From Rahnella victoriana (GTDB lineage: Bacteria; Pseudomonadota; Gammaproteobacteria; Enterobacterales; Enterobacteriaceae), in NCBI RefSeq assembly GCF_004330295.1, contig NZ_SJOJ01000006.1, forward strand, positions 62,001-126,000: a stretch of 64,000 nucleotides of DNA, read 5' to 3'. Positions 1-64,000 of this stretch are shown here, in pieces. The notes beneath the pieces were generated by a model. It made no database searches, was not told the origin of the DNA, and saw only the letters and a list, made by a program, of their open reading frames with translations. Within the stretch, counting starts at the first letter, position 1. Every line of letters begins with the position of its first letter. Position numbers and translations under genes: made by a program.

Positions 1-2672
1 TCGCGGATCAACTCGTCATTGTCTTTTATGGCAATGATGTTATTCAGGACACCTTCAGCCAGAGAACCAAGGCGGCCTTTCGTTTCCCCGATATCGCTGC
101 GAACGTCAGCCAGCTCCTCCTTAGTGATTGCGTTGTTGATTTTAGACAGCAGATCCTGAGCAAGTTGAGTCTCATTAATCTGCCCGGTGAGGTAAGTAAG
201 AATTGCCTCAGCGTCGGTCGAAGACATCCCGGTAACAAAATCAGTCCAGCCCCCAACGTTACCAATCCTGTCAATGAGCCGGGCGCGATACCAGCGCCGT
301 ATTCCGGCGGCCAGTGGCCCATGCTGATAACTTGCCGAAGGATACGGCACCAACGCCAGAAGTTGTGCATTCTCATTATCAGCCGTTGTGGATTGCTGGA
401 TTTCTGTATAAGCAGTATCTCCGGAACCTTCCGGAAAGGCCCAGGTTACGTTGATATTGAAAATGACATTGTCGCTGGCCAGCAGATTGGTAGGTGTTCC
501 GGGCCTGCCCACTTTGCCGTTTAAAGCTGTGGAATCAGCGTATCCCCACGGAGAAGAAACATCTACGGCATTAACAGCACGCACCCGCACATCATAAACA
601 CCGGCATAAATCCCCTGAATGGTGAAGCCCTGAGCACTGGTTTTTCCTACGTTTACCCAGTCGCCGTTGTCTTTGCGCCACTGCGCGGTGTAATTGATTG
701 CCCCTTCCACTTTGTCCCAAGACGCCTGCAGCGACGCAACGGTAAGCCCCTGCGCGATATGGTCAACTTCTGTGACCACGATATTGGCAGGTGCTTTCAT
801 GACGTTGGTAGGCGTCACAGTGATCGGCGCAGAGTCGACTTTTACGCCGTCATCGATATACCGGTATTTATTAGGGTCGTGCTGAACACCGGCAACCGTA
901 AAGGTGCCGTCATCATTCGACGCGATGGACGTGATCCGGAAATATTGTATCGCTAAGTTATCGCTGTCGATGGCCCATACAGCGCCAGCGACCGGCGTCA
1001 TCCGATATGCTGTTGCCACCGTGAACGTTTTCTTATCGGTGCTCACGGCGCTGATTGTCCGGGTCTGCGCTGTACCATCCGGTAAATTCACCACAAGACG
1101 ATCGCCGATCCCATAGTCAGCTGTACGATCAAGCGTGACATTTCTGCCATTCACCGCACTGATGCGGCCACCGTTGGCTTTCCCGGCTCTGAACGGATCG
1201 GCAATCCCGATAATCTCAGCGGGCATCGGAATGTAACCATCAAGACCGACGCCGAATGAGACCGTGCCGTCTTTCGCATTTGACAGGATCACCCAGCGAC
1301 CGCGACGGTGGGCCTCACTCTGAGAGGTGCACCCAATTGCCGTCAGCTGAGTTTCATTCCAGTTATAACGCTCTACCAGTTCTGGCTCGTAAACACTTTC
1401 AATGGTGTCGGAAAAGTGATTACCCGGATCAGACCAACTGACCTGACAGGATGAAAACCGGTTTTTATACGAACCACCTGCGTAGGTGAACAGGCCTTCG
1501 ACTACGTTAGAGCTGTGGTATGTGAAATCAACATCATCCTGTGGCACATCAGCGCGCACAAATATCTGGTCGTTTCCCCAGAAAGTGATCCCACGGAAGA
1601 TGGCGGCCAAATCTCGCAAAACGGTATAAGCGTCCTGCTGGCTCTGAATAAAAACGTTACAGGTAAAGCGTGGTTCGGTGCCGCCGGCGCCGTCGGACAC
1701 TGCCGCGTCGCAATATTGCGCGATGCTGTAAAGCTCCCATTTGTCGATCATGGTTGCGTCTACGCGGTTGCCCATGCCGTAAATTTCATCCAGCACCAGG
1801 TCGTAAAAAATCCATGCTGGATTATTGCTGTAGGCAATTTTGAAATCACCTGCCCACGTCCCGCTGTAGGTTCTGGTTACCGGATCATAGGTGGTGGGCA
1901 CCCGGATCAGTTTCCCCTTTGGCTTGCAGGTTGTTTTCGGCACGCTTCCGTTGAACTGGCTGGAATCCAGTTCGATATAGAGCAGCGCAGTATTGGGGTA
2001 CCGCAGCTTGCTGTCGATCACCTCAGCAAATGAAAATACTTTGAAGGCATTGATGAGTTTGGTCGAAGTCGAATCGGCGGTGATGCGCCGGACACGTATC
2101 GTCCAGCCAGTAGTGGCGGAGGGGAGATCAATACGGTGATCTCGCTGATACTCTGATGTGGTTTTCCCATCGAATTTGCCGTTTACCACTGTCTTGTAGG
2201 CGGCGCCATCAGTAGAAAGGTCAATTGCATACTGGGTGACGGTCCCCACCATGTCACCGTTGTCTTTGTACTGATACTGAATAGGCAGGCTCAGCTTGAT
2301 ACGGATGGCATCGAGCGTCAGGTTTGAAAACTGACGTGTCCACGGCGAGGTTTCTTTGACTTCAATACCTACGGAAGATTCGTTGTCAATTTCCGGCATG
2401 CCTTGCAGATAGGTCTGATCCTGCGTTCCTTTGCGATAATCCCACTTTACACCGGTGAAGTTATATGTACCGTCGTCGTTGGCCAGTTGGGTATCGTTAA
2501 GGAAAATTTGCTGAGCAACCAGGTCACCCTGAATCTCACCCTCTGAAAGGGCGATAACCATTTTTAGTTTTGCTTCAGACAACAGATCATCGGCCTGCTC
2601 CACCGGCGTATGGGCACTCCCGCCGCCGCCTTTTGCACCCCGGATAATGGTCTCACCTTGAAGTAATTGCAT
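1..2672 (-). CDS. J: Tail tip attachment protein J (host specificity), partial
   Basis: The open frame starts with ATG at 2672 and runs through the left edge (about 890 residues visible). The translation matches lambda gpJ: an N-terminal segment beginning MQLLQGETIIRG, followed by tail-tip baseplate-like domains with conserved stretches such as WIFYDLVLDEIYGMG and FWGNDQIFVRADVP, then fibronectin-III-like repeats around residues 600-800. In lambda, J forms the tail-tip central fibre that contacts the outer-membrane receptor; the receptor-binding C-terminus is outside the window. It is the last gene of the tail operon, downstream of I. Confidence 0.93.
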   Translation of the reverse strand, partial: MQLLQGETIIRGAKGGGGSAHTPVEQADDLLSEAKLKMVIALSEGEIQGDLVAQQIFLNDTQLANDDGTYNFTGVKWDYRKGTQDQTYLQGMPEIDNESSVGIEVKETSPWTRQFSNLTLDAIRIKLSLPIQYQYKDNGDMVGTVTQYAIDLSTDGAAYKTVVNGKFDGKTTSEYQRDHRIDLPSATTGWTIRVRRITADSTSTKLINAFKVFSFAEVIDSKLRYPNTALLYIELDSSQFNGSVPKTTCKPKGKLIRVPTTYDPVTRTYSGTWAGDFKIAYSNNPAWIFYDLVLDEIYGMGNRVDATMIDKWELYSIAQYCDAAVSDGAGGTEPRFTCNVFIQSQQDAYTVLRDLAAIFRGITFWGNDQIFVRADVPQDDVDFTYHSSNVVEGLFTYAGGSYKNRFSSCQVSWSDPGNHFSDTIESVYEPELVERYNWNETQLTAIGCTSQSEAHRRGRWVILSNAKDGTVSFGVGLDGYIPMPAEIIGIADPFRAGKANGGRISAVNGRNVTLDRTADYGIGDRLVVNLPDGTAQTRTISAVSTDKKTFTVATAYRMTPVAGAVWAIDSDNLAIQYFRITSIASNDDGTFTVAGVQHDPNKYRYIDDGVKVDSAPITVTPTNVMKAPANIVVTEVDHIAQGLTVASLQASWDKVEGAINYTAQWRKDNGDWVNVGKTSAQGFTIQGIYAGVYDVRVRAVNAVDVSSPWGYADSTALNGKVGRPGTPTNLLASDNVIFNINVTWAFPEGSGDTAYTEIQQSTTADNENAQLLALVPYPSASYQHGPLAAGIRRWYRARLIDRIGNVGGWTDFVTGMSSTDAEAILTYLTGQINETQLAQDLLSKINNAITKEELADVRSDIGETKGRLGSLAEGVLNNIIAIKDNDELIR

Positions 2673-2680
2673 ATTTCGCC

Positions 2681-2706
2681 CATAAAAAAGGCCGCCACGT
2701 GGCAGC
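2681..2706 (-). terminator. Intrinsic-terminator-like hairpin upstream of J
   Basis: On the minus strand a GC-rich hairpin (GGCTGCCACGTGGCGGCC) is followed by TTTTTTAT just before the J start codon. Similar hairpins occur before other tail genes here; late transcription would have to read through, consistent with Q antitermination. Confidence 0.6.
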
Positions 2707-2846
2707 CATTGGATGATTACTGATCGAATATCAGGATGTTGCTGATTTACTGATAGATATATGGTGAGTATTCAGCCCGGCCATGTTTGGAGCATGGCCG
2801 TTATTCACTGGAGGGATGGCTGATTAACTCTGGGTAAGGAAATAAA

Positions 2847-3068
2847 ATGGATATTCAAACGACTGCAACTGATGATGGGAGAATAATTGCTCTTCAGGTT
2901 GCTTTATCAGCTCTGGTAGAACTAATTGGTCGGGATAATGCCACCCTGCATAAAAACTTAATTAGCTTTCTTGAACGGACTGGGATGGACCCTGTGAATA
3001 CTCGCTCTTCGGCGGCTTTTCATGAGTTAATTCAGATAATCCAAGCCATGGAAGATAGACGCGAATAG
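2847..3068 (+). CDS. Small protein in the I-J gap, plus strand
   Basis: A 73-residue protein, predicted mostly helical and acidic, with no recognisable family. ATG at 2847 follows AAGGA at a good distance. It lies opposite to the late operon between tail genes I and J, a place where lambdoid phages often carry extra (moron) genes. It overlaps antisense with the small minus-strand gene at 2962-3126. Expression from its own promoter is inferred; the function is unknown. Confidence 0.5.
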   Translation: MDIQTTATDDGRIIALQVALSALVELIGRDNATLHKNLISFLERTGMDPVNTRSSAAFHELIQIIQAMEDRRE

Positions 3069-3126
3069 TGCCATCGGGGTTATAAACCATAGCCCCACCT
3101 TTAGCATCTTTAATAACCATAGTCAT
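2962..3126 (-). CDS. Small late-operon protein between I and J
   Basis: A 54-residue frame starting at 3126 with a strong AGGAG seven bases upstream, directly after gene I and in the same direction. The translation begins MTMVIKDAKGGAMVYNPDGT, a basic then Gly/Tyr-rich N-terminus. Short genes between I and J are known in many lambda-like phages, but I do not recognise this family. It runs antisense through the 3' half of the plus-strand gene at 2847-3068, so one of the two may not be real. Confidence 0.5.
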   Translation of the reverse strand: MTMVIKDAKGGAMVYNPDGTIRVYLPWLGLSELTHEKPPKSEYSQGPSQSVQES

Positions 3127-3156
3127 AATTCACTCCTGCCTTTCGGCGGTAATTAA

Positions 3157-3795
3157 TTACTGCTGATCGCTGGAGAAAATCCCCGCGCTGATTATTGCAC
3201 CGCCGATTTCACGCTGACCATAAAGCAGCGGTACCGGATAACCCATAGCCACCGTATTCACTGGCGAGCCGAACGCATAGTTGGCTTTGTTATCAGTGCT
3301 TGAGGAAGATCCAACATTGAAACCCGGCTGCGGCGTCAACATTTGAACTACACCACCGAGCATCATGCTTAAACCAACCCCCGATAAAATAGTCGCCGCA
3401 GCCATAGAAGCGGTCGCGGTGCCCGCTGCTGTGGCCGACACTGCAGCTCCCCACGCAGCCATAGTCGTCCCTGCTGTAAAAAATGCTGCAACTAAAGCCA
3501 CTGCACCAATGACGAGTTGTAAGGTCCCTCCGCGCTTTGCGCCTTCAATGACTGGCACCATGGTGTATTCGGTAGCTGCCGCTGACATGTCGAATTCTTC
3601 GATCGAGATGTTGTTCTTGCCGTTATAAAAAGCGAATTTCACCCCGTTGAGGTGAGCATTCGATACGTACTTTTTGAATCCCTGCACCTGCGAGCACATC
3701 GCGCGCAGAAACTCGTTTAGATCCGCCACGTGGAACCGGTGAACTTTACCGAATTTCTTCGCAAGACCACCTTTCAGCGTCATTGTCTTAAACAT
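3157..3795 (-). CDS. I: Tail assembly protein I (prophage copy)
   Basis: A 212-residue homologue of lambda gpI, needed for tail-tip assembly. It has a ubiquitin-like N-terminal region (MTLKGGLAKKFGKVHRF), a hydrophobic Gly/Ala-rich segment at about residues 95-150, and the typical C-terminus with GYPVPLLYGQREIGGAIISA. ATG at 3795 overlaps the end of K by 8 bp and is preceded by AAGGAG. A second, diverged copy of the same family is carried by the satellite at 14458-15066. Confidence 0.95.
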   Translation of the reverse strand: MFKTMTLKGGLAKKFGKVHRFHVADLNEFLRAMCSQVQGFKKYVSNAHLNGVKFAFYNGKNNISIEEFDMSAAATEYTMVPVIEGAKRGGTLQLVIGAVALVAAFFTAGTTMAAWGAAVSATAAGTATASMAAATILSGVGLSMMLGGVVQMLTPQPGFNVGSSSSTDNKANYAFGSPVNTVAMGYPVPLLYGQREIGGAIISAGIFSSDQQ

Positions 3796-4507
3796 GCATT
3801 AACTCCTTACGGCGGACGACGCGCACCGTCCGGTCACGATAATATTTGCCGTACGGAACGCGGGCAGAAAGGTTGCCAAACAGGTGGTGAACCATGATGT
3901 TTTCGCCAAGATAAATCGCCGCGTGATTGGTCACCGGCGCCTGAACGCTCATCATGATCATGTCTCCCGGCCGCATGCCGCTGGCATCAACCTCTACGAA
4001 CCCCTCCGCCTGCCAGTTATCGTCATAAAGATTTTCCTCTCCATTAACCCACCATTCACGGTCAACCGAGTAGTTGTTTACGATAATGCCGTGTTCCGTC
4101 CGGTAGTAGTCCATGATGAGTGACCAGCAGTCAGCATGCCCCAGCACCCAGCGCCGCCCCGCGAGCTCACGATCGCCGCGCGGTGACAGCGTACAGAAAT
4201 CACCGTCCGGCCACGACATGATCCCCCACTCAACGCCGGAGTGGTCGCACTGGATGCGGTCCATTTCTGACGGCACCAGCTGCACCACATCGGGGTGCGA
4301 GTGGATCACCATAATGACATCACCCAACTCAGTGGCTGCCAGGTAGTCATCGGGCGAAAGCGTGAAAGTATCAGAAGGTTTATCAGCGATATTTCGGCTG
4401 GGTATGAACCGCTGACCGGTACCGGTTTCAACGATCAGGCCGCAGGCTTCGTTTGGATATTCGGCTGATACATGCGCACGGATTTCATTCATCAGTTTTT
4501 CGCGCAT
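3788..4507 (-). CDS. K: Tail assembly protein K (JAMM + NlpC/P60 domains)
   Basis: 239 residues with two domains, as in lambda gpK. The N-terminal half is a JAMM/MPN metalloprotease-like domain with the signature HSHPD at about residues 89-93 and an upstream acidic EAC motif. The C-terminal half is an NlpC/P60 cysteine-peptidase-like domain with HADCWSLIMDYY, where Cys127 is the expected nucleophile, and a downstream NHAAIYLG histidine segment. The protein acts in tail-tip assembly and possibly peptidoglycan passage. It lies between L and I and overlaps I slightly. Confidence 0.95.
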   Translation of the reverse strand: MREKLMNEIRAHVSAEYPNEACGLIVETGTGQRFIPSRNIADKPSDTFTLSPDDYLAATELGDVIMVIHSHPDVVQLVPSEMDRIQCDHSGVEWGIMSWPDGDFCTLSPRGDRELAGRRWVLGHADCWSLIMDYYRTEHGIIVNNYSVDREWWVNGEENLYDDNWQAEGFVEVDASGMRPGDMIMMSVQAPVTNHAAIYLGENIMVHHLFGNLSARVPYGKYYRDRTVRVVRRKELMHV

Positions 4508-4509
4508 GG

Positions 4510-5247
4510 TTATTTACCCTGTAAGTTTGCCGCCGGAAACCCGCCGAATGGCAGCGGATTTTCTGTACCGAAACGCAATTTGCAATCTGACATTCGCCCA
4601 CCACAAACGTCGAGCGCCGGATTATTTGTTGGCGTGCCGTCTTTGAGGAAGTAATTTGAACCCGCGTAATCACACCCGGTGCCAGTGCGGTACCAACCTC
4701 GCATGCACCAGGTGCACACTGGGGTTATCTGGCGGGTCGGCAGTTGTAGGCTCTGGACATCGAAAGGAGAACACAGCTCGAAGTCGACCTGAATGCGCGT
4801 CTCGGCTTTTTTGGCGTTGATATAAAAGAGTTGAACCCGCTCTTCCGTCTGGCTGGCTGTGGGGTTACCGGATGTCCAGTTAGCCGCATCGAGGTATTTC
4901 GCCAGCGTCGTGTGAACTTTGACTTTCGCCTTCACCATATCGTCATACTGCAGGCACAGCGCCGTGACGTAATTGCCTACGTTACCGATAGAAAGCGTGG
5001 GTACAGGCTGAGAACCCGTACTGGTCAATTCAAGACCGGTAAGCTCATAAGGATGGGGATCATATTCATTGCCCTGCCAGATAATGGAGGGCAGGTTTTC
5101 CGAGGCAAAAGCATTCCAGCCTTCGAAGTCGATATTGTGCGCATGGAAGCGCAAAACAGTATCCAAACCAAATTGAGTACCATCAATCTCAATAAGCTGG
5201 ATCAGCTGCCCCGGCTCAAGCGCCTGTACATCCTGCGTAAAGCTCAT
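4510..5247 (-). CDS. L: Tail tip protein L (Fe-S cluster protein)
   Basis: A 245-residue homologue of lambda gpL, starting at ATG 5247 behind GGGAG rather than at the upstream TTG. The C-terminal domain contains a cysteine set (CTWCMRGWYR, GTGCDYAG, DVCGGRMSDC) that in lambda gpL binds a [4Fe-4S] cluster; all expected cysteines are present. The protein belongs to the tail-tip complex connecting the tube to J. A terminator-like hairpin separates it from M. Confidence 0.94.
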   Translation of the reverse strand: MSFTQDVQALEPGQLIQLIEIDGTQFGLDTVLRFHAHNIDFEGWNAFASENLPSIIWQGNEYDPHPYELTGLELTSTGSQPVPTLSIGNVGNYVTALCLQYDDMVKAKVKVHTTLAKYLDAANWTSGNPTASQTEERVQLFYINAKKAETRIQVDFELCSPFDVQSLQLPTRQITPVCTWCMRGWYRTGTGCDYAGSNYFLKDGTPTNNPALDVCGGRMSDCKLRFGTENPLPFGGFPAANLQGK

Positions 5248-5261
5248 GGTTTCTCCCAATA

Positions 5262-5284
5262 AAAAAAGCCGCCCGCAGGCAGCC
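5262..5284 (-). terminator. Terminator-like hairpin between M and L
   Basis: The minus strand reads GGCTGCCTGCGGGCGGC followed by seven T residues, just upstream of the L ribosome-binding site. It is one of several hairpins between late genes that an antiterminated polymerase would ignore. Confidence 0.55.
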
Positions 5285-5303
5285 TTTCAGGACTGTATTA
5301 ATA

Positions 5304-5645
5304 TTAAGGCGCAAAGGCCCTTTCAAAGGTAAAAGTCAGCGTGGCTTTATTACCGGCGGGAAAACTGACCGAGAGGGAGTCAGATTTGACACGCCATAAA
5401 TATTTCTCTCCCCAGGGATTTGTCCACCAGAACGATGAAATTACGTGGCTCAGTAAGAATTTCCGGATCGTAGCCGCATCCGTTTTTTTTCCGGTCCAGC
5501 TCAGGCTCCAACTTTCGTCGTTCACGTTAATGCCGCTTTCGGCAACCTGCTTATAGCCATCGCCAAACTGTGCCTGCAGCGTTCTGACCGTGTCGGTACC
5601 CTGTGCACTTTTTTGCGTTCGCCAGGTAAAGGTATCAGTCGCCAT
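5304..5645 (-). CDS. M: Tail tip protein M
   Basis: A 113-residue lambda gpM family protein (phage minor tail family). Characteristic elements are an N-terminal FTWRTQKSAQGT, a central FGDGYKQVAESGIN, and a C-terminal LTFTFERAF. In lambda it is part of the tail tip between tape measure/tube and gpL. It has the usual family size and sits in the usual order after H, although an unrelated cargo gene is inserted between H and M. Confidence 0.94.
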   Translation of the reverse strand: MATDTFTWRTQKSAQGTDTVRTLQAQFGDGYKQVAESGINVNDESWSLSWTGKKTDAATIRKFLLSHVISSFWWTNPWGEKYLWRVKSDSLSVSFPAGNKATLTFTFERAFAP

Positions 5646-5654
5646 ATCTCACCC

Positions 5655-5679
5655 ATAAAAAACCCGCCGGAGCGGGTTG
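5655..5679 (-). terminator. Intrinsic terminator-like hairpin between cargo gene and M
   Basis: On the minus strand AACCCGCTCCGGCGGGTT is followed by a T-run, between the zinc-ribbon membrane gene and M. Confidence 0.6.
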
Positions 5680-5749
5680 ATGATATTGAATAGGTTTATT
5701 TAATTATCTTTATCAAGTTGGAAATGCAAACTAGAATACCATCTCACTT

Positions 5750-6181
5750 TTACAACTTAGGAATAAAAAGTATTGAAATTATTACAACAAAAACGACGCC
5801 AACTATAATAAAAAGATATTTTGGATAATTAAAATCAGGCATCCCCTCTTTGTTAACCACCTCTTTTTCAGAGATCTTCTCTAAAGATATTTCACTCCCG
5901 CAATGTTTGCATTTTTTAGCTTCGATATTAACTAGCTCAGCACAATATGGACATTTCTTAACACTTACCGCATTGATTTTTATTCTATCTCCAAATATAG
6001 CCAACAATAGGCCACAAAGAGTAATAAAACCACCTGCGATTATTCCGTTCTGCCTGGTTGAAATCAGGCCTATATTATTCACTCTATAACCAGCCTCAGT
6101 GGCAACGCTAACGTCCATTAAGGTGGCTGAAATGATAATAACCATGCCAATAACAAATGCTACGAACCCTATAATTTTCAC
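5750..6181 (-). CDS. Zinc-ribbon membrane protein, probable cargo (moron)
   Basis: 143 residues, strongly AT-rich compared with its neighbours. A first hydrophobic segment spans residues 2-22, a second about 47-67, then a zinc ribbon with two CxxC pairs (KKCPYCAEL and KKCKHCGSE) at about 80-98, and a last hydrophobic segment near the C-terminus (about 122-142). It interrupts the tail operon between H and M. Base composition and position suggest a moron acquired independently. The topology is compatible with a membrane-bound superinfection or stress function, but no function is known. Confidence 0.75.
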   Translation of the reverse strand: MKIIGFVAFVIGMVIIISATLMDVSVATEAGYRVNNIGLISTRQNGIIAGGFITLCGLLLAIFGDRIKINAVSVKKCPYCAELVNIEAKKCKHCGSEISLEKISEKEVVNKEGMPDFNYPKYLFIIVGVVFVVIISILFIPKL

Positions 6182-6266
6182 AACAATTCCCCAATCCTTT
6201 ATGAATAATCACATCCTACCACCAGGGAAAATCAAAACAATTACTTTCAAAGCATCAATAATTCAT

Positions 6267-8594
6267 TCACTTTTTATACAACAGCCCCCCCGGCGACATT
6301 TCCTTCCTGAGCCTTTCAGACAGAACCTGCTGAACGATGCCCTGCAGCTGTTTGGCAGTATTTGTCGTATCACTGAAGCTGGTTTCACCCGCAGCTGACT
6401 GTTGGTCGATGGTCACCGGCGCATAAACGCTAATGCCGGAAGATCCAAATCTTCCCCCACCCAACTCTGAATTACCAACATAGCCACCCGTTGCATACCC
6501 TTTCATCAGGCGATAAAGATTGGCTATGCCCAGACGGCTGGTCGCCTCCTTGGTGAAAACGAACTCTCCGCCGTGAACGATGCCTTTAGGTTCATACTTA
6601 CCGCCGTGCCCGGTGTAGCCGCCCACGTCAAACTCCCGGATGTAGCCGCCGTTATAAGCCAGCTGTAAATTACTGTAGGCGCCCGAGGAAAAGGATGTGT
6701 TTGAGGAGGATTTGACACTGCCTGCACTTATCCATCCCATCGCAGACTGAATCGTATAGGCAACAATCAACCGGCTGATAACCTGACTGATCATTTTTAA
6801 AATTGAGACGCCAAACTCTTTAAAGCTCGCTTTACCGGTAGCCGTCAGACTCGTCAGGCTGTCAGCAAGACCATTGAATCCCGCCTGTGCGACCTGCTGA
6901 ACGGAAGTGAAAACATCCGTTGCTGATTCGGCATATTCTGCCCAGCCCTGTTTCGCGCCAGCCACCCAGTTTGACCGCAAAGCGTCCTCTGCATCATACG
7001 TTTTCTGTTGTTCCTGCAGAACGCGTTGCTGGGCAGAGGGATTAAACACATAGGTTTCCTGCAGACGCTGCAAGGTGGCCGCGCGGTCAGCCTGACGAGA
7101 GGAAACCCCCTCCGCCTGGGCATCCAGTGCGGCGCGTTTTGCCGACTGCTGCTGGGCAAATTTATCGGCCTGATCGGAAAGCGCATTTAGTCGTTGCTGG
7201 GCAACGACCTTATCGCCCAGCGCAGCCAGTTGCCGCTTGTACTCCAGCGTTTCATCTTTATGTGCCAGCAGGGATTTTTCCTGTGCAGACAATTGTCGGT
7301 TGCTTTCCGCCTGCTCGAGTACTGCGTACTGATTTTCGGTTTGCCACAGATCTTTGCGTTGCTGGCTGATAACATCGTTTACGCTGGCATGCTGCTGCAA
7401 CACGTTCAACTGTGCCTGCAGAGACAGTAAATCGCCTTGGGCGCTGTCTTCTGCCCGGTCTCCCGCAGAAGTGGTGACCCGCGTTTTTTTCGGTTCTTGC
7501 CGTTTCTTGGCCTGCTCAACTTCTTTTTCACGCAGGACAATGAGTTTTTGCGCGTTCGCGATAGCGGTAGCATCACCCGAGAAGGCAATTCTCCGCGACT
7601 GTTCCCTGGCGTCTTTGAGTTTAGCTTCAGCTCCTGCAACAGCATCCGTAGCCAGATATTCCTTATTTATCCATTCCACTGATTTCTGTGTTGCAAGGTT
7701 ACCGTCTATCGTGGCTTTTGTGAGGTCCCCCCTTAACTGCTTCGCCTGCTCAAGAACGCCAACGATGGGATCAATAGCCCCCCCTAATGCGACGTTTTGC
7801 TTGCCTAAGTTCACACCCGAATAATAATTTCTGACAGCCACTTCCGCGTCGGTCCACGCATCCGGAATACCGAGAACCTTAAGTCGGTGCGCTTCGATCT
7901 GGGCATTGAGGCTGGTAAAGTCAGATGATCCTTTGTATTCACTGACCTTAGCTTTGGCGTCGAGATAACTGAATCCGACTGCAATCATTTTCTGCGTTGC
8001 TTCGTCAGCGCCATCTTTCGTGGTGATAAAGAGATCGGCGACACTTTTAATCGAGTCGCCAGACGAATCAGCAATAGCGCGAATATTTTGCGCCAGCTTT
8101 TCCGCAGCACTGCCACTTAACCCTAACGATCCCTGAATGATTTTGCTGGCTTCTGCAATCTCCTGCCGGCTTTTATATACAGCCATGCCAAGGCTACCAA
8201 AGACCACGGCGCCAACGCCGATAGCAGCATTCAGCGGGGTGATATATGTCAGCAGTATTTTGGCAACATTCGCGACTCCCCCAAACGAATCTTTAATCTG
8301 CCCTCCCTGCTGAAGCAGAATTAGCCATGGGCTTTGGCCGCCCGCCAACTGGGTAGCAATATCGGTAAACTGTGCCGGCAACATACGCATGGCCGCTTTA
8401 TATTGTCCGATAGAAATACCGGCCCGTTGTGCAGCAAGTTCCTGTTTAGAGAATGCCTGCTGGACCTGCGTCCCGGCTTTCGTCGAGTCCGCCCCTAAGC
8501 CGGTAAATTGCTTGCGGACATAACTAACCTGTTCATTAAATTTTGCGGCATCAACATCAAGGCTGACAACCAAATCACCCACGGGCTGGGCCAT
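6267..8594 (-). CDS. H: Tape measure protein H
   Basis: A 775-residue lambda-type tail length tape measure protein. The N-terminus (MAQPVGDLVVSLDVDAAKFN) is typical, followed by a hydrophobic patch around residues 110-135, a long helical/coiled-coil middle rich in Gln, Ala and Lys (about 300-520), and the conserved C-terminal domain with GGYTGHGGKYEPKGIVHGGE. In the virion it spans the tail tube and fixes its length. It starts behind AGGAGG at 8594 and overlaps the end of T. Confidence 0.96.
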   Translation of the reverse strand: MAQPVGDLVVSLDVDAAKFNEQVSYVRKQFTGLGADSTKAGTQVQQAFSKQELAAQRAGISIGQYKAAMRMLPAQFTDIATQLAGGQSPWLILLQQGGQIKDSFGGVANVAKILLTYITPLNAAIGVGAVVFGSLGMAVYKSRQEIAEASKIIQGSLGLSGSAAEKLAQNIRAIADSSGDSIKSVADLFITTKDGADEATQKMIAVGFSYLDAKAKVSEYKGSSDFTSLNAQIEAHRLKVLGIPDAWTDAEVAVRNYYSGVNLGKQNVALGGAIDPIVGVLEQAKQLRGDLTKATIDGNLATQKSVEWINKEYLATDAVAGAEAKLKDAREQSRRIAFSGDATAIANAQKLIVLREKEVEQAKKRQEPKKTRVTTSAGDRAEDSAQGDLLSLQAQLNVLQQHASVNDVISQQRKDLWQTENQYAVLEQAESNRQLSAQEKSLLAHKDETLEYKRQLAALGDKVVAQQRLNALSDQADKFAQQQSAKRAALDAQAEGVSSRQADRAATLQRLQETYVFNPSAQQRVLQEQQKTYDAEDALRSNWVAGAKQGWAEYAESATDVFTSVQQVAQAGFNGLADSLTSLTATGKASFKEFGVSILKMISQVISRLIVAYTIQSAMGWISAGSVKSSSNTSFSSGAYSNLQLAYNGGYIREFDVGGYTGHGGKYEPKGIVHGGEFVFTKEATSRLGIANLYRLMKGYATGGYVGNSELGGGRFGSSGISVYAPVTIDQQSAAGETSFSDTTNTAKQLQGIVQQVLSERLRKEMSPGGLLYKK

Positions 8595-8889
8595 AGCGAA
8601 CTCCTCCTGACAGACCTTCTGCGATAGCCATTAATTGTTCATCATCGAGATCCGGCTGCTCCTCCGCCACATGAGGTTTTAGCAGACTGAAATGGCCCAG
8701 GTTAATATCGGTTTCCCCGCATACCAGCGACAAAATATTAAGGTTCAGCGCGGCGAAATGTGTATCAAGCAGCGCATCTTCGAAGTAATGGGACTCATAA
8801 AAGCGGTGCCATTCCTCCAGATCGCTGGAGGACATATCAGAAAGCATGGCGCGCCAGTCAGGTCGTTTGAACTCACGTGCCAGCTTCAT
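8575..8889 (-). CDS. T: Tail assembly chaperone T (frameshift partner of G)
   Basis: 104 residues from an internal ATG; family of lambda gpT, made in lambda only as the gpG-T fusion by -1 ribosomal frameshifting. The T frame is -1 relative to G and is open back into the 3' end of G: after a slip at the A-run near 8925 it would read KALTREKDFV before this ATG. The fusion chaperones the tape measure during tail assembly. Confidence 0.85.
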   Translation of the reverse strand: MKLAREFKRPDWRAMLSDMSSSDLEEWHRFYESHYFEDALLDTHFAALNLNILSLVCGETDINLGHFSLLKPHVAEEQPDLDDEQLMAIAEGLSGGVRYGPARG

Positions 8890-8909
8890 GACAAAATCCT
8901 TTTCACGGG

Positions 8910-9317
8910 TTAGCGCTTTTCCGCCGTCTCCTTTTCAGCAACGGACTCTGAGGGCGCAGCTTCCGTGGTGACCTCGCCCTGCTCCGGGTTCAGCATGCCG
9001 GACAGGATTTTGACCTGCGTATCCGCTTTGCCGATGGCCTCGACAGGCCAGGTGCTCATGACCTGCTGCTGCAGATCGTGAATATCCGGCTTTGGTGACT
9101 CACTGTGCCAGAGCGACATGGCAATGATCATCGCACCGGCGCGGATATTGAGTTCGACCAGCGCGGACGTCAGAGTATGATCATCAGGCTCATCTTTCGG
9201 CAGGGCCTTTTCCTGCGCCGCCAGATAATGCAGCAACTCAACGCGCTGCAGCGCCGAGAGCTCATACAGCGTTGTTTTCGCCCCGTTAAACTCAAACAGT
9301 TCAGACTTTAAAAACAT
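8910..9317 (-). CDS. G: Tail assembly chaperone G
   Basis: A 135-residue homologue of lambda gpG. It begins MFLKSELFEFNGAKTTLYEL and contains the conserved LSALQRVELLHYLA helix; the C-terminus is Glu/Ala/Lys-rich and ends at 8910. Near its end the minus strand has GCGGAAAAGCGC, a plausible -1 slippery stretch leading into T. Located between V and T/H, as in lambda. Confidence 0.9.
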   Translation of the reverse strand: MFLKSELFEFNGAKTTLYELSALQRVELLHYLAAQEKALPKDEPDDHTLTSALVELNIRAGAMIIAMSLWHSESPKPDIHDLQQQVMSTWPVEAIGKADTQVKILSGMLNPEQGEVTTEAAPSESVAEKETAEKR

Positions 9318-9327
9318 ACTCGCTCCG

Positions 9328-10065
9328 TTAGGCCGCCGTGACGGTCAGGTTACAGATGGCCACTTTCTGACCCTCATTGGTCATGATGATGATTTGCGCC
9401 GTGCCTGCTTTGACGCCTTTTGCCGTCACGTTTTTACCGGAGACGGTGATGGTGGCAACGGTCAGATCAGATGACGCCGCGCTGAAAGAACCGTTAGTCG
9501 CGCCGTCAGGCAACACCGTGACGCCGATGACGCTGCTCTGCCCGACCACGACGCTCGCGGCGGACGGGGTGACGGTGACGCCCGAGACCGGAACCGCGGC
9601 AGCCTGATTGCTCTCCGCCAGCGCCGGCTTGCCGGTGTTGGTGATTTTCACCGTGCGGGTGATCACCTCTTTTACCGGTACCGCCTTGCCTAGGCTACTG
9701 ATCCAACCACGGAAGACATCGACAGCAGTATTGGGATAACGGATTTTGTACCCGCGCACCGTGCCATCGTAAAACCAGTTAACCAGATCCTGCTGGCCGC
9801 TTTCTCCTGGCTTCCAGGCCAGTGTAAAAGATGTGTCGCCGGAGGATTTAGCCCCCTGCGCGGTGCCGTTCCAGTCGGCGTCGGCATCATCGAGATAGGT
9901 GTCATCGTAGGATTCCGCCGTCATTTCACCCGGCGTCAGCTCCTTGATTTTCGCCAGCCGCGTCCAGTCCTGATCCGATAACGGATTGGCATAGGGATCG
10001 CCGCTGCCGGTGTAAATCCAAAGCGTGGTGCCCGCACCTTTGGTCGGTTCGAGTTGTGTGGTCAT
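9328..10065 (-). CDS. V: Major tail tube protein V with Ig-like domain
   Basis: A 245-residue homologue of lambda gpV. The N-terminal about 155 residues form the tube domain ([38 protein letters not shown]). The C-terminal part, from about residue 160, is a bacterial Ig-like (Big_2) domain rich in Val/Thr/Ser ([19 protein letters not shown]) that would decorate the tail surface. It is the most abundant tail protein in lambda. Confidence 0.94.
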
Positions 10066-10072
10066 AGATTCC

Positions 10073-10477
10073 TCACATTAAGTAAGTCAGGGTGTAACGC
10101 AGGTCAGCAGAGCCCCACGTCGACATTTCATCATCGCGCTGGTAGTCGTAGCCCTCCGGCGTGATGTTTTCGATAAGGTCTGAAAGTGCCGGGATGTCGC
10201 CTACCACCGGATAAATATGCTGCTCCATCCACCGGTCGAGCTCGGTGTCGGGGCTCACCGCTTTGAGAAAAACCTCGACGTGAAGCGTTGCCCGCCATTC
10301 GTCTTCATCAAGGGTTTCTCCGGTAGGTTCAGCGCCCGAAAGATAGACGGCGACGGCGGGCAGGTCTTCGGCAGTCAAAAAGCTCGGGCGACCGTCATAC
10401 CAGGTCACAGAGGGGGCGGTCACCGAACGCTTGAGCGCGTCCAGCACGGCGTTGCGGATGTTGGGGTGCTTTATCAT
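10073..10477 (-). CDS. U: Tail terminator protein U
   Basis: A 134-residue homologue of lambda gpU (phage minor tail protein U). Typical features are [16 protein letters not shown] at the N-terminus and the [13 protein letters not shown] segment. It caps the tail tube and ends its polymerisation. It overlaps Z by 4 bp (ATGA-type coupling) and sits before V. Confidence 0.93.
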
Positions 10478-11028
10478 CGTTTAACAATCAGCCTCAGTTG
10501 ATTTTTCAGGGCCCCCGCCATCTCTTTGGGCATATCGCTTTGCATCAGGCGGTTTGTCTCCACCGTATAGGCGTTGGTCAGCGGTGTCGTCAGGGGTATT
10601 TTCACCACGTCAATCGGGTACCGGCTTTTTCCCGAGCGCTGGAGAACGTGCCAGCGTCCGTTGGCAAGCTGCTGAATAAAGGCGTCGCGGAACGTGAAAC
10701 GCCCGATTTTCAGCACGCTGCCCTGCCCGCGCACGTTGCCCTTACGCCGGGAGATACGCATTTGCGCGGCCCCGAGCTTGATGGCGGGCAAGTTGCCCCG
10801 GTTGATTTTTAACGTGGCGACCGGCCGGTTCATCGTGGCTTTTTTCAGCTTTGCGCGCTGCATGACCAGCTTTCTCGGCACCTTTGTTTCCTTTGACACC
10901 GTGCTGCTGCTCCGGCTGATGGCCCGCCCCGCCACCCGGTTCACGGCCTGCGCCGAGGCGCGGGGAACGGCGGTCTTACTGATGTTGTTCAGATTACTGA
11001 TCGCCTGTTCAAGCCCTTTGATGGTCAT
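10474..11028 (-). CDS. Z: Tail completion protein Z
   Basis: A 184-residue basic protein of the lambda gpZ family (prophage minor tail protein Z). The N-terminus MTIKGLEQAISNLNNISKTA and many Arg/Lys residues are typical. In lambda it is needed for productive head-tail joining and DNA positioning in the tail. Located between FII and U, as expected. Confidence 0.92.
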   Translation of the reverse strand: MTIKGLEQAISNLNNISKTAVPRASAQAVNRVAGRAISRSSSTVSKETKVPRKLVMQRAKLKKATMNRPVATLKINRGNLPAIKLGAAQMRISRRKGNVRGQGSVLKIGRFTFRDAFIQQLANGRWHVLQRSGKSRYPIDVVKIPLTTPLTNAYTVETNRLMQSDMPKEMAGALKNQLRLIVKR

Positions 11029-11038
11029 GTGCTCCCCT

Positions 11039-11314
11039 TTATTCCAGCCAGATTTGCGGCTTTCCGTTAAACACCTGATGGCGGGTGACGATGTAACTTT
11101 CGCCCTGATACATCACCTGATCGTTACGGTGAGGCCGGTAACCGGGAGAAAAAACCACTACAGATAGGCCATCGCCGCTCACTGGCCCCATCTCGGGCAG
11201 AAAATGGCTTTCAACACCAATGAACACGGTGCCATTAATCACCACATCCCGCCCAAACCGCGCGGTCGTTACCGCATCCATCCGCGCTGCCAACGCATCA
11301 AAGGCGTTAGCCAT
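11039..11314 (-). CDS. Head-tail connector protein FII
   Basis: A 91-residue homologue of lambda gpFII, which binds the portal/gpW end of the filled head and accepts the tail. Characteristic segments are FGRDVVINGTVFIGVESHFL and a C-terminal YIVTRHQVFNGKPQIWLE. It overlaps the upstream DUF2190 gene by 8 bp. The family is short and was compared by eye only. Confidence 0.85.
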   Translation of the reverse strand: MANAFDALAARMDAVTTARFGRDVVINGTVFIGVESHFLPEMGPVSGDGLSVVVFSPGYRPHRNDQVMYQGESYIVTRHQVFNGKPQIWLE

Positions 11315-11633
11315 TGATTTTCACTTCAACGACGGTGCTACCCGCGGCGGCAGCTTCCCAGGCAATGCCGGCGGCCACTGCATCCGCAGACGCCAGCTGG
11401 ATTTCACCGTCCGCGATATACACTTTTGTCCCCGCCGGAATGACGTCGGCGGAGACTTTTGGCAGCAGGAATACCCCTTCAGCCATGCCTTCACCGGTTT
11501 CATTCGGGGCAATATCCACCAGAGAGACAGCCACCAGGGAACCCAGTACCACGGGATCGCCGCTCTCAATCACCGCCTGACCGGTATTGGTAATGGAAAT
11601 GGTCTGCCCTTCCTGCACAAAATTCTTAGCCAT
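11307..11633 (-). CDS. DUF2190 protein, probable capsid decoration protein
   Basis: 108 residues, small Gly/Val/Ala-rich beta protein (VQEGQTISITNTGQAVIESG; VFLLPKVSADVIPAGTKVYI). DUF2190 proteins commonly follow protease-capsid fusions in phages and are thought to be capsid decoration or stabilising proteins. Here it directly follows the capsid gene, separated by a terminator-like hairpin, and overlaps FII. The role is inferred from family and position. Confidence 0.85.
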   Translation of the reverse strand: MAKNFVQEGQTISITNTGQAVIESGDPVVLGSLVAVSLVDIAPNETGEGMAEGVFLLPKVSADVIPAGTKVYIADGEIQLASADAVAAGIAWEAAAAGSTVVEVKING

Positions 11634-11674
11634 AACAAAGCTCCATACGCCCCGCGAAGGGGCGAATTTTAGGT

Positions 11675-11696
11675 ATAAAAAAAGCCCTGACGGGCG
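11675..11696 (-). terminator. Terminator after capsid gene
   Basis: The minus strand has GCCCGTCAGGGC followed by TTTTTTTAT, just after the stop codon of the capsid fragment at 11717. Confidence 0.65.
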
Positions 11697-11716
11697 TGAA
11701 GGTAACGCGGGAAATG

Positions 11717-13384
11717 TTACTGGCCGCTGGACTTGACCAGGCCGCGGTAATCCAGCGGCGCCACGCCGGCGTCGATGCGCACTTTCGTCGCGATGCCGTC
11801 GGTGTTGAAGCCTTCCTGCTGGTCGATGTACGGCAGCTCGACCCCGTTCAGGTAAGCCACCTCGATGGTGTCCATACCCTGTGCAGCGGCCAGGTACCAG
11901 GACTTGGCACTGTTGTCGTCCAGACGCGGTTCACCGATCACCGTTGCAAAGTTCTGGATCGGGTTGATGATACCGGCGTTAACGTCGGCGCCTTTCACGC
12001 TGGCAGATTTAATGGTCTGGTTTGCCACGGTTTCGAGGGCGGTAGGCACCAGCAGGAACGCCGGGCGGATATTCAGGGTGCGGCTGGTGGTTGGCTCTTT
12101 CTGCACGCGCATCAGCTGGCGGCCCGCATCCAGATTCGTGACATCAATGGCACCGGTTGCCAGGTTTTTATGATCGCTGCTGAACAACGCCTTGCCGTCT
12201 GACAATTTCGGGTTGCTGGTCAGCACGGCATACACCAGATCGCCGATCGTGGCTTTCGCGGCGCGGCCCATTTTCATCGGCACGTCGGTCAGTTGGTTCA
12301 GATCGTCATTGATGATGGCCTGACGGGTAATGGAGAAAATTTCACCGTAAGTGGCCAGCGCAATGGTCTCGCTGTTATCGGTCGTCGTGACGTATTTGTA
12401 CTCTGCCCCTTCGCGTACCTTACGCAGCGACGGGAAGCCTCCCAGCCCGACGCGGTGAGCCGTTTTAAAGTCGGAGAGTTGCCCTTTCTTCGTCCAAGCT
12501 TCAAAGGTCTCCTGAGACTCTTCCCAGCCCTGCAGCAGAGATTTGTTCGCCACATCCAGCAGAATATTGCCGAAATCGGAGGTGGTGTGCGTCATCGCTA
12601 ATCCCACCATCTGCATCGGATTGTAAGCGGCAACGCCGACCCCGCGCTCGGTCAGCGACATTCGTGCGTATTCACGCAGGGTCATGCCGTTATACACGTT
12701 GTCATTCTGGCGGTCTTCATAGCCCGCGCGCGCCATCAGCGCCTGGCGGATCCCGTCGCCGGTGAAATTCCCGTTGCTGGCATGAATGTGCGCGTTATTG
12801 CCGTTTTTATTGGACGGACTGGCGTCTTTGCCCAGCATGACCAGCAGCTTGTCCTTGGCCTGCTCGACCGTGCAGTCGATGTCTTCGATGCACGTCGCCT
12901 GCAATTCCTGATGGCGGCCGCCGAACATCGCGAACAGGTCTTTGATCCCCGTTACGCGCTGTTTCTGCGCCGCAATCACCTGATTACGAATGGTATTTTC
13001 ATCCAGTGCGGCGGGGGCAGGAACAACCGGTGCAGCGGGCGGATTCTGCGGCACTGGCGGGTTCTGGGTAGTCGCTTTCGGCTTAGTGATCATGTTTTTC
13101 AGTGCGTTAGGCATAGCGTCGAATTCCTCGATACGTTTTGAATTAATGCGGGCCATTGCCTGCACCGCGGTAGAGATCTGGTCGGCAAAACCGTGCTCAA
13201 GGCATTCATGAGCGGTCATCCACGTTTCCTCACCCAACATCAGGGCGAGTTCGTCGGAGGTTTTACCGGTTTTTTTGGCATACGAAGGGATCAGCACGGC
13301 CTCGACCTTATCCAGCAGGTCGGCGTAGTCGCGCATGTCGTTGGCGTCGCCGCCGGTGATCCCCCAGGGTTTGTGGATCATCAT
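11717..13384 (-). pseudogene. Prophage protease-capsid fusion, C-terminal part (interrupted)
   Basis: This holds 551 residues after the split point: the end of a ClpP-like protease (from the active-site His, HKPWGITGG) through a linker rich in Pro/Ala to an HK97-like major capsid protein ending APLDYRGLVKSSGQ. The first 125 residues are at 24547-24920; joined they give a 676-residue gene. The satellite lies between them. The frame continues about 29 codons into satellite DNA, and ATG codons at the junction could allow a truncated product without the catalytic Ser. Intact function requires satellite excision. Compare the intact satellite version at 15567-17513. Confidence 0.92.
13374..13384. 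repeat. attL core of satellite
   Basis: TGGATCATCAT on the plus strand, identical to 24547-24557. On the gene strand it reads ATGATGATCCA, encoding M-M-I-(H) of the protease motif. Bases on either side differ between the copies, so the core is 11 bp. Confidence 0.88.
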
Positions 13385-13454
13385 GCAATACCTTGAAAAC
13401 AGGCTATTGAAGTTAAAGGATATTTTTAAGCATGACTCCGGCAAAAAAACAAAC

Positions 13455-13475
13455 TGCAATACACTTTGCAATACA
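13455..13475. promoter_or_regulatory. Probable integrase arm-type repeats near attL
   Basis: Two direct copies of TGCAATACA spaced by 12 bp start to start. The same tandem arrangement, differing at one spacer base, lies at 24395-24415 near the other end; a further TGCAATACC touches attL at 13384. Direct repeats at both ends of an element with a tyrosine recombinase are typical arm-binding sites. Confidence 0.65.
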
Positions 13476-13626
13476 TCTTATGATGTTATGGAGAGCAAAA
13501 ACTGTTGTTGCTTGATTACTCAACGACTTGCTGGAAGGAATTACATTTGACAACGCGATCAATTAGCTAATATTTATGTATGCAGTTTATTTAACTTGAA
13601 GTTCTATCTTTATAGAGGGATTTTAG

Positions 13627-13986
13627 ATGAAACATAATGTCCGTGCCCGAGTTGCTTCAATAGTTGGAGCACATAAATTACAAAAGAAAATTACTAGTGT
13701 ATTTGACTATACAACTTCGAAGTACGTGAGTCTGGATACTAAATTTGAAAGAGGAGTAGTTAATGGATTTGATTATACAACCTCATCTCATTTTTCTGGT
13801 TCCAATTCAGGAACACTAAATTTTTTTAACTACGACTCAAACAGTTATGTAGACATGAAAGAATCGGGCAGTAAATACTCTGGTTTTGATTATGGTTCAT
13901 CTAGTTATTTCGACGTCACTATATCAGGAAAGAGCGTTACCATATTTGATTATGAGTCAAGCAGTTATTATAACTTTTCTGTATGA
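13627..13986 (+). CDS. FDY-repeat protein, satellite cargo
   Basis: 119 residues, AT-rich gene on the plus strand, alone at the attL end, preceded by GAGGG and followed by a terminator. After a basic N-terminus (about 20 residues) it consists of about five repeats of about 20 residues, each starting [VGFI]F[DN]Y followed by a [TS]xS[YH]-type turn: VFDYTTSKYV, GFDYTTSSHF, FFNYDSNSYV, GFDYGSSSYF, IFDYESSSYY. Such short Phe/Tyr/Ser repeats suggest a small beta-solenoid or stacked-strand fold. I do not recognise the family. Position and composition suggest cargo rather than a core satellite gene. Confidence 0.8.
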   Translation: MKHNVRARVASIVGAHKLQKKITSVFDYTTSKYVSLDTKFERGVVNGFDYTTSSHFSGSNSGTLNFFNYDSNSYVDMKESGSKYSGFDYGSSSYFDVTISGKSVTIFDYESSSYYNFSV

Positions 13987-14061
13987 GATCATAAACAAGG
14001 TGAAGGTTATATCAGTCAGGACATTCTTATGAGCATTTTCGTTACCTTCATATAAATTTAT

Positions 14062-14084
14062 GGCCCTGATGCAGGGCCTTTTTA
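14062..14084 (+). terminator. Terminator after FDY-repeat gene
   Basis: GGCCCTGATGCAGGGCC followed by TTTTTA. It separates this plus-strand gene from the convergent tail-like operon ending at 14111. Confidence 0.75.
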
Positions 14085-14110
14085 TTCAATGCATCTCCAA
14101 GCTACGCGTT

Positions 14111-14461
14111 TCAGTTAATAGCGCCCGTTGCTTTTGAGTAAGTCAGCCTATTGGCTGGTAATACCTTTTTCATGTGCGCCGCCCAAGCGTCAAAAATGGC
14201 TTCTGATGTCCCGGGATACGCGATGAGAAACGACATCAGCACACTATCTGTAATCCGGTCTTGCATATCCCAATCAACGATAAACTGACGGAATAGCGTA
14301 TAGGCTTTTGCGGGGTCTTTGTTTTCCCAGGTCTCAACAACTACGTCGAAAGCAGGTACCACGTAAGTGATAAACACCGGCAACGATTCGAAATTGGTTG
14401 GGATATTCACCTCAAGGGTGAACTGATCACCCTCGGGCCATATGCGTTGCGTTGAATTCAT
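14111..14461 (-). CDS. Unknown protein coupled to satellite tail protein I
   Basis: 116 residues, not recognised. It has an N-terminal hydrophilic beta-rich part and a C-terminal helical part (LFRQFIVDWDM; AYPGTSEAIFDAWAAHMKKV). ATG at 14461 overlaps the stop of the upstream tail protein I gene (ATGA), so the two are translationally coupled and probably work together. In helper tail operons the gene after I is J, which this does not resemble. A tail-modifying or helper-interference role is possible but only inferred. Confidence 0.75.
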   Translation of the reverse strand: MNSTQRIWPEGDQFTLEVNIPTNFESLPVFITYVVPAFDVVVETWENKDPAKAYTLFRQFIVDWDMQDRITDSVLMSFLIAYPGTSEAIFDAWAAHMKKVLPANRLTYSKATGAIN

Positions 14462-15066
14462 TGCTGATTTTCCACATAGATACCGGCTGAGATAATCGCT
14501 CCACCGATTCGGCGCTTCCCATAAAGCAGCGGCACAGGATAGCCCTGAGCAGCGGTATTCGTTACGCCGCCGAAAGCATAGGAAGCCTGATTATCTGCAT
14601 CCTGTTTGCTGGAGAGACCAGCGGTTTGTGGTGACAGCATTTGAATTACTCCACCAGCCATCAAGGCAGCGCCTGCTTGCATAGCATATGGCCCCCATGT
14701 AGCACCGCCCCATGCCTGACCGATAGTCGCACCAAGCACGCCGACAACAACCAAAACGGCACCGAGGATTGTCTGCAGCACACCAGCCCTTTTGCTACCG
14801 ATTACCACAGGAACAATTTTTATTACTTCCCCTGTGACGGGATAATCTAAGTCGTCTTTCCCAATATTCTTTTTGCCGCAGAATACCGCGTAAGTGATCC
14901 CGTGGCGCTGGCTCGATAACATGTACTGATGAAAGCCCTTGATGGTTACCGATAACGCTCGGGATGCTTCATGTTTTGTCCTGATCAGACGATGATGCTT
15001 TTTACCGTATATTTTACCCAACTGGCCAAAGAGCTGAATCTCGGTCATAACTTCTGAATTGCTCAT
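14458..15066 (-). CDS. Satellite tail assembly protein I
   Basis: A 202-residue lambda gpI family protein, clearly homologous to the prophage I at 3157-3795. It shares the N-terminal ubiquitin-like region, the hydrophobic Gly/Ala middle, and a C-terminus with YPVPLLYGKRRIGGAIISAG. The rest is well diverged, so this is not a recent duplication. It is the only recognisable tail gene in the satellite. It could replace helper gpI in the tail tip, altering tails or blocking helper particles (inference). Confidence 0.92.
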   Translation of the reverse strand: MSNSEVMTEIQLFGQLGKIYGKKHHRLIRTKHEASRALSVTIKGFHQYMLSSQRHGITYAVFCGKKNIGKDDLDYPVTGEVIKIVPVVIGSKRAGVLQTILGAVLVVVGVLGATIGQAWGGATWGPYAMQAGAALMAGGVIQMLSPQTAGLSSKQDADNQASYAFGGVTNTAAQGYPVPLLYGKRRIGGAIISAGIYVENQQ

Positions 15067-15161
15067 TTGCTACCCTCTAATGTTGAAATTGCTCTCGTCA
15101 CCTCTGACAGGTCTTTCAACAGGTATAAAAGCAATAAACTGATAAGAATCAGTAACAACAA
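15063..15161 (-). CDS. Possible membrane microprotein upstream of tail protein I
   Basis: A short frame of about 32 residues if read from TTG at 15161: a run of Leu/Ile (LLLLILISLLLLYLL) followed by a charged tail KDLSEVTRAISTLEGSK. Its TGA stop overlaps the ATG of tail protein I (ATGA), the same coupling seen elsewhere in this operon, which argues for translation. There is no ATG and the ribosome-binding site is weak, so it may be chance. Confidence 0.3.
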   Translation of the reverse strand: MLLLILISLLLLYLLKDLSEVTRAISTLEGSK

Positions 15162-15189
15162 CCTGCTGAATATGCTGACTCTATAAAAA

Positions 15190-15414
15190 TCACCAAAAAC
15201 GGCTATTAATTACCCTTCTCGCGACAATTGGCAGCGGGTAAATCGGGTGGGTTTTCCGCAATCTGGCAGGCTTAATATTATGTTTCTTAATAACTTTCGC
15301 TACGGTAGCCCGGTCAATCTCCAAAAACCGGGAAATTTCGCTGATGCTGCATACAGGGACACCATTCATCACCTCAAGTGCAACCTCATTTTCATTAAGA
15401 ACGCGCAATCTCAT
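15190..15414 (-). CDS. Nu1-like DNA-binding domain protein next to satellite cos
   Basis: 74 residues. A winged-HTH-like stretch (SISEISRFLEIDRATVAKVI, then KKHNIKPARL and YPLPIVARRV) resembles the N-terminal domain of the helper's Nu1-family small terminase (LNINQLAGITGVHRQTVAAR). The dimerisation and gpA-binding parts are absent. It starts about 60 bp downstream of the satellite cos site, just as nu1 follows cos in the helper. It may bind cosB and redirect helper terminase to satellite DNA. The function is inferred from fold and position. Confidence 0.75.
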   Translation of the reverse strand: MRLRVLNENEVALEVMNGVPVCSISEISRFLEIDRATVAKVIKKHNIKPARLRKTHPIYPLPIVARRVINSRFW

Positions 15415-15444
15415 TGATATATATCCTCTAATTTCAACTCATGA

Positions 15445-15545
15445 GTTGATGATGATGATGACGATCGAAATACGAAAACTAGCCGTTTTCCGCGAGCGCG
15501 CCGCCCCGTGGCAGGCACTCCCGTCGGGAGTACCTTTCGTTTTGA
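15445..15545 (-). other. Satellite cos site (packaging site)
   Basis: This region closely matches the helper cos region at 29240-29345: a 24-bp block (15473-15496) is identical to 29274-29297, CCGCCCCGTGGCA and CGGGAGTACCTTTC are shared, and both have GATGATGATGATGA on the same flank. Read on the minus strand it contains GGGCGGCGCGCT followed by CGCGG, aligning with lambda cosN (GGGCGGCGACCT then CGCGG). The helper has GGGCGGCGGACT, so the predicted sticky ends differ. It marks cos-type packaging by helper terminase. Confidence 0.87.
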
Positions 15546-15566
15546 ATCATTTTATTTGCAACTAAA

Positions 15567-17513
15567 TCACGCTTGCCCGGTCGATTTGACCAGCCCGCGA
15601 TAATCCAGCGCGGCAACGCCTGCATCGATGCGCACCTTCCATGCAACGCCATCAACCGTGAAGCCCTGTTGCTCTTCGAGGTAAGGCGTATCCATGCCAT
15701 CCAGATAAGCCACCTCGATGGTGTCGCTGCCCTTGGCTGATGCCACATACCATTGCTGCGCGTTCTTCTTATCCAGTCGTGGCTCAACAATGACCTGCCC
15801 CATATTCTGCACTGTGTTGGCTACCCCGGCGTTCTGATTGAATACCGGATTGGTATCGCTGCCCACGGTCTGTGTGCCGATCTGGAACGGTGAGGATGTT
15901 GATTGCACAGTCCGCATGGCTGCACCTTCCAGCGCGGCAGGGACAATGATGTAAGCCGGGGTCACGTTCAGCGGGTTGCCGTCTGCATCTTCCTGCAGGC
16001 GCATGGCCTTACGCGCCTCTGTCAGGCCGTCCATGTCCATGCCCTTAGCAATCAGGTTGTGGTGGTCAGCGTGGAACAGCGCCTTACTGTCGGTGTATTT
16101 AGGATTATCGGTCAGCACTGCATAGACCAGGTTGCCGACTGTGCGTGACGCGGCGCGGCCCATCAGTTGCGGGATGGTCGTCAGCTGTGACAGATCATCA
16201 TTGATAATGGCCTGGCGCGTGATGGAGAAGATATTGCCGTAGGTGGCCAGCGCGATTGGCACACCGTGGTCGCTGGTGGTCACATACTTGTACTCGGCAC
16301 CCTCCGGCACCTTGTCCAGCGACGTGAACCCGTTCAGACCAACGCGCTTAGACTCATGAAAGTTGGAGAGTGAACCTGTCTTCGTCCAGCTCTGGAAGGT
16401 TTCGCCGCTGTCCTGCCAGCCCATCAAAACAGATTTCTCAGCGCCACCGGCAAGGATGGAAGAAAAGTCGCTGGTGGTATGGGTGAATGCAAGGTTCACA
16501 ATCTGCATGCGGTTGCCGAACCCCGCAACGCTGATCCCGCGGTCAGTCAGAGAGGCTTTCGCCATGTCAAAGAGCGACATCATGGTGTACGGGTTTCCGC
16601 GCTCTGCCTGGTCATGTCCGAGTCGGGCATAAAGCCCCTGACGGATGCCGTCGCCGGTGACGTTCCCATTACCTGCGTAAATGTGCGCATTGCTACCGGT
16701 TTTATTGGATGGGGTTGCATCTTTGCCCATCAGCACCAGCAGCTTATCTTTGGCCTGTTCAACCGTACAAGATGCATCTTCAATACAGGTTGACTGCAAT
16801 TCCTGATGACGGCCGCCGAACATGGCAAACAGGTCTTTAATGCCGTTGATACGTTGCTGCTCTGGTGCAGCTGGCTGGGTTACTGAACCCTGTGGCGCAG
16901 TGATCATGTTCTTCAGTGCATTTGGCATAGCTTCAAATTCCTCAATTCTTTTTGATTCCAGACGAGCCATAACGTTTACAGCTGGCTCCAGTTCATCGGC
17001 AAATCCCTGTTCAACACATTCACGGCCATTGAGCCAGGTCTCACCCTCGAGCATCTGCGCCAGCTCATCGGCAGATTTTCCCGTTTTATTGGCATAGGCA
17101 GGGATGAGCACGGCCTCAACCTTGTCCAGCAGGTCAGCGTAGTCGCGCATCTCTTTAGCATTCCCGCCTGAGATGCCCCAGGGCTTGTGAATCATGAGCA
17201 TGGCATTTTCAGGCATCACCACTTTGTCGCCGGCCATCGCGATAACTGAAGCCATAGACGCTGCCAGGCCATCGATATGCACGGTCAGATTGGCGGGGTG
17301 TTTTTTCAGAAGGTTGTAAATAGCGATCCCGTCGAACACGTCACCGCCCGGGGAATGAATAAACAGGCTGATTTGTTTTACCTGTCCCAGCGCGGCCAGC
17401 TCGTCGGAGAACTGACGGGCGGTAATACCCCACATGCCGATTTCGTCGTAAATCTTGATTTCAGCAGCGCCAGCCACTTTAGCCTTGATGGAGAACCAGC
17501 TTTTCATAGCCAT
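15567..17513 (-). CDS. Satellite ClpP-like protease / HK97-like major capsid fusion
   Basis: 648 residues, intact. The N-terminal about 200 residues are a ClpP-like protease with HSPGGDVFDG, the nucleophile in GLAASMASV (Ser86) and the active-site His109 in MLMIHKPWG. A Gln/Pro linker follows, then an HK97-fold capsid domain (TSDFSSILAG; EGAEYKYVTTSDHG; IFSITRQAIINDDL) ending AALDYRGLVKSTG. It is homologous throughout to the interrupted prophage gene but diverged. It should form or modify heads used to package satellite DNA. The start overlaps the small gene upstream. Its version of the att core differs at 3 of 11 bases. Confidence 0.95.
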   Translation of the reverse strand: MAMKSWFSIKAKVAGAAEIKIYDEIGMWGITARQFSDELAALGQVKQISLFIHSPGGDVFDGIAIYNLLKKHPANLTVHIDGLAASMASVIAMAGDKVVMPENAMLMIHKPWGISGGNAKEMRDYADLLDKVEAVLIPAYANKTGKSADELAQMLEGETWLNGRECVEQGFADELEPAVNVMARLESKRIEEFEAMPNALKNMITAPQGSVTQPAAPEQQRINGIKDLFAMFGGRHQELQSTCIEDASCTVEQAKDKLLVLMGKDATPSNKTGSNAHIYAGNGNVTGDGIRQGLYARLGHDQAERGNPYTMMSLFDMAKASLTDRGISVAGFGNRMQIVNLAFTHTTSDFSSILAGGAEKSVLMGWQDSGETFQSWTKTGSLSNFHESKRVGLNGFTSLDKVPEGAEYKYVTTSDHGVPIALATYGNIFSITRQAIINDDLSQLTTIPQLMGRAASRTVGNLVYAVLTDNPKYTDSKALFHADHHNLIAKGMDMDGLTEARKAMRLQEDADGNPLNVTPAYIIVPAALEGAAMRTVQSTSSPFQIGTQTVGSDTNPVFNQNAGVANTVQNMGQVIVEPRLDKKNAQQWYVASAKGSDTIEVAYLDGMDTPYLEEQQGFTVDGVAWKVRIDAGVAALDYRGLVKSTGQA

Positions 17514-17683
17514 GCCCCCAGGGAAGCGTTGTACCAGTAATGCACGCTGTTACGGACAATTTGCCCTTTAGTCGGTACCGGCATTTCAGGGTGGTTTTTA
17601 CGGCACCAGTCCTGATAAGCCTCAATCTTGTTCATCGTGTCAGCGTCGATATGCACGGCCTGACCTTTCTTTTTCGTCGGCAT
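17504..17683 (-). CDS. Small basic protein before satellite capsid gene
   Basis: 59 residues: a Lys-rich N-terminus (MPTKKKGQAVHIDADTMNKI), a helix, then GQIVRNSVHYWYNASLG. The pattern of a beta strand (QAVHID) followed by two helices resembles a ribbon-helix-helix DNA-binding protein. Its stop overlaps the start of the capsid fusion (17504-17513), so the two are coupled. It is the first gene after a terminator and may regulate the morphogenetic operon; this is inference. Confidence 0.7.
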   Translation of the reverse strand: MPTKKKGQAVHIDADTMNKIEAYQDWCRKNHPEMPVPTKGQIVRNSVHYWYNASLGAWL

Positions 17684-17781
17684 TCTTACCCCTGATGTTT
17701 ATCCAGTATTGGTGCAAGAATCATACGATCAATTATTTTTATCGTAAAGAGCAATATTATTAATCAAAATTATGCAGACAC

Positions 17782-17805
17782 AAAAAAAGCCGGGTCTCCC
17801 CGGCC
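17782..17805 (-). terminator. Terminator between replication and capsid operons of satellite
   Basis: Minus strand GCCGGGGAGACCCGGC followed by seven T. It ends the primase operon after the gene at 17821 and implies a separate promoter for the capsid/cos module. Confidence 0.85.
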
Positions 17806-17820
17806 AGATGTGATGCCATG

Positions 17821-18174
17821 TTAATTCTGCTTTTCTTCATGTTCTTTTATCTGAAACAGCCAGTAACTCAGCGTGGATGAGGTATCACAAATATGATCGT
17901 TCATATCACTGCTTGGCTTTGAGCCACGCCGGATTTTATCAATCGAACTCAGATAAACATCATTTATGGCTGGTTCAATAAAACAACGTTCAAACTCTGA
18001 TAGCTCGCCTCGCGAATGTTGCTTTTGGATTTTCTTTCGTTCCTCCTGAACGTGGTCTTTCAACTCAGTTACCAAATCGGTAATTGCAGGATCCGGACGA
18101 AATCGGGGATATTGCTTATCAAGTGCGGCTTCAATTACGTCCAACCTTTCTTTAATTTGCATAAGTCTTTGCAT
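17821..18174 (-). CDS. Unknown helical protein downstream of satellite origin
   Basis: 117 residues, charged and mostly helical (MQRLMQIKERLDVIEAALDK; ELKDHVQEERKKIQKQHSRG), with no recognised motif. It follows the iteron region and the primase gene on the same strand and is closed by a strong terminator. A role in replication or copy control is possible from position only. Confidence 0.7.
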   Translation of the reverse strand: MQRLMQIKERLDVIEAALDKQYPRFRPDPAITDLVTELKDHVQEERKKIQKQHSRGELSEFERCFIEPAINDVYLSSIDKIRRGSKPSSDMNDHICDTSSTLSYWLFQIKEHEEKQN

Positions 18175-18219
18175 GAAAACTTCCTCAATAAATCAGATAA
18201 AAAATAAATTATGCTTTTA

Positions 18220-18445
18220 AGTGTCCACCTCTCCACCCAAGGCATTTTCTTCATTTAAATCATATCATTAATGGGTGGTTAGTATATTTTCAAGTCTCCT
18301 CAAGTCACCACCCCAACTCACCACCTTCTAGGTTTATAGGTGGAGAGGTGGATAGTAGGTGGAGAGTTAAATACAAAGTATCCACCCATTAAATGCATGT
18401 TTTTAAACACATAATTTAACGAGTGGAGACAGGTGGAGACTTATT
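18220..18445. repeat. Iteron cluster, probable satellite replication origin
   Basis: Many copies of GGTGGAGA and its complement TCCACC(TC) within about 225 bp: TCCACCTCTCCACCC at 18224-18238, CACCACC-type copies at 18305-18325, GGTGGAGAGGTGGA at 18339-18352, GGTGGAGAG at 18358-18366, TCCACCC at 18381-18387 and GTGGAGACAGGTGGAGAC at 18423-18440. The region is AT-rich between copies and lies directly after the primase-helicase gene, as P4 ori/crr sites relate to P4 alpha. Confidence 0.8.
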
Positions 18446-18454
18446 TAATAAATT

Positions 18455-20215
18455 TTATTCTGTACCCCCTGTTGCGGCAGGTAGCCACTCCTCAGCATCC
18501 TCAGCCAGCCGGATGTTTGAGCGCATATTTCCCTTGGTACTTTTCTTTCTAATGTACTCCTTCCCATACTCAGCCATCGCGCCAGCCATATCCGTACCGA
18601 ACCGGGTAAGTGATACCGGCCTGTTAAGCCCGTTACTCTGCATATAGGCCAGATAGGCGTGATACAGATACTTGCGCGGGCTGAACGGAATGATGCTGGC
18701 ATTGCCGATAAACATACCGTCGCACTGTACAGACGCCATCAGGTAACCGCAGAAGTCCACCAGCGAATCGCCCTCACGCTTTATGGCTAATGCCTCCTCT
18801 GATTTCTGCTGCTCAAACAAAAGGCGCTTAGCCTCTGACTGATCAGCAAATCGAGTCAGCAAATGGCGGATTATCACCGGCAATTCAGCCTCTATCTTTT
18901 CGGACAACATCGGATCACGCTCATTCTCTGGCACAACCTGCGAGAAATTGAATATCACCCGCCGCCGCGATATGCCGCCGCTCCGGTCGCTGAATGACAT
19001 AGCGTTGTTATTGACAGCCAAAATCACAGCCGGGATCCGAGTCGAATAAGGGGCTTTGTGTTTCGGGTCAATAGCCACCTTGTCACCGCCGGTTATGGCC
19101 TTAATTCCTGCACCGTCACCGGCATAGCGGGTCATGTCCGGCATGATAATCAATGAAAACCCGACAATCAGCGCCCTTTCTCGCGGCTCTTCCAGTGCCT
19201 TCATGCTGGCTGATACCGTGTTGCCCTTACCGGCCAGCATGGTGCAAATCTCGGCCATGACGCTTTTACCGCTGCCACCCGCGCCAGTCACCTCAAGGAA
19301 CAACTGCCAGTCATAACGGTTTGCCATCACCATATATAGAGCCGCCAGCACTCTATCGGCTTTTCGTTCGTTTCCGGCCGTTGACCAGGTGAGCCACTTC
19401 CAGAACGCTGGCGCATGAGTGGCCAGGCTCTCGCCTTCCTCGGCCTGAATGAACTCTACATCACTGGCAATAAGCAACCAGTCGGCCTGGTTGTGTTCCC
19501 TGAATACGCCTTCCCGGGTATCAAAAACCCCGTTACTGAAACCAATCAGATTGCGGGCGGTAGGTTCCATCAGTGGCAGGCTCAACTTCATGGTGTCTAC
19601 GGCGTTCTTCATGCTCGGCATTGAATACGGAACCCGAGATTCCATGAAGATAGCAGCCATTTCCCGCGCCAGCGCTTTATCAGGAACCGGATCCCAGATA
19701 ACACCGTTGTAGTGATGTACGGTATCCGAGTCACCATTCAGCGCCAGCCGTCCGTCATAATGCGCCAGCAAAACTTCCCCGCGCTGGCTCGGCCCCATCT
19801 GATTAAGCGTCGGCGTCCCACCATCCACAGCGACAAATGGCTCTGGCTTTCTGTCCGATTTCTTGACGACTGGCGCAGGGAACAGGCGGTTGATCCGCGC
19901 ACTGTCACAAAGCAGTGCCTTAACGTCATTTTCTCCAAGATACTTAGCCACCAACTCGGCCCTGGCTTTCTTCTGCTTTTCGGTGTCAGTCAAGATCAAG
20001 CCACTCTCACAGAGCGATTCATAAGTTGCACCAGCACCAGGAACAAGGCTCTTTAACTTCTGAGCCAGTGCGCCGAAGGTGGTAGCTTTGTCGCGGTGAC
20101 GGGCGGCAGCGGCACTGGCTTCTTTCTTGTCGATTGGGTGGCCGTTGATCCATCGATAAACGCAGGAGAACAGCGCATCAGACATGATGTCCGGGTCTAA
20201 AGCAGACATACTCAT
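18455..20215 (-). CDS. Primase-helicase (P4 alpha / D5-like)
   Basis: 586 residues. The middle and C-terminal part is a superfamily-3 helicase with Walker A GAGGSGKSVMAE (about 313-324), a downstream IIMPDMTRY Walker-B-like segment and AVILAVNNNAMSFSDRSGG (sensor/arginine finger region), followed by a C-terminal winged-helix (D5_N/primase family) domain. The N-terminus lacks the zinc-finger primase motifs of full-length P4 alpha and is shorter than P4 alpha (777 residues), so primase activity is less certain. It overlaps the preceding gene (20212) and precedes the iteron origin. Confidence 0.92.
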   Translation of the reverse strand: MSMSALDPDIMSDALFSCVYRWINGHPIDKKEASAAAARHRDKATTFGALAQKLKSLVPGAGATYESLCESGLILTDTEKQKKARAELVAKYLGENDVKALLCDSARINRLFPAPVVKKSDRKPEPFVAVDGGTPTLNQMGPSQRGEVLLAHYDGRLALNGDSDTVHHYNGVIWDPVPDKALAREMAAIFMESRVPYSMPSMKNAVDTMKLSLPLMEPTARNLIGFSNGVFDTREGVFREHNQADWLLIASDVEFIQAEEGESLATHAPAFWKWLTWSTAGNERKADRVLAALYMVMANRYDWQLFLEVTGAGGSGKSVMAEICTMLAGKGNTVSASMKALEEPRERALIVGFSLIIMPDMTRYAGDGAGIKAITGGDKVAIDPKHKAPYSTRIPAVILAVNNNAMSFSDRSGGISRRRVIFNFSQVVPENERDPMLSEKIEAELPVIIRHLLTRFADQSEAKRLLFEQQKSEEALAIKREGDSLVDFCGYLMASVQCDGMFIGNASIIPFSPRKYLYHAYLAYMQSNGLNRPVSLTRFGTDMAGAMAEYGKEYIRKKSTKGNMRSNIRLAEDAEEWLPAATGGTE

Positions 20216-20550
20216 AGCTGTGGCCTCCGTGTCATAGTGAATTTACCGATCAGCGGGTGATACCAGTATTTACTACGGCACTGGCGTTTTGCCCCTTTGA
20301 TGATGATCAGCGCCGCCTCGCGGAATTTAGTTTCATGCACTGCATAGCTGGCGCCATGACGGACAATCAGCACACCGCTGTTTCTTGCCAATTCCTCAGC
20401 CTTCTTGGTGGATATGCCCATCTCAGCCGCCATGGTGGTAAGCGGGGCCATACCTTCTGGGCAGGCATCCTTCCGGGACATTGCCGCAAGCGCCAGCTCA
20501 AGGGCGGCAACACGTTTTTCCAGCTCGTTAAATTTGATTGGGCTGATCAT
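20212..20550 (-). CDS. Unknown protein in satellite replication operon
   Basis: 112 residues. A short coiled coil at the N-terminus (FNELEKRVAALELALAAMSR) is followed by an HTH-like segment (PLTTMAAEMGISTKKAEELA) and a basic C-terminus. It overlaps both neighbours by 4 bp, so it is cotranslated with the primase. The HTH suggests DNA binding, perhaps as a replication accessory factor or regulator (inference). Confidence 0.75.
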   Translation of the reverse strand: MISPIKFNELEKRVAALELALAAMSRKDACPEGMAPLTTMAAEMGISTKKAEELARNSGVLIVRHGASYAVHETKFREAALIIIKGAKRQCRSKYWYHPLIGKFTMTRRPQL

Positions 20551-20852
20551 TTGGTTCCTCCCCGGCGTTTTAATTCGTAATCGGCGTTCTCACGGTTCTG
20601 ATCAAGGGCCTGCATCAATCGTGGCAAGTGCTTCAAAGCGCTACTTAAACCCATCATGTCTCTTCGGCATTCTTCATCTGAATATTCGTCACTATCACAA
20701 GCTTCCATGGACAAGCAGCCCAGTGTGGTAAGTGCGAAAACTATTCCTGATGCAGCGTCGCCACAGTTGTTTTTGTAATCAGTCAGCGCTTCTTGGGAGA
20801 GGTTTTTGAGTAGGTCAGAACTACCCACGACAGCATGGTAGATATCACGCAT
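20547..20852 (-). CDS. Unknown satellite protein
   Basis: 101 residues, acidic, with a Cys-containing middle (TTLGCLSMEACDSDEYSDEE) and a helical C-terminus. No family recognised, although small genes of this kind are common between icd-like and primase genes in P4-like elements. It overlaps the genes on both sides, supporting a tight operon. Confidence 0.7.
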   Translation of the reverse strand: MRDIYHAVVGSSDLLKNLSQEALTDYKNNCGDAASGIVFALTTLGCLSMEACDSDEYSDEECRRDMMGLSSALKHLPRLMQALDQNRENADYELKRRGGTK

Positions 20853-21033
20853 GACGCACCTCGCTTGCCTTTTTCAGGTCACGGATACGGTTCAGAACTT
20901 TATCGACTAGGTTGATCGCTATGTCATGCTCTGTCTCGTTTTCATCATTCATACAAAGCGATGCCGCGAGAAGTGTTTCCATCACCCAGAGTTCGTCTCT
21001 TATATCGATATCTGACCATTTCAAATTAGGCAT
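20845..21033 (-). CDS. Small acidic satellite protein
   Basis: 62 residues from ATG 21033, chosen because AGGGGG precedes it; upstream starts would overlap the Icd-like gene more. MPNLKWSDIDIRDELWVMET is followed by a helical, acidic stretch. It overlaps both neighbours. Not recognised. Confidence 0.65.
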   Translation of the reverse strand: MPNLKWSDIDIRDELWVMETLLAASLCMNDENETEHDIAINLVDKVLNRIRDLKKASEVRHA

Positions 21034-21214
21034 GAGATACCCCCTGAACAGGCAGGCGGCCAGCAAATACCATCACGCAGCCAACTGGTGATTGATTACG
21101 GGCTTCGCGTTCGGTAGCGGCGGTAATGCGAAGAATGCTGCTCTCGGTGACACTGAGTGCCAGAAAACGCCATGTGAATTTAGGGTGAGTTTGGGTAGAC
21201 TGCATATCAGCCAT
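21026..21214 (-). CDS. Icd-like (Ash family) small protein
   Basis: 62 residues with the hallmark FTWRFLALSVTESSILRITA and the C-terminal REARNQSPVGCVMVFAGRLP, matching the host cell division inhibitor Icd-like / Ash family found in P1, P4-like elements and many satellites. It is the first gene of the minus-strand replication operon, divergent from the small regulator at 21351. In the family it is linked to inhibition of host division; activity here is not shown. Confidence 0.85.
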   Translation of the reverse strand: MADMQSTQTHPKFTWRFLALSVTESSILRITAATEREARNQSPVGCVMVFAGRLPVQGVSHA

Positions 21215-21245
21215 AACTGTTACTCCGATTAACGATTGTGGTTAG

Positions 21246-21279
21246 AAGCCCGGTGAGTGCTGGTAACACTACCGGGCTT
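21246..21279. promoter_or_regulatory. Perfect hairpin in satellite control region
   Basis: AAGCCCGGT and ACCGGGCTT form a 9-bp stem around a 16-nt loop that can itself pair (GTG/CAC). It lies between the divergent icd-like and regulator genes, where P4 has its cI immunity RNA and antitermination targets. Without a clear T-run it may be a structured RNA or attenuator. Confidence 0.5.
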
Positions 21280-21287
21280 CGCTATTT

Positions 21288-21357
21288 ACACATGTCAATC
21301 ATATGATGTACATTGAATGACACATTAAAGATACGCCGAGTGTAAGACACATGTCAA
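21288..21357. promoter_or_regulatory. Direct repeats, probable operators of divergent switch
   Basis: ACACATGTCAA occurs at 21288-21298 and 21347-21357, 59 bp apart, with a related TGACACATT at 21318-21326. The second copy overlaps the ATG of the small regulator, which would allow autorepression. The spacing suggests two operator sites controlling divergent promoters. Confidence 0.55.
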
Positions 21358-21527
21358 ACGTAAAGATGCCGAAAGGGAATAAACAAATAGCTTTCCGGGT
21401 AGACCCTTCACTAGAGGAGGCTATGCTTTTAGCCATGAAAGAAGATGGTGACGAAACACTTTCTGCATGGCTAAAGAGAGTTGTAAGAAAAGAGCTAAAT
21501 CAACGTGGTGTTGAAATAAAAAACTAG
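21351..21527 (+). CDS. Small ribbon-helix-helix-like regulator
   Basis: 58 residues: a basic N-terminus MSNVKMPKGNK, a beta strand QIAFRVD, then two helices (PSLEEAMLLAMKED; LSAWLKRVVRKELN). This is the Arc/MetJ-like ribbon-helix-helix layout. It is divergent from the Icd-like operon and its start lies in a repeated sequence that may be its operator, so it probably controls satellite lysogeny or replication (inference). Confidence 0.75.
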   Translation: MSNVKMPKGNKQIAFRVDPSLEEAMLLAMKEDGDETLSAWLKRVVRKELNQRGVEIKN

Positions 21528-21536
21528 AGTCAACAT

Positions 21537-22076
21537 TTATTCAGGGTCATGGGTTACGATTGTCTCAAAAGCCTCCATGAATATCTTCTGAAGTTCTGGA
21601 GGCGGCACAGATATAAAAGCACATGCAATTGGTGTAAATGCTTCTATCGCTTTTATCGGATCATCGAGATTAATACCTTTTCTTGCGATAGCTAACACTT
21701 CGTAAATTGCTGAGATATTATTTCTCTCAATTTGCGTACTCAAATCATGGCCAAGTTTGTTTCTTATTTTATTCAATTGAATTATTCCCGGCCTGACAAA
21801 TGATGCACTCCCACCAGCTCTAGGGACAAGTTCAATTTTCTGAGCAAAACGTAACTGTAGATTTTCGAGACCGTCTATTCTGTAATAATCCACCAAGAAT
21901 TTGGTCAAGAAATGCTCCACCACAAGATGACATTTCAGAACTCTACCAATATTATCATGCGGCTGCTCCATTAAATTAATAAAAATACCATTCATTTCGG
22001 AGAAATGTTTCTCGATACTTTCCATGTGCGGTTTCATTACTTCTAAAACCTTATGAACTCCGTCTATATCTTTCAT
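21537..22076 (-). CDS. HEPN-domain protein, second gene of putative defence pair
   Basis: 179 residues, AT-rich. Helices around VEHFLTKFLVDYY and IIQLNKIRNKLGHDL give the HEPN layout, with the R-x4-H motif RNKLGH at residues 105-110 that forms the RNase site in many HEPN toxins. ATG at 22076 overlaps the stop of the upstream Ntn-hydrolase gene (ATGA). HEPN proteins commonly act as abortive-infection RNases controlled by a partner; here the partner would be the protease-like protein. The pairing is unfamiliar to me. Confidence 0.8.
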   Translation of the reverse strand: MKDIDGVHKVLEVMKPHMESIEKHFSEMNGIFINLMEQPHDNIGRVLKCHLVVEHFLTKFLVDYYRIDGLENLQLRFAQKIELVPRAGGSASFVRPGIIQLNKIRNKLGHDLSTQIERNNISAIYEVLAIARKGINLDDPIKAIEAFTPIACAFISVPPPELQKIFMEAFETIVTHDPE

Positions 22077-22903
22077 ATAGATCTCCCTATCATATTAGCC
22101 TCAACAATTACACCAAGAGGAATAACATCATTAATCAACTCGTTAATATCAACGCCAGCACGCATATACCTCACAGACCCATTTTTATTCTCATACATTG
22201 AAAGTAGTGTAATATCATTAGACTGACATTTAGCATACTGTATAGAACCACCAACAGAATTGCATGCAGGATCAGAAATTACTGAAGCCAATATATCGAG
22301 CAATGGATTCTCTTTGTTTATTGCATCTGCCCTAGCGAAATGATTGCCTAATGTGTCTGATGTTTTTAAGAAAGTCGCCCCACTCCCATCAATAATGAAA
22401 CTTTCTTGCTCGAAGCACTTAGTTTTAGAATAAATAACTTGATTTGAGACAGAATCCATCTTGACACTGAGCTTATACATTTCCATCTGTTTAGATAATG
22501 GACAGAAACCAGCAATATAGACAGAACACGCCCCGTCCAACTCCATATAGTACGCTAAAATATCAACTGTAATTTTTTTATACACATTAAATGCAACTTC
22601 AGCAATAACATCCATAGATGCATTATTCGTGTCAGGGAAAAATACCATCTGATTCAAAATCTCTGCAAGACTCTCTTTTATGGTATAGGCACTAACAAAC
22701 CCGCCACAAAAAGAAATAGCTAACTTAACCGTTCCTTTTAATATTTTATTACCGCCCGTTACACTATTCGCCTCGTACAATTCACAATTAAGCCTAGATA
22801 TCTTCAAACAATGATCTAGTATAGTTTTACCATTACTTAAGCGAGAATCTGTAGCCATGTGAATATCATTAGCTCTGTCTTTCCAAAACACACACATAGT
22901 CAT
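22073..22903 (-). CDS. Proteasome-like Ntn hydrolase, first gene of putative defence pair
   Basis: 276 residues from ATG 22903, preferred over GTG 22930 because GGGAG lies 8 bases upstream and it gives a Met-Thr N-terminus. After Met removal the protein would start T-M-C-V-F-W-K, and MATDSRLSNG plus CLKI align with the HslV/proteasome beta pattern: Thr1, Asp18 and Lys33 match the catalytic set. Later segments (GTVKLAISFCGGFVSAYTI; FIIDGSGATFL) fit the four-layer fold. AT-rich, between the AlpA-like gene and the HEPN gene. Substrate unknown. Confidence 0.8.
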   Translation of the reverse strand: MTMCVFWKDRANDIHMATDSRLSNGKTILDHCLKISRLNCELYEANSVTGGNKILKGTVKLAISFCGGFVSAYTIKESLAEILNQMVFFPDTNNASMDVIAEVAFNVYKKITVDILAYYMELDGACSVYIAGFCPLSKQMEMYKLSVKMDSVSNQVIYSKTKCFEQESFIIDGSGATFLKTSDTLGNHFARADAINKENPLLDILASVISDPACNSVGGSIQYAKCQSNDITLLSMYENKNGSVRYMRAGVDINELINDVIPLGVIVEANMIGRSI

Positions 22904-22917
22904 TAACTTACTCCCAA

Positions 22918-23154
22918 TTAATTGTTCCACTTACCTCTTATCCAAGCTTGCACCTCTGAGAGTCGGTAAGCAACTGCTGATGGCCCAATTTTGATGCGCT
23001 TCGGAAATGTTCCTTCCTGTTCCATGCGCCAGCGTGTGGAGTTAGACAGCGTGGTCATAGCCCGGCACTCAGGTTCGCGGATCATTCTGTCAAGCTCAGG
23101 CATGTACTGGAGATCTTCTTTTTTTACGACGGATAACATAGCCATATCAGGCAC
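22918..23154 (-). CDS. AlpA-like excisionase/regulator
   Basis: 78 residues with an AlpA/MerR-type helix-turn-helix. The sequence RDxx-like start is replaced by MIREPECRAMTTLSNSTRWR, followed by EQEGTFPKRIKIGPSAVAYR and LSEVQAWIRGKW, the classic AlpA C-terminus. AlpA proteins activate integrase or act as excision factors in P4-like satellites. It overlaps the integrase stop by 8 bp. An alternative start at Met4 or Met6 is possible. Confidence 0.9.
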   Translation of the reverse strand: MPDMAMLSVVKKEDLQYMPELDRMIREPECRAMTTLSNSTRWRMEQEGTFPKRIKIGPSAVAYRLSEVQAWIRGKWNN

Positions 23155-24382
23155 TCCTTTTCTTAATCACTTTGACTGTATTTTCTTCACCCACCAGCCC
23201 ATCAAGGTAATCAACCCATCGGTCCAGTGCTTCTTGTTTTTGCGGGATGTATTTACTTCGGTTATAAATTCCAGCAACGCCTCTTATTGTGTGTCCAAGC
23301 AGTTGCTCTACTACAAAAAAATCAACTCCCATATCGTTGAGACTTGTTGAAATCGTTCGTCTCAAGTCGTGTAATGACCAGCGTTTCTCATGCTTTAAAG
23401 AAACAAAGTTAGTACACCCCATCACGCTGACTGTTGAATCAGATTTCAATTCGCCGAGTATGTAGTTTCGCCTTTTAGTCTCTTCATGCAGGTTTATGAG
23501 CCACTGACGCATCTTTTGTGGAACAGGACGAACAATCTCCTCACCGTTTTTACTATGCTCCTTAGGCACAGTCCAAAGCCATTTCTCGAAGTCCCATTCA
23601 TCCCATGTGGATAGGCGTGCCTCACTGAGCCTGCAGCCGAAAATAAGACACAAAATACTGATCCTCTTTTTGTAATTCATCACACGGGTTTTCCCTTTGC
23701 CATGAAAGTAAACGCCCCACAGGTCGGCAACGTAACTTTCTTCAAGCAACCGCTCTCTCTTATTCTGATATTTACCAATATCACCAGGACTCAAGTCATC
23801 CAGCACATTGCATCGCACATACTGGCGTACCCGGCAGTATTTGAAGATCTGCTTTAACTCAATCAGCATCGCGGCAGACTGAACCGGTGCAATTTTCTTC
23901 ACGCGATCAAAGCATTTTATCCAGTCTGAGAGAGTACATTTCTCGACCGGAAAGCCCCCTATGTAGGGAAATATGTATCTCTCATAACGGCGATAAAGCC
24001 GCATCGTCTCCTTGCGTTTCTCCCTGGCATAGTTATCAAACCAGTAATCGATAGCGTTCTTAACGGTGACAGGTGTGAATAGGCTCTTTTTGGTGAGTTT
24101 GTTCTCTATCCGTGGATCAAGTCCTTGGGATAGCCATGCCCGGCACTCGTCCCTTTTCTCCCTAGCCTGTTTGAGTGTCATATCTGGATATCTGCCTAAC
24201 GTCATCCAGACCGGGGCGCTTTGTCGGCCAGAATGCCTAAAGAAAAACACAAAGCTTACGGATCCATTCGTGCTGACTCTGACAGACAGGCCTCGGCCAT
24301 CAGCCACCATCTTTTGACGCTGCTGCGGTTTACCCTCTAAGGATTTTAGCGCCTTGTCGCTTAACTTGTTCTCGCCAGCCAT
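23147..24382 (-). CDS. int: P4-type tyrosine integrase of satellite
   Basis: 411 residues. An N-terminal DUF4102-type arm-binding domain (LSDKALKSLEGK; VSFVFFFRHSGRQSAPVWMT; LGRYPDMTLKQAREKRDE) precedes a core-binding domain and the catalytic domain. Catalytic residues are visible: Arg in FGCRLSEAR, His-x-x-Arg in LHDLRRT, His in LLGHTIRG and Tyr in AGIYNRSK. It lies 165 bp from attR with arm-type repeats between. Its target is the M-M-I-H coding stretch of a phage protease gene. Confidence 0.97.
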   Translation of the reverse strand: MAGENKLSDKALKSLEGKPQQRQKMVADGRGLSVRVSTNGSVSFVFFFRHSGRQSAPVWMTLGRYPDMTLKQAREKRDECRAWLSQGLDPRIENKLTKKSLFTPVTVKNAIDYWFDNYAREKRKETMRLYRRYERYIFPYIGGFPVEKCTLSDWIKCFDRVKKIAPVQSAAMLIELKQIFKYCRVRQYVRCNVLDDLSPGDIGKYQNKRERLLEESYVADLWGVYFHGKGKTRVMNYKKRISILCLIFGCRLSEARLSTWDEWDFEKWLWTVPKEHSKNGEEIVRPVPQKMRQWLINLHEETKRRNYILGELKSDSTVSVMGCTNFVSLKHEKRWSLHDLRRTISTSLNDMGVDFFVVEQLLGHTIRGVAGIYNRSKYIPQKQEALDRWVDYLDGLVGEENTVKVIKKRSA

Positions 24383-24394
24383 AACACCTCATTC

Positions 24395-24415
24395 TGCAAT
24401 ACACATTGCAATACA
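24395..24415. promoter_or_regulatory. Probable integrase arm-type repeats near attR
   Basis: Tandem TGCAATACA copies spaced 12 bp start to start, in the int-attR gap; same arrangement as at 13455-13475. Confidence 0.65.
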
Positions 24416-24546
24416 CATTCATCCGCAACGCCCAGAAAACGTAGAAAAGCAATGCAAACAACATTCTTTCCTTCTTCATAATTAACAAAGAGTTAATGAA
24501 TAAAGCTGGTTCTCCATGCGTACCCATGAGGTAGTGTGATGGATAA

Positions 24547-24557
24547 TGGATCATCAT
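24547..24557. repeat. attR core of satellite
   Basis: TGGATCATCAT, identical to 13374-13384; separates satellite from the N-terminal half of the prophage protease gene. Confidence 0.88.
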
Positions 24558-24920
24558 CATGGCGTTTTCAGGCATGATTATAGGGTTACCCACCATGGCA
24601 ATCACCGAGGCCATTGAGGCGGCAAGACCGTCGATATACACGGTTTTGCTCGCCGTATGGCTGTTAAGCAGGTTGTAAATGGCAATGCCGTCAAAGACGT
24701 CGCCGCCCGGCGAGTGGATATGCAGATTGATATGATCCAGATCGCCCAACGCTTTCATGCTGCTGGCGAACTGGCGGGCAGTGACGCCCCAGTAACCAAT
24801 CTCGTCATAAATATAAATATCGGCGGTCTTGTCACCGCTGGCCTTCATGCGGAACCAGCTTTTATCCCCCGCAGAGGCTTTGGGTGACGCCCCCAGTTTA
24901 TTTCTTGGATTCTTTCGCAC
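24547..24920 (-). pseudogene. Prophage protease-capsid fusion, N-terminal part (interrupted)
   Basis: The first 125 residues of the prophage ClpP-like protease domain: SWFRMKASGDKTADIYIYDE, HSPGGDVFDGIAIYNLL and the catalytic Ser in IDGLAASMASV, ending at M-M-I-H where the satellite begins. In the present state the frame runs on about 70 codons into satellite DNA and stops at 24330. The remaining 551 residues lie at 11717-13384. The start overlaps the end of the portal gene by about 23 bp, as in intact head operons of this type. Confidence 0.93.
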
Positions 24921-26376
24921 TGGCTTCCCCTTTATCGTTTGCCGGGTCCGTGTCGAAGACCAGACCTAACGTTTTGTTTTCATCAACTTCCGCTTTGCGG
25001 CGGCGTTTAACATCACCAGGATTCGCACCGCGCGCCCTGACCCAATCCCCTTCCGTCGCAGCGCCACCGCGCAACAGCACGCGCCAGGAATTAGCCTCTT
25101 TCATCGGGTCAATCCATGGCATTACCGGCCCGCTGTAAACCGCATTAAACAACGTCGCCATATCCACATCAGGCGGGACATTGATCACGCCCGCCGTGAT
25201 CGCCATTTGCAACCAGCTGCGGTACATCGGGCGGGTCACTGCTGCGATAAAGGCATCCTGAAGAATTCCGTAGCCTTCAAAAGACTCAACCAGCTCCTGC
25301 CGCTGTGAGCTGTATGTACCGTTGTAGTTACGCGAGATGCTGGAAAAGCTGCTTCGGCTGCCGGCGGCCACCGCCCTGAGTTGCCCGTTTCGGAACGACT
25401 CAAGGTTAGGATTGGGACGATCCGATTTAATCATCCCGATTTCTTCGCCGGGTTCGAGGTCATTAAAGAGCATGCCGGGCTCAATATTGAGCTCGCGGGA
25501 GTCCTTACCATTACCATCCGCGCTTTCGTAAGATTGCCCGTCTCCTTTTTTGACGTACATACCCAGCGCGGCGGCAATACGTGCGGCCGTCAGTTCAGAA
25601 TCTTCATACTCTTTCAGTGCGCTCAGGCGGATCAGAATGCCGGACAGCAGGCTGTTTCCCCGGACCTGATGAAGCCGGCGCATGAATTTCAGGTGCATCA
25701 TGCCGTCTGCGGCGATTTCTTTGGTGTTACCGAGCGCCACACCTGAAGTCACCAGATTTTTATAGACGACATACTTTGTCGGGCGACCCCAGTCGTTGAG
25801 ATAGATCCCCTGACAAACACCCTTCCCGGTATCGTTCATTTCTAAAGGAATGTAGTCCGGCTCCAGCGCCTCAACCCAGAATGGAATTTTCGCCGTCGGG
25901 GTAAGTCCGGGGGCTGAACCCCTTACCATCTGGCCGAAAACCTCTCCGTCGCGCAGCCAGGTTCTTGCCATCAGCCGCTCAAGTACGGGGCGGGTAAACT
26001 GCCCTGTCACATCGGGCGAAACGGACCACTCTGCCCAGGCTGCCCGTATTTGTTTTGAGAGCTCATCGGCCACCAGCCCCGTTTTCAGGATGGGCTGCGG
26101 GTCAACCACAATTCCGCGAGCGCCGACAATGCGCTCTTCGAGTTTATCCAGCAGGCCAATCACCAGATCGTGATTATTGTCCAGCCAGCGTGCCTGCTCC
26201 CTGATCGACCGGCCAGCAAACTGCGTGAGCTGATTTGCGTTGCGGTTTTCCCGCTTCGCCCGGTGCGTACGGGTCGGCAATGCTGCCTCATAGGCATTGA
26301 TAGCCACACGGGACCGCAACCGGGAGGCTTTCCAGCCCGGCGAAAATATGCCAATGGCATCATCAATCAGGCTCAT
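24898..26376 (-). CDS. B: Portal protein B
   Basis: 492 residues from ATG 26376, which overlaps the gpW stop (ATGA); longer starts upstream would run through gpW. Lambda-type portal family: LIDDAIGIFSPGWKASRLRS at the N-terminus, NQLTQFAGRSIREQARWLDN, and the conserved ISRNYNGTYSSQRQELVES. Twelve copies form the DNA entry channel and terminase docking site. The satellite has no portal, so it must use this one or that of another helper. Confidence 0.96.
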   Translation of the reverse strand: MSLIDDAIGIFSPGWKASRLRSRVAINAYEAALPTRTHRAKRENRNANQLTQFAGRSIREQARWLDNNHDLVIGLLDKLEERIVGARGIVVDPQPILKTGLVADELSKQIRAAWAEWSVSPDVTGQFTRPVLERLMARTWLRDGEVFGQMVRGSAPGLTPTAKIPFWVEALEPDYIPLEMNDTGKGVCQGIYLNDWGRPTKYVVYKNLVTSGVALGNTKEIAADGMMHLKFMRRLHQVRGNSLLSGILIRLSALKEYEDSELTAARIAAALGMYVKKGDGQSYESADGNGKDSRELNIEPGMLFNDLEPGEEIGMIKSDRPNPNLESFRNGQLRAVAAGSRSSFSSISRNYNGTYSSQRQELVESFEGYGILQDAFIAAVTRPMYRSWLQMAITAGVINVPPDVDMATLFNAVYSGPVMPWIDPMKEANSWRVLLRGGAATEGDWVRARGANPGDVKRRRKAEVDENKTLGLVFDTDPANDKGEASAKESKK

Positions 26377-26591
26377 CGCGGAAACCTCGCCAGCCGGTAT
26401 TGCGGTCGCCCGCGCTGCGCTGCCAGTAACGTGCTGAGCCGTCGCTCCCATTTCTCGCGACCCTTTTGTATCTCGCTTAAGTTTTCCATCGTCATGGACT
26501 GCCCGTTGAAGGTGATGGATTTCCCCTGCAAGACGGCGCGTTCAGCGGTCATATACTGCTGGATCATGTCTTCAATATCGGCCTGATTCAT
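26373..26591 (-). CDS. W: Head-tail joining protein W
   Basis: A 72-residue gpW family protein: MNQADIEDMIQQYMTAERAV, GKSITFNGQSMTMENLSEIQ and a basic C-terminus. gpW is one of the connector proteins added below the portal. Here it sits between large terminase and portal, exactly as in lambda, with short overlaps on both sides. Confidence 0.94.
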   Translation of the reverse strand: MNQADIEDMIQQYMTAERAVLQGKSITFNGQSMTMENLSEIQKGREKWERRLSTLLAAQRGRPQYRLARFPR

Positions 26592-28690
26592 ACCCAGCCT
26601 CCTGATGTCGATGGCGCCCAGGCAGAAGGTTTATCCTCTGTCTTAGCACGGGTTGTTTTCGGTTTTGGGTGATTACTGCGGGGTTTCGGTGCGGGTGAGT
26701 CAGAAGGTGAAGACGGCGCGGACTGTTCAATGGGTTGTGCCCAATCAGGCGGTTTTTCCCAGTTTATCCGTTCGTACCCGCGCAAAATCACCAGCGCATG
26801 GGCGTAAACCATCAGGTCAAACGCTTCGTTCGCTCCTTTGCCAGGTTTCGTCCATTTGCCGTCAGCACCCCGTTCTTCATAGGTCAGTTCGTCGTAAAAC
26901 CACTCCCCCAGCCAGTCAGGAAAGTGAACGTAGTTAGCCCCCGGCGTATCGCGCTGAAGCGCATTACTGATCCGGTCTTTAAGCATATTGGTTTGCAGAA
27001 GATAGAGGGGCACGTCGCCGCGGGCCTCCGCCCGGCGGTTTGGGCGGTCGGTATTGTCCGGCAGTGACTTGGTGATCAGCTTGCTGCGGGTGGTGCTGTC
27101 GCCTTTGAAGAGATAAACGCGCTTGTGCACCCCATCACGGCGGCATTGACGCCAGAACTCATAGGCATTGCCGGTGACACCGTCTTCACCGCCGGAATCG
27201 ACGGCCATCGCCAGCACGGGCAGAAAAACACCCGGATTGCTGTTGAGTGGCCACTGCTTATCCAGTACGTCTGTTCGCAGTAAATCCCAGTCTTCCAGAT
27301 AGCCAGCCGGGTCAATCGGCAGGCTTTCGCCGTTCGGCCCCGTGCGCATCGACTGTTTAATGTTGTATCGGTCAACGACCCAGCGCTCACCGTGGGCGCC
27401 ATAGCCGATCACCTGCACAACGAACCGCCGGTTGCGTCCGCCCTGTACGTCAACGGTCGCCACCAGAAACCGCACCCCGTCAGGCACGGTGCGCTTGGTC
27501 ACGGTCGAGGCGCGCGCCATCAGGGTTTCGGATTTGCGCTGCTCAACGCTGGACTGAGGGATATAAGGCAGACCCCAGTCAGTATTGATCACCGCTTTAA
27601 GGGTTTCTTCACTGCCGTTCGCCTCGTAGTCCTGCTGAGCGGACAGCAACTTGTAGACCAGCTGCGAAAGCGTTTGGTACGCCGCGGCGGGTCCTTCCAT
27701 CCAGAATGACGCAATGCGCGATCGTCTGGCCGTTCCCGTGACAGTGCCATGACGGTCAATCTGTTCACCGTCGCGCAGCCAGACACCTTTCTGATTAAGT
27801 GCGCGTTTCTGCCCTGCTGTAATTTTTCCCCGGCAATGCGGACACTCTATGAATGCCGCCTCGCTGGCGACCACAGGGTCGGCAATATTCTGATAACCCT
27901 GCACTACGTCTTTCGCGGGCTGGAAGTGTTCGCCGCAGTGCGGACAAGGCCAGTACCAGCGTCGGCGATCGCCACGGTTATATAAAGAAAGAATGCCGGT
28001 GGTCGGCGGCGCCTCATGCAGTGAACTGCGGCGCCATTTGGTATCACGAATATCGCGACCCGGTGAGCTCTCCACCAGCGTCATGCCCGAAGACATAAAT
28101 GTCGTCGTACGTTTTGAGGCCAGCGTAAAAGCGTCCCCCTCACCGTCAATATCTTCGGGGAATCGGTCATAATCCGTCAGTGCAACGCACTTATAATCGG
28201 ACGAGGATATAATATTAATAGAGGGCCAGCCGATTTTGAGGTAGTTCCCTGCCCGGAATGTCCGGTCGTATACGTTGTTATCATTACGGCGTGGGCTCAG
28301 GCGTTTAGCCACTTCAGGGCTGCTGCGAAAGGTCCGGTCAAGGCGCTTTTTGCTGTGCTCACGCGCCTTCTCTTCCGTCATCTGGATAAGCAACATATCC
28401 GAAGGGTCACAGACAACGTTGTAAACAATCCAGCCGTCGATCAGACCGATGGTTTTACCTGTTCGGGACGGACCGACGAAGATCACGGCGTCGTACTCGC
28501 GGGATGCCAGGCAGTTCATGGGGTCGACAACATACGGTGCCAAATTCGGATCCCAGGGAACGGAGTTTCCCGCCCCCATCGGCACGCGCATATATTGGCT
28601 GACCGCATCGGCAACCAGCATGCGCCGCGGTGCGCGAAGAATGCCCGGTACATCTCTCCGGATGCCATGCGCTGAAGCCCGCTTTGCCAT
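26588..28690 (-). CDS. A: Large terminase subunit A
   Basis: A 700-residue lambda gpA family protein (GpA ATPase + nuclease). The Walker-A-like motif is VGPSRTGKTIG at about residues 72-82, with LIQMTEEKAREHSKKRLDRT after it. A zinc-binding-like WPCPHCGEHF...CPHC pair lies at about 245-290, and nuclease-domain residues include VDVQGGRNRRFVVQV and DSGGEDGVTGNAYEFWR. It cuts at cos and drives DNA into the head. It would be needed by the satellite too. Confidence 0.97.
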   Translation of the reverse strand: MAKRASAHGIRRDVPGILRAPRRMLVADAVSQYMRVPMGAGNSVPWDPNLAPYVVDPMNCLASREYDAVIFVGPSRTGKTIGLIDGWIVYNVVCDPSDMLLIQMTEEKAREHSKKRLDRTFRSSPEVAKRLSPRRNDNNVYDRTFRAGNYLKIGWPSINIISSSDYKCVALTDYDRFPEDIDGEGDAFTLASKRTTTFMSSGMTLVESSPGRDIRDTKWRRSSLHEAPPTTGILSLYNRGDRRRWYWPCPHCGEHFQPAKDVVQGYQNIADPVVASEAAFIECPHCRGKITAGQKRALNQKGVWLRDGEQIDRHGTVTGTARRSRIASFWMEGPAAAYQTLSQLVYKLLSAQQDYEANGSEETLKAVINTDWGLPYIPQSSVEQRKSETLMARASTVTKRTVPDGVRFLVATVDVQGGRNRRFVVQVIGYGAHGERWVVDRYNIKQSMRTGPNGESLPIDPAGYLEDWDLLRTDVLDKQWPLNSNPGVFLPVLAMAVDSGGEDGVTGNAYEFWRQCRRDGVHKRVYLFKGDSTTRSKLITKSLPDNTDRPNRRAEARGDVPLYLLQTNMLKDRISNALQRDTPGANYVHFPDWLGEWFYDELTYEERGADGKWTKPGKGANEAFDLMVYAHALVILRGYERINWEKPPDWAQPIEQSAPSSPSDSPAPKPRSNHPKPKTTRAKTEDKPSAWAPSTSGGWV

Positions 28691-29190
28691 CAGTCCTCCT
28701 CAGACGTGTCCTCCTCCGGTTCTGCATCAGTGACCTTCTGCGCAATCTGGTCACGCAGATCATCAATAATATTTTGTATACGCATCACGGCGGACGGCGG
28801 TAACGCACAATCTCGCTCGAGTACGTCCGGCAGCGTTTCCAGCACCTGAACCACGGCTTTCGCCATCACTGAAAACTCTCTTGCCACATCTTCTGCAGGG
28901 ATGAGCTGCCCCATGCTTTGTTCAAAGGTCAGACGCTCATTCTCGGCTTTCCAGTGCGCCAGCCGGTCGGACGGCGTCATTTCTGCCACGTCGCCAGAAA
29001 CCGTCGGGATCATCAATTCGGTTAACACATCGGTGACGGAAAATAATTTCAGTTTCGCGTTACTGCCCGGTGCCGGGTCGACGTTTTTCAGGCGCGCCGC
29101 GACCGTCTGCCGATGCACACCGGTGATCCCTGCAAGTTGGTTGATGTTCAGTTTGAGCGAGGCGATTTCTTGGTCCATGATGGTGAACAC
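28690..29190 (-). CDS. Small terminase subunit (Nu1 family)
   Basis: 166 residues from GTG 29190, or 162 from ATG 29178; the start is uncertain as neither has a strong ribosome-binding site. The N-terminal winged HTH (LNINQLAGITGVHRQTVAAR) binds cosB; a central helical stretch (LAHWKAENERLTFEQSMGQL) resembles Nu1 dimerisation, and the acidic C-terminus (DAEPEEDTSEED) would meet gpA. It directly follows cos. The short satellite protein at 15190-15414 resembles only its DNA-binding part. Confidence 0.92.
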   Translation of the reverse strand: MFTIMDQEIASLKLNINQLAGITGVHRQTVAARLKNVDPAPGSNAKLKLFSVTDVLTELMIPTVSGDVAEMTPSDRLAHWKAENERLTFEQSMGQLIPAEDVAREFSVMAKAVVQVLETLPDVLERDCALPPSAVMRIQNIIDDLRDQIAQKVTDAEPEEDTSEED

Positions 29191-29239
29191 TTTTTAAACG
29201 ATTCGACATCTTTACAATTTCGCATACTGCAAAATCAAT

Positions 29240-29345
29240 AACCTGCACAGATGATGATGATGACCCTAGATCGCGAAAACTAGCCGTTTTCCGCGAGTCC
29301 GCCGCCCCGTGGCAAGGCCCCCTGCCGGGAGTACCTTTCATTGCT
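29240..29345 (-). other. Prophage cos site
   Basis: Immediately upstream of the small terminase gene. On the minus strand GGGCGGCGGACT followed by CGCGG corresponds to lambda cosN (GGGCGGCGACCT then CGCGG), and downstream repeats toward nu1 would form cosB. The same region occurs with changes in the satellite at 15445-15545. The cut position is inferred by alignment with lambda. Confidence 0.88.
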
Positions 29346-29454
29346 AATAGTTTCATTTGATACTATAATTCAGGGCTGGCATTGCATTGTTACCCGAATT
29401 GCACGCAGGCGCATACGGGACACCATCGATAGTGACCTGCATATTAGCTCCAAT

Positions 29455-29481
29455 AAAAAAACCCGCCGAAGCGAGCCTTGG
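29455..29481 (-). terminator. Terminator after small membrane gene
   Basis: Minus strand hairpin (GCTCGCTTCGGCGGG) with a run of seven T, 20 bp after the gene ending at 29500 and before cos. Confidence 0.65.
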
Positions 29482-29499
29482 ATAAAACTAAATATATAT

Positions 29500-29922
29500 T
29501 TAACTTATGCGCTTAGACTTTTTCTTTCCATTAAACGCATCCTCAGTTACATAAAAGATGTGAATCCACATAGAGAAGACAAATACTGCAGCAGCACTAA
29601 TCCATGCAATTGCAGGAAGTCTTGCGTCCATAAATCCACCATAAGGAATTACGGACCAACAAAGACTGACATATGTATAGCATATGAAAAGAGGTATAAG
29701 GTTCAGTCTACTCAGAAGCAATAAGACAGCAGAGACCCCATAAACTAGCGCGAAAGTTAACCCAAAAGACACCTTTGCATGCTCAACTGTCATGAACACA
29801 AGGCAAAGGTTGAATACAATAACTTCGGCAACTATAAGCCAAAGATTCCCAATAGATGGACCACCATAAGCAATCCGGTGTAAACTTTTTTTGATTTCCT
29901 TCAAATCATCTTCTGTACTCAT
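29500..29922 (-). CDS. Four-helix membrane protein, probable cargo
   Basis: 140 residues, AT-rich, with about four hydrophobic segments (about 25-45, 50-70, 75-95, 107-128) and a cytoplasmic-looking N-terminus MSTEDDLKEIKKSLHRIAYG. It sits between the lysis cassette and cos. Composition and its own terminator suggest a moron, perhaps for superinfection exclusion, but the family is not recognised. Confidence 0.7.
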   Translation of the reverse strand: MSTEDDLKEIKKSLHRIAYGGPSIGNLWLIVAEVIVFNLCLVFMTVEHAKVSFGLTFALVYGVSAVLLLLSRLNLIPLFICYTYVSLCWSVIPYGGFMDARLPAIAWISAAAVFVFSMWIHIFYVTEDAFNGKKKSKRIS

Positions 29923-30275
29923 TTATATACCCTTCTTAAAAAGCGAACAACGTTCGCAACGGCAAATAAGCCTAAGGTGAACACCCTGACTGTGTTCAGG
30001 TATATTGATTTTCCTTTTTCATAATGTCTTTTCTACATCTTACTAATTCAGGAAAGCTGGTTCAATATAATTATAAAAAGTGTAGATTGAGGAGTTCAAA
30101 GTTGGAAAAAAATCTAAAATAAAGCGCCATTTTTGCATGAGTCTTGTTCAGGATCACGCAGCGCTTTACAGCGTGGCTAACCGTTTAAGTATGCGTTGCA
30201 CCGTGATAATCGCCATCTTTCAACGTGTAAAGGCGGTTAAAGCTCAAGTGGATTTTATTAGTCATTTAGCTGCAC
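29923..30275. other. Gap between spanin and membrane gene
   Basis: About 350 AT-rich bases. I see only very short frames; none has a good ribosome-binding site. A remnant reading YTLKDGDYHGATHT on the minus strand near 30200-30250 has no start codon and may be a decayed gene. Confidence 0.5.
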
Positions 30276-30809
30276 CTATTGAATTTTGCAACGCTTCTGG
30301 GCTTCAGCGGCATAGCCCTGAAGATACTGGATCACTTGGTCGTCTCTGCTGGTTGACTCTCTGAGACTGAGAACAGCTGATCCACCTGCTGGCGTGAGGT
30401 CGATTTGTACTGCATCGCCCAGGCTGCCGGTGCCGGAAGTGCTGTTCCCGACGAGCTGGCAGGTGGCAAGGTTTGCCGCGGCGATTCGCACCCGGCGAGT
30501 GCCAGCAGCAACATCAGCGCGCAACTTCTCATTCTTGGCCTGTTCATCTGCCATTTCCTTCGTGTGTTTGGCATCAAGCTCCGCCAGCGCGGCCTGTGCC
30601 GCTTCGGTGCGCGTCTGCTGGTTGGTCAGGTCAATCACTGCCTGATCGCTTTGTTTCTTCAGCTCCGCCGTGTGGGCTTCATTGCGTTTGGAAACGTCGG
30701 CATCCCAGCGCAGACCTTCAATCCACCAGGCCAGCACGGCTGCCAGCACAATGGAGACTGCCGTTTTCCAGTAAGCCTTCAGCAGAGCAGTAAACAGCGA
30801 TGTTTCCAC
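30276..30809 (-). CDS. Rz: Inner-membrane spanin Rz
   Basis: 177 residues: an N-terminal transmembrane anchor (about 12-30, AYWKTAVSIVLAAVLAWWIE), then a long periplasmic coiled coil rich in Ala/Glu/Lys/Gln (about 35-105) and the conserved ATCQLV region. With Rz1 it fuses inner and outer membranes at the end of lysis. Rz1 is embedded in another frame. Follows the endolysin gene. Confidence 0.9.
   Translation of the reverse strand: METSLFTALLKAYWKTAVSIVLAAVLAWWIEGLRWDADVSKRNEAHTAELKKQSDQAVIDLTNQQTRTEAAQAALAELDAKHTKEMADEQAKNEKLRADVAAGTRRVRIAAANLATCQLVGNSTSGTGSLGDAVQIDLTPAGGSAVLSLRESTSRDDQVIQYLQGYAAEAQKRCKIQ
30332..30547 (-). CDS. Rz1: Outer-membrane spanin Rz1 (embedded in Rz)
   Basis: 71 residues in the +1 frame inside Rz: signal peptide MRSCALMLLLALAGC with lipobox LAGC, then a Pro-rich mature part (PRQTLPPASSSGTALPAPAA). 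This is the standard Rz1 lipoprotein arrangement. The start could be one of several upstream Met codons; Met at 30547 was chosen for a usual signal-peptide length. Confidence 0.85.
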   Translation of the reverse strand: MNRPRMRSCALMLLLALAGCESPRQTLPPASSSGTALPAPAAWAMQYKSTSRQQVDQLFSVSESQPAETTK

Positions 30810-30819
30810 TGGGGGATCC

Positions 30820-31446
30820 TCAAATGCCTAATGCCTTTTTGGCGACAGAATATCGAGCCTGACGATCAGCCAGACCGTTGTCACCGCCGTTAATGCGTTT
30901 GGTCAGCCCCACAAAGTCGCCGGAGTCGGCAAAGCTGTTGCAGTTATTGGCCTTCCAGAACCAGCCCGCCGACCGCGCCGCGTATTCATCCTGCAGCAGC
31001 AGATCAGGATTGCTGATCAGGTCGATGCCCAGCGCGCGGCCACAGGCCAGATAATTATCGAGGAACGTGATTTGCTTCAGACCGCGCCCACGGAATTTGT
31101 ACCCATCACCCGCCGCTTTGTTGCCGTACCGGCCTCCATAGGCAAGATTGGCAATGGCGCGCTGGCGCTCTACCGGCAGAGGTCCTTCCCCATTCCGGCG
31201 CCCGAGCTGTTCCCGTTGTGATGCTGTGAGGCGGGTAAACACAGACAGACCGGCGATCGAATAGTTGAAGGACTCGACCAAGGTTTTGAATCCGCCGGAC
31301 TCATGCCCAACCTGAGCAATAAATGCCGCCTGACGTGCTGGCGTGGAAATATCGAATTCAGCCATCGTTGATACCAGGTGCGGATACCAGCGCGTGGCTA
31401 AGTCGGCGCTAAGTGAAGCCGCCCGGGTAAATTGGTCTTTTGTCAT
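30820..31446 (-). CDS. Endolysin, glycoside hydrolase family 19
   Basis: A 208-residue chitinase-like lysozyme of the GH19 family common in lambdoid phages. Motifs: AAFIAQVGHESGGF with the catalytic Glu, NLAYGGRYGN, GYKFRGRGLKQITFLDNY and TKRINGG. No signal peptide, so a holin is needed for release; two membrane genes lie immediately upstream. Confidence 0.94.
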   Translation of the reverse strand: MTKDQFTRAASLSADLATRWYPHLVSTMAEFDISTPARQAAFIAQVGHESGGFKTLVESFNYSIAGLSVFTRLTASQREQLGRRNGEGPLPVERQRAIANLAYGGRYGNKAAGDGYKFRGRGLKQITFLDNYLACGRALGIDLISNPDLLLQDEYAARSAGWFWKANNCNSFADSGDFVGLTKRINGGDNGLADRQARYSVAKKALGI

Positions 31447-31730
31447 TGCGGAAGTCTCAGGACTTTAATGATTTTCGCCACGTTCCCGCGCACGGCGAAT
31501 ATCGCAATGCAGATCACGAGGTTCAGTAAGAGGATGGCCCAGCGCGTGCCGTCGTAATGATCGAACAGGAAACGCAGTGGGACATGGCCGTAAATCAGGA
31601 TCAGCAGGTAGGCCAGCCACGACGCCCAGCGGCGATGTGTGGCCCCATTCTTTCGAAAGAAGCTCAGCCGGATAACCACCAACGTACACACCACCACGTT
31701 CAGGATTACCAGCGGGTCATTTATTACCAC
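31443..31730 (-). CDS. Phage holin-like membrane protein
   Basis: 95 residues from GTG 31730, chosen because GGAGG lies 7 bases upstream; ATG 31751 is the alternative. Three hydrophobic segments fit a class I holin-like or phage membrane protein family (PLVILNVVVCTLVVIRLSF; WLAYLLILIYGHVPLRFLF; AILLLNLVICIAIFAV). It overlaps the endolysin start by 4 bp. It could be holin or antiholin alongside its upstream neighbour. Confidence 0.75.
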   Translation of the reverse strand: MVINDPLVILNVVVCTLVVIRLSFFRKNGATHRRWASWLAYLLILIYGHVPLRFLFDHYDGTRWAILLLNLVICIAIFAVRGNVAKIIKVLRLPQ

Positions 31731-32097
31731 TTTGCCCCCTCCACCGATCAATCAGTGATGTTGGGTTCTTTGCCCGGTTGCTGGCGAACGTAAGCAGCTG
31801 CACCGCCAGTGCGGAGATAATCACCGCGCCCAAGGCATCCAATGGTTTATCAGGGTAACTGAGCCAGACAGCCAGCTTAGCGCCAGCAACACCGGCACCG
31901 AGCAGGCCACACATGAATGAAACGCCAAAATACGAAATGCGACGCCACGCTGACAGGTCAACGGCTGACGTGACGTAGAACACAGCGCCAGCAAAGGCAC
32001 CGAACACCACGCCGTAATCCAGACCGGTGAACCAGCCGAAGACACCGACGGTGGCAAGCGCCGCTGAAGCCGCTGAAGCTGAAACCGGCTCGGACAT
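31717..32097 (-). CDS. Phage holin
   Basis: 126 residues from ATG 32097. Three hydrophobic segments: ASAALATVGVFGWFTGLDYG, ISYFGVSFMCGLLGAGVAGA and ALGAVIISALAVQLLTFAS, with a charged C-terminus. The first gene of the lysis cassette, followed by the second membrane gene, endolysin and spanins. It probably forms the lesions that let endolysin out. Confidence 0.8.
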   Translation of the reverse strand: MSEPVSASAASAALATVGVFGWFTGLDYGVVFGAFAGAVFYVTSAVDLSAWRRISYFGVSFMCGLLGAGVAGAKLAVWLSYPDKPLDALGAVIISALAVQLLTFASNRAKNPTSLIDRWRGQSGNK

Positions 32098-32242
32098 TGA
32101 TAAACCCCTTATCGCTGTAGGTGTCCTCACAACCGAATTGAGGGCATAAAAAACCGCATAAATGCTTCGGATGATGAATTAAAAAGAAATTTATGATAAA
32201 TCAGTGCTAACAATACGAAAAATCTTAAAAAAGGAAGAGTCT

Positions 32243-32626
32243 ATGAAAATCACTTGGGTTTTGGGTTTGGTTTTAATGAGTGCAACCCTGACTGGTCATG
32301 CAGAAGCCCAAAAAAGCTTTCCAGGTTGGACCTACTCAAATAGCACTGAGGATTCTGATTATTATGTCAAAGATCAATCGGGAAATTTGGAAAATGGCAT
32401 CAGGTCTATGCTCGTTCAGAACGTTCCCAAGGCTAATAATAATGATAAAACAGTGAACTATAGAAAGTTCACAATTTTGGATAAGGACTGCCAAAACGGC
32501 TATGGTGCCGTCACTCTTTATACTCCTTCGGGAGAGTTCGTTGCTAAACTTGATTATGTTAAAGGTGGTAACAGTTTAGCTTCGGGCATGGCGGATATAC
32601 TTTGTATGGTTAAGTTTGCGAAATAA
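32243..32626 (+). CDS. Secreted small protein, probable cargo
   Basis: 127 residues from ATG 32243 behind AAGGAAGAG. A clear signal peptide (MKITWVLGLVLMSATLTGHA, cut before or near EAQKS) is followed by an about 105-residue hydrophilic mature part with two cysteines (DKDCQNGYG, DILCMVK) that could form a disulfide. AT-rich, on the strand opposite the late operon, between lysis genes and Q. Periplasmic moron of unknown function. Confidence 0.75.
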   Translation: MKITWVLGLVLMSATLTGHAEAQKSFPGWTYSNSTEDSDYYVKDQSGNLENGIRSMLVQNVPKANNNDKTVNYRKFTILDKDCQNGYGAVTLYTPSGEFVAKLDYVKGGNSLASGMADILCMVKFAK

Positions 32627-32698
32627 TATGTTCTTATTACGCCTCGCCTGCTCCAGGCTTTACCAGTTCATACTCCTCGACATTCAAATCCAGAAACA

Positions 32699-32725
32699 AC
32701 AAAACCCCGCCAAAATGGGGTTTTG
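32699..32725 (+). terminator. Terminator after secreted cargo protein
   Basis: AAAACCCCGCCAAAATGGGG followed by TTTTG. Confidence 0.65.
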
Positions 32726-32916
32726 AGATTGTCTAAGCTTTGTGACTACGTGACCACTCTTAACACGTTACAAGCAAATTTGCGGACCGCGTTAGTGATT
32801 TTTTCTTCAATTTAATTTATGTTTGCTTACACACAGCTTACTCAAAATTAAAAGAAGCCGGACAACTCTGGTTGCAACCTCTGGCTGCTGAATTTTTGTT
32901 CCACAAGGAGTTCGTA

Positions 32917-33927
32917 TTGGACGATAATAAGGTTACTATTAACTCAGAGGATGAAGCCTTTGAGTATGTTCAGCAGTACCTATCTGGCTATTCCTTACCC
33001 GAGCATATTTCTTTTGATGGTTGGCCTAACCTAACGTTTCGTTTAACGGGCAAAAAATTTAATAACAGTCTTACTCCTTCAGTGATGAAAGGGTTTGTTG
33101 AGATGCAGGCGCAGATCAATAAATCTTACGCATTGGCCAAATACGGCGTCCCAGACTCAAGAAAACTGACTAAAGAAGAGTTGGATGCCTTAGAGATAGA
33201 GGTAACTGTTGAAAAAGGTTCGTCAATTGTGGAAGTAAACATTGACGGATTTTTAACCAAACTTATGCAGGAATTAATCGGCAAAATGAGCCCTCAAGAA
33301 ATCGTCATTATCGTTCTGGGCGCCGCCTTGATCTGGGGTGGCACATCCCTTTTCAAAAAATTCCTTGATAACCGCAAAGAGATTCGCATGGCTGAAATCG
33401 CTAAAGATGGCGATAAAGCTCACTTGAAGACCATGGAAACTATGAGTTCGCATGAAACCGAACGCCTTAAAGTTGTCCAGCAAATCATCCATGAAAAGCC
33501 GTTATTAGATAACATGGAGCGCATGTCTTATGATGCTAAGACCGAAATGGTCAAGTCATTTGTTAGAGCCGACACAGCCGAAATTGGTGGTGTCCAATTA
33601 GATTCTGATATGGCAAGTGAACTCACTAAAAACGCCCGCAGGCGCTCTACTGAGATGCGTGTGGATGGAATCTATCGCATTGAAGAAGTCAACAACACTG
33701 ATCCTGAGTCATTCAAGGTGAAAGTTCGCCGTGTTGGCGGGGATCAGCGTTTAACATGTGTTGTTCAAGATATCTTCTTGGATGAGTCAGGTAACAAAGA
33801 TGCCCTTCAGAAGGCTGAATGGGAGAGAAAACCTGTTCACCTAAGCATCAACGCTAAACATGTTGATGGTGAAATTAAGTCTGCGGTCATCCTTTATGTT
33901 AAAGACGTTGAAGAAAAGCCCGAGTGA
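32917..33927 (+). CDS. Membrane-anchored protein, probable cargo
   Basis: 336 residues from TTG 32917, selected because AAGGAG is 6 bases upstream. N-terminal soluble part (about 1-135), one transmembrane segment (IVIIVLGAALIWGGTSLF, about 128-146), then a Lys/Glu-rich, probably coiled-coil region and a C-terminal beta domain (SFKVKVRRVGGDQRLTCVVQ). Plus strand, opposite to the late operon, ending in a shared terminator with Q. Not recognised; such single-membrane-span cargo genes often act in exclusion or defence (inference). Confidence 0.75.
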   Translation: MDDNKVTINSEDEAFEYVQQYLSGYSLPEHISFDGWPNLTFRLTGKKFNNSLTPSVMKGFVEMQAQINKSYALAKYGVPDSRKLTKEELDALEIEVTVEKGSSIVEVNIDGFLTKLMQELIGKMSPQEIVIIVLGAALIWGGTSLFKKFLDNRKEIRMAEIAKDGDKAHLKTMETMSSHETERLKVVQQIIHEKPLLDNMERMSYDAKTEMVKSFVRADTAEIGGVQLDSDMASELTKNARRRSTEMRVDGIYRIEEVNNTDPESFKVKVRRVGGDQRLTCVVQDIFLDESGNKDALQKAEWERKPVHLSINAKHVDGEIKSAVILYVKDVEEKPE

Positions 33928-33940
33928 TCGGGCTTTTCTT
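33912..33940. terminator. Bidirectional terminator between cargo gene and Q
   Basis: AGAAAAGCCCGAGTGATCGG plus the mirror GGGCTTTTCTT; A- and T-runs on both sides. The stop codon of the plus-strand gene lies inside the stem. Confidence 0.8.
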
Positions 33941-33942
33941 CA

Positions 33943-34314
33943 TTAAACTTCCATCTCAAGCCTAACATCAAGCATCGACAAGCAGCCTTCGATGAAGCCT
34001 TCCGCCATCTGTAACTTTATGCGGATCATCTTTTCGTCGCAGCGATACTTTTTAGCTATCTGGCGTTTAGGAATATCCTTTATGTAATGGTCATGAATGA
34101 ATTCCCACTCGTCAGGTCGCTTCTGCTTAAGTTTGCCAACACATGAGTCAATGATCATCGCGTCTGAATCAGTGCAGCTAACCGAGCTTGCCGATTCAGG
34201 TAACAAACCTTTGAACCCTGCCGCTATGGGCGAGAATTCCATTTCATATCTATGCCGAGACCATACACCCCAACGCTCTAAAACCAGTTGAATATCACGC
34301 ATTATTCTCTCCAC
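33943..34314 (-). CDS. Q: Late antiterminator Q (PhageAntitermQ family)
   Basis: 123 residues of the Q family with PhageAntitermQ signatures: MRDIQLVLERWGVWSRHR, FSPIAAGFKGLLPE, MIIDSCVGKLKQKRPDEWEF and RQIAKKYRCDEKMIRIKLQM, ending EGFIEGCLSMLD. It modifies polymerase to read through terminators into lysis, packaging and morphogenesis genes. Start at 34314 or at the nearby second Met. Confidence 0.92.
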   Translation of the reverse strand: MERIMRDIQLVLERWGVWSRHRYEMEFSPIAAGFKGLLPESASSVSCTDSDAMIIDSCVGKLKQKRPDEWEFIHDHYIKDIPKRQIAKKYRCDEKMIRIKLQMAEGFIEGCLSMLDVRLEMEV

Positions 34315-34316
34315 AC

Positions 34317-35330
34317 TTATCTTTGCTTGCCGGTAGCGATAACACCCATCGCCAGCGCGCGGTCTAATGTCTTCATGACCAAATACATCTGATCACCATG
34401 TTCTTCTTCCCAAGCCTGGGTATTCTCATGAAGTGAGTCGTGACACCGTCTGCACAGCGGGATCACGAACAGGTCATGCGATTTTGTTGCCATACCGCCA
34501 AAGCCATTGCCGGTGATGTGGTGCGGATCATCAGACCCGTTGCCACAGCCGCAGCATGGCTGGCGCTTTACCCATTGGGTGTATTTCGTGTTTTCGTACC
34601 GGCGGCGCTTCGGGCGCAGCATGAAGGATTCAGGGGTTTCCGGATCAACGGCCAGCGCCAGCACAGGTTTGATGTTGCTCGCCAGCACTTCACGTGGTTC
34701 GCGTTCGCCGGGGTTGATATCGGATTCCTTCAGCTGTTCGCCAGGCGGCCGGTATCTCATCCCCAGCGCCTCGCAGATAATTTCCTCCGGCAGATGGGAC
34801 GCCAGACCGTTACTGATTGCCCACCAGCAAAGCTCCGGCAAAGTCAGTTGGTGTCCGGCAGGTAACCGGGAGCGTGCACGGATCATCTCAGACACAAATT
34901 CAGTGGCGTTCGCCCGGGCCGCTGCATCAAGTTTCACGGATTCTTTCCCGTGATATTCGTTGTCATGGGACCAGCATAAGGACACCACGCCACGCCCACG
35001 GCGAGACTGAACCAGTTCGTGATGATGGTACTGGCCGCCAAAGTCGGTGCATTGGCAGCCGCGATTGCGCTTAACCCACAACGTGAGGGCACCCCACCCG
35101 CCAACCAGATTGATAATCGGCTCTGATGTAAGAAATATTGCAAGGCGCGGATCAACCGATAACGGCTGAGCCTCTACCGGTACCAGTCCGTCTGCCGCGC
35201 CCCGCAGGTCCGCCGGCTCATCGGTGATCAGCAGGCGTTTCCCGCTGAAATGCTGCAGCAGGTCGCCCGGTGGCCGTAACAGCACGATCCCCAGATCCCG
35301 CTGCGGGTATGGTTTCAGTAATGCTCTCAC
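34317..35330 (-). CDS. DUF968 protein with HNH-like C-terminal region
   Basis: 337 residues from GTG 35330 behind AGGAG, overlapping the upstream stop (GTGA). N-terminus LLKPYPQRDLGIVLLRPPGD is typical of lambdoid DUF968 (recombination-associated) proteins. The C-terminal part has CCGCGNGSDDPHHITGNGFG and VIPLCRRCHDSLHEN, a Zn-finger HNH-like pattern (CxxC ... HH ... CxxCH). A nuclease or DNA-binding role in recombination before packaging is likely. Confidence 0.88.
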   Translation of the reverse strand: MRALLKPYPQRDLGIVLLRPPGDLLQHFSGKRLLITDEPADLRGAADGLVPVEAQPLSVDPRLAIFLTSEPIINLVGGWGALTLWVKRNRGCQCTDFGGQYHHHELVQSRRGRGVVSLCWSHDNEYHGKESVKLDAAARANATEFVSEMIRARSRLPAGHQLTLPELCWWAISNGLASHLPEEIICEALGMRYRPPGEQLKESDINPGEREPREVLASNIKPVLALAVDPETPESFMLRPKRRRYENTKYTQWVKRQPCCGCGNGSDDPHHITGNGFGGMATKSHDLFVIPLCRRCHDSLHENTQAWEEEHGDQMYLVMKTLDRALAMGVIATGKQR

Positions 35331-36028
35331 GCCGCGTTCTCCTGTTTCTGTCGCAGATAACCAGCCCACAACCCGGCAACCCATTCAACACCCTTTGCCG
35401 TGAAGCGCGCCTGACGGAATGCATGTTGGTTATTCAGGCTTGTACCGGTTTTCAACTCAAACCGCCCTGCCTCTAAATGATTGGCCTTTGGCGTCAACTG
35501 GCCTTCCAACCGGTAAACAATGTCTTTTTCGAGCAGGAACATCCGAAATTCAGGTTCTTTCGCATGCAGCAATTTGCAGACCGCGCGGAATCCCATAGAG
35601 CCCTTAGCCATGACGTACTGATCAACGAATTCAACTTTCGGGGCCGCCAGCGCCAGCTGAGATTCCAGCACCTGCTTTTCTTCGGCCAAGTCAGCAGCCA
35701 TGCGGAGAGCTTCCGGCAAAGACTGCGGTAACTGGCTTTTCGATTCCAGTTCCTGCCAGCGGTCAACTACTGCGGCGGTGAACTCGGGCGACAGCCGGGC
35801 AACCAGCACCAGCGAATCGCGCTTATTGAACCAGTACTCCTGATACTCCTGACCGTTCTGTTCATGAAAATAGGGGGTGTGCGCCAACGGCGCGCTTAAA
35901 ATTACACCAACTGCGAGCCGTTCAGCTGACCGCTTCACATCGCTATGCTTACTCTGCACCAGCGCAGCAATCTCACGGCTCGACATCGTTACCACTTTTC
36001 CTGACAGCAAACTGTTCGACATAATCAC
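35327..36028 (-). CDS. Rha-family/KilA-C antirepressor-like protein
   Basis: 233 residues. The N-terminal Rha/phage regulatory domain (VVTMSSREIAALVQSKHSDV; QEYWFNKRDSLVLVARLSPE) is followed by a helical linker and a KilA-C antirepressor domain (PKVEFVDQYVMAKGSMGFRA; YRLEGQLTPKANHLEAGRFE). Such proteins modulate the lysis-lysogeny decision and late regulation. Lies between RusA and DUF968 genes. Confidence 0.88.
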   Translation of the reverse strand: MIMSNSLLSGKVVTMSSREIAALVQSKHSDVKRSAERLAVGVILSAPLAHTPYFHEQNGQEYQEYWFNKRDSLVLVARLSPEFTAAVVDRWQELESKSQLPQSLPEALRMAADLAEEKQVLESQLALAAPKVEFVDQYVMAKGSMGFRAVCKLLHAKEPEFRMFLLEKDIVYRLEGQLTPKANHLEAGRFELKTGTSLNNQHAFRQARFTAKGVEWVAGLWAGYLRQKQENAA

Positions 36029-36036
36029 TCCACACG

Positions 36037-36411
36037 TTAAACCGGCTGCACACCGGCGGTTTTGAAATCAGTAATCGTTATTTCTGCCTTCCCATCTTTG
36101 GTAACCGGTCCCCATTCGACCGTCATTCGTTTCACCTGGCTGTCGTCCTTCCAGATCCCCGCGTGGGTAAGGCCATCAAACAGCGCCTTCTGGAAATTAT
36201 CTAAATCGCGTTTCGCTCTGGTCGGCGGGAACAGAACCAGATGCACATCCAGCTCAGTCAGCAGCGCCGGTGGCCGGCATCGCAACTGTTGATAAATCGC
36301 CGCCAGCGCATTTGACCGGAAGATCCGCCCGCGCTCGCTGATCAACACGCCTTTTCTGGTGGAGCGCCAGTAACCGTTGACGCTTGGCGGGAATGGCAGG
36401 ATCAGTTGCAT
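36037..36411 (-). CDS. rusA: Holliday junction resolvase RusA
   Basis: A 124-residue RusA family endodeoxyribonuclease. Typical motifs: LILPFPPSVNGYWRSTRKGV at the N-terminus, FPPTRAKRDLDNFQKALFDG with the metal-binding aspartates and DGLTHAGIWKDDSQVKRM. It cleaves Holliday junctions during phage replication and recombination. The upstream small gene overlaps its start. Confidence 0.95.
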   Translation of the reverse strand: MQLILPFPPSVNGYWRSTRKGVLISERGRIFRSNALAAIYQQLRCRPPALLTELDVHLVLFPPTRAKRDLDNFQKALFDGLTHAGIWKDDSQVKRMTVEWGPVTKDGKAEITITDFKTAGVQPV

Positions 36412-36563
36412 GCAACCTCCCCCGCCTTGATGAGGCTATTCAGCACAGAGTCAGCATGTTCCCGCGCAGCGGTGTAATCAGTGGGATGCAGCTCCCCCTC
36501 CGGGGAGACTGCTTTTAACCAACCGCGATAAGCATCAAGCCAAATATTTTGGAGTTGATTCAC
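36402..36563 (-). CDS. Small protein between cytosine methylase and RusA
   Basis: 53 residues from GTG 36563, overlapping the methylase stop (GTGA) and the RusA start. MNQLQNIWLDAYRGWLKAVS then PEGELHPTDYTAAREHADSV, ending in a helix. Both overlaps and the good codon context support a real gene; short proteins of this kind are common in lambdoid early operons. Function unknown. Confidence 0.65.
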   Translation of the reverse strand: MNQLQNIWLDAYRGWLKAVSPEGELHPTDYTAAREHADSVLNSLIKAGEVACN

Positions 36564-38557
36564 GCGGCCACCTCTTTATCAGCGCCACACATTTCCGGCA
36601 GGTTGGCGCGCACCAGAGCTTCAGCGAACGGCGGCGGAACCGCGTTGCCGCAGCGCGCAACTTGTTTGTCTTTCGCGTATTTAGTGCCCCGGTAGTCCTG
36701 ATCGATGATGTACCAGCTCGGGAATCCCTGCGCCGCGTAAAGCTCATGCGGTTGAAGCATGCGCATTCCGATATCGACTATCTGATAATCGACGCCTTCC
36801 ACTGTAACCAGGCCGAACCGGTCATTCGTTGTAACGGTGTGCAGGGATTCATCCAGACTGACGCCCTCTTTCTCGTTGCCGTAGTACTTGAGCAGGAAAG
36901 CGCGAACCTCACCAATGTGCAGGCCGCCGGCAGTGATGGTTGGGGCTGGTTGAGTGACGGGCTGGCCGTCTTTGCAGGTGCCACGCAGCTTAATCAGATT
37001 GGATGTGACCAGCGCTTGATGATCGGTGGTGGTAACGGTGTGAGCTGGTGCATCCATCGCCGCGCCAGCACCGGTGTAGTTACCGCCGAAGTGTTTCGCG
37101 AGGAAAGCCGTGCATAACTGACTTTTGCCGCCACCGCCCGCAGTGATAGTGCCGTTTGGCTCATCAGCAGCGTGTCCAACACTGTTGCCAAACTGCCGGG
37201 CGATCACCGGAGCCACCAACAGGTGTTCTGCTTTGCTGGTTACAGTGGTAAGTGGTTTGCCAGCTTCATACGCCATGCGGTCGCCGCCAAAGCCTGTTTG
37301 TCCGATACGAGCAATGATTGGCGCTACCACCGCAAACTTATTGCCGCCAGCAGTTACCGTGCCGATCGGTCTTTCGATATTCAGTGCACGGGGAGCCTGT
37401 CCTTCACGTTCGCCATAACCCATCTGAATCAGTGCTGGTGCCAGGGTTGCTTCAACCATGCCCAAAGCATGCCCATTCCCACCCGGGCGTTCTGAACTGC
37501 CAGCGGTGATCGTCGGCAATGGCTCATCAACTTCCTGACCAGTCGCACCGGTGCGGAATTTGGTGATGTGTGGGGTAACGACCGCATAACCGTGGGTTTT
37601 CGTGATCGTCTGAAGTGGCTCATCCAGCGCCTGACCACGGAAGCAGTTATAAACGGATTTGGTGCTGGTGTGATTGCACTTCACGATAAACGGCGTCGGG
37701 TTGTCGATTACAAAGCGCTGGATGCCACGGGCAATACGTTTCAAGGTGTTCTCTGCCAGCGGCTTTTTGCGTTCGAAGATGCTCGGGCATGGGATAGACC
37801 AATCAATGCACTCGGCTGCGGTGCGGTATGGCGCCAGCTTGCCGCTTTGTACATCGAGAGACTTGGGATCGCCGTGGCTGGCCAATGGCCACTGAACCGG
37901 CTGTCCATCACAACGCATCACCATGAAGAACCGGCGGCGAATGGTCGGCGCGCCGAAGTCGCAGGCGCGTAACTCGCGGTGATCGACAACGTAGCCCAGA
38001 CCGGCAACCAGACGGCGGACATTGTCGCTGTTCACATCAATGTTCAATACTTCGCAGCACTCGGCAATTGCTGGATGATCCGCGGGAACGCCGGTTGTCA
38101 GCATGCCAATGAACGCGGCAAAGGTTTCGCCAGCGAGCGCCGGATCCGGATGTTCGGTGCCGTCTTCTGCGGTAAGCAGCGGACCCCACGTTTTAAATTC
38201 TTCGACGTTCTCCAGCATCATCACGCGCGGGCGCTTCGCCAGTGCCCAGCGGATCACAATCCAGGCCAGACCACGGATTTCTTTTTTTACCGGTTTGCTG
38301 CCCTTCGCTTTGCTGAAGTGACGGCAATCCGGGCTGAACCATGCCAGGCCAACGGGACGCCCAGCGGTCGCCGCAATGGGGTCAACATCAAACACCGATT
38401 CGCAGTAATGCAGCGTTTCAGGGTGATTGGTGCTGTGCATCGCAATGGCGTTCTCATCATGGTTGATCGCGATATCCACGCTGCGGCCCGTTGCCATTTC
38501 AATACCGGTGCTCGCACCGCCGCCGCCCGCAAAATTGTCTACGATGATTTCTTTCAT
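36560..38557 (-). CDS. DNA cytosine-C5 methyltransferase
   Basis: 665 residues. Motif I FAGGGGASTGIEMATG, motif IV WFSPDCRHFSKAKG (the usual PCQ is PDC; the catalytic Cys is present), motif VI MLENVEEF and a C-terminal GNAVPPPFAEALV (motif X). A large repeat-rich target-recognition region lies between (ITKTHGYAVVTP, TITAGGGGKSQ). Phage-type orphan methylases protect DNA from host restriction. Part of an early operon with an adenine methyltransferase upstream. Confidence 0.93.
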   Translation of the reverse strand: MKEIIVDNFAGGGGASTGIEMATGRSVDIAINHDENAIAMHSTNHPETLHYCESVFDVDPIAATAGRPVGLAWFSPDCRHFSKAKGSKPVKKEIRGLAWIVIRWALAKRPRVMMLENVEEFKTWGPLLTAEDGTEHPDPALAGETFAAFIGMLTTGVPADHPAIAECCEVLNIDVNSDNVRRLVAGLGYVVDHRELRACDFGAPTIRRRFFMVMRCDGQPVQWPLASHGDPKSLDVQSGKLAPYRTAAECIDWSIPCPSIFERKKPLAENTLKRIARGIQRFVIDNPTPFIVKCNHTSTKSVYNCFRGQALDEPLQTITKTHGYAVVTPHITKFRTGATGQEVDEPLPTITAGSSERPGGNGHALGMVEATLAPALIQMGYGEREGQAPRALNIERPIGTVTAGGNKFAVVAPIIARIGQTGFGGDRMAYEAGKPLTTVTSKAEHLLVAPVIARQFGNSVGHAADEPNGTITAGGGGKSQLCTAFLAKHFGGNYTGAGAAMDAPAHTVTTTDHQALVTSNLIKLRGTCKDGQPVTQPAPTITAGGLHIGEVRAFLLKYYGNEKEGVSLDESLHTVTTNDRFGLVTVEGVDYQIVDIGMRMLQPHELYAAQGFPSWYIIDQDYRGTKYAKDKQVARCGNAVPPPFAEALVRANLPEMCGADKEVAA

Positions 38558-39495
38558 GCTGTTGCTCCCATTGCGCGGGCCAGTGTGCCAGCGGTGTTAA
38601 TGATTTCAGCCGTTGGCAGGCCGTCCATTTTCAGGCGATTGATGTGGTGACGCAGTTTGTTCTGGAGGTGGGCGGCAAGGTTTGAAGACTCAGCCACCTG
38701 GTCGAAGAGGTAATGCACTTCGGCTGGCCACACCTGGTTATTGGTTTCTGGTACCGGAATAATTTCGGGAATATTTTGCGGTTGGTTTTGTTGTAAGGCG
38801 CCAGCCAGCACAGCCAGATAATGACCGGATAAGGATTTCACGCGGGAATTGCGTGCCGGCGGGATCGTGGTGAAGGTCGCAGGCACCAGCTCGATATCGT
38901 TGAACGGGTTTTCATTACCCCAGTGATGCCAGCCAGCAGCATCACCACGGCTGAACAGTTCAATGCGGGATACTGATCCGTAAAGCTCTTCGAGACGGAA
39001 GCGCACCTCGGCTGGCTTTTCGCTATGCTCGCCGCGGCAGCTGTATACCACCTGCTTAACGCTGGCGCTGAGACGATCGAGGCCAGAACCACGAACTGCG
39101 ATCAGCACGTCTTCGGTATTGCCGCGCGTGTAGTTGCCGCCATTCATAACCGTTTCGACGTTCAAAGCATCCATGAAGTCTTCAAGGTCCATCATGGTCT
39201 GCTCTGCCAGTGCGCGCTCAATGCGGCTGCGGGCCTGTTCGTAGAGTTTCACCCAGGTGAAGCCCTTCATGGTTTTGACTTTAAAGCCCCACGCCTGCGC
39301 CAGCTCAACCGCTTCTGAAGCGAAATTGCCGGTGTACCACATTGCGAGAACGGCATTTTCATCGGCGATAGCCCACACCGGAAGGCGCTTCATTTCTTCG
39401 GTTGGCATAGTGCTGTATTGATCGCCCGCTGCGCCGTTGCTTATTTTGTTTGAGTACTGCCACGCCGGATCGGCGTAAATCAGTTGATATCTCAT
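38554..39495 (-). CDS. MT-A70-type adenine methyltransferase
   Basis: 313 residues from ATG 39495, which overlaps the stop of the O-like gene (ATGA). N-terminal QLIYADPAWQYSNKISNGAA carries the D-P-A-W variant of the DPPW catalytic motif, followed by LPVWAIADENAVLAMWYTGN and the GFTWVKLYEQ and GNTEDVLIAVRG segments typical of phage MT-A70 enzymes. The C-terminal about 100 residues are unrelated helical sequence. It likely makes N6-methyladenine for anti-restriction. Confidence 0.92.
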   Translation of the reverse strand: MRYQLIYADPAWQYSNKISNGAAGDQYSTMPTEEMKRLPVWAIADENAVLAMWYTGNFASEAVELAQAWGFKVKTMKGFTWVKLYEQARSRIERALAEQTMMDLEDFMDALNVETVMNGGNYTRGNTEDVLIAVRGSGLDRLSASVKQVVYSCRGEHSEKPAEVRFRLEELYGSVSRIELFSRGDAAGWHHWGNENPFNDIELVPATFTTIPPARNSRVKSLSGHYLAVLAGALQQNQPQNIPEIIPVPETNNQVWPAEVHYLFDQVAESSNLAAHLQNKLRHHINRLKMDGLPTAEIINTAGTLARAMGATA

Positions 39496-40499
39496 GCTGC
39501 TTTCACTCCCTGCTGGCGCTGGGCGCATTCTTTCCAGATGCGGTTCCAAGTGCTGATCGCGAAATCACTACGCATACCGCGTACGCTTGCCTTACTTGCC
39601 TCGGTGCAAACCAGTTTTTCCAAATCACTCGGGGCTTTGGCCGCCGCTACGCCACTGATGAACCGGCGATAAGCTGAATCGCGTTCTGAGGTATCAACAG
39701 CTACTTCGCCGCGATCCCACTTACCGTTTTTACGGGCTGGGCGGCCAGCACGATTCCATGCGTTGGCTCCCTCGAGATAGCCAGGGAACTTTGAAGGCTG
39801 GAACAGCGTGGACGGTCGCAGGTATTCGGCCATTTCCAGATCGCCGCCCCACTTGGCATGCATGTAATCAACGGTCAGTTGCTGTTCTTCACGGGTGAAG
39901 CCTTCACGCAGTCTGGCGCGGATATTATCCAGAGAGGATTTGCTGACCTGATAGCGTGAGCCGGTGGTCTGGTTCAGGTAATTCAGAACCTGTTTAGCCT
40001 GATCAGTAATTTCGACTTCTGCGTCGGTCTGCGCAGCAGGCTGACAAGGGGTTTTAATATCTGATGGATCTTGTTTTGAATTTACTAACGGATCCCCCCC
40101 AGATTCTGGCGGGTGAAAACCGGTATTCGTGCTCGATTTTGATGCGTCGGATTTTGACCGGTCAGATTTTGATGCGTCAGATTTTGATGTGTCAGAATCT
40201 GACGGTTCAGCAGCAGCACGAAGCTTAGCGATATTCAGCTGGTACATGTTCGATGTATTGCGGTTTCCCTTTCGGCGCTGGGTGCTGGTGATCCAGCCGT
40301 CAGCCTCAAGTTTACCAAGCGTTGTACGCACAGTGCTTTCACCTGCACCCAGCTGGCGGGCAATCGTAGTGATAGACGGCCAGCACAGGCCCTCGTCAGA
40401 ACTGAAGTCAGCGAGGCGCGCCATAATGGCCACCGCCGATATTTTTAAACCGGCAGCAGCGCAACCATCCCAGACGTATGCGGATAACTTAACGCTCAT
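39492..40499 (-). CDS. Replication initiator, O-like (HTH, Ser/Lys repeat linker)
   Basis: 335 residues. An N-terminal winged HTH (ISAVAIMARLADFSSDEGLC; TIARQLGAGESTVRTTLGKL) resembles the replication O-type and DnaT-like proteins of lambdoid phages. Residues about 98-120 form a low-complexity SDTSKSDASKSDRSKS run coded by tandem repeats; the C-terminal part (TGSRYQVSKSSLDNIRARLR; QLTVDYMHAKWGGDLEMAEY) is the conserved phage C-terminal DUF. Its iteron-bearing middle is probably the origin, as in lambda O. Confidence 0.88.
   Translation of the reverse strand: MSVKLSAYVWDGCAAAGLKISAVAIMARLADFSSDEGLCWPSITTIARQLGAGESTVRTTLGKLEADGWITSTQRRKGNRNTSNMYQLNIAKLRAAAEPSDSDTSKSDASKSDRSKSDASKSSTNTGFHPPESGGDPLVNSKQDPSDIKTPCQPAAQTDAEVEITDQAKQVLNYLNQTTGSRYQVSKSSLDNIRARLREGFTREEQQLTVDYMHAKWGGDLEMAEYLRPSTLFQPSKFPGYLEGANAWNRAGRPARKNGKWDRGEVAVDTSERDSAYRRFISGVAAAKAPSDLEKLVCTEASKASVRGMRSDFAISTWNRIWKECAQRQQGVKAA
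40132..40206. repeat. Tandem 15-bp iterons, probable prophage replication origin
   Basis: Five tandem units of 15 bp inside the O-like gene: CTCGATTTTGATGCG, TCGGATTTTGACCGG, TCAGATTTTGATGCG, TCAGATTTTGATGTG and TCAGAATCTGACGGT. Lambda ori likewise lies inside O as four iterons. They code for the Ser/Lys/Asp repeats of the protein. Confidence 0.8.
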
Positions 40500-40848
40500 A
40501 AGACCCTCTTAAACTTTCGCCGGAATTGTTCAGTAGGCTGGGCGCACTCATGCGGGTAGCCGGCGCGCATGAAGATGACGCGATCACCCGCTCTGTCGAA
40601 GCCCACGACGTGTACCACAACGCCCCACCAATCCTTGTAGTTCCGGTCCAGCTTCTGGATTTCTTCAGACATGCGCTCACCTTCCGGCTGTGCTCACAGA
40701 CATAAACTACCCACCACGCAGCGAACTGGTAGTTGCAGGGGATCCAGCGGTTACCTATCATCACTTCATACGAAAGAGAGCCAGCGGCCCCGCCTGTCGC
40801 AACACAGCGGATTTGCGGAACGCCAGCTTTTATGAGTAGACTGTTCAT
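40489..40848 (-). CDS. Small early protein overlapping DUF4222 gene
   Basis: 119 residues in one frame, but only the first about 60 (MNSLLIKAGVPQIRCVATGG; SYEVMIGNRWIPCNYQFAAW) look protein-like. The C-terminal half is read out of frame through the DUF4222 gene and is rich in Ser/Arg, as expected for a shadow. The true gene may be shorter and lost its stop by mutation, or the overlap is real. Downstream of the CII-like gene. Confidence 0.5.
   Translation of the reverse strand: MNSLLIKAGVPQIRCVATGGAAGSLSYEVMIGNRWIPCNYQFAAWWVVYVCEHSRKVSACLKKSRSWTGTTRIGGALWYTSWASTERVIASSSCAPATRMSAPSLLNNSGESLRGSYER
40496..40672 (-). CDS. DUF4222-type small phage protein
   Basis: 58 residues: MSEEIQKLDRNYKDWWGVVV, then HVVGFDRAGDRVIFMRAGYP and HECAQPTEQFRRKF, matching the DUF4222 family common next to replication genes in enterobacterial lambdoid phages. 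It overlaps the O-like start by 4 bp. Function unknown. Confidence 0.85.
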   Translation of the reverse strand: MSEEIQKLDRNYKDWWGVVVHVVGFDRAGDRVIFMRAGYPHECAQPTEQFRRKFKRVL

Positions 40849-40855
40849 GCGTTAA

Positions 40856-41362
40856 TTACTCCACACGATTTGTTAATGCACCGACGCCTCGGGACTGCAC
40901 TCCTGAGGCGTCAACCCTTTCATGCAAAGCCACAACTGACTTCACGTACTCATCGCGGGCAGCCAGATGCTTACGATGCAGAGCCATAATTTCGGCCTTT
41001 TCGTCCTGGTCAATAACGCCATCATCTGCAATTGACGCATTGATTTGCTGATCAACCTTCCCGCTCTTTGCCGCTACCTTTACCCCTTTGATAAACAGAT
41101 CAACGTGGTCCAGTTCGTCACGATTGGGGATTTCAACGAAAAAGCCCCCACGGCGCTGAGCAAAATAATCCGCCAGATGGTTGGTACCGCTGATGTCTTG
41201 CATCGCCTCCAATTCAACGATTTCGAAGAACCGGCAGCCGTTTTTTTCGTACAGGTTGTTGTTGAACTGCGTTTCAGTCATTCCCAGAGCGCCAGCCATT
41301 GCAGACCGACCACCGGGATAGGCTTTGCACATCGCTTTAACTACTGATTTCAGGTCTACCAT
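40856..41362 (-). CDS. CII-type regulator (YmfL family)
   Basis: 168 residues. The N-terminus VKAMCKAYPGGRSAMAGALG with FNNNLYEKNGCRFFEIVELE and HLADYFAQRRGG matches the YmfL/phage regulatory CII family, with an HTH around residues 18-40. It follows cro in the rightward-early position of lambda cII and probably favours lysogeny by activating repressor genes (inference). Confidence 0.88.
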   Translation of the reverse strand: MVDLKSVVKAMCKAYPGGRSAMAGALGMTETQFNNNLYEKNGCRFFEIVELEAMQDISGTNHLADYFAQRRGGFFVEIPNRDELDHVDLFIKGVKVAAKSGKVDQQINASIADDGVIDQDEKAEIMALHRKHLAARDEYVKSVVALHERVDASGVQSRGVGALTNRVE

Positions 41363-41387
41363 TTCTCATTTCCTTCGGTAGTTATGC

Positions 41388-41597
41388 TCAGGCAGCTGAG
41401 TCTGTAGTCTTTTCATAAAGCTCAGCTTTGAACTGAAGCTTTCCCTTGGTTCGGTATGCAGCTTCGGCTGCCCGTCCTTTCGGGATTAACTTCCCGGGGC
41501 GATTACGCCATTGATAGACGGCCTCGCTGGTTATCCCAAAAAAGGCGGCAACTTTCTCTGCACTGCCGAAGTGTTTTTCGATGTCGTCTGTGGTCAT
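41388..41597 (-). CDS. cro: Cro-like repressor
   Basis: A 69-residue YdaS/Cro-type HTH protein (IEKHFGSAEKVAAFFGITSE; AVYQWRNRPGKLIPKGRAAE). It is divergent from cI and is the first gene of the early replication operon, so it should act as Cro, shutting off cI and early promoters. The pR promoter and operators lie in the 100-bp gap. Confidence 0.9.
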   Translation of the reverse strand: MTTDDIEKHFGSAEKVAAFFGITSEAVYQWRNRPGKLIPKGRAAEAAYRTKGKLQFKAELYEKTTDSAA

Positions 41598-41604
41598 ATC
41601 GCCT

Positions 41605-41675
41605 CCATAACTAAGTTAAGTTAGATACTAAATACTAATCTTTATTAGGTCAATAAAAACTAAGATTACTTAGCT
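41605..41675 (-). promoter_or_regulatory. pR promoter and right operators
   Basis: On the minus strand TTGACC (41648-41653) and TAGTAT, 17 bp apart, form pR for cro. Operator-like sites: AACTAAGTTAAGTTAGA at 41609-41625 and CTAAGATTACTTAG at 41660-41673. The first is repeated exactly at 42398-42414 on the other side of cI. Confidence 0.75.
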
Positions 41676-41697
41676 TTATTTAATTCATGGTGGTGAG

Positions 41698-42324
41698 ATG
41701 GAAACGGTCGGCCAGCGGATAAAATCGCTAAGAAAGGTGACAAAAACATCCCAGAAAGATCTGGGCAAATTCTGCGGCGTGAGTGACGTGGCGGTGGGTT
41801 ATTGGGAAAAAGACGTGAACGTGCCGAGTGGTGAGTCTCTTTCTAAGTTGGCTAAGTTTTTCAACACGTCGATTGAATACGTACTTTACGGCACTGAGTT
41901 TGAAGATAAGCTGATCACCAGAATGCGGCGCATACCGGTCATTTCATGGGTCCAAGCCGGTGCTTTCACAGAGTCAAAATCACCTGAAACCTTCGCAGAT
42001 ATAGAGCGATGGGTAGAGACATCCCTTAGAGTGTCGGGTAATTCTTTCGCTTTAGAAGTTAAAGGGGATTCTATGACAAATCCCAATGGCCTCCCGACCA
42101 TTCCCCAGGGTGCCACGGTTATCGTCGACCCTGAGGCAGAGCCTGTTAATGGGAAAATCGTTGTTGCCAGAATAGATGGCACAAACGAGGCAACCGTTAA
42201 GAAACTGGTTATCGATGGGCCACAGAAATTCTTGGTACCTTTGAATCCTCGCTATCCAAACTTACCGATCAACGGTAACTGCACCATCATCGGTGTTGTC
42301 AAAGGCGTTCAATACGACCTTTAG
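41698..42324 (+). CDS. cI: CI repressor (HTH + S24 LexA-like peptidase)
   Basis: 208 residues. N-terminal HTH (TSQKDLGKFCGVSDVAVGYW), then a RecA-responsive S24 domain with cleavage site VQAGAF (Ala-Gly, about residue 86), catalytic Ser in EVKGDSMTNP and Lys in NEATVKKLV. Keeps the prophage silent; DNA damage would induce self-cleavage. Flanked by operators on both sides. Probably the main switch for induction of the satellite's helper. Confidence 0.95.
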   Translation: METVGQRIKSLRKVTKTSQKDLGKFCGVSDVAVGYWEKDVNVPSGESLSKLAKFFNTSIEYVLYGTEFEDKLITRMRRIPVISWVQAGAFTESKSPETFADIERWVETSLRVSGNSFALEVKGDSMTNPNGLPTIPQGATVIVDPEAEPVNGKIVVARIDGTNEATVKKLVIDGPQKFLVPLNPRYPNLPINGNCTIIGVVKGVQYDL

Positions 42325-42361
42325 TCCCTCTCCAAATTCCTGACTATCCCCAAACCAAATT

Positions 42362-42416
42362 AAACTAAGTTTAGTTTGGTTTTCCGCTTGACCATAAAAC
42401 TAAGTTAAGTTAGATT
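42362..42416 (+). promoter_or_regulatory. pL promoter and left operators
   Basis: TTGACC (42388-42393) and TAGATT (42411-42416) with a 17-bp spacer give a plus-strand promoter for the early operon to PrtN. AAACTAAGTTTAGTTT at 42362-42377 and AACTAAGTTAAGTTAGA at 42398-42414 match the pR-side operators, so CI would bind both sides and may loop, as in lambda. Confidence 0.8.
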
Positions 42417-42430
42417 TATTCTAACTACAG

Positions 42431-42515
42431 CACAACGACAAGAACACTGGGGGGTTGAGGGACTCACTTACCATCAACCCGATCTGACCACAGTCCCAGT
42501 GTTCTTCCCGTTGTG
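42431..42515 (+). ncRNA. Long hairpin in pL leader (hairpin A)
   Basis: CACAACG pairs with CGTTGTG (42509-42515) and AAGAACACTGGG (42440-42451) with CCCAGTGTTCTT (42495-42506). Inside, GGGTTGA (42452-42458) pairs with TCAACCC (42474-42480). The total is about 26 base pairs in one arm, right after the pL promoter. A structured leader or small RNA; similar termini occur in hairpin B. Confidence 0.55.
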
Positions 42516-42756
42516 GTGAATGCGCAGGCTGATGCGCTATCAAAATGCGCCGGAGCCAGTCCGTAAATCCGGGCCGCTATGGACATATGCCGGAGATAGT
42601 TCAGCACCGGCCACCGCAACCGCGAGTTGATCCAGCGCGTTATCTGGTCAGTGACCTGCCTGCACTCTCATGGCAGTGACAGCTGGGAAAGACGCGCAAG
42701 TCCAGACGATATCTGAGTGACTTAAAAAACAGATGTGAGCCAGTGGGAGCCTGGCA

Positions 42757-42838
42757 CATAACGGAAAGAGCACTGACGGTGAGCAAGCTGGCGAAGCTTT
42801 CACAGTCCGACAGTCCCGATAGTGCTCTCTCCGTTGTG
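42757..42838 (+). ncRNA. Long hairpin in pL leader (hairpin B)
   Basis: CATAACGGAAAGAGCACT (42757-42774) pairs with AGTGCTCTCTCCGTTGTG (42821-42838): 16 Watson-Crick pairs, one G-T and one mismatch out of 18. Its ends (CATAACG / CGTTGTG) resemble hairpin A 240 bp upstream. Role unknown; perhaps regulatory RNA or antitermination sites. Confidence 0.5.
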
Positions 42839-42844
42839 GCAAGC

Positions 42845-42900
42845 ATTAGGTGATGGTCGGGTTCCCTACCCGATTGCGGGTTCGACTCCCGCCGCCCAAT
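42845..42900 (+). other. tRNA-like 3' half in pL leader
   Basis: TCGGGTTCCCTACCCGA makes an anticodon-arm-like 5-bp stem with a 7-nt loop, and GCGGGTTCGACTCCCGC a perfect T-arm with the TTCGACT loop, followed by CGCCCAA. A proper acceptor 5' strand and D-arm cannot be found, so it is a partial tRNA or tRNA mimic, not a working tRNA gene. Confidence 0.45.
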
Positions 42901-43140
42901 CAGATCGACGTGGAACCTCGATAATTGCTGTGTGTAGTTGTCTTTCGGCGGTGGCATGACTCTTCAACCATCCAACATCAGGGGGAGCGAAGATAGTGTT
43001 CTGATCATGACCACCGCCAATTTTTTCGCAGACATAGACAAGGGCCGCTGGCACCCACCCAGCACGCCCTGTGCATTACCGGCCGCCCTTGTCTATGTGT
43101 GTGAGTAATTTCCCGCGGTGTGCGCCGCGATAACGAGGAC

Positions 43141-43518
43141 ATGAAAATGGCTGAAAGTCGTATGACCAACGTCCCGGAGTTTCTCTCCGAACTGGACGCC
43201 GGTATTTTCGAAAACAAAATCGCCGCCGCGCTGAACACTGCCGCTCTTGGTGTTCTGAATAATGGTGGTAAAGGCAAAGTAACCATCGAGATTGATGTTT
43301 CCCGGATCAGTAATTCGATGGAAGAAAAACGCGTGATGCTGGCTCACAAACTGAAGTTCACAGCACCTACGCCGCGCGGGAAATCGTCTGAAGAAGACAC
43401 CACCGAAACCCCAATGTACGTGGGTAAAGGCGGCAAGCTGACCATCATGCAGGAAGACCAAGGCCAGCTGTTCACCATCGCCGGGGATCCTGACGGCAAA
43501 CTGCGTGACGCGCGATAA
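43141..43518 (+). CDS. Early-operon protein of unknown function
   Basis: 125 residues from ATG 43141 behind GAGG. MKMAESRMTNVPEFLSELDA, then KGKVTIEIDVSRISNSMEEK and KLTIMQEDQGQLFTIAGDPD. Paired with the DUF2303 gene downstream, an arrangement known in lambdoid prophages, suggesting a joint role in early host takeover or DNA metabolism. Not recognised beyond that. Confidence 0.75.
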   Translation: MKMAESRMTNVPEFLSELDAGIFENKIAAALNTAALGVLNNGGKGKVTIEIDVSRISNSMEEKRVMLAHKLKFTAPTPRGKSSEEDTTETPMYVGKGGKLTIMQEDQGQLFTIAGDPDGKLRDAR

Positions 43519-43552
43519 GCATCGTTTAACCATCCGATAAAAGGAAATCATT

Positions 43553-44380
43553 ATGTCTCAAGTTTTAGACGCATCAGCAATCAAAGAAGTCAGGGATATG
43601 TCGCTATCCGCGCTGCTGGAAGAGCGCCTGTCCTCAGCTGATTGCCCTGCTGTTGCTTTGCCTGAATCAGTCCGTATTCATTCGCTGGAAAGCCTGCAGG
43701 ACGGCCGGTTCCGGTTCCGTGGGAAGATGGAAACCGCCAGCATTCAGGATTTCTCCCGTTACTGCAAAGATTACGCAGGCGAAGGCGTCCGCAGCTTCAT
43801 CAACGCTGACAGCATGTCGGCGGTGACCGTCTTTAACCTCGGCACGCTGGTCGCACCAGGGCACGCGGATAACACAGCCGTTCTGAAACTGAAACGCACC
43901 GCGCCATTCCAGGCACTGCTAAATATCAACGGCGATAAAAACTCACAGAAAGATTTGGCTGAGTGGCTGGAAGACTGGTCTGAATTCCTGCTGGCGTTTA
44001 CCGCTGACGGCGAAGTATTGGACATCAAGAAAGCGATCGGCGGCGTCCGCAAAATCACCATCGAAGCATCCAGCTCTGCAGATCACGAAGATAGTGATTT
44101 CGGCGCTAAACGCTCAGTGATGGAAAGCGTGGAGGCGAAAAGCAAAGAAGCCATGCCTGCGGCTTTCGAATTTAAGTGTGTGCCGTATGAAGGCCTTGGC
44201 GAACGCCGATTCCGTCTGCGCTACAGCGTGCTAACCGGCGGCAATGCTCCGGTGCTGGTTCTGCGGATCGTGCAGTTGGAAACAGCTGAAGAAATGATGG
44301 CCACCGAGTTCCGCGAACTACTGGAAGCCAACTTCACCGACGTTGAAGTCGAAACATTCATCGGTGAGTTCAAAGCCTGA
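43553..44380 (+). CDS. DUF2303 protein (YfdQ-like)
   Basis: 275 residues resembling YfdQ of E. coli prophage CPS-53: ALPESVRIHSLESLQDGRFR, FSRYCKDYAGEGVRSFINAD, TLVAPGHADNTAVLKLKRTA and FEFKCVPYEGLGERRFRLRY. Function unknown; common in the early left operon of lambdoid phages. Followed by an imperfect hairpin at 44392-44420. Confidence 0.87.
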   Translation: MSQVLDASAIKEVRDMSLSALLEERLSSADCPAVALPESVRIHSLESLQDGRFRFRGKMETASIQDFSRYCKDYAGEGVRSFINADSMSAVTVFNLGTLVAPGHADNTAVLKLKRTAPFQALLNINGDKNSQKDLAEWLEDWSEFLLAFTADGEVLDIKKAIGGVRKITIEASSSADHEDSDFGAKRSVMESVEAKSKEAMPAAFEFKCVPYEGLGERRFRLRYSVLTGGNAPVLVLRIVQLETAEEMMATEFRELLEANFTDVEVETFIGEFKA

Positions 44381-44498
44381 TAGCGCGGCCTTAAATGCCC
44401 TGACCTACTGGGGCATTTAGTGAATCGTTATTAGTGAAATTTAATTGCCAACTCTGGCAAGGGATTCGTTCACGCTGAAATCTGAGGAAGGCTATTTC

Positions 44499-44573
44499 AT
44501 GAAACTTGATATTGCATATTTCTTGGTGCTCGGAGTGGTAATGGGAATGACTTATTTGGGGATGCAGCCATGA
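44499..44573 (+). CDS. 24-residue membrane microprotein
   Basis: MKLDIAYFLVLGVVMGMTYL plus GMQP: one hydrophobic segment, no other features. Ribosome-binding site GAGGAAG is well placed and the TGA overlaps the ATG of the next gene (ATGA), which supports translation and coupling. A regulatory or leader role is possible. Confidence 0.6.
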   Translation: MKLDIAYFLVLGVVMGMTYLGMQP

Positions 44574-45229
44574 AAGAACGCCCTATTTTATTCAACGCTG
44601 AAATGGTTAAGGCCATTCTCAGTGGTCGCAAAACGCAGACGCGCCGGGTTATCAAATTCCCTCTTCGTGATGTGAACATGGGTTGTGAGCTCGCTGGAAA
44701 TGAACTAGCAGGAGAAGTTGCAGCCGGTGATTACCGCAACTGCCCTTTGGACCAGCCAGGAGATCAGCTGTGGGTACGTGAGGCTATTTTCCCAGCACCA
44801 TTGGAACTTCAGTCGATACCACCACGGGAAACTCTGTGGAACATCGCATATCGCGATGGCAAGCAACTGGAGAAACTTGCGCCAGCGGCATACAACCCAA
44901 CGATTTATAACTATGAGCGCTGGACGCCATCCATCCACATGCCGCGCTGGGCCAGCCGTATTCAGTTGGAAATAACCAAAGTCGGCGTACAGCGTCTGCA
45001 GGAAATCAGTTCAGGTGACGCTGTCCGTGAGGGAATTTGTCAACTTCCGGCTTCTGGCCGCTACTGCATCAATCCCGGTGACCAATATTTCGGCGGTGCC
45101 AGTCACAGCGCCAAAGAAGTTTATTCCTGGTTGTGGGAGTCGATTTACGGCGAAGGCAGCTGGCAGGCTAACCCGTGGGTATGGGTGATCGAATTCGAAC
45201 GTGTAGCGCCAGCAGGGGAGCAGCCATGA
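44570..45229 (+). CDS. ASCH-like phage protein
   Basis: 219 residues starting MKERPILFNAEMVKAILSGR then KTQTRRVIKFP, typical of phage ASCH/PUA-like proteins that bind RNA or modified nucleic acid, with CPLDQPGDQLWVREAIFPAP and a C-terminal WLWESIYGEGSWQANPWVWV. Overlaps both neighbours by 4 bp, so it is coexpressed with the DGQHR protein. Confidence 0.85.
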   Translation: MKERPILFNAEMVKAILSGRKTQTRRVIKFPLRDVNMGCELAGNELAGEVAAGDYRNCPLDQPGDQLWVREAIFPAPLELQSIPPRETLWNIAYRDGKQLEKLAPAAYNPTIYNYERWTPSIHMPRWASRIQLEITKVGVQRLQEISSGDAVREGICQLPASGRYCINPGDQYFGGASHSAKEVYSWLWESIYGEGSWQANPWVWVIEFERVAPAGEQP

Positions 45230-46302
45230 CTGATAAAACACAAATGGAATATTACTTTGAGTTCCCTGCGTCATACGGCTTTCAGGGCGACACCTATGTT
45301 TTGCTGATGACTATTCCGGGCAGAACGCTGACCAGAGTTTTGTCGTCTGATAATTTCGGCCACGCACTGGACCATTCACAGCGCGAAATTAACAAAACGC
45401 GAGTTAAAAAATTCCATGACTATTTAGTCAATTCAGTTGAAACCAAAACGGCATTCATTATTCCGCCGCTGGTTGGCAACTGTGATTCTGATATTGAATT
45501 CGAACCGTTCGGCAACACGAACGTCGGCATCGTAAGATTTCCAATGGATGCAGAAATTAAATTATTTGATGGTCAGCACCGCGCCGCCGGGATCAGCGAT
45601 TTTTGCCGGAACTACAGCACCTCAGTTTCAGTTCCTCTGATGCTGACACAGAAATTACCGCTAAAAGTAAGGCAGCAGTTTTTCTCTGACATAAATAACA
45701 ACGTCTCTAAACCGTCCGCCGCCATCAATATGGCTTACAACGGAAGAGATGCTGTTGCCCAAAGCATGGTGTCTTTCCTGTCTACTCACGAACTTTTCTC
45801 AGTGATCACTGACTTTGAGCACAATGTTGTTCCGGCCAAAAGCGAGTTGTGGATCAGCTTTAAGGCGCTGAGTGATGCAACAGCAAAATTCTCTGTCAGT
45901 AAGGGGAAAGAAGTCTCAACAGGTGATATTTACGACATCTGGGAGGCGTGGCTTAGCCTTACCGCTATCAAGGATCTTCACCATTCTGTTTCACCCGCTG
46001 AATACAAACGGGATTACATCCAGTTCCACGCCGTGATGATCAATGCATTCGGCTACGCAATTCAGGAGCTGCTTAAACATCGTCCGGTTCAGGGGGTTGT
46101 GTTGATGATCGAAGAGTTAGCCAACAAGAGCACATCTCTTGATCTGGAAAACTTCTTCGAGATTTTCAATTGGGGAGGTATTTGCGCCAATACAGACAAA
46201 GAGCGGCCAACGGTAATTGCCAGTATTCCAGCTCAAAAGGCGGCCGGCCAGCGCCTGGCTCTTGCGATTCAACAGACATCTTTCAAACCGGATATTGCAT
46301 GA
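45226..46302 (+). CDS. DGQHR-domain (DndB-like) protein
   Basis: 358 residues from ATG 45226. The signature FDGQHRAAGISDFCRNY (residues about 115-131) and FFSDINNNVSKPSAAINMAY match DndB/DGQHR proteins; DndB regulates phosphorothioate DNA modification in Dnd systems. Here it stands alone in a phage early operon, with no DndA/C/D/E. It could mark or protect phage DNA or counter a host Dnd system (inference). Confidence 0.88.
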   Translation: MTDKTQMEYYFEFPASYGFQGDTYVLLMTIPGRTLTRVLSSDNFGHALDHSQREINKTRVKKFHDYLVNSVETKTAFIIPPLVGNCDSDIEFEPFGNTNVGIVRFPMDAEIKLFDGQHRAAGISDFCRNYSTSVSVPLMLTQKLPLKVRQQFFSDINNNVSKPSAAINMAYNGRDAVAQSMVSFLSTHELFSVITDFEHNVVPAKSELWISFKALSDATAKFSVSKGKEVSTGDIYDIWEAWLSLTAIKDLHHSVSPAEYKRDYIQFHAVMINAFGYAIQELLKHRPVQGVVLMIEELANKSTSLDLENFFEIFNWGGICANTDKERPTVIASIPAQKAAGQRLALAIQQTSFKPDIA

Positions 46303-46463
46303 CTGAGTCCAACCGTTCGCATTTAGTCAGAAGGTTACTTGTGAAACGAATGCTGAACCTGTGGTTTGTTCCAGTTGAGTTTGCGCCAGCAATGCCACCA
46401 GGGAAGAAAATGCTCTGGTGGCGAGCTGGGAAATATTACGGCCGATTTCGGATCAGCCAGTAA
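46299..46463 (+). CDS. Small basic protein after DGQHR gene
   Basis: 54 residues: MTESNRSHLVRRLLVKRMLN, then LWFVPVEFAPAMPPGKKMLW, ending YYGRFRISQ. Arg/Lys- and Trp-rich. Its ATG overlaps the stop of the DGQHR gene (ATGA). Not recognised; possibly a nucleic-acid-binding accessory. Confidence 0.65.
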   Translation: MTESNRSHLVRRLLVKRMLNLWFVPVEFAPAMPPGKKMLWWRAGKYYGRFRISQ

Positions 46464-46506
46464 GCCGGTGTGCAGCCGACAATAACTAACCGTGTGGAGA
46501 ATACTT

Positions 46507-46767
46507 ATGAACACAGCTTTTTTATTAATGGCCGAGTTTGAAACAGCCACCATTAGTCTCTCAGATGTTGCAGAGCGCTATTTCGGAATGAAGCCGTCAA
46601 CGGCAGAAAGCAAAGCGGCCATCGGTCAATTTCCGGTACCAACCTTCCGCGCCAGCGATAGCCAGAAGTCGCCGCGGATGATCCACATTCAGGACTTAGC
46701 GGATCATCTGGACAGGCAGAGGCAGAAGGGAAAGGAGCTTTTCGAAAGCATGCAAAGCAGAGCGTGA
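46507..46767 (+). CDS. Pyocin activator PrtN-like protein
   Basis: 86 residues from ATG 46507. MNTAFLLMAEFETATISLSD, then VAERYFGMKPSTAESKAAIG and MIHIQDLADHLDRQRQKGKE match the PrtN family (activator of pyocin genes in Pseudomonas, widespread in prophages, often next to integrase). The last gene before the prophage end; followed by a terminator. Here no integrase is adjacent. Confidence 0.9.
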   Translation: MNTAFLLMAEFETATISLSDVAERYFGMKPSTAESKAAIGQFPVPTFRASDSQKSPRMIHIQDLADHLDRQRQKGKELFESMQSRA

Positions 46768-46770
46768 GCA

Positions 46771-46792
46771 GCCGGGGAAACCCGGTTTTTTT
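46771..46792 (+). terminator. Terminator at end of early operon
   Basis: GCCGGGGAAACCCGG followed by seven T, just after the PrtN-like gene. Confidence 0.85.
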
Positions 46793-46884
46793 AATTTTAT
46801 TTTTGGGGATTCTCATTTATTGCGCGGGTATTTTATGACACATCAGCACCCCAAGAGCACCCCGTGAACATATAACTGATTGTT

Positions 46885-46918
46885 TTAAATAAAAGAAGCC
46901 CCGCCAATGTGACGGGGC
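46885..46918 (-). terminator. cutC terminator
   Basis: Minus strand GCCCCGTCACATTGGCGGGGC followed by TTCTTTTATTT, 60 bp past the cutC stop. Marks host DNA next to the prophage end. Confidence 0.8.
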
Positions 46919-46977
46919 CTGGTACTTGCGCAGGGCGACGCAATAAGGGTCGTGTGACCCGGTTAAATTTGCTGTCG

Positions 46978-47736
46978 TTACGCCGTGCGGGATATTTCAT
47001 CGTCAAACTGCAATGTGCTTTTCATTGCGGCAACAATATCGCCGTCTACGCAATAACGACTGAATTCATCAAAATCCGTGTCAGAACTCATGGTGACACC
47101 GGCTTTGCGGTAGCGCATGGAAGAAGGCACCTGACGCCCTGCTGAGCTGTGCAATTCGGTCAGCCCGATATCGACAAACTTTTGCAGGTTGGTCAGCCGC
47201 ACACCCGCGCCCGCCATAATAATAGGACCACGCGTCAGCTGATTCAGTTCCCGAAGCATCGGTAATCCGACCTCGGCATTTTGCTGTTGGCCTGAAGTCA
47301 GAATGCGCGCCACCCCTAACTGAGTCAACTGCTCTAATGCGATCTTCGGGTTAAGACACATATCGAAAGCGCGATGGAATGTCACGGCCATATCGCCGCA
47401 CAGCGCCATCACTTCCCACATTCTTGGCATATCAATATGCCCTTCCGCATCGAGCATACCGACGACCAGCCCGGGAAAGCCGAGATCACGGATACAGGCG
47501 ATGTCACTTTTCAACACCTCAAACTCACTCTGGCTGTAGCAAAAGTCACCGCCCCGCGGACGTACAATCGGATGTACCGGGATGGTCACTTTTTCCTTCG
47601 CCAGTTTCAGGGTGCCGTAACTCGGCGTAATACCGCCGTCAGCCTGACTGGCGCATAATTCGACGCGATCGGCTCCGGCTTGTTCTGCTGTCAACGCACA
47701 GTCCACGCTGTAACAACACACTTCTAATTTAGTCAT
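46978..47736 (-). CDS. cutC: CutC family protein
   Basis: 252 residues, a TIM-barrel protein of the CutC family: [55 protein letters not shown] and [17 protein letters not shown]. Historically linked to copper homeostasis; its true enzymatic role is not settled. Upstream is divergent from the C-S lyase gene; in E. coli cutC is next to yecM-argS too. Confidence 0.95.
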
Positions 47737-47849
47737 GTGATCTCTCCTGATTACGGCATTATGCTACAACACTTGTCTGTAACCGGCCATGTCGCGTAGG
47801 CTTTGAGATGAGCATCCCCGCCCAACCTGCTTGCTTAGGAAAGCTAACT

Positions 47850-48998
47850 ATGACACTCAATTTTGATTTATGGGTAGACCGCAGTCACAGTGATAGCGTT
47901 AAGTGGAATAAATACTCCCATCAGGATGTCATTCCACTTTGGGTAGCCGATACCGATTTCACGTCTCCGCCGCAGGTTATCAAAGAGTTACAGCAACGCG
48001 TCGCCGAAGGCGTCTTCGGGTATGGTTTTACTCCGCCGGAACTGACTGATTTAGTGGTCAGCCGCATGGCAGAACGGTATGACTGGGCGATCAGGCCCGA
48101 ATGGATCGTCTGGTTGCCGGGGCTGGTGTGCGGATTGAACGTCGCCGTGCGCGCTGTCGTTGCTGCGCATGACACCAGTCTGATGCCGATGCCTGTCTAT
48201 CCTCCTTTTATGCAGGCGGCGCAATCGGAAGGACGACAGTTTAAATCTGTTAATGTGAATGAGCAGCAACAGCGTTGGGTGGCCGATTTTGCAGCGGCTG
48301 AAAACCAGCTTGATGGCAGCGAAAAACTGCTGATGTTGTGCAACCCGTATAATCCGGGCGGAACGGTCTATCGCCGCGAGGAATTACTCGAACAGCACGC
48401 TTTCGCACAACGTCACGATCTGGTGGTGTGCTCGGATGAAATTCATTGTGACCTGATCCTCGAACCGGGCCTGAAGCACATTCCGTTTGCCGCCCTGAAT
48501 GCCGATGCCGAACAGCGTTCGATCACGCTGATGTCACCTTCAAAAACCTTCAACCTCGCCGGTCTGGGCGCCTCGATGGCGATTATCCCGAATGCGGAAT
48601 TACGCCGTAAATTTCTGGAAACCAGCAAAGGCATTGTGCCGCACGTCAACATTCTGGCCTATGTCGCCGCCACGGCCGCCTACCGCGACGGTGAAGCATG
48701 GCTTGTCGCGCAGCTTGAATACCTGCGCGGTAACCGCGAATTAGTCACCGCCAGAATCAACGCCATGCCGGGATTGCGCATGCTGGCACCGGAAGGCACT
48801 TATCTCGGCTGGATTGATGCCAGTGCGCTGCCGGTACAGGATCCTTACCGCTTCTTTGTTGAAGCCGGTGTCGGTTTCTCAGGCGGAGCGGATTTCGGCG
48901 CACCGGCCTTTGTACGTATCAATCTCGGCTGCCAGCGCGCATTACTGGAAAAAGCGCTGGATCGCATGGAAGCCGCGTTGCAGACATTGCAACGTTAG
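47850..48998 (+). CDS. MalY/PatB-type PLP-dependent C-S lyase
   Basis: 382 residues from ATG 47850 behind AGGAAAG. An aminotransferase class I/II fold: FDLWVDRSHSDSVKWNKYSH, SPSKTFNLAGLGASMAI with the PLP Lys, SDEIHCDLIL and VDASALPVQDPYRFF. MalY/PatB enzymes cleave cystathionine or cysteine conjugates. It overlaps the end of yecM by 4 bp (convergent). The standard E. coli block lacks this gene, so it is an insertion or lineage-specific arrangement. Confidence 0.9.
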   Translation: MTLNFDLWVDRSHSDSVKWNKYSHQDVIPLWVADTDFTSPPQVIKELQQRVAEGVFGYGFTPPELTDLVVSRMAERYDWAIRPEWIVWLPGLVCGLNVAVRAVVAAHDTSLMPMPVYPPFMQAAQSEGRQFKSVNVNEQQQRWVADFAAAENQLDGSEKLLMLCNPYNPGGTVYRREELLEQHAFAQRHDLVVCSDEIHCDLILEPGLKHIPFAALNADAEQRSITLMSPSKTFNLAGLGASMAIIPNAELRRKFLETSKGIVPHVNILAYVAATAAYRDGEAWLVAQLEYLRGNRELVTARINAMPGLRMLAPEGTYLGWIDASALPVQDPYRFFVEAGVGFSGGADFGAPAFVRINLGCQRALLEKALDRMEAALQTLQR

Positions 48999-49555
48999 CG
49001 GTCTTCCCTTTCACTGGCGACAATCGCACGCAGACTGTGCGGATGGAATTTGATGGTCACGGAGCCGTCGGTTATCGCCAGCGTCGGGTTCGGCAAACGT
49101 TCGTTTTCTCCTTTCGGCGCGCTTTGTTTCAGCTTAATACCGGGTGTCATCAGCGCTTCATCGGCAATCAGCGCCAGCGCCCGCGTAGATAATTCGTCTT
49201 CCGCGCCGGGCAGGACAATCTCAATATGCTCCCAGCCTTCGTGCGGATAACGCTTATCACCGGGATACGGCAATTCCACCAGATCGATACTCAGCGGGCC
49301 GACCTGCAAAGGCGCGTTAAGCGAAAACAGACAAATCGGCCGCCCGTTAATCAGGGTTTCATTCAGCAGGCTGCCGCATTGTTCCAGCCCCGCCCGCCAG
49401 CGGTCCGCCGTGGTGTTCTGATGGCAACGGACTGAAATATGATCCGCATGAAAATCGCCGAGATTGAGTTGCAATTTGGCGGCAAACGCCGTCAGCACAC
49501 CGACAAAACGCGGCAAATCTCCGGCTAAATCCTGTAACTCAGTCACCTGTTTCAT
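48995..49555 (-). CDS. yecM: YecM family protein (VOC-like)
   Basis: 186 residues. LQDLAGDLPRFVGVLTAFAA, FHADHISVRCHQNTTADRWR and WEHIEIVLPGAEDEL show the two His and Glu of a vicinal-oxygen-chelate metal-binding fold. Function unknown, thought to be a metalloprotein. Beside argS as in E. coli, but transcribed opposite to argS here. Confidence 0.93.
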   Translation of the reverse strand: MKQVTELQDLAGDLPRFVGVLTAFAAKLQLNLGDFHADHISVRCHQNTTADRWRAGLEQCGSLLNETLINGRPICLFSLNAPLQVGPLSIDLVELPYPGDKRYPHEGWEHIEIVLPGAEDELSTRALALIADEALMTPGIKLKQSAPKGENERLPNPTLAITDGSVTIKFHPHSLRAIVASEREDR

Positions 49556-49782
49556 GGCCGTTATCCTGTCTCATTTTAGTTTGCTTGTCTTCAGGGTCGG
49601 GTAATTTACACAGCCTTTCATCCGGTTGCCAGAGACATGCCGCAGAAACGCGTTTTCCTCACCTGCCTTCATGCGGCGATACTGACGCCGCGGGGCTAAT
49701 ATGATATAAACACGCATCATTTTAGGTTCGTCCGCATTGGGATGAACAGCAAACAACCACATTCCTAAATAAAGGTACTTCG

Positions 49783-51516
49783 GTGAATATTCAGTCACTT
49801 CTTTCAGATAAAGTCAGCCAGGCGCTGATCGCTGCAGGCGCTTCTGCCGACAGCGAAGCGCAAGTCCGTCAGTCCGCTAAAGCACAGTTTGGCGACTATC
49901 AGGCTAATGGTGTTATGTCCGTGGCGAAAAAACTCGGTATGCCACCACGACAACTGGCAGAGAAAGTGGTTGAACTGTTAGACCTGAACGGTATTGCTAA
50001 CAAAGTCGAAATCGCCGGACCGGGCTTTATCAATATCTTCCTGGACCCTGCTTTCGTGGGCGCACATGTTGACAACGCACTGAACGACGAAAAACTGGGC
50101 ATCACGCCGGTTGAACCGCAAACCATCGTCATCGACTACTCTGCGCCGAACGTGGCAAAAGAGATGCACGTCGGTCACATCCGTTCCACCATCATCGGTG
50201 ACGCGGCCGTGCGTACCAATGAACTGCTCGGTCATAAAGTGATCCGCGCTAACCATGTCGGTGACTGGGGCACACAGTTTGGGATGCTGATCGCCTATCT
50301 GGAAAAAGTGCAGAACGAAAACGCGGCGGACATGAACCTGTCTGACCTCGAAGAATTCTACCGTGCCGCCAAGAAAAACTATGACGAAGACGAGGCCTTC
50401 GCCGGGCGTGCACGTGGCTACGTGGTGAAGTTGCAGGGCGGCGACGAATATTGCCTGCAAATGTGGCGCAAACTGGTTGACGTCACCATGAAGCAGAATC
50501 AGCTGACCTATAACCGTCTGAACGTCACCCTGACCGAAGACGATGTGATGGGTGAAAGCCTGTATAACAGCATGCTGCCGGGCATCGTTGCCGATTTGCA
50601 AGCCAAAGGGCTGGCGGTCGACAGCGAAGGCGCGGTGGTTGTCTATCTTGATGAATACAAAAACAAAGAAGGCGACCCGATGGGCGTCATCATCCGTAAA
50701 AAAGATGGCGGCTACCTGTACACCACCACCGATATCGCCTGCGCGAAATATCGCTACGAAACACTGGGTGCGGATCGCGTTCTGTATTACATCGACTCCC
50801 GTCAGCATCAGCACCTGATGCAGGCGTGGACCATCGCCCGTAAAGCCGGTTACGTGCCAGATTCCGTGGCGCTCGAACACCATATGTTCGGCATGATGCT
50901 GGGCAAAGACGGCAAGCCGTTCAAAACCCGCTCTGGCGGCACGGTGAAACTGTCTGATCTGCTGGATGAAGCGATTGACCGCGCACGTAAGCTGATCACG
51001 GAAAAGAACCCGGAACTGAAAGACGCTGAAGAGCTGGAAAAACTGGTGAACGCGGTAGGTATCGGCGCAATCAAATACGCCGACCTGTCAAAAAGCCGGA
51101 CCACGGATTATATCTTCGACTGGGACAACATGCTGGCCTTCGAAGGTAACACCGCGCCTTATATGCAATATGCCTACACCCGCGTGGCCTCCATCTTCAA
51201 ACGCGCTGACATCGACGTGAACAGCCTGACCCAACCGGTCGTACTGAGCGAAGAACGCGAAGCCGCGCTGGCCACCCGCCTGTTGCAGTTCGAAGAAGTG
51301 CTGACTGTCGTCGCCCGCGAAGGCACGCCGCACACCATGTGCGCGTATCTGTACGACGTGGCCGGTCTGTTCTCCAGCTTCTACGAGCACTGCCCGATCC
51401 TGAACGCAGAAGACGAAACCAGCCGCAACAGCCGTCTGAAACTGGCACTGCTGACTCAGCGCACGCTGAAAACCGGTCTGGATACGCTGGGTATCGAAAC
51501 CGTAGAACGCATGTAA
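49783..51516 (+). CDS. argS: Arginyl-tRNA synthetase
   Basis: 577 residues, class I synthetase. Motifs: [13 protein letters not shown] (HIGH region, about 131-143), [11 protein letters not shown] before it, [11 protein letters not shown] and [20 protein letters not shown], which stands in place of KMSK as in E. coli ArgS. The C-terminal anticodon-binding domain ends GIETVERM. Essential. The TTG-like upstream leader is short; GTG at 49783 follows AAAGG. Confidence 0.97.
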
Positions 51517-51540
51517 TTCGCGGTTTGTGGCATTAAGAAA

Positions 51541-51565
51541 GGGCGCTCAGGCGCCCTTTTGTGTT
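51541..51565. terminator. Terminator after argS
   Basis: GGGCGCTCAGGCGCCC followed by TTTTGTGTTT, between argS and convergent murJ. Confidence 0.85.
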
Positions 51566-51582
51566 TCTGAGATTCGGATGAA

Positions 51583-53118
51583 TCAATCTAACCGGCGGGC
51601 AAATTCCTTCACACGGAAACCCAGCAGGCCGAGCACGGCAAAGTAAGCCACCACACCTACGGCCACTACAGCCGCCAGACGCGCCAGACGATAGGCCATA
51701 CCGCCCACGTCCCAGGCTGGCATCACGTACATCATGCCAAGCAATGCTGCGGACATTGCTACCACGGCAACAATCAGCTTGATGAGGAAAATTCTCCAGC
51801 CCGGTTGTGGCTGGAAGATGTCCTGCTTACGCAGTTGCCAGTACAACAGGGACGCATTCAGACAGGCCGCCAGCCCAATCGACAGGGAAAGCCCGGCGTG
51901 TTTGAGTGGCCCGATAAAGGCGAGGTTCATCACCTGCGTCATCAGTAAGGTGATGATGGCAATTTTCACCGGCGTTTTGATGTCCTGACGCGAATAGAAG
52001 CCAGGTGCCAGCACTTTCACCACAATCAGCCCCATCAGCCCGACGGAATAAGCCACCAGCGCGCGCTGGGTCATCGAAGCATCAAAGGCACTGAATTTAC
52101 CGTACTGGAATAAGGCAACCGTCAGCGGTTTTGCCAGAATGCCCAGCGCCACAGAACTTGGCAGCGCCAGCAGGAAACACAGACGCAGCCCCCAGTCCAT
52201 CAGGCGGTTGTATTCGCCGTGATTACCGCTGGAGAAGCTGCGTGCCAGCGACGGCAGCAGGATGGTGCCCAGCGCCACGCCCAGCACGCCGGAAGGAAAC
52301 TCCATCAGGCGGTCAGCGTAATACATCCACGACACTGAGCCGGAGACCAGAAACGAGGCGAAAATCGTGTTGATGATCAGTGAAATCTGGCTGACGGACA
52401 CCCCTAAAATCGCCGGTCCCATCTGGCGCATCACACGCCATACACCGGCATCTTTCAGATTCAGACGCGGCAACACCAGCATGCCGATTTTCTTCAGATG
52501 CGGCAGTTGGTAACCCAGTTGCAGCAACCCACCGGCCACCACCGCCCAGGCCAGCGCCAGCACCGGGGGATGGAAATACGGTGCCGCGAACAACGCAAAA
52601 CCGATCATACTGACGTTGAGGAAGGTCGGTGCAAAAGCGGGTATCGAGAAACGGTTCCAGGTGTTAAGGATCGCCCCGACCAGCGAGGCCAGTGAAATCA
52701 GCAGGATATACGGAAAGGTGATGCGCAGCAGCGAGCTGGTCAGCGCAAATTTGTCCGGCGAATCGACAAAGCCCGGCGCGGTAATATAAATCACCCACGG
52801 CGCAGCGATCATACCCAGCACCGTGACTATCGCCAGAACCAGTGTCAGCAGCCCCGACACATAAGCAATAAAGGTGCGCGTGGCTTCCTCGCCCTGCTGC
52901 GTTTTGTACTCCGCCAGAATCGGCACGAAAGCCTGCGAGAATGCGCCTTCTGCAAAAATACGTCTCAGTAAATTGGGCAGTTTGAACGCCACAAAAAAGG
53001 CGTCGGTGACCATTCCGGCGCCAAACACACGAGCCACAATGGCATCGCGGGCAAAACCTAATACACGTGAGAACATCGTCATTGAACTGACGGCTGCCAA
53101 AGATTTAAGTAGATTCAT
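51583..53118 (-). CDS. murJ: Lipid II flippase MurJ
   Basis: 511 residues, MviN/MurJ family of the MOP superfamily with about 14 membrane helices. N-terminus [40 protein letters not shown] with conserved Arg/Asp, [18 protein letters not shown] (as [18 protein letters not shown]) and [19 protein letters not shown]. Flips lipid II across the inner membrane; essential. Downstream of mviM as in E. coli. Confidence 0.97.
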
Positions 53119-53309
53119 GTCACTTTTCTTGTTTACCGGTTTGCTTTTAATTCAGACAGTTAAACGACCACGCCTGCATCAGCAGGCGTGAAAGATGAAC
53201 CGGCATGGCTCAAAGATGCGCTTAGTCTACGCATCCGCCATGCAATAGCCACCGGCAGTTGTTTTATGTTGTTATAGATTGTTAACCGCACCATCCTGCG
53301 CGGTATTCC

Positions 53310-54224
53310 CTAGTCTGCCTGCAAGATTTTCTCGATCATTGCCTGCGCATAAATCGCCTGCTCACCGCTGGTTTCCGGCGCAGTGTGATTGCTCACACAA
53401 TCGACAAAGTGTTCAATGGCACCGACAAATCCACGTTGCGTCAGCGTACTTTGCCAGCCCGGTACCGGAAGTTGCGTCAGAATATCCTGCTGCTCTTCGC
53501 GCCAGATTTGCATGTTGTCCAGCTGATACACCGCGCCCTCAGTCACCGCCTGAACACTCTCGCGGAAAGTGCCCGCACGGCGATGCATCGATGTGGTGAC
53601 CAGCGTTTCGCCGCACAGGAAATGATGTTCACCGTAGAGCATCTGATTCGCTTCGTTAATCTGAATCAGGCCGCTTTCCAGACTGGCATTGCCGCCCGCC
53701 AGCCACAGCGCGGTATCGACGACGTGCAGATAATCATCCAGCAAGGTGAAGCGCAGATCGTGTGGGCCGACGCTGTCCGTACGGTGCTTATCCATGCGCA
53801 CCGACGCAGGATTTTGCATCTGGTCCTTAAGCTTGCGGTACAACGGCGCAAAGCGGCGGTTGAAACCGACCATCAGCGTTTTACCCGCTTTATGCGCCTG
53901 TTCAACCAACTGTTCAGCCTGATCAAGTTCTGCAGCCAGCGGTTTATCAACATACACATGCACGCCCTGCGCCAGCAATTGTCCGACCACTTCAAAATGG
54001 CTGGCGGTGCTGCTGTGCACAAAAACGGCGTCACACTGCCCTGCCAGCTCGTCCATCCGCGAATAATTCGCCATCCGGTAACTGTCGCAGACCGCCTGCG
54101 CTTTCTGCTGATTAGGGGAAAAACCGCCCACCAGCGTCCAGTTTTGTGCATGACTGAGTACCGGCAGATACGCCTTTTGCGCGATACCGCCCAGCCCGAT
54201 AACACCAATACGCAATTTACTCAC
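53310..54224 (-). CDS. mviM: MviM oxidoreductase-like protein
   Basis: 304 residues, Gfo/Idh/MocA family. N-terminal nucleotide-binding motif IGVIGLGGIAQKAYLPVL, then ADAVFVHSS-like segment QCDAVFVHSSTASHFEVV and VDKPLAAELDQAEQLVEQA (K of the catalytic set). The substrate is unknown; the gene always lies beside murJ in enterobacteria. Preceded by yceH in the same direction. Confidence 0.94.
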   Translation of the reverse strand: MSKLRIGVIGLGGIAQKAYLPVLSHAQNWTLVGGFSPNQQKAQAVCDSYRMANYSRMDELAGQCDAVFVHSSTASHFEVVGQLLAQGVHVYVDKPLAAELDQAEQLVEQAHKAGKTLMVGFNRRFAPLYRKLKDQMQNPASVRMDKHRTDSVGPHDLRFTLLDDYLHVVDTALWLAGGNASLESGLIQINEANQMLYGEHHFLCGETLVTTSMHRRAGTFRESVQAVTEGAVYQLDNMQIWREEQQDILTQLPVPGWQSTLTQRGFVGAIEHFVDCVSNHTAPETSGEQAIYAQAMIEKILQAD

Positions 54225-54238
54225 ACTCTCTGCTCCTG

Positions 54239-54892
54239 TTAATCGGCCAGATGCTGCAACAAATTTTCCAGACGCTGCTTCAGTTCCGCGACTTCCGCCT
54301 CCAGCGTTTCTACCCGTGCCGCCAGACCGGCGCTCTCCGGCGCGGCGCTGAACGCAGGTTCGTCGGCGGCGCTGACCGCGTCACTGACTTCGCCGCTGAA
54401 CAGATGCATAAACCGGCTTTCACGTTTGCCCGGTTCGCGGGCCAGACGCACGCAAAACGGGCCGTCCTCGCGGTTCGCAAGTTCGGTCAACGTCTGTTCG
54501 ACTTCGCCGACATCGGAAAAATCATGCAGGCGGTTGGTGCGGGTGCGCAGCTCGCCCGGCGTCTGTGCGCCGCGCAGCAACAGTGTGGTCACCACCGCCA
54601 CTTCCTGCGGGGAAAATTTGAGATTGCCGAATTCAGAGTTACAAAAACGATGCTCGTACTTCATGGTGCGCGAGCCGCTGAGGGTGCGGATAATGTGTTT
54701 ACGCAGCAGGAGATCCAGCGTTTGCTGAACGTCACTTTCGCTCAGTTCCATGACCGGTTCGCGGTTGGTTTTCTGATTGCAGGCCGTGGTCAGGCCGTTG
54801 AGGGTCATCGGATATTGTTCTGGCGTGGTGAGCTGTTTTTCCAGCATACAGCCCACGACACGGGCTTCCCGGGCGCTGAGTTCATGTTTCAT
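54239..54892 (-). CDS. yceH: YceH family protein (DUF480)
   Basis: 217 residues, two winged-helix domains: [60 protein letters not shown]. The C-terminus is a coiled coil ([20 protein letters not shown]). No biochemical role known. Part of the rimJ-yceH-mviM-murJ group. Confidence 0.94.
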
Positions 54893-54902
54893 CTTGCTCT
54901 CC

Positions 54903-55490
54903 TTATCGGGACGGGGGTGTCCATTCTTGCCAGGTGAGTGCCGTCAGCACGTGGTCCTGCCATTTGCCGTCGATCAGCAGGTAATCTTTCGCGTAACCCT
55001 CACGTTCAAATCCGAGGCGTTCGAGAAGCTGACCGCTGCGTTTATTGTGTGGCATGTAATTGGCCATAATGCGGTGCATTTTCTGCTGACGTTGCATATA
55101 GCGGATAAGGGTTTGCAACGCTTCCTGCATCAGCCCTTTGCCCTGCCATTCCTGACCCAGCGAATAGCCGAGGAAACAGGCATGGAAGGAACCGCGCAGC
55201 ACATTACTGAAATTCGCCACGCCCATCACACGATTTTCGTCCGGATCGAGCAGGATAAAATAATAAGCACTGCCCTGTTTTTGCATCTCGGTGATTAACC
55301 CCAGACGCGCCTGCCAGCCGGAAGGATAACAATGACTTTCATCCCTGACCGGTTCCCAGGGTTTCAGAAACGCCCGGTTCTCAGCGTAGTATTCAGCCAG
55401 CCGGTGCGCATCGCGGTCATGAACCAGGCGCAGGACCATCCGGTCAGTGGTAAGCCGCACCTTTGGCACGGCAGATTTGTAGCCAAACAT
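54903..55490 (-). CDS. rimJ: Ribosomal protein S5 alanine N-acetyltransferase RimJ
   Basis: 195 residues from ATG 55490 ([20 protein letters not shown]), chosen because the E. coli protein starts there; an upstream start would add five residues. GNAT domain: [40 protein letters not shown] (acetyl-CoA binding) and [20 protein letters not shown]. Acetylates the N-terminal Ala of S5. Confidence 0.95.
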
Positions 55491-55702
55491 CCCTTCCCTC
55501 CACATCCCGCATGGGTCGATAAATAGAATTTATAGGAAACGACAGATCACCGCTAATTCTGCCAGTCAGAACGCGGCTTGACGATAAAAAAATATTATCA
55601 ATAGCGCCCTATCTAATTGCCCGATTCCGGTTCAGACTGGATGCGTCTTTTCTCCTTTCTGTATCTGCCGGACAGGATACAAATAATCGCTCATGGTGAA
55701 GC

Positions 55703-56908
55703 ATGTCTCTGGTATCACAAGCTCGGAGCTTGGGTAAGTATTTTCTGTTATTAGACAACGCGCTGGTTATTTTAGGCTTTTTCGTGGTTTTTCCGTTGAT
55801 CTCGATCCGATTTGTCGATCAGCTTGGCTGGGCCGCCATGGCCGTCGGTCTGGCACTGGGCGTACGTCAACTGACACAACAGGGATTAGGCATTTTTGGC
55901 GGCGCGATTGCCGACCGCTTTGGTGCAAAACCGATGATCATCACCGGCATGTTATTGCGTGCCGCCGGATTTGCCACCATGGCGATGGCCGACCAGCCGT
56001 GGATCCTTGTTTGCTCCTGTATTCTCTCCGGCCTTGGCGGCACCTTGTTTGATCCGCCGCGAACCGCGCTGGTCATCAAACTCACCCGTCCGCACGAGCG
56101 CAGCCGTTTCTTCTCCCTGATGATGATGCAGGACAGCGCGGGTGCCGTCATTGGCGCCCTGATCGGCAGCTGGCTGTTGCAGTACGATTTTCATTATGTC
56201 TGCTGGGCGGGTGCCGCTATTTTCTGTCTGGCAGCAGCCTGCAATGCCTGGCTGTTACCCGCTTACCGTATTTCCACCCTGCGTACGCCGATGCGCGAAG
56301 GCATGATGCGCGTGTTACGCGACCGTCGTTTTCTGGCTTATGTGCTGACGCTGACCGGCTATTACATGCTGACCGTGCAGGTGATGCTGATGCTGCCGAT
56401 CGCGGTCAATGATGTTGCAGGAAGTCCGGCGGCGGTGAAATGGATGTATGCCGTCGAAGCCGTATTGTCACTGACGCTGCTGTATCCGATTGCCCGCTGG
56501 AGCGAAAAACGTTTCCGTCTCGAACAGCGTCTGATGTTCGGTCTGCTGATCATGACACTCAGCCTGCTGCCGGTCGGGCTGGTCACCTCTATCAATCCGT
56601 TATTGCTGCTGATTGGCTTCTTCTATATCGGCTCCATCATTGCCGAACCGGCGCGTGAAACCCTCAGCGCATCACTGGCCGATGCCCGCGCGCGCGGCAG
56701 CTACATGGGCTTCAGCCGTCTCGGTCTGGCGCTTGGCGGCGTTATCGGTTACACCGGCGGCGGCTGGATGTACGACACCGGCCGCGCCCTGGATCTGCCT
56801 GAACTGCCGTGGTTTTTACTCGGCGTCGTGGGCTTCATTACCCTCACCGGTTTGTACTGGCAGTTCAACCTGCGCCGCATCGAACCGGCCATGCTCAGCG
56901 GTGGCTGA
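55703..56908 (+). CDS. mdtH: Multidrug efflux MFS transporter MdtH
   Basis: 401 residues, 12 predicted membrane helices, matching E. coli MdtH (402): [40 protein letters not shown] with the conserved D-R-F-G loop between helices 2 and 3, [20 protein letters not shown] and [19 protein letters not shown]. Divergent from rimJ, as in E. coli. Substrates include quinolones in E. coli. Confidence 0.96.
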
Positions 56909-56924
56909 TCTTTTACTCATTTTT

Positions 56925-57095
56925 TAATACCCAAAATGATTGGCGTTGTAACAAGGCGGCAAGCGGGTGAATCCCGATGAGCTGACAAAGGTCAGTGATT
57001 CGGGTAAACGAGCGTAGCCAACACAGTGACAGCGACAAGTCATGACGGGTAGGTTTGATCTCACCCGCATCTATACCCATACTGAATCATAGCGT
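56925..57095. repeat. Intergenic palindromic repeat element (MITE-like)
   Basis: About 170 bp between mdtH and grxB with TACCCAAAATGATTGGCGTT at one end and CGGGTAGG...ATACCC at the other, and internal GATTCGGGT / GGTGAATCCCG inverted segments. It resembles intergenic palindromic elements I recall from Yersinia, Serratia and relatives (containing GTGAATCCCGATGAGCT...GTGATTCGGGT). The family name was not checked. Confidence 0.6.
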
Positions 57096-57174
57096 TAGAT
57101 AAAATCCGAACCTACATCCGGCAGTTTTCATGCACCCTACAGGTCAGCGCCGGCGATAACAGGAGCTAAAAACG

Positions 57175-57822
57175 ATGAGACTTTACGTTTACGAACATTG
57201 CCCATTCTGCGTGAAAGCACGCATGATTTTCGGTTTGAAAAATATCCCGGTTGAGATCAAGGTGCTGCTCAACGACGATGAAAAAACGCCCGTTTCGATG
57301 GTGGGTAAAAAGATGGTGCCGATCCTGCAAAAAGAGGATGGCGGCTTCATGCCAGAGAGCATGGACATCGTGCATTACATCGACAAAAGCGACGGTAAGC
57401 CGCTGCTGACCGGCCCGCTGAATGCCCAGGTGGCCGCATGGTTACGTCAGGTTTCTGAATACACCGGTCGCCTGCTGTTGCCGCGTTTTGCTACCGCGCC
57501 GCTGGAAGAGTTCTCCACGCCGGAAGCCCGTAAATACTTCTCCGATAAAAAACAGGCCGCCAGTGGCAGCTTCGCGGAACACCTGCAACATTCCGAAGGT
57601 CTGGTGAAGAAAATCAGTCAGGATTTGCGCGCACTCGACAAGCTGATCGTCGAGCCAAATGCGGTGAATGGCGAACTTTCTGAGGATGATATTAACCTGT
57701 GGCCGCTGCTGCGTTCACTGTCGATTGTTCAGGGTATCGACTGGCCTTCACGTGTTCAGGCTTATCGCGACAACATGGCGAAACAAACCCAGGTTAATTT
57801 ACTGACCCGCCTGGCAAGTTAA
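57175..57822 (+). CDS. grxB: Glutaredoxin 2
   Basis: 215 residues. MRLYVYEHCPFCVKARMIFG carries the CPFC active site; LLNDDEKTPVSMVGKKMVPI and GFMPESMDIVHYID follow, then a GST-like helical domain. Reduces disulfides with glutathione. Lies between mdtH and yceB as in E. coli. Confidence 0.96.
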   Translation: MRLYVYEHCPFCVKARMIFGLKNIPVEIKVLLNDDEKTPVSMVGKKMVPILQKEDGGFMPESMDIVHYIDKSDGKPLLTGPLNAQVAAWLRQVSEYTGRLLLPRFATAPLEEFSTPEARKYFSDKKQAASGSFAEHLQHSEGLVKKISQDLRALDKLIVEPNAVNGELSEDDINLWPLLRSLSIVQGIDWPSRVQAYRDNMAKQTQVNLLTRLAS

Positions 57823-57973
57823 GCCCGTCAATCCTATCTGCCGGAAGTGCGCTTCCGGCAATTTCCCCTTTTCTTCCCTCCCTTCAGCACTTAGGCTAAT
57901 CAGCGTTGTCTGATTGGAGCAATGCCGCTTTGCGGTCATGCTGACAAAATAGTTTTTACGTAATGAGGGAAGA

Positions 57974-58537
57974 ATGACAAAGCGATTTTTAGGTGCCGCC
58001 GTACTGATGTGTGCCAGCCTGCTGGCAGGCTGTAACCAGCTGACGCAGTACACCATCAGCGAACAGCAGGTGAATGATTATCTGCAAAAGAACAACAACT
58101 TCGAAAAACAGTTGGGTGTTCCGGGACTGGTGGATGCAAAACTGGTACTGACCAATCTCAGCAGCCAGATTGGCCGCGCTGAGCCGGGCATCGTGACGCT
58201 GACTGGCGACGCTCATGTCGATATTTCCTCCCTGTTCGGCCCGCAGAAAGCCGATATGCACCTGACCCTGAAAGCGCATCCGACCTATGACCGTGAAAAA
58301 GGCGCCATTTTCCTGCGGGATATGCAGGTATCTGATTACACCATCAAACCTGAGAAAATGGATAACGTGATGAAAGGCCTGATGCCTTATCTGAACAACT
58401 CGCTGAACACCTATTTCAACCAGCGCCCGGCGTATGTGCTTAATGGCGATCGCAGCAAAGGCGAAGCGATGGCGAAAAAACTGGCGAAAGGGATAGAAGT
58501 GAAACCGGGACAGCTGGTGATCCCGTTCACTGACTGA
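57974..58537 (+). CDS. yceB: Lipoprotein YceB (DUF1439)
   Basis: 187 residues. Signal peptide MTKRFLGAAVLMCASLLAGC with lipobox LLAGC, then the DUF1439 domain (YTISEQQVNDYLQKNNNFEK; LVDAKLVLTNLSSQIGRAEP; GDAHVDISSLFGPQKADMHL). Outer-membrane lipoprotein with a lipid-binding-like fold; role unclear. Followed by a strong terminator. Confidence 0.94.
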   Translation: MTKRFLGAAVLMCASLLAGCNQLTQYTISEQQVNDYLQKNNNFEKQLGVPGLVDAKLVLTNLSSQIGRAEPGIVTLTGDAHVDISSLFGPQKADMHLTLKAHPTYDREKGAIFLRDMQVSDYTIKPEKMDNVMKGLMPYLNNSLNTYFNQRPAYVLNGDRSKGEAMAKKLAKGIEVKPGQLVIPFTD

Positions 58538-58555
58538 CCGGCAAAACCTTGCCAT

Positions 58556-58597
58556 GAAAAAGCCCGGCGTGATCACTCACCGCCGGGCTTTTTTTAT
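58556..58597. terminator. Bidirectional terminator between yceB and ycdY
   Basis: AGCCCGGCG and CGCCGGGCT form the stem, with A-run and T-run on both sides. Serves convergent yceB and ycdY. Confidence 0.85.
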
Positions 58598-58611
58598 GTC
58601 AGTCGTCAGGA

Positions 58612-59196
58612 TTACTGGTCGTCTTCTTCCACGTCATCCAGATCCTGCGGTAACTGTTCTTCCAGCTCGTCACGCATGACCTGCAAGGCTTCGCGGCTGA
58701 TTTCAGACAGCGTGCGGTAGAAACCGCTGGTGGCATGGGCTTCTACTTTGCCGAGGAATTTTCCGCACCACGGGAAGAGTAACTCATCGAAAAGGGTAAT
58801 CTGCGCACTGACTTCGTCTTCCTGCGACTGGTCTTCCAGCCAGGAGGCCGCCAGTAACATGGCACCGAAATGGTCGGCAGGTGTTTCACCCAACGGCATG
58901 CCGCGCTGTTGCAGGAATGTCCGCACATCCATTTCGCTGGCACCCTCAACGTAATCGCTGCGGAAAGGCGATACCGCGCATTCTGAGCCGACAAACAGAC
59001 GGTTAAACTCAGCGGCCAGCGCTTCAGGATTGGCGCTTTCCTGCAAACGGATCAGCAACGCATCCTGCTCCAGCGGCCAGTGTTCACGCAGCTTGCCGTC
59101 CTGAATCAGACCAAACAGCGGAACCAGTAACGGATCCTGCGGCTGGCGGTAAAACAGCGTGCCCAGCACACGGCAGACAATGGAAAATTCATTCAT
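58612..59196 (-). CDS. ycdY: TorD-family chaperone YcdY
   Basis: 194 residues from ATG 59196 (MNEFSIVCRVLGTLFYRQPQ). Conserved EFNRLFVGSECAVSPFRSDY, FLQQRGMPLGETPADHFGAM and WCGKFLGKVEAHATSGFYRT identify the DMSO-reductase-like assembly chaperone family; in E. coli YcdY helps load zinc or activate YcdX. Next to ycdX as in E. coli; the acidic C-tail (EEQLPQDLDDVEEDDQ) is longer. Confidence 0.93.
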   Translation of the reverse strand: MNEFSIVCRVLGTLFYRQPQDPLLVPLFGLIQDGKLREHWPLEQDALLIRLQESANPEALAAEFNRLFVGSECAVSPFRSDYVEGASEMDVRTFLQQRGMPLGETPADHFGAMLLAASWLEDQSQEDEVSAQITLFDELLFPWCGKFLGKVEAHATSGFYRTLSEISREALQVMRDELEEQLPQDLDDVEEDDQ

Positions 59197-59256
59197 AACA
59201 GTCACCAGATCAGACAGTGAAAAGGGTTAATCACCCGCAATTTGGTCGCGACAATG

Positions 59257-59997
59257 TCACAGTTCGCTTAATTCAGCAATGGGCGCGCGGCCACGTTTTT
59301 CCAGAAAATCAAGGAAACGACGCGGACTGACGTTAAGGATACGGTCTTGCGGGAAATCAATGTCGCGCAAAATACGTTCGCAATGTTCAAAGCCGCCGAG
59401 GGAATACGCGATATGCGAATCCGAGCCCAGCGCCAGCCAGCCACCGGCTTCTTTGACTGCCAGCGCAATGGCACGGCAGTTTGGCTCACTGCCGACGCGT
59501 GAATGAATAAACGACGAATTATTCAGCTCCAGCGCGACGTTATATTTCGCGGCAGCGGCCGCCACGGCCGGAATATCAATCGGGTATTTCGGGTTACCCG
59601 GATGGGAAATAATATGCACTTCACCGCCAGCCATCGCCGCAATCACCGCCGCAGTATGGGTCTCTTTATCGACAGGTTGCATGACCGGCTCATGGAAACC
59701 GGCAATAATGACGTCGATTTCTTTGAGCATCGGGCCGGTACAGTCGATATCGCCATGAATGTTTTTAATGTTTGATTCAATACCGCGCAGGATACCGATC
59801 CCGTTTACCAGACGCGGCCAGACCCGCATATTCATAAAGTGCCAGTAGTGCGGCGCATCGGCCATATCAGGGCCATGATCGGTAATGGCAAACAGCTTAA
59901 TGCCCTTTTCCGCTGCTTCATCAATGTAATCATGTAACGTGCTGTAGGCGTGGGTGCTGGCAACAGTATGCATATGTAAATCAACCGGGTACGGCAT
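59257..59997 (-). CDS. ycdX: PHP-family phosphatase YcdX
   Basis: 246 residues: [20 protein letters not shown] (HxH), [40 protein letters not shown] and [20 protein letters not shown] are the four metal-binding motifs of the PHP trinuclear zinc site. Hydrolyses phosphate esters; linked to swarming in E. coli. Follows ycdY. Confidence 0.95.
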
Positions 59998-60065
59998 GTG
60001 CTCTCCTCGAAAGTATTCCGCTGCGGCGAAATAACCGCAGCATTGATAATGTTAGCAGATGAAAG

Positions 60066-61007
60066 TCAGTAACCCCGCGCAGGATCGACACGTCCGGCTG
60101 GCTCGCGCCCCGCTTCTATCGCCAGAATATTGCTGACGATGCTGTCCATCGCCTGCTCCGGCAAGGTATCCGCACCGACGTGTGGCGTGATGCTGACACG
60201 CGGATGCGACCAGAACGGGTGCATGCCCGGCAACGGCTCTTCGACAAAAACGTCGAGCGTGGCCGCCGCAATCTGCCCGCTGTCGAGCGCGCGCAGCAAA
60301 TCGCCTTCCACCAGATGTCCGCCACGGCCAAGGTTAATCAGATAGGCATTATGCGGGAGATGTGTGAACAGTTGATGATTGAGAATACCGGCGGTGTGCG
60401 GGGTATTGGGCAACAGATTGATCAGGACTTTGCAGCCCCCGGCGAACGCCGCCAGTTGGTCATCACCAAAGAAACTCTGCACGCCCTGCTGCGACTTGGC
60501 ACTGCGGCTCCAGGTGCGGACGTTAAACTGCATCGCCACCAGCGCCTCTGCCACGCGACTGCCGAGCACGCCGGCACCGAGAATACCGACAGTAAAATCA
60601 CTGCGGGAGTGCGGTGTCAGCGGACGCCACTGCTTCTGTTGCTGGAACAGCTGGTATTCATCCATCCGGCGGAAATAACGCAGCACGCAGGCCAGTGCGT
60701 ATTCCTGCATCTGCAACGCCATGCCGGTATCCTCAAGGCGCAACAGCGGCACACCGGCAGGCAAGGTGCCCGGCTGACGCTGTTCCTGCGTGAGGATCGC
60801 ATCGACCCCCGCCCCGAGCGCAAAAATGCCTTTCAGCGTGGTACGCGCCGCCAGCATGGCATGCGGCGGTCGCCAGACCAGCGCATAATCCGCCGGCTGG
60901 TCATCGCTGGCATTCCACACGCGCATGTTGGCCTGCGGCAATCGTTGGGTTATTCCGTCAATCCAGGGTTTTGCATCAGCTGTAGGGTGGTAAAAAATAA
61001 TGTTCAT
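60066..61007 (-). CDS. ghrA: Glyoxylate/hydroxypyruvate reductase A
   Basis: 313 residues of the D-2-hydroxyacid dehydrogenase family. FTVGILGAGVLGSRVAEALV is the NAD(P) GxGxxG motif; catalytic Arg in LINLGRGGHLVEGDLLRALD, Glu in FVEEPLPGMHPFWSHPRVSI and His in TPHVGADTLPEQA are in place. Reduces glyoxylate and hydroxypyruvate. In E. coli it is in the same group with ycdX/ycdY. Confidence 0.95.
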   Translation of the reverse strand: MNIIFYHPTADAKPWIDGITQRLPQANMRVWNASDDQPADYALVWRPPHAMLAARTTLKGIFALGAGVDAILTQEQRQPGTLPAGVPLLRLEDTGMALQMQEYALACVLRYFRRMDEYQLFQQQKQWRPLTPHSRSDFTVGILGAGVLGSRVAEALVAMQFNVRTWSRSAKSQQGVQSFFGDDQLAAFAGGCKVLINLLPNTPHTAGILNHQLFTHLPHNAYLINLGRGGHLVEGDLLRALDSGQIAAATLDVFVEEPLPGMHPFWSHPRVSITPHVGADTLPEQAMDSIVSNILAIEAGREPAGRVDPARGY

Positions 61008-61070
61008 CGGGGAAGCCTCCTGTGAACAGACAGATTTCCCTGAATATCATCAGGATGCAACCCTGTGGAG

Positions 61071-61103
61071 TAAAAAAGAACAAGCCCCGGAATCCGGGGC
61101 TTG
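61071..61103 (-). terminator. Terminator of POT transporter gene
   Basis: Minus strand CAAGCCCCGGATTCCGGGGC then TTG TTCTTTTTTA, a perfect 10-bp stem after the gene ending at 61133. Confidence 0.85.
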
Positions 61104-61132
61104 TAAGGTGACATGGTGATACTGCGATAACA

Positions 61133-62611
61133 TCAGGCGGTGGCAGGCTCGCGGCGGATCATCCGGCGCAGCAGCGGAATAAGCACCAGCAGCACAACAC
61201 CCGTCGCAACCGCTCCCCAGCCCAGCGCATTGAATACCTGGCTGTAGCCCGGATTGGTCAGCACCGGCGTGCTGCCCGCGTTTTGTGGCATCAGCCCGGA
61301 AATGTAACTCGCCAGTACCGAGGCCACGCCTGTAACCATCATCCAGCAACCCATCATCACGCCCTGATAACGCGCCGGAGCCAGTTTGCCAATCATGGCG
61401 TAGCCGATCGGCGAAATCAGTAACTCACCGATACTTTGCAGCAGATAGCTGATGGCAATCCATTTGAACGCCACCAGACCGTCGCCGCCCGCCAGATGGA
61501 TGCCGAAAGGCAGTACCAGCATGCCCAGCCCCATACAGAACAGGGATGCCGAAAACTGCGCCGGAATATCGATGTTCCAGCCGCGCTGGCGCAGGCGATT
61601 GAACCACAGCGCCATCAGCGGGCCGCCAATGACGATCACAACAGTATTGATGTTCTGGATCCACTGCGGTGCCACGCGGATACCGTAAACGTTCAGATCG
61701 ATATTATGTTCAGAGAACAACATCAGCCCCATTGGTGCCAGCTGATACAACGTCCAGAACACCAGCGAACCGAGCGCCAGCAGCAGATACGCCTTCATCC
61801 GGCGGCGTTCATCCGCATCACGATGGCGGAAAGTGACCAGCGTCATCAAGGCGAAAATCACAATGCCCAGCGCGACGACAAAGTAACTGCTGAATTCTGC
61901 GTGGGTCAGCAACATACGGATCACCGGCACCAGCACGATCAGAATGGCAATACCGACCGCCAGTCTGCGCAACCACTGACTGCGGCTGACGTCTTTCAGC
62001 GGCGTACTGATATCAGCCAGAATAGACCAGCGGGAGATCGTCACGACAATCGCCGCCACATTCCCCAGCGTGGCGAACAGGAACAGCGCACGGTAGTTTT
62101 CGCTCAGTTGGAAATACCCTGCCACCGCAAAACCGATAAAGAAGCCGAGGTTCATCCCGGCGTAATTCCACAGAAACGCGGATTCACGGCGGTCATCGTC
62201 CGGTGCGAATCGCTGCGTCAGCATCATATTCAGGCAGGTGACATTCAGCCCGCTGCCGGTCAGGAACATTGCCAGCCCCCAGTACAACCCGGTCACGCCC
62301 TCCAGCGCAATCAGTGCGCAGCCAAAGACCTGCAACACCATGCCCAGCACAAACAGATTCCGGTTACTGAGATAACGCCCGCCGAGGTAGCCGCCGAACA
62401 TGTGCAGCCCGTAGTTGAACGCGCCGAACACGCCCATGATGGCGTTGGCGTTATCTTCGCTGAAGCCGAGTTTTTTGGTCGCGTACAGGACCAGCGTGGA
62501 ATACAGCACCGCAAAGCCGAGCGTCGCGAATGTCTGAACGAAGAATAACGTGCCCGCGCCGGCAGGTATCGCCGTCCGGTGCTGCGATGTGGTGTTATTT
62601 GACTGACTCAA
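61133..62611 (-). CDS. POT/PTR-family peptide transporter
   Basis: 492 residues with 12 or more membrane helices. FFVQTFATLGFAVLYSTLVL, GLHMFGGYLGGRYLSNRNLF, FLTGSGLNVTCLNMMLTQRF and FLWNYAGMNLGFFIGF are the PTR signature regions; ISYLLQSIGELLISPIGYAM is the conserved late motif. A proton-coupled peptide importer related to DtpA-D, but not clearly assignable to one. Downstream terminator; 400-bp upstream region divergent from the tRNA. Confidence 0.9.
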   Translation of the reverse strand: MSQSNNTTSQHRTAIPAGAGTLFFVQTFATLGFAVLYSTLVLYATKKLGFSEDNANAIMGVFGAFNYGLHMFGGYLGGRYLSNRNLFVLGMVLQVFGCALIALEGVTGLYWGLAMFLTGSGLNVTCLNMMLTQRFAPDDDRRESAFLWNYAGMNLGFFIGFAVAGYFQLSENYRALFLFATLGNVAAIVVTISRWSILADISTPLKDVSRSQWLRRLAVGIAILIVLVPVIRMLLTHAEFSSYFVVALGIVIFALMTLVTFRHRDADERRRMKAYLLLALGSLVFWTLYQLAPMGLMLFSEHNIDLNVYGIRVAPQWIQNINTVVIVIGGPLMALWFNRLRQRGWNIDIPAQFSASLFCMGLGMLVLPFGIHLAGGDGLVAFKWIAISYLLQSIGELLISPIGYAMIGKLAPARYQGVMMGCWMMVTGVASVLASYISGLMPQNAGSTPVLTNPGYSQVFNALGWGAVATGVVLLVLIPLLRRMIRREPATA

Positions 62612-62941
62612 GAAAGACCCCTGTCCTTATCTGATAGATAAACTCTGCTTCAAATGGTGACTTGTGCAGTTCTTATACGAAGCATTTTTTTAGAGTGCAT
62701 TGTTATACCGCTACCACCAGCGATCGCCACAACATATCTTGCTATTTTGCCGTCACAAAAAGCGTTTGCCGGTAAATTGTGCTTTTATGCAGTTATGCTA
62801 ATTATTTATTCACGATGATAAGCGAGATTAATCACGCAACGTGACCGCATAACCGCTGTTCATCCTTCACGCATTTTTTGCTCTGTAAATCATCAGATTG
62901 TTCTAAGTTTGTCTAATCGGTAAAGATCCTGCAAAAGAGGG
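62612..62941. other. Upstream region of POT transporter and tRNA
   Basis: About 330 AT-rich bases with TTTTTTTAGAGTG and CAGTTATGCTAATTATTT-like stretches. No gene is seen; promoter elements for the transporter are likely but none can be assigned firmly. Confidence 0.5.
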
Positions 62942-62970
62942 TTGACGCTGACCTCAGTTTTCCCTACATT
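62942..62970 (+). promoter_or_regulatory. Promoter of the serine tRNA
   Basis: TTGACG and TACATT spaced by 17 bp, with a GC-rich discriminator AGCGCCGG that is typical of stringently controlled stable RNA promoters. The tRNA starts 37 bp after the -10. Confidence 0.8.
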
Positions 62971-63007
62971 AGCGCCGGTCAGCAGCACTGCGGTGTGGCT
63001 GACAGCT

Positions 63008-63097
63008 GGAGAGGTGTCTGAGTGGCTGAAGGAGCACGCCTGGAAAGTGTGTATATGAGCAATCGTATCGAGGGTTCGAACCCCTCTCTCTCCACCA
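63008..63097 (+). tRNA. tRNA-Ser (GGA)
   Basis: Acceptor GGAGAGG pairs with TCTCTCC; anticodon stem CACGC/GTGTG with loop CTGGAAA gives anticodon GGA (serine UCC/UCU). The long variable arm (ATATG..CGTAT) is class II, and the T-arm is GAGGG/CCCTC with TTCGAAC. CCA is encoded. The base before CCA is A, while E. coli serine tRNAs have G73, a minor oddity. Confidence 0.95.
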
Positions 63098-63105
63098 CAT
63101 TATAG

Positions 63106-63141
63106 AAAAAAGGTCCTGATGAAAATCAGGACCTTTTTTTT
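63106..63141. terminator. Terminator after tRNA-Ser
   Basis: AAAAAAGGTCCTGAT and ATCAGGACCTTTTTTT make a strong stem with A- and T-runs, working for both the tRNA and the convergent dehydrogenase gene. Confidence 0.9.
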
Positions 63142-63167
63142 GCTTTCGTACAAGCCGCACAAGCAAC

Positions 63168-64000
63168 TCAAATAATCGTATAGCCGCCATCAACGATAAG
63201 ATTTTCGCCGGTGATCATCCCGGCCTTTTCACTGACCAGATAGGCTACCGCACCGGCAATTTCATCCGGCATCGCAAATCGACCTGCGGGAATTTTTGCC
63301 GTCATGGCCGTCGCTCTTTCCCCCTGCCAGTAGCGTTTACCTAATTCCGTTTCTACTACCGTCGGTGAAATCGTATTAACCGTTATGCCAAATTGCCCCC
63401 ACTCCGCCGCCAGTACTTTTGACGCGATCACCAGACCGGCCTTGCTGGTGCAATACGCCGCATGATTCTCCAGCGCAATCACACTCGCCTGCGAAGCGAT
63501 ATTCACAATGCGCCCGTATTTCTGAGCAATCATGTACTTTCCGGCAGCCTGCGAGAGAAAATAGGGTGCGGTCAGATTCACTAACAACGTGGCATCCCAG
63601 CTCTCTTTTTTCACCTGAGAGGCCGCTTCGAGAATGCCGATCCCGGCGTTGTTCACCAGAATATCAATCCTGCCGTAACGGCCGATAACCTGCTCAATCA
63701 GCGCGGGAATGGCGGCAATGTCCGACAAATCAGCCGCGATACCGAACCCGTCACCGGTGAGTTCCCCGGCCTGCACGGCAACCTGTGGATCCTTATCCAC
63801 CATCACGACGGTGGCGCCGAGCTGGATCATCAGTTCGGTGATCGCCAGTCCGATCCCTGCCGATGCGCCAGTCACAACAGCAATGCTCGGCAGAAACGAA
63901 GCGATAATGCCGTAACCGATAGTGAACATCGACCAGATCCACCCGGTCGCCGACGCCAGCCTGTGTGAAGGTGTTCTTTGTACGACCAGCACATAGAACG
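63168..64000 (-). CDS. Short-chain dehydrogenase fused to MFS-like segment, partial
   Basis: The open frame continues past the right edge. From about residue 37 it is an SDR: IAVVTGASAGIGLAITELMI (cofactor motif), ILVNNAGIGILEAASQ (NNAG), IVNIASQASVIALENHAAYC with Ser, YCTSKAGLVIASK (YxxxK) and a typical C-terminus GENLIVDGGYTII. The upstream visible part (QRTPSHRLASATGWIWSMFT; IGYGIIASFLPS) resembles a membrane helix of an MFS transporter. The join suggests an in-frame gene fusion, with SDR start codon and N-terminal strand replaced. Confidence 0.85.
   Translation of the reverse strand, partial: FYVLVVQRTPSHRLASATGWIWSMFTIGYGIIASFLPSIAVVTGASAGIGLAITELMIQLGATVVMVDKDPQVAVQAGELTGDGFGIAADLSDIAAIPALIEQVIGRYGRIDILVNNAGIGILEAASQVKKESWDATLLVNLTAPYFLSQAAGKYMIAQKYGRIVNIASQASVIALENHAAYCTSKAGLVIASKVLAAEWGQFGITVNTISPTVVETELGKRYWQGERATAMTAKIPAGRFAMPDEIAGAVAYLVSEKAGMITGENLIVDGGYTII

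What the first reader, a model, noticed from the sequence alone, without database searches (positions are those of the whole stretch)
15567..17513. Satellite encodes a complete protease-capsid fusion, but no portal or large terminase
Capsid-forming PICIs carry most head genes; this element carries only the shell/protease gene plus tail protein I. It could build a separate capsid size, form mixed shells, or complement the gene it has broken. It keeps catalytic Ser86 and His109.
Basis: partly seen in the sequence, partly recalled or inferred. Interest (0 to 1): 0.82.

Follow-up and report, generated by a model that had tools for sequence, protein, structure and literature searches.

The report
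Satellite-only capsid gene with short scaffold
A small virus parasite sitting inside the shell gene of a larger bacterial virus carries its own version of that shell gene, one of a family found in such parasites with the built-in scaffold cut short, which suggests that it makes a smaller shell for itself.

Summary
ORF 15567-17513(-) is a complete, constrained ClpP-like protease/scaffold/capsid fusion with Ser86, His109 and Asp173. It lies in an 11.17-kb satellite inserted at the catalytic-His codons of a lambdoid prophage's own fusion gene. I found no portal or large terminase in the satellite.

The element is a known kind: a helper-embedded PICI at the published site C:CLP_protease:110 (PMC10111431). 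It also has a helper-like cos site right after the fusion, a small ORF overlapping its start and a 74-aa TerS-like HTH protein.

What I did not find described is a satellite-specific capsid lineage. In the protease-capsid linker, 44 of 45 non-identical satellite-context copies have 26-42 residues (one has 53); 120 of 120 phage-context copies have 48-87. Fifteen of 16 dereplicated satellite copies form one clade (support 100) with no phage copy inside. Satellites with different integrases and targets share it. Two TerL-embedded satellites carry it beside an intact helper fusion, so replacing the broken gene is unlikely to be its role. Scaffold length tracks head size in HK97-like phages, so head-size redirection is the best explanation; packaging as about four-unit concatemers in normal heads is not excluded.

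The parts
15567..17513 (-). satellite-borne ClpP-like protease / scaffold / major capsid fusion, 648 aa
   Evidence: PF00574, PF25209, phrog_133; purifying selection
16992..17498 (-). protease domain, residues 6-174, with Ser86, His109 and Asp173
16779..16991 (-). linker/scaffold stretch, residues 175-245; the shortened part is residues 196-230
   Evidence: satellite 26-42 aa (44 of 45) against phage 48-87 aa (120 of 120)
15582..16553 (-). capsid domain, residues 321-644
   Evidence: PF25209
17504..17683 (-). small ORF (59 aa) overlapping the fusion start; looks like a ribbon-helix-helix protein (my reading of the sequence, no Pfam hit)
   Evidence: phrog_4934, function unknown; Pfam none; relative adjacent in 41 of 43 satellite loci
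15448..15541 (-). cos-like site, 84% identical over 96 columns to the helper's 29250-29342; core GGGGCGGCG...CGCGG begins at 15507
15190..15414 (-). 74-aa HTH ORF with weak TerS similarity
   Evidence: phrog_141 E 1.3e-5; no BLASTP similarity to the helper's TerS; few replacement changes
14458..15066 (-). lambda gpI-like tail assembly protein, accessory
   Evidence: phrog_32; 40% identical to the helper's gpI
14111..14461 (-). ORF of unknown function downstream of gpI
   Evidence: no Pfam or PHROG hit
18455..20215 (-). D5-type primase/helicase, satellite replication
22918..23154 (-). AlpA, signature of gram-negative PICIs
   Evidence: PF05930
23147..24382 (-). tyrosine integrase of the satellite
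   Evidence: PF13356, PF00589; 86% nt identity to the E. coli elements at the same kind of site
24547..24557 (-). att identity block ATGATGATCCA, integrase side
13374..13384 (-). att identity block ATGATGATCCA, far side; codons of the protease catalytic His
24394..24415 (-). doubled TGTATTGC motif, integrase side
   Evidence: motif described in PMC10111431
13454..13475 (-). doubled TGTATTGC motif, far side
24330..24920 (-). 5' piece of the helper's own fusion gene, running on into satellite sequence
11717..13471 (-). 3' piece of the helper's own fusion gene (helper sequence from about 13384 downwards); long linker
24898..28690 (-). helper portal (24898-26451), gpW-like (26373-26591), TerL (26588-28690)

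Best explanation
The element is a helper-embedded gram-negative PICI, and its fusion gene is a dedicated satellite capsid. After helper induction the satellite leaves the prophage, which makes the helper's gene continuous again. It replicates with its own primase and offers a helper-like cos site to the helper terminase. Its fusion protein is a self-cleaving protease joined to a scaffold about half as long as the phage version and a capsid domain. It assembles, alone or together with the helper capsid protein, around the helper portal into a smaller head that suits the 10-11 kb satellite and not the helper genome; helper tails complete the particle. Shown here: identity, insertion site, cos, gene order, conservation, the satellite-specific lineage and the short linker. 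Inferred: that the short linker changes head size, that helper portal, terminase and tails are used, and any timing.
For: Linker length separates satellite from phage copies: 44 of 45 against 120 of 120; in the 64 copies added after the idea was formed, 28 satellite (28-42 aa) and 36 phage (55-64 aa) do not overlap. The same is seen without an alignment, between two sequence anchors: 37-38 in the 12 satellite copies measured, 53-72 in phage copies. AF2 models give the first scaffold helix as 13 residues in the satellite and 26 in a phage copy (low overall confidence). [quoted passage not shown] Fifteen of 16 dereplicated satellite copies are one clade, support 100, no phage copy inside. Protease and capsid parts are under purifying selection. 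A cos-like core directly follows the fusion in 32 of 41 satellite loci (3 or fewer mismatches) and in 0 of 118 phage loci. Satellites mapped at both ends are 10.1-11.2 kb (4 of 4). Precedent: SaPIbov5 Ccm, a capsid homologue that changes head form (PMC8569155).
Against: No particle, DNA size or structure was measured. In the E. coli PICI EcCICFT073, deleting the capsid gene did not change transfer and packaged DNA was phage-sized (PMC6092414 passages); that gene is another capsid type. Four units (44.7 kb) would fit a helper of about 45 kb (56.36-kb viral contig, minus 11.17 kb; my arithmetic). One satellite-like locus, L216, has a phage-like linker of 53. The association may rest on one acquisition: a single satellite clade including L084 is not rejected (AU p 0.52 and 0.77). 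The capsid half of both AF2 models is unreliable.
Confidence: 0.58

Rival explanations
1. Poison or regulator: the satellite capsid protein co-assembles with the helper's and lowers helper yield, while satellite DNA travels as about four-unit concatemers in normal-size helper heads.
For: EcCICFT073 is packaged as phage-length DNA (PMC6092414 passages; PMC10111431). Four window satellites make 44.7 kb, near a helper of about 45 kb (arithmetic). The satellite and helper proteins are about 62% identical, so contacts are plausible.
Against: In EcCICFT073 deleting the capsid gene did not relieve interference. Strong constraint on both protease and capsid parts suggests a working, self-processing shell protein rather than a mere poison.
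Confidence: 0.24
2. Mixed shell in the manner of SaPIbov5 Ccm: the satellite protein takes only some positions, for example pentamers, and the helper protein fills the rest. This changes head size but needs the helper capsid gene.
For: Ccm forms the pentamers and the helper protein the hexamers (PMC8569155 abstract). Excision makes the helper gene continuous again, so both proteins can be present.
Against: The satellite copy is a full protease-scaffold-capsid protein and could assemble alone. No composition data exist. This overlaps with the best explanation and its odds are partly shared.
Confidence: 0.1
3. Backup copy: the satellite supplies the protein whose gene it interrupts, so that heads can be made before or without excision.
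For: PMC10111431 offers this as a possibility for late genes captured by such satellites. The gene is intact here and the helper's is interrupted.
Against: The same fusion family sits in satellites that interrupt TerL (L131, L218, L238, L268) or lie by a tRNA (L130, L133, L069). In L218 and L268 the helper's own fusion is an intact ORF. The satellite copy differs systematically from phage copies and is not a copy of its helper's gene.
Confidence: 0.06
4. Passive relic of late-gene capture with no present function.
For: Late genes are often captured by such satellites (PMC10111431).
Against: dN/dS 0.03-0.16 over 11 pairs; catalytic residues kept; shared gene order small ORF - fusion - cos. One E. 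coli copy is frameshifted (L219), so decay does occur.
Confidence: 0.02

Closest known systems
Helper-embedded PICIs, site C:CLP_protease:110 (Tommasini et al. 2023, PMC10111431)
   Same: Same insertion site in a ClpP/capsid gene, related integrase (86% nt to the E. coli elements), AlpA, primase, doubled TGTATTGC motif, co-orientation with helper late genes, own capsid gene; the nested E. coli satellites L001, L002, L036 and L037 match the described PICI-in-PICI case at tRNA-Ile2.
   Different: That paper (parts 1-6 of 8 read) treats late genes as captured from helpers. In the parts read it does not describe a satellite-only capsid clade or a shortened scaffold. It argues that divergence at the att site prevents self-integration; here the window copy has 3 of 11 mismatches but four related satellites keep a perfect block in their own gene.
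SaPIbov5 Ccm
   Same: cos-type satellite with a homologue of the helper capsid protein.
   Different: Gram-positive; Ccm is 23% identical to its helper protein (PMC6893505 passage) and the change is prolate to isometric; here the protein carries its own protease and a shortened scaffold.
EcCICFT073 capsid gene c1499 and PmCI172 capsid-like gene (PMC6092414)
   Same: Gram-negative PICIs with one capsid gene; PmCI172 makes small heads.
   Different: c1499 is dispensable for transfer and DNA is phage-sized; neither is described in the passages seen as a protease-capsid fusion.
Capsid-forming PICIs
   Same: Satellite makes its own shell protein.
   Different: They carry portal, terminase and other head genes (recalled; L034, a 16.5-kb induced element with portal, terminase and capsid annotated, is shown); none here.
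HK97/D3-type built-in scaffold (delta domain) of the major capsid protein
   Same: Scaffold fused to the capsid protein and removed by a protease.
   Different: Here the protease is fused as well, and two length classes exist, phage and satellite.

Membership tests
helper-embedded PICI | inserted in a late gene of a lambda-like prophage, co-oriented with it | tested here: met
helper-embedded PICI | integrase of the HE-PICI clade | tested here: met
   full-length hit at 86% nt identity to integrases of E. coli satellites at the same kind of site; by similarity, no tree of integrases was built
helper-embedded PICI | two copies of the doubled TGTATTGC motif, 81 and 132 bp from the att centre | tested here: met
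   copies at 13454-13475 and 24394-24415; near edges lie about 76 and 137 bp from the centre of my 11-bp block, sum 213 = 81+132
helper-embedded PICI | AlpA and primase | tested here: met
helper-embedded PICI | no replacement sequence in attP, target gene stays broken | tested here: met
   two separate pieces of the helper gene
helper-embedded PICI | excision after helper induction | not testable with these tools
   shown for another element, 11capE, in PMC10111431
capsid-forming PICI | own portal and large terminase | tested here: not met
head-size redirecting satellite (Ccm-like mode) | homologue of the helper capsid protein | tested here: met
   about 62% identity to the helper's capsid half
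head-size redirecting satellite (Ccm-like mode) | makes smaller particles | not testable with these tools
   needs microscopy or packaged-DNA sizing
cos-type satellite | helper-like cos site | tested here: met
   84% over 96 columns to the helper's site; core motif; cleavage not tested

The most novel reading that the evidence does not exclude
An old, satellite-specific lineage of self-processing capsid proteins has shortened its built-in scaffold so as to close at a smaller triangulation number. It is passed between satellites with unrelated integrases as a cassette (small regulator, capsid, cos), turning a lambdoid helper's portal, terminase and tail into carriers of a 10-11 kb element.
Probability: 0.45. 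Interest if true: 0.78.

Novelty: new variant of a known kind. Interest (0 to 1): 0.58.

Why it matters
Many gram-negative PICIs carry a capsid gene (21 of 29 reference elements according to PMC10111431), yet deleting one had no effect, so their purpose is open. Here the satellite copies differ from phage copies by one simple trait, scaffold length, that is already tied to head size in HK97-like phages. That makes the question testable with a two-gene expression experiment, and offers natural long/short pairs (for example L218) for studying how shell size is set.

Tried and rejected
Backup-copy reading: rejected as the main role, see rivals. Self-protection by divergence of the att block: partly rejected; the window's own copy has 3 of 11 mismatches, but L067, L068, L069 and L070 keep a perfect block in their own gene. 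An extra capsid loop (residues 520-565) looked at first like a satellite-wide mark, but 10 of 45 satellite copies lack it, so it marks only part of the clade. Convergent shortening in L084: not shown; trees place it apart, but a single satellite clade is not rejected (AU p 0.52; p 0.77). AF2 models: mean pLDDT 55.5 and 51.0, capsid half unusable, so no fold search was run. PADLOC scan of five window satellite ORFs of unknown function, the 20547-20852 ORF and two L001 ORFs: no hits. A paper search for the fusion by name found nothing. TerS-like ORF against the helper's TerS: no BLASTP alignment.

Rows and labels: context labels came from a rule (portal close upstream = phage; primase, RepA, integrase, AlpA or the small ORF upstream and no portal = satellite). 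I set by hand L070 (satellite despite a portal fragment upstream), L105, L118 and L137 (phage), L216 (satellite), L210 (unknown, contig end), the two L218 copies and the broken outer copy of L001. Left out of the 166 rows were 40 entries: identical proteins and interrupted helper-type or outer copies (listed). Trees left out seven remote or partial rows. Satellite copies are redundant: 45 fall to 16 at 93% identity once those rows are left out.

Limits: family, order and class searches covered 392, 394 and 369 genomes; one search kept 80 of 565 matches; one search listed 60 of 175 phage records. L216's satellite status rests on 16 kb without a detected portal.

Full report
Observation. ORF 15567-17513 on the minus strand encodes 648 aa: a ClpP-like protease (residues 6-174) and a capsid domain (321-644), matching phrog_133 at E 2.1e-277. 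The satellite holds no detectable portal, gpW or large terminase. The helper's own fusion is in two pieces, 24330-24920 and 11717-13471.

Where the satellite ends. An 11-bp block, ATGATGATCCA, lies at 24547-24557 and 13374-13384, so the element is 11,173 bp. The block covers the codons of the helper protease's catalytic histidine. Doubled TGTATTGC motifs lie inside each end. The same site is used by the satellites in L135 (10,076 bp), L067 (10,973 bp) and L001 (10,317 bp).

What it is. PMC10111431 describes helper-embedded PICIs, their doubled att motif, and a site named C:CLP_protease:110, including 24 cases in which the host of the satellite is another PICI in tRNA-Ile2 (parts 1-6 of 8 of the text read). 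The E. coli loci L001, L002, L036 and L037 show that nested case. AlpA, the primase and the integrase (86% nt to those E. coli elements) agree. The window's element is therefore a new member of a published kind. Full-length hits to its integrase occur in 4 of 5,426 E. coli genomes; a related satellite fusion occurs in 13 of 5,426.

The packaging cassette. A small ORF overlaps the start of the fusion (17504-17683; phrog_4934, function unknown); by eye it is a ribbon-helix-helix protein, which no call confirms. A relative sits next to the fusion in 41 of 43 satellite loci with context; the two without are L084 and L216, though L084 has a small ORF of its own there. Directly after the fusion stop lies a cos-like site, 84% identical over 96 columns to the helper's. 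Its core occurs there with 3 or fewer mismatches in 32 of 41 satellite loci that have enough sequence and in 0 of 118 phage loci; the other 9 satellite loci have 6-10 mismatches. After cos comes a 74-aa HTH ORF with weak TerS similarity and few replacement changes (dN/dS about 0.04-0.07 in four comparisons; a fifth had no replacement change). A TerS-like gene is found downstream in 30 of 43 satellite loci and gpI in 19 of 43.

Satellite and phage copies differ. I collected fusion proteins from whole genomes, phage records, viral contigs and E. coli genomes, and labelled each by its neighbours, not by its sequence. In the stretch aligned to window residues 196-230, the first set had 26-34 residues in 14 of 14 satellite copies and 49-75 in 64 of 64 phage copies. 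Adding 21 copies from the order and class searches gave one exception, L216, a satellite-like locus from another order with 53. A later scan added 64 non-identical copies: 28 satellite copies with 28-42 and 36 phage copies with 55-64. In all, 44 of 45 satellite copies have 26-42 and one has 53, against 48-87 in 120 of 120 phage copies. Over the longer stretch 174-321 the ranges overlap (142-169 against 159-207). Between two sequence anchors, without an alignment, the 12 satellite copies measured gave 37-38 and phage copies 53-72. An added loop at 520-565 is present in 35 of 45 satellite copies and no phage copy.

History. With the linker and loop columns removed, 15 of 16 dereplicated satellite copies form one clade with support 100 and a long stem (0.46), with no phage copy inside; L084 falls elsewhere on a long branch, but one satellite clade including it is not rejected (AU p 0.77; p 0.52 in an earlier set). 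So the trait may have arisen once, and the many copies are not independent tests. The clade is shared by satellites with different integrases and targets: fusions about 97-99% identical to the window's sit in L135 (ClpP site), L131 (in TerL), L132 (another integrase) and L130 and L133 (tRNA-Ile2-type integrase, beside a CAU tRNA). In L218 and L268 the satellite is in TerL and the helper's own fusion is an intact ORF. Replacing the broken gene is thus not the general reason for carrying the fusion.

Mechanism. Both halves are under purifying selection (11 pairs). In the AF2 models the first scaffold helix is 13 residues (218-230) in the satellite copy and 26 (237-262) in a Providencia phage copy; pLDDT there is about 65-81, while the capsid half is not usable. 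[quoted passage not shown] PMC8569155 (abstract and passages) shows a satellite capsid homologue that changes head form. I infer that the satellite protein closes a smaller shell. By simple volume scaling from a T=7 head of about 45 kb, a 10-11 kb element would fit T=3 better than T=4; this is arithmetic, not evidence.

Against. In EcCICFT073 the capsid gene could be deleted without effect on transfer and DNA was phage-sized (PMC6092414 passages). Four units of the window satellite are 44.7 kb, close to the helper's about 45 kb, so concatemers in normal heads remain possible. No experiment exists on this protein.

Novelty. The element and its site are published. I found no description of the satellite-only capsid clade or the shortened scaffold in the texts seen or in seven paper searches of an open-access library; subscription papers and preprints were not searched. 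Other papers seen: PMC12409344 (abstract), PMC11773190 (passages), PMC6893505 (passages).

Noticed in passing
window 36560-38557 (-): C5 DNA methyltransferase of the helper prophage is 665 aa with its matched parts at both ends (phrog_116 spans 1-663 over about 295 profile positions), so a stretch of roughly 340 aa seems inserted in the middle.
   Followed up: partly
window 45175-46302 (+): DndB-like protein (PF14072) near the end of the prophage region.
   Followed up: no
window 22073-22930 and 21537-22076 (-): Two ORFs between alpA and the replication genes (phrog_16034, phrog_5483, both of unknown function); no PADLOC hit. They sit where such satellites vary.
   Followed up: partly
window 13627-13986 (+): 119-aa ORF on the opposite strand near the far end of the satellite, with a repeated FDYxSSSY-like pattern; no Pfam, PHROG or PADLOC hit.
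   Followed up: partly
L002 12517-14318; L036 14429-15642: Insertion sequences (IS100 and an IS3-family element) sit in or right beside the integrase gene of the inner E. coli satellite.
   Followed up: no
L219 9001-10910: E. coli MS1679 carries a satellite fusion annotated as frameshifted; decay of the gene does occur.
   Followed up: no
L216 4176-14877: Satellite-like element from another order: integrase, primase, fusion and a neck protein, with no portal or terminase detected in 16 kb.
   Followed up: partly
L119, L120, L101, L102, L136 and relatives: Ten phage copies, several from Providencia, have Asn and one has Thr at the third protease triad position (173).
   Followed up: no
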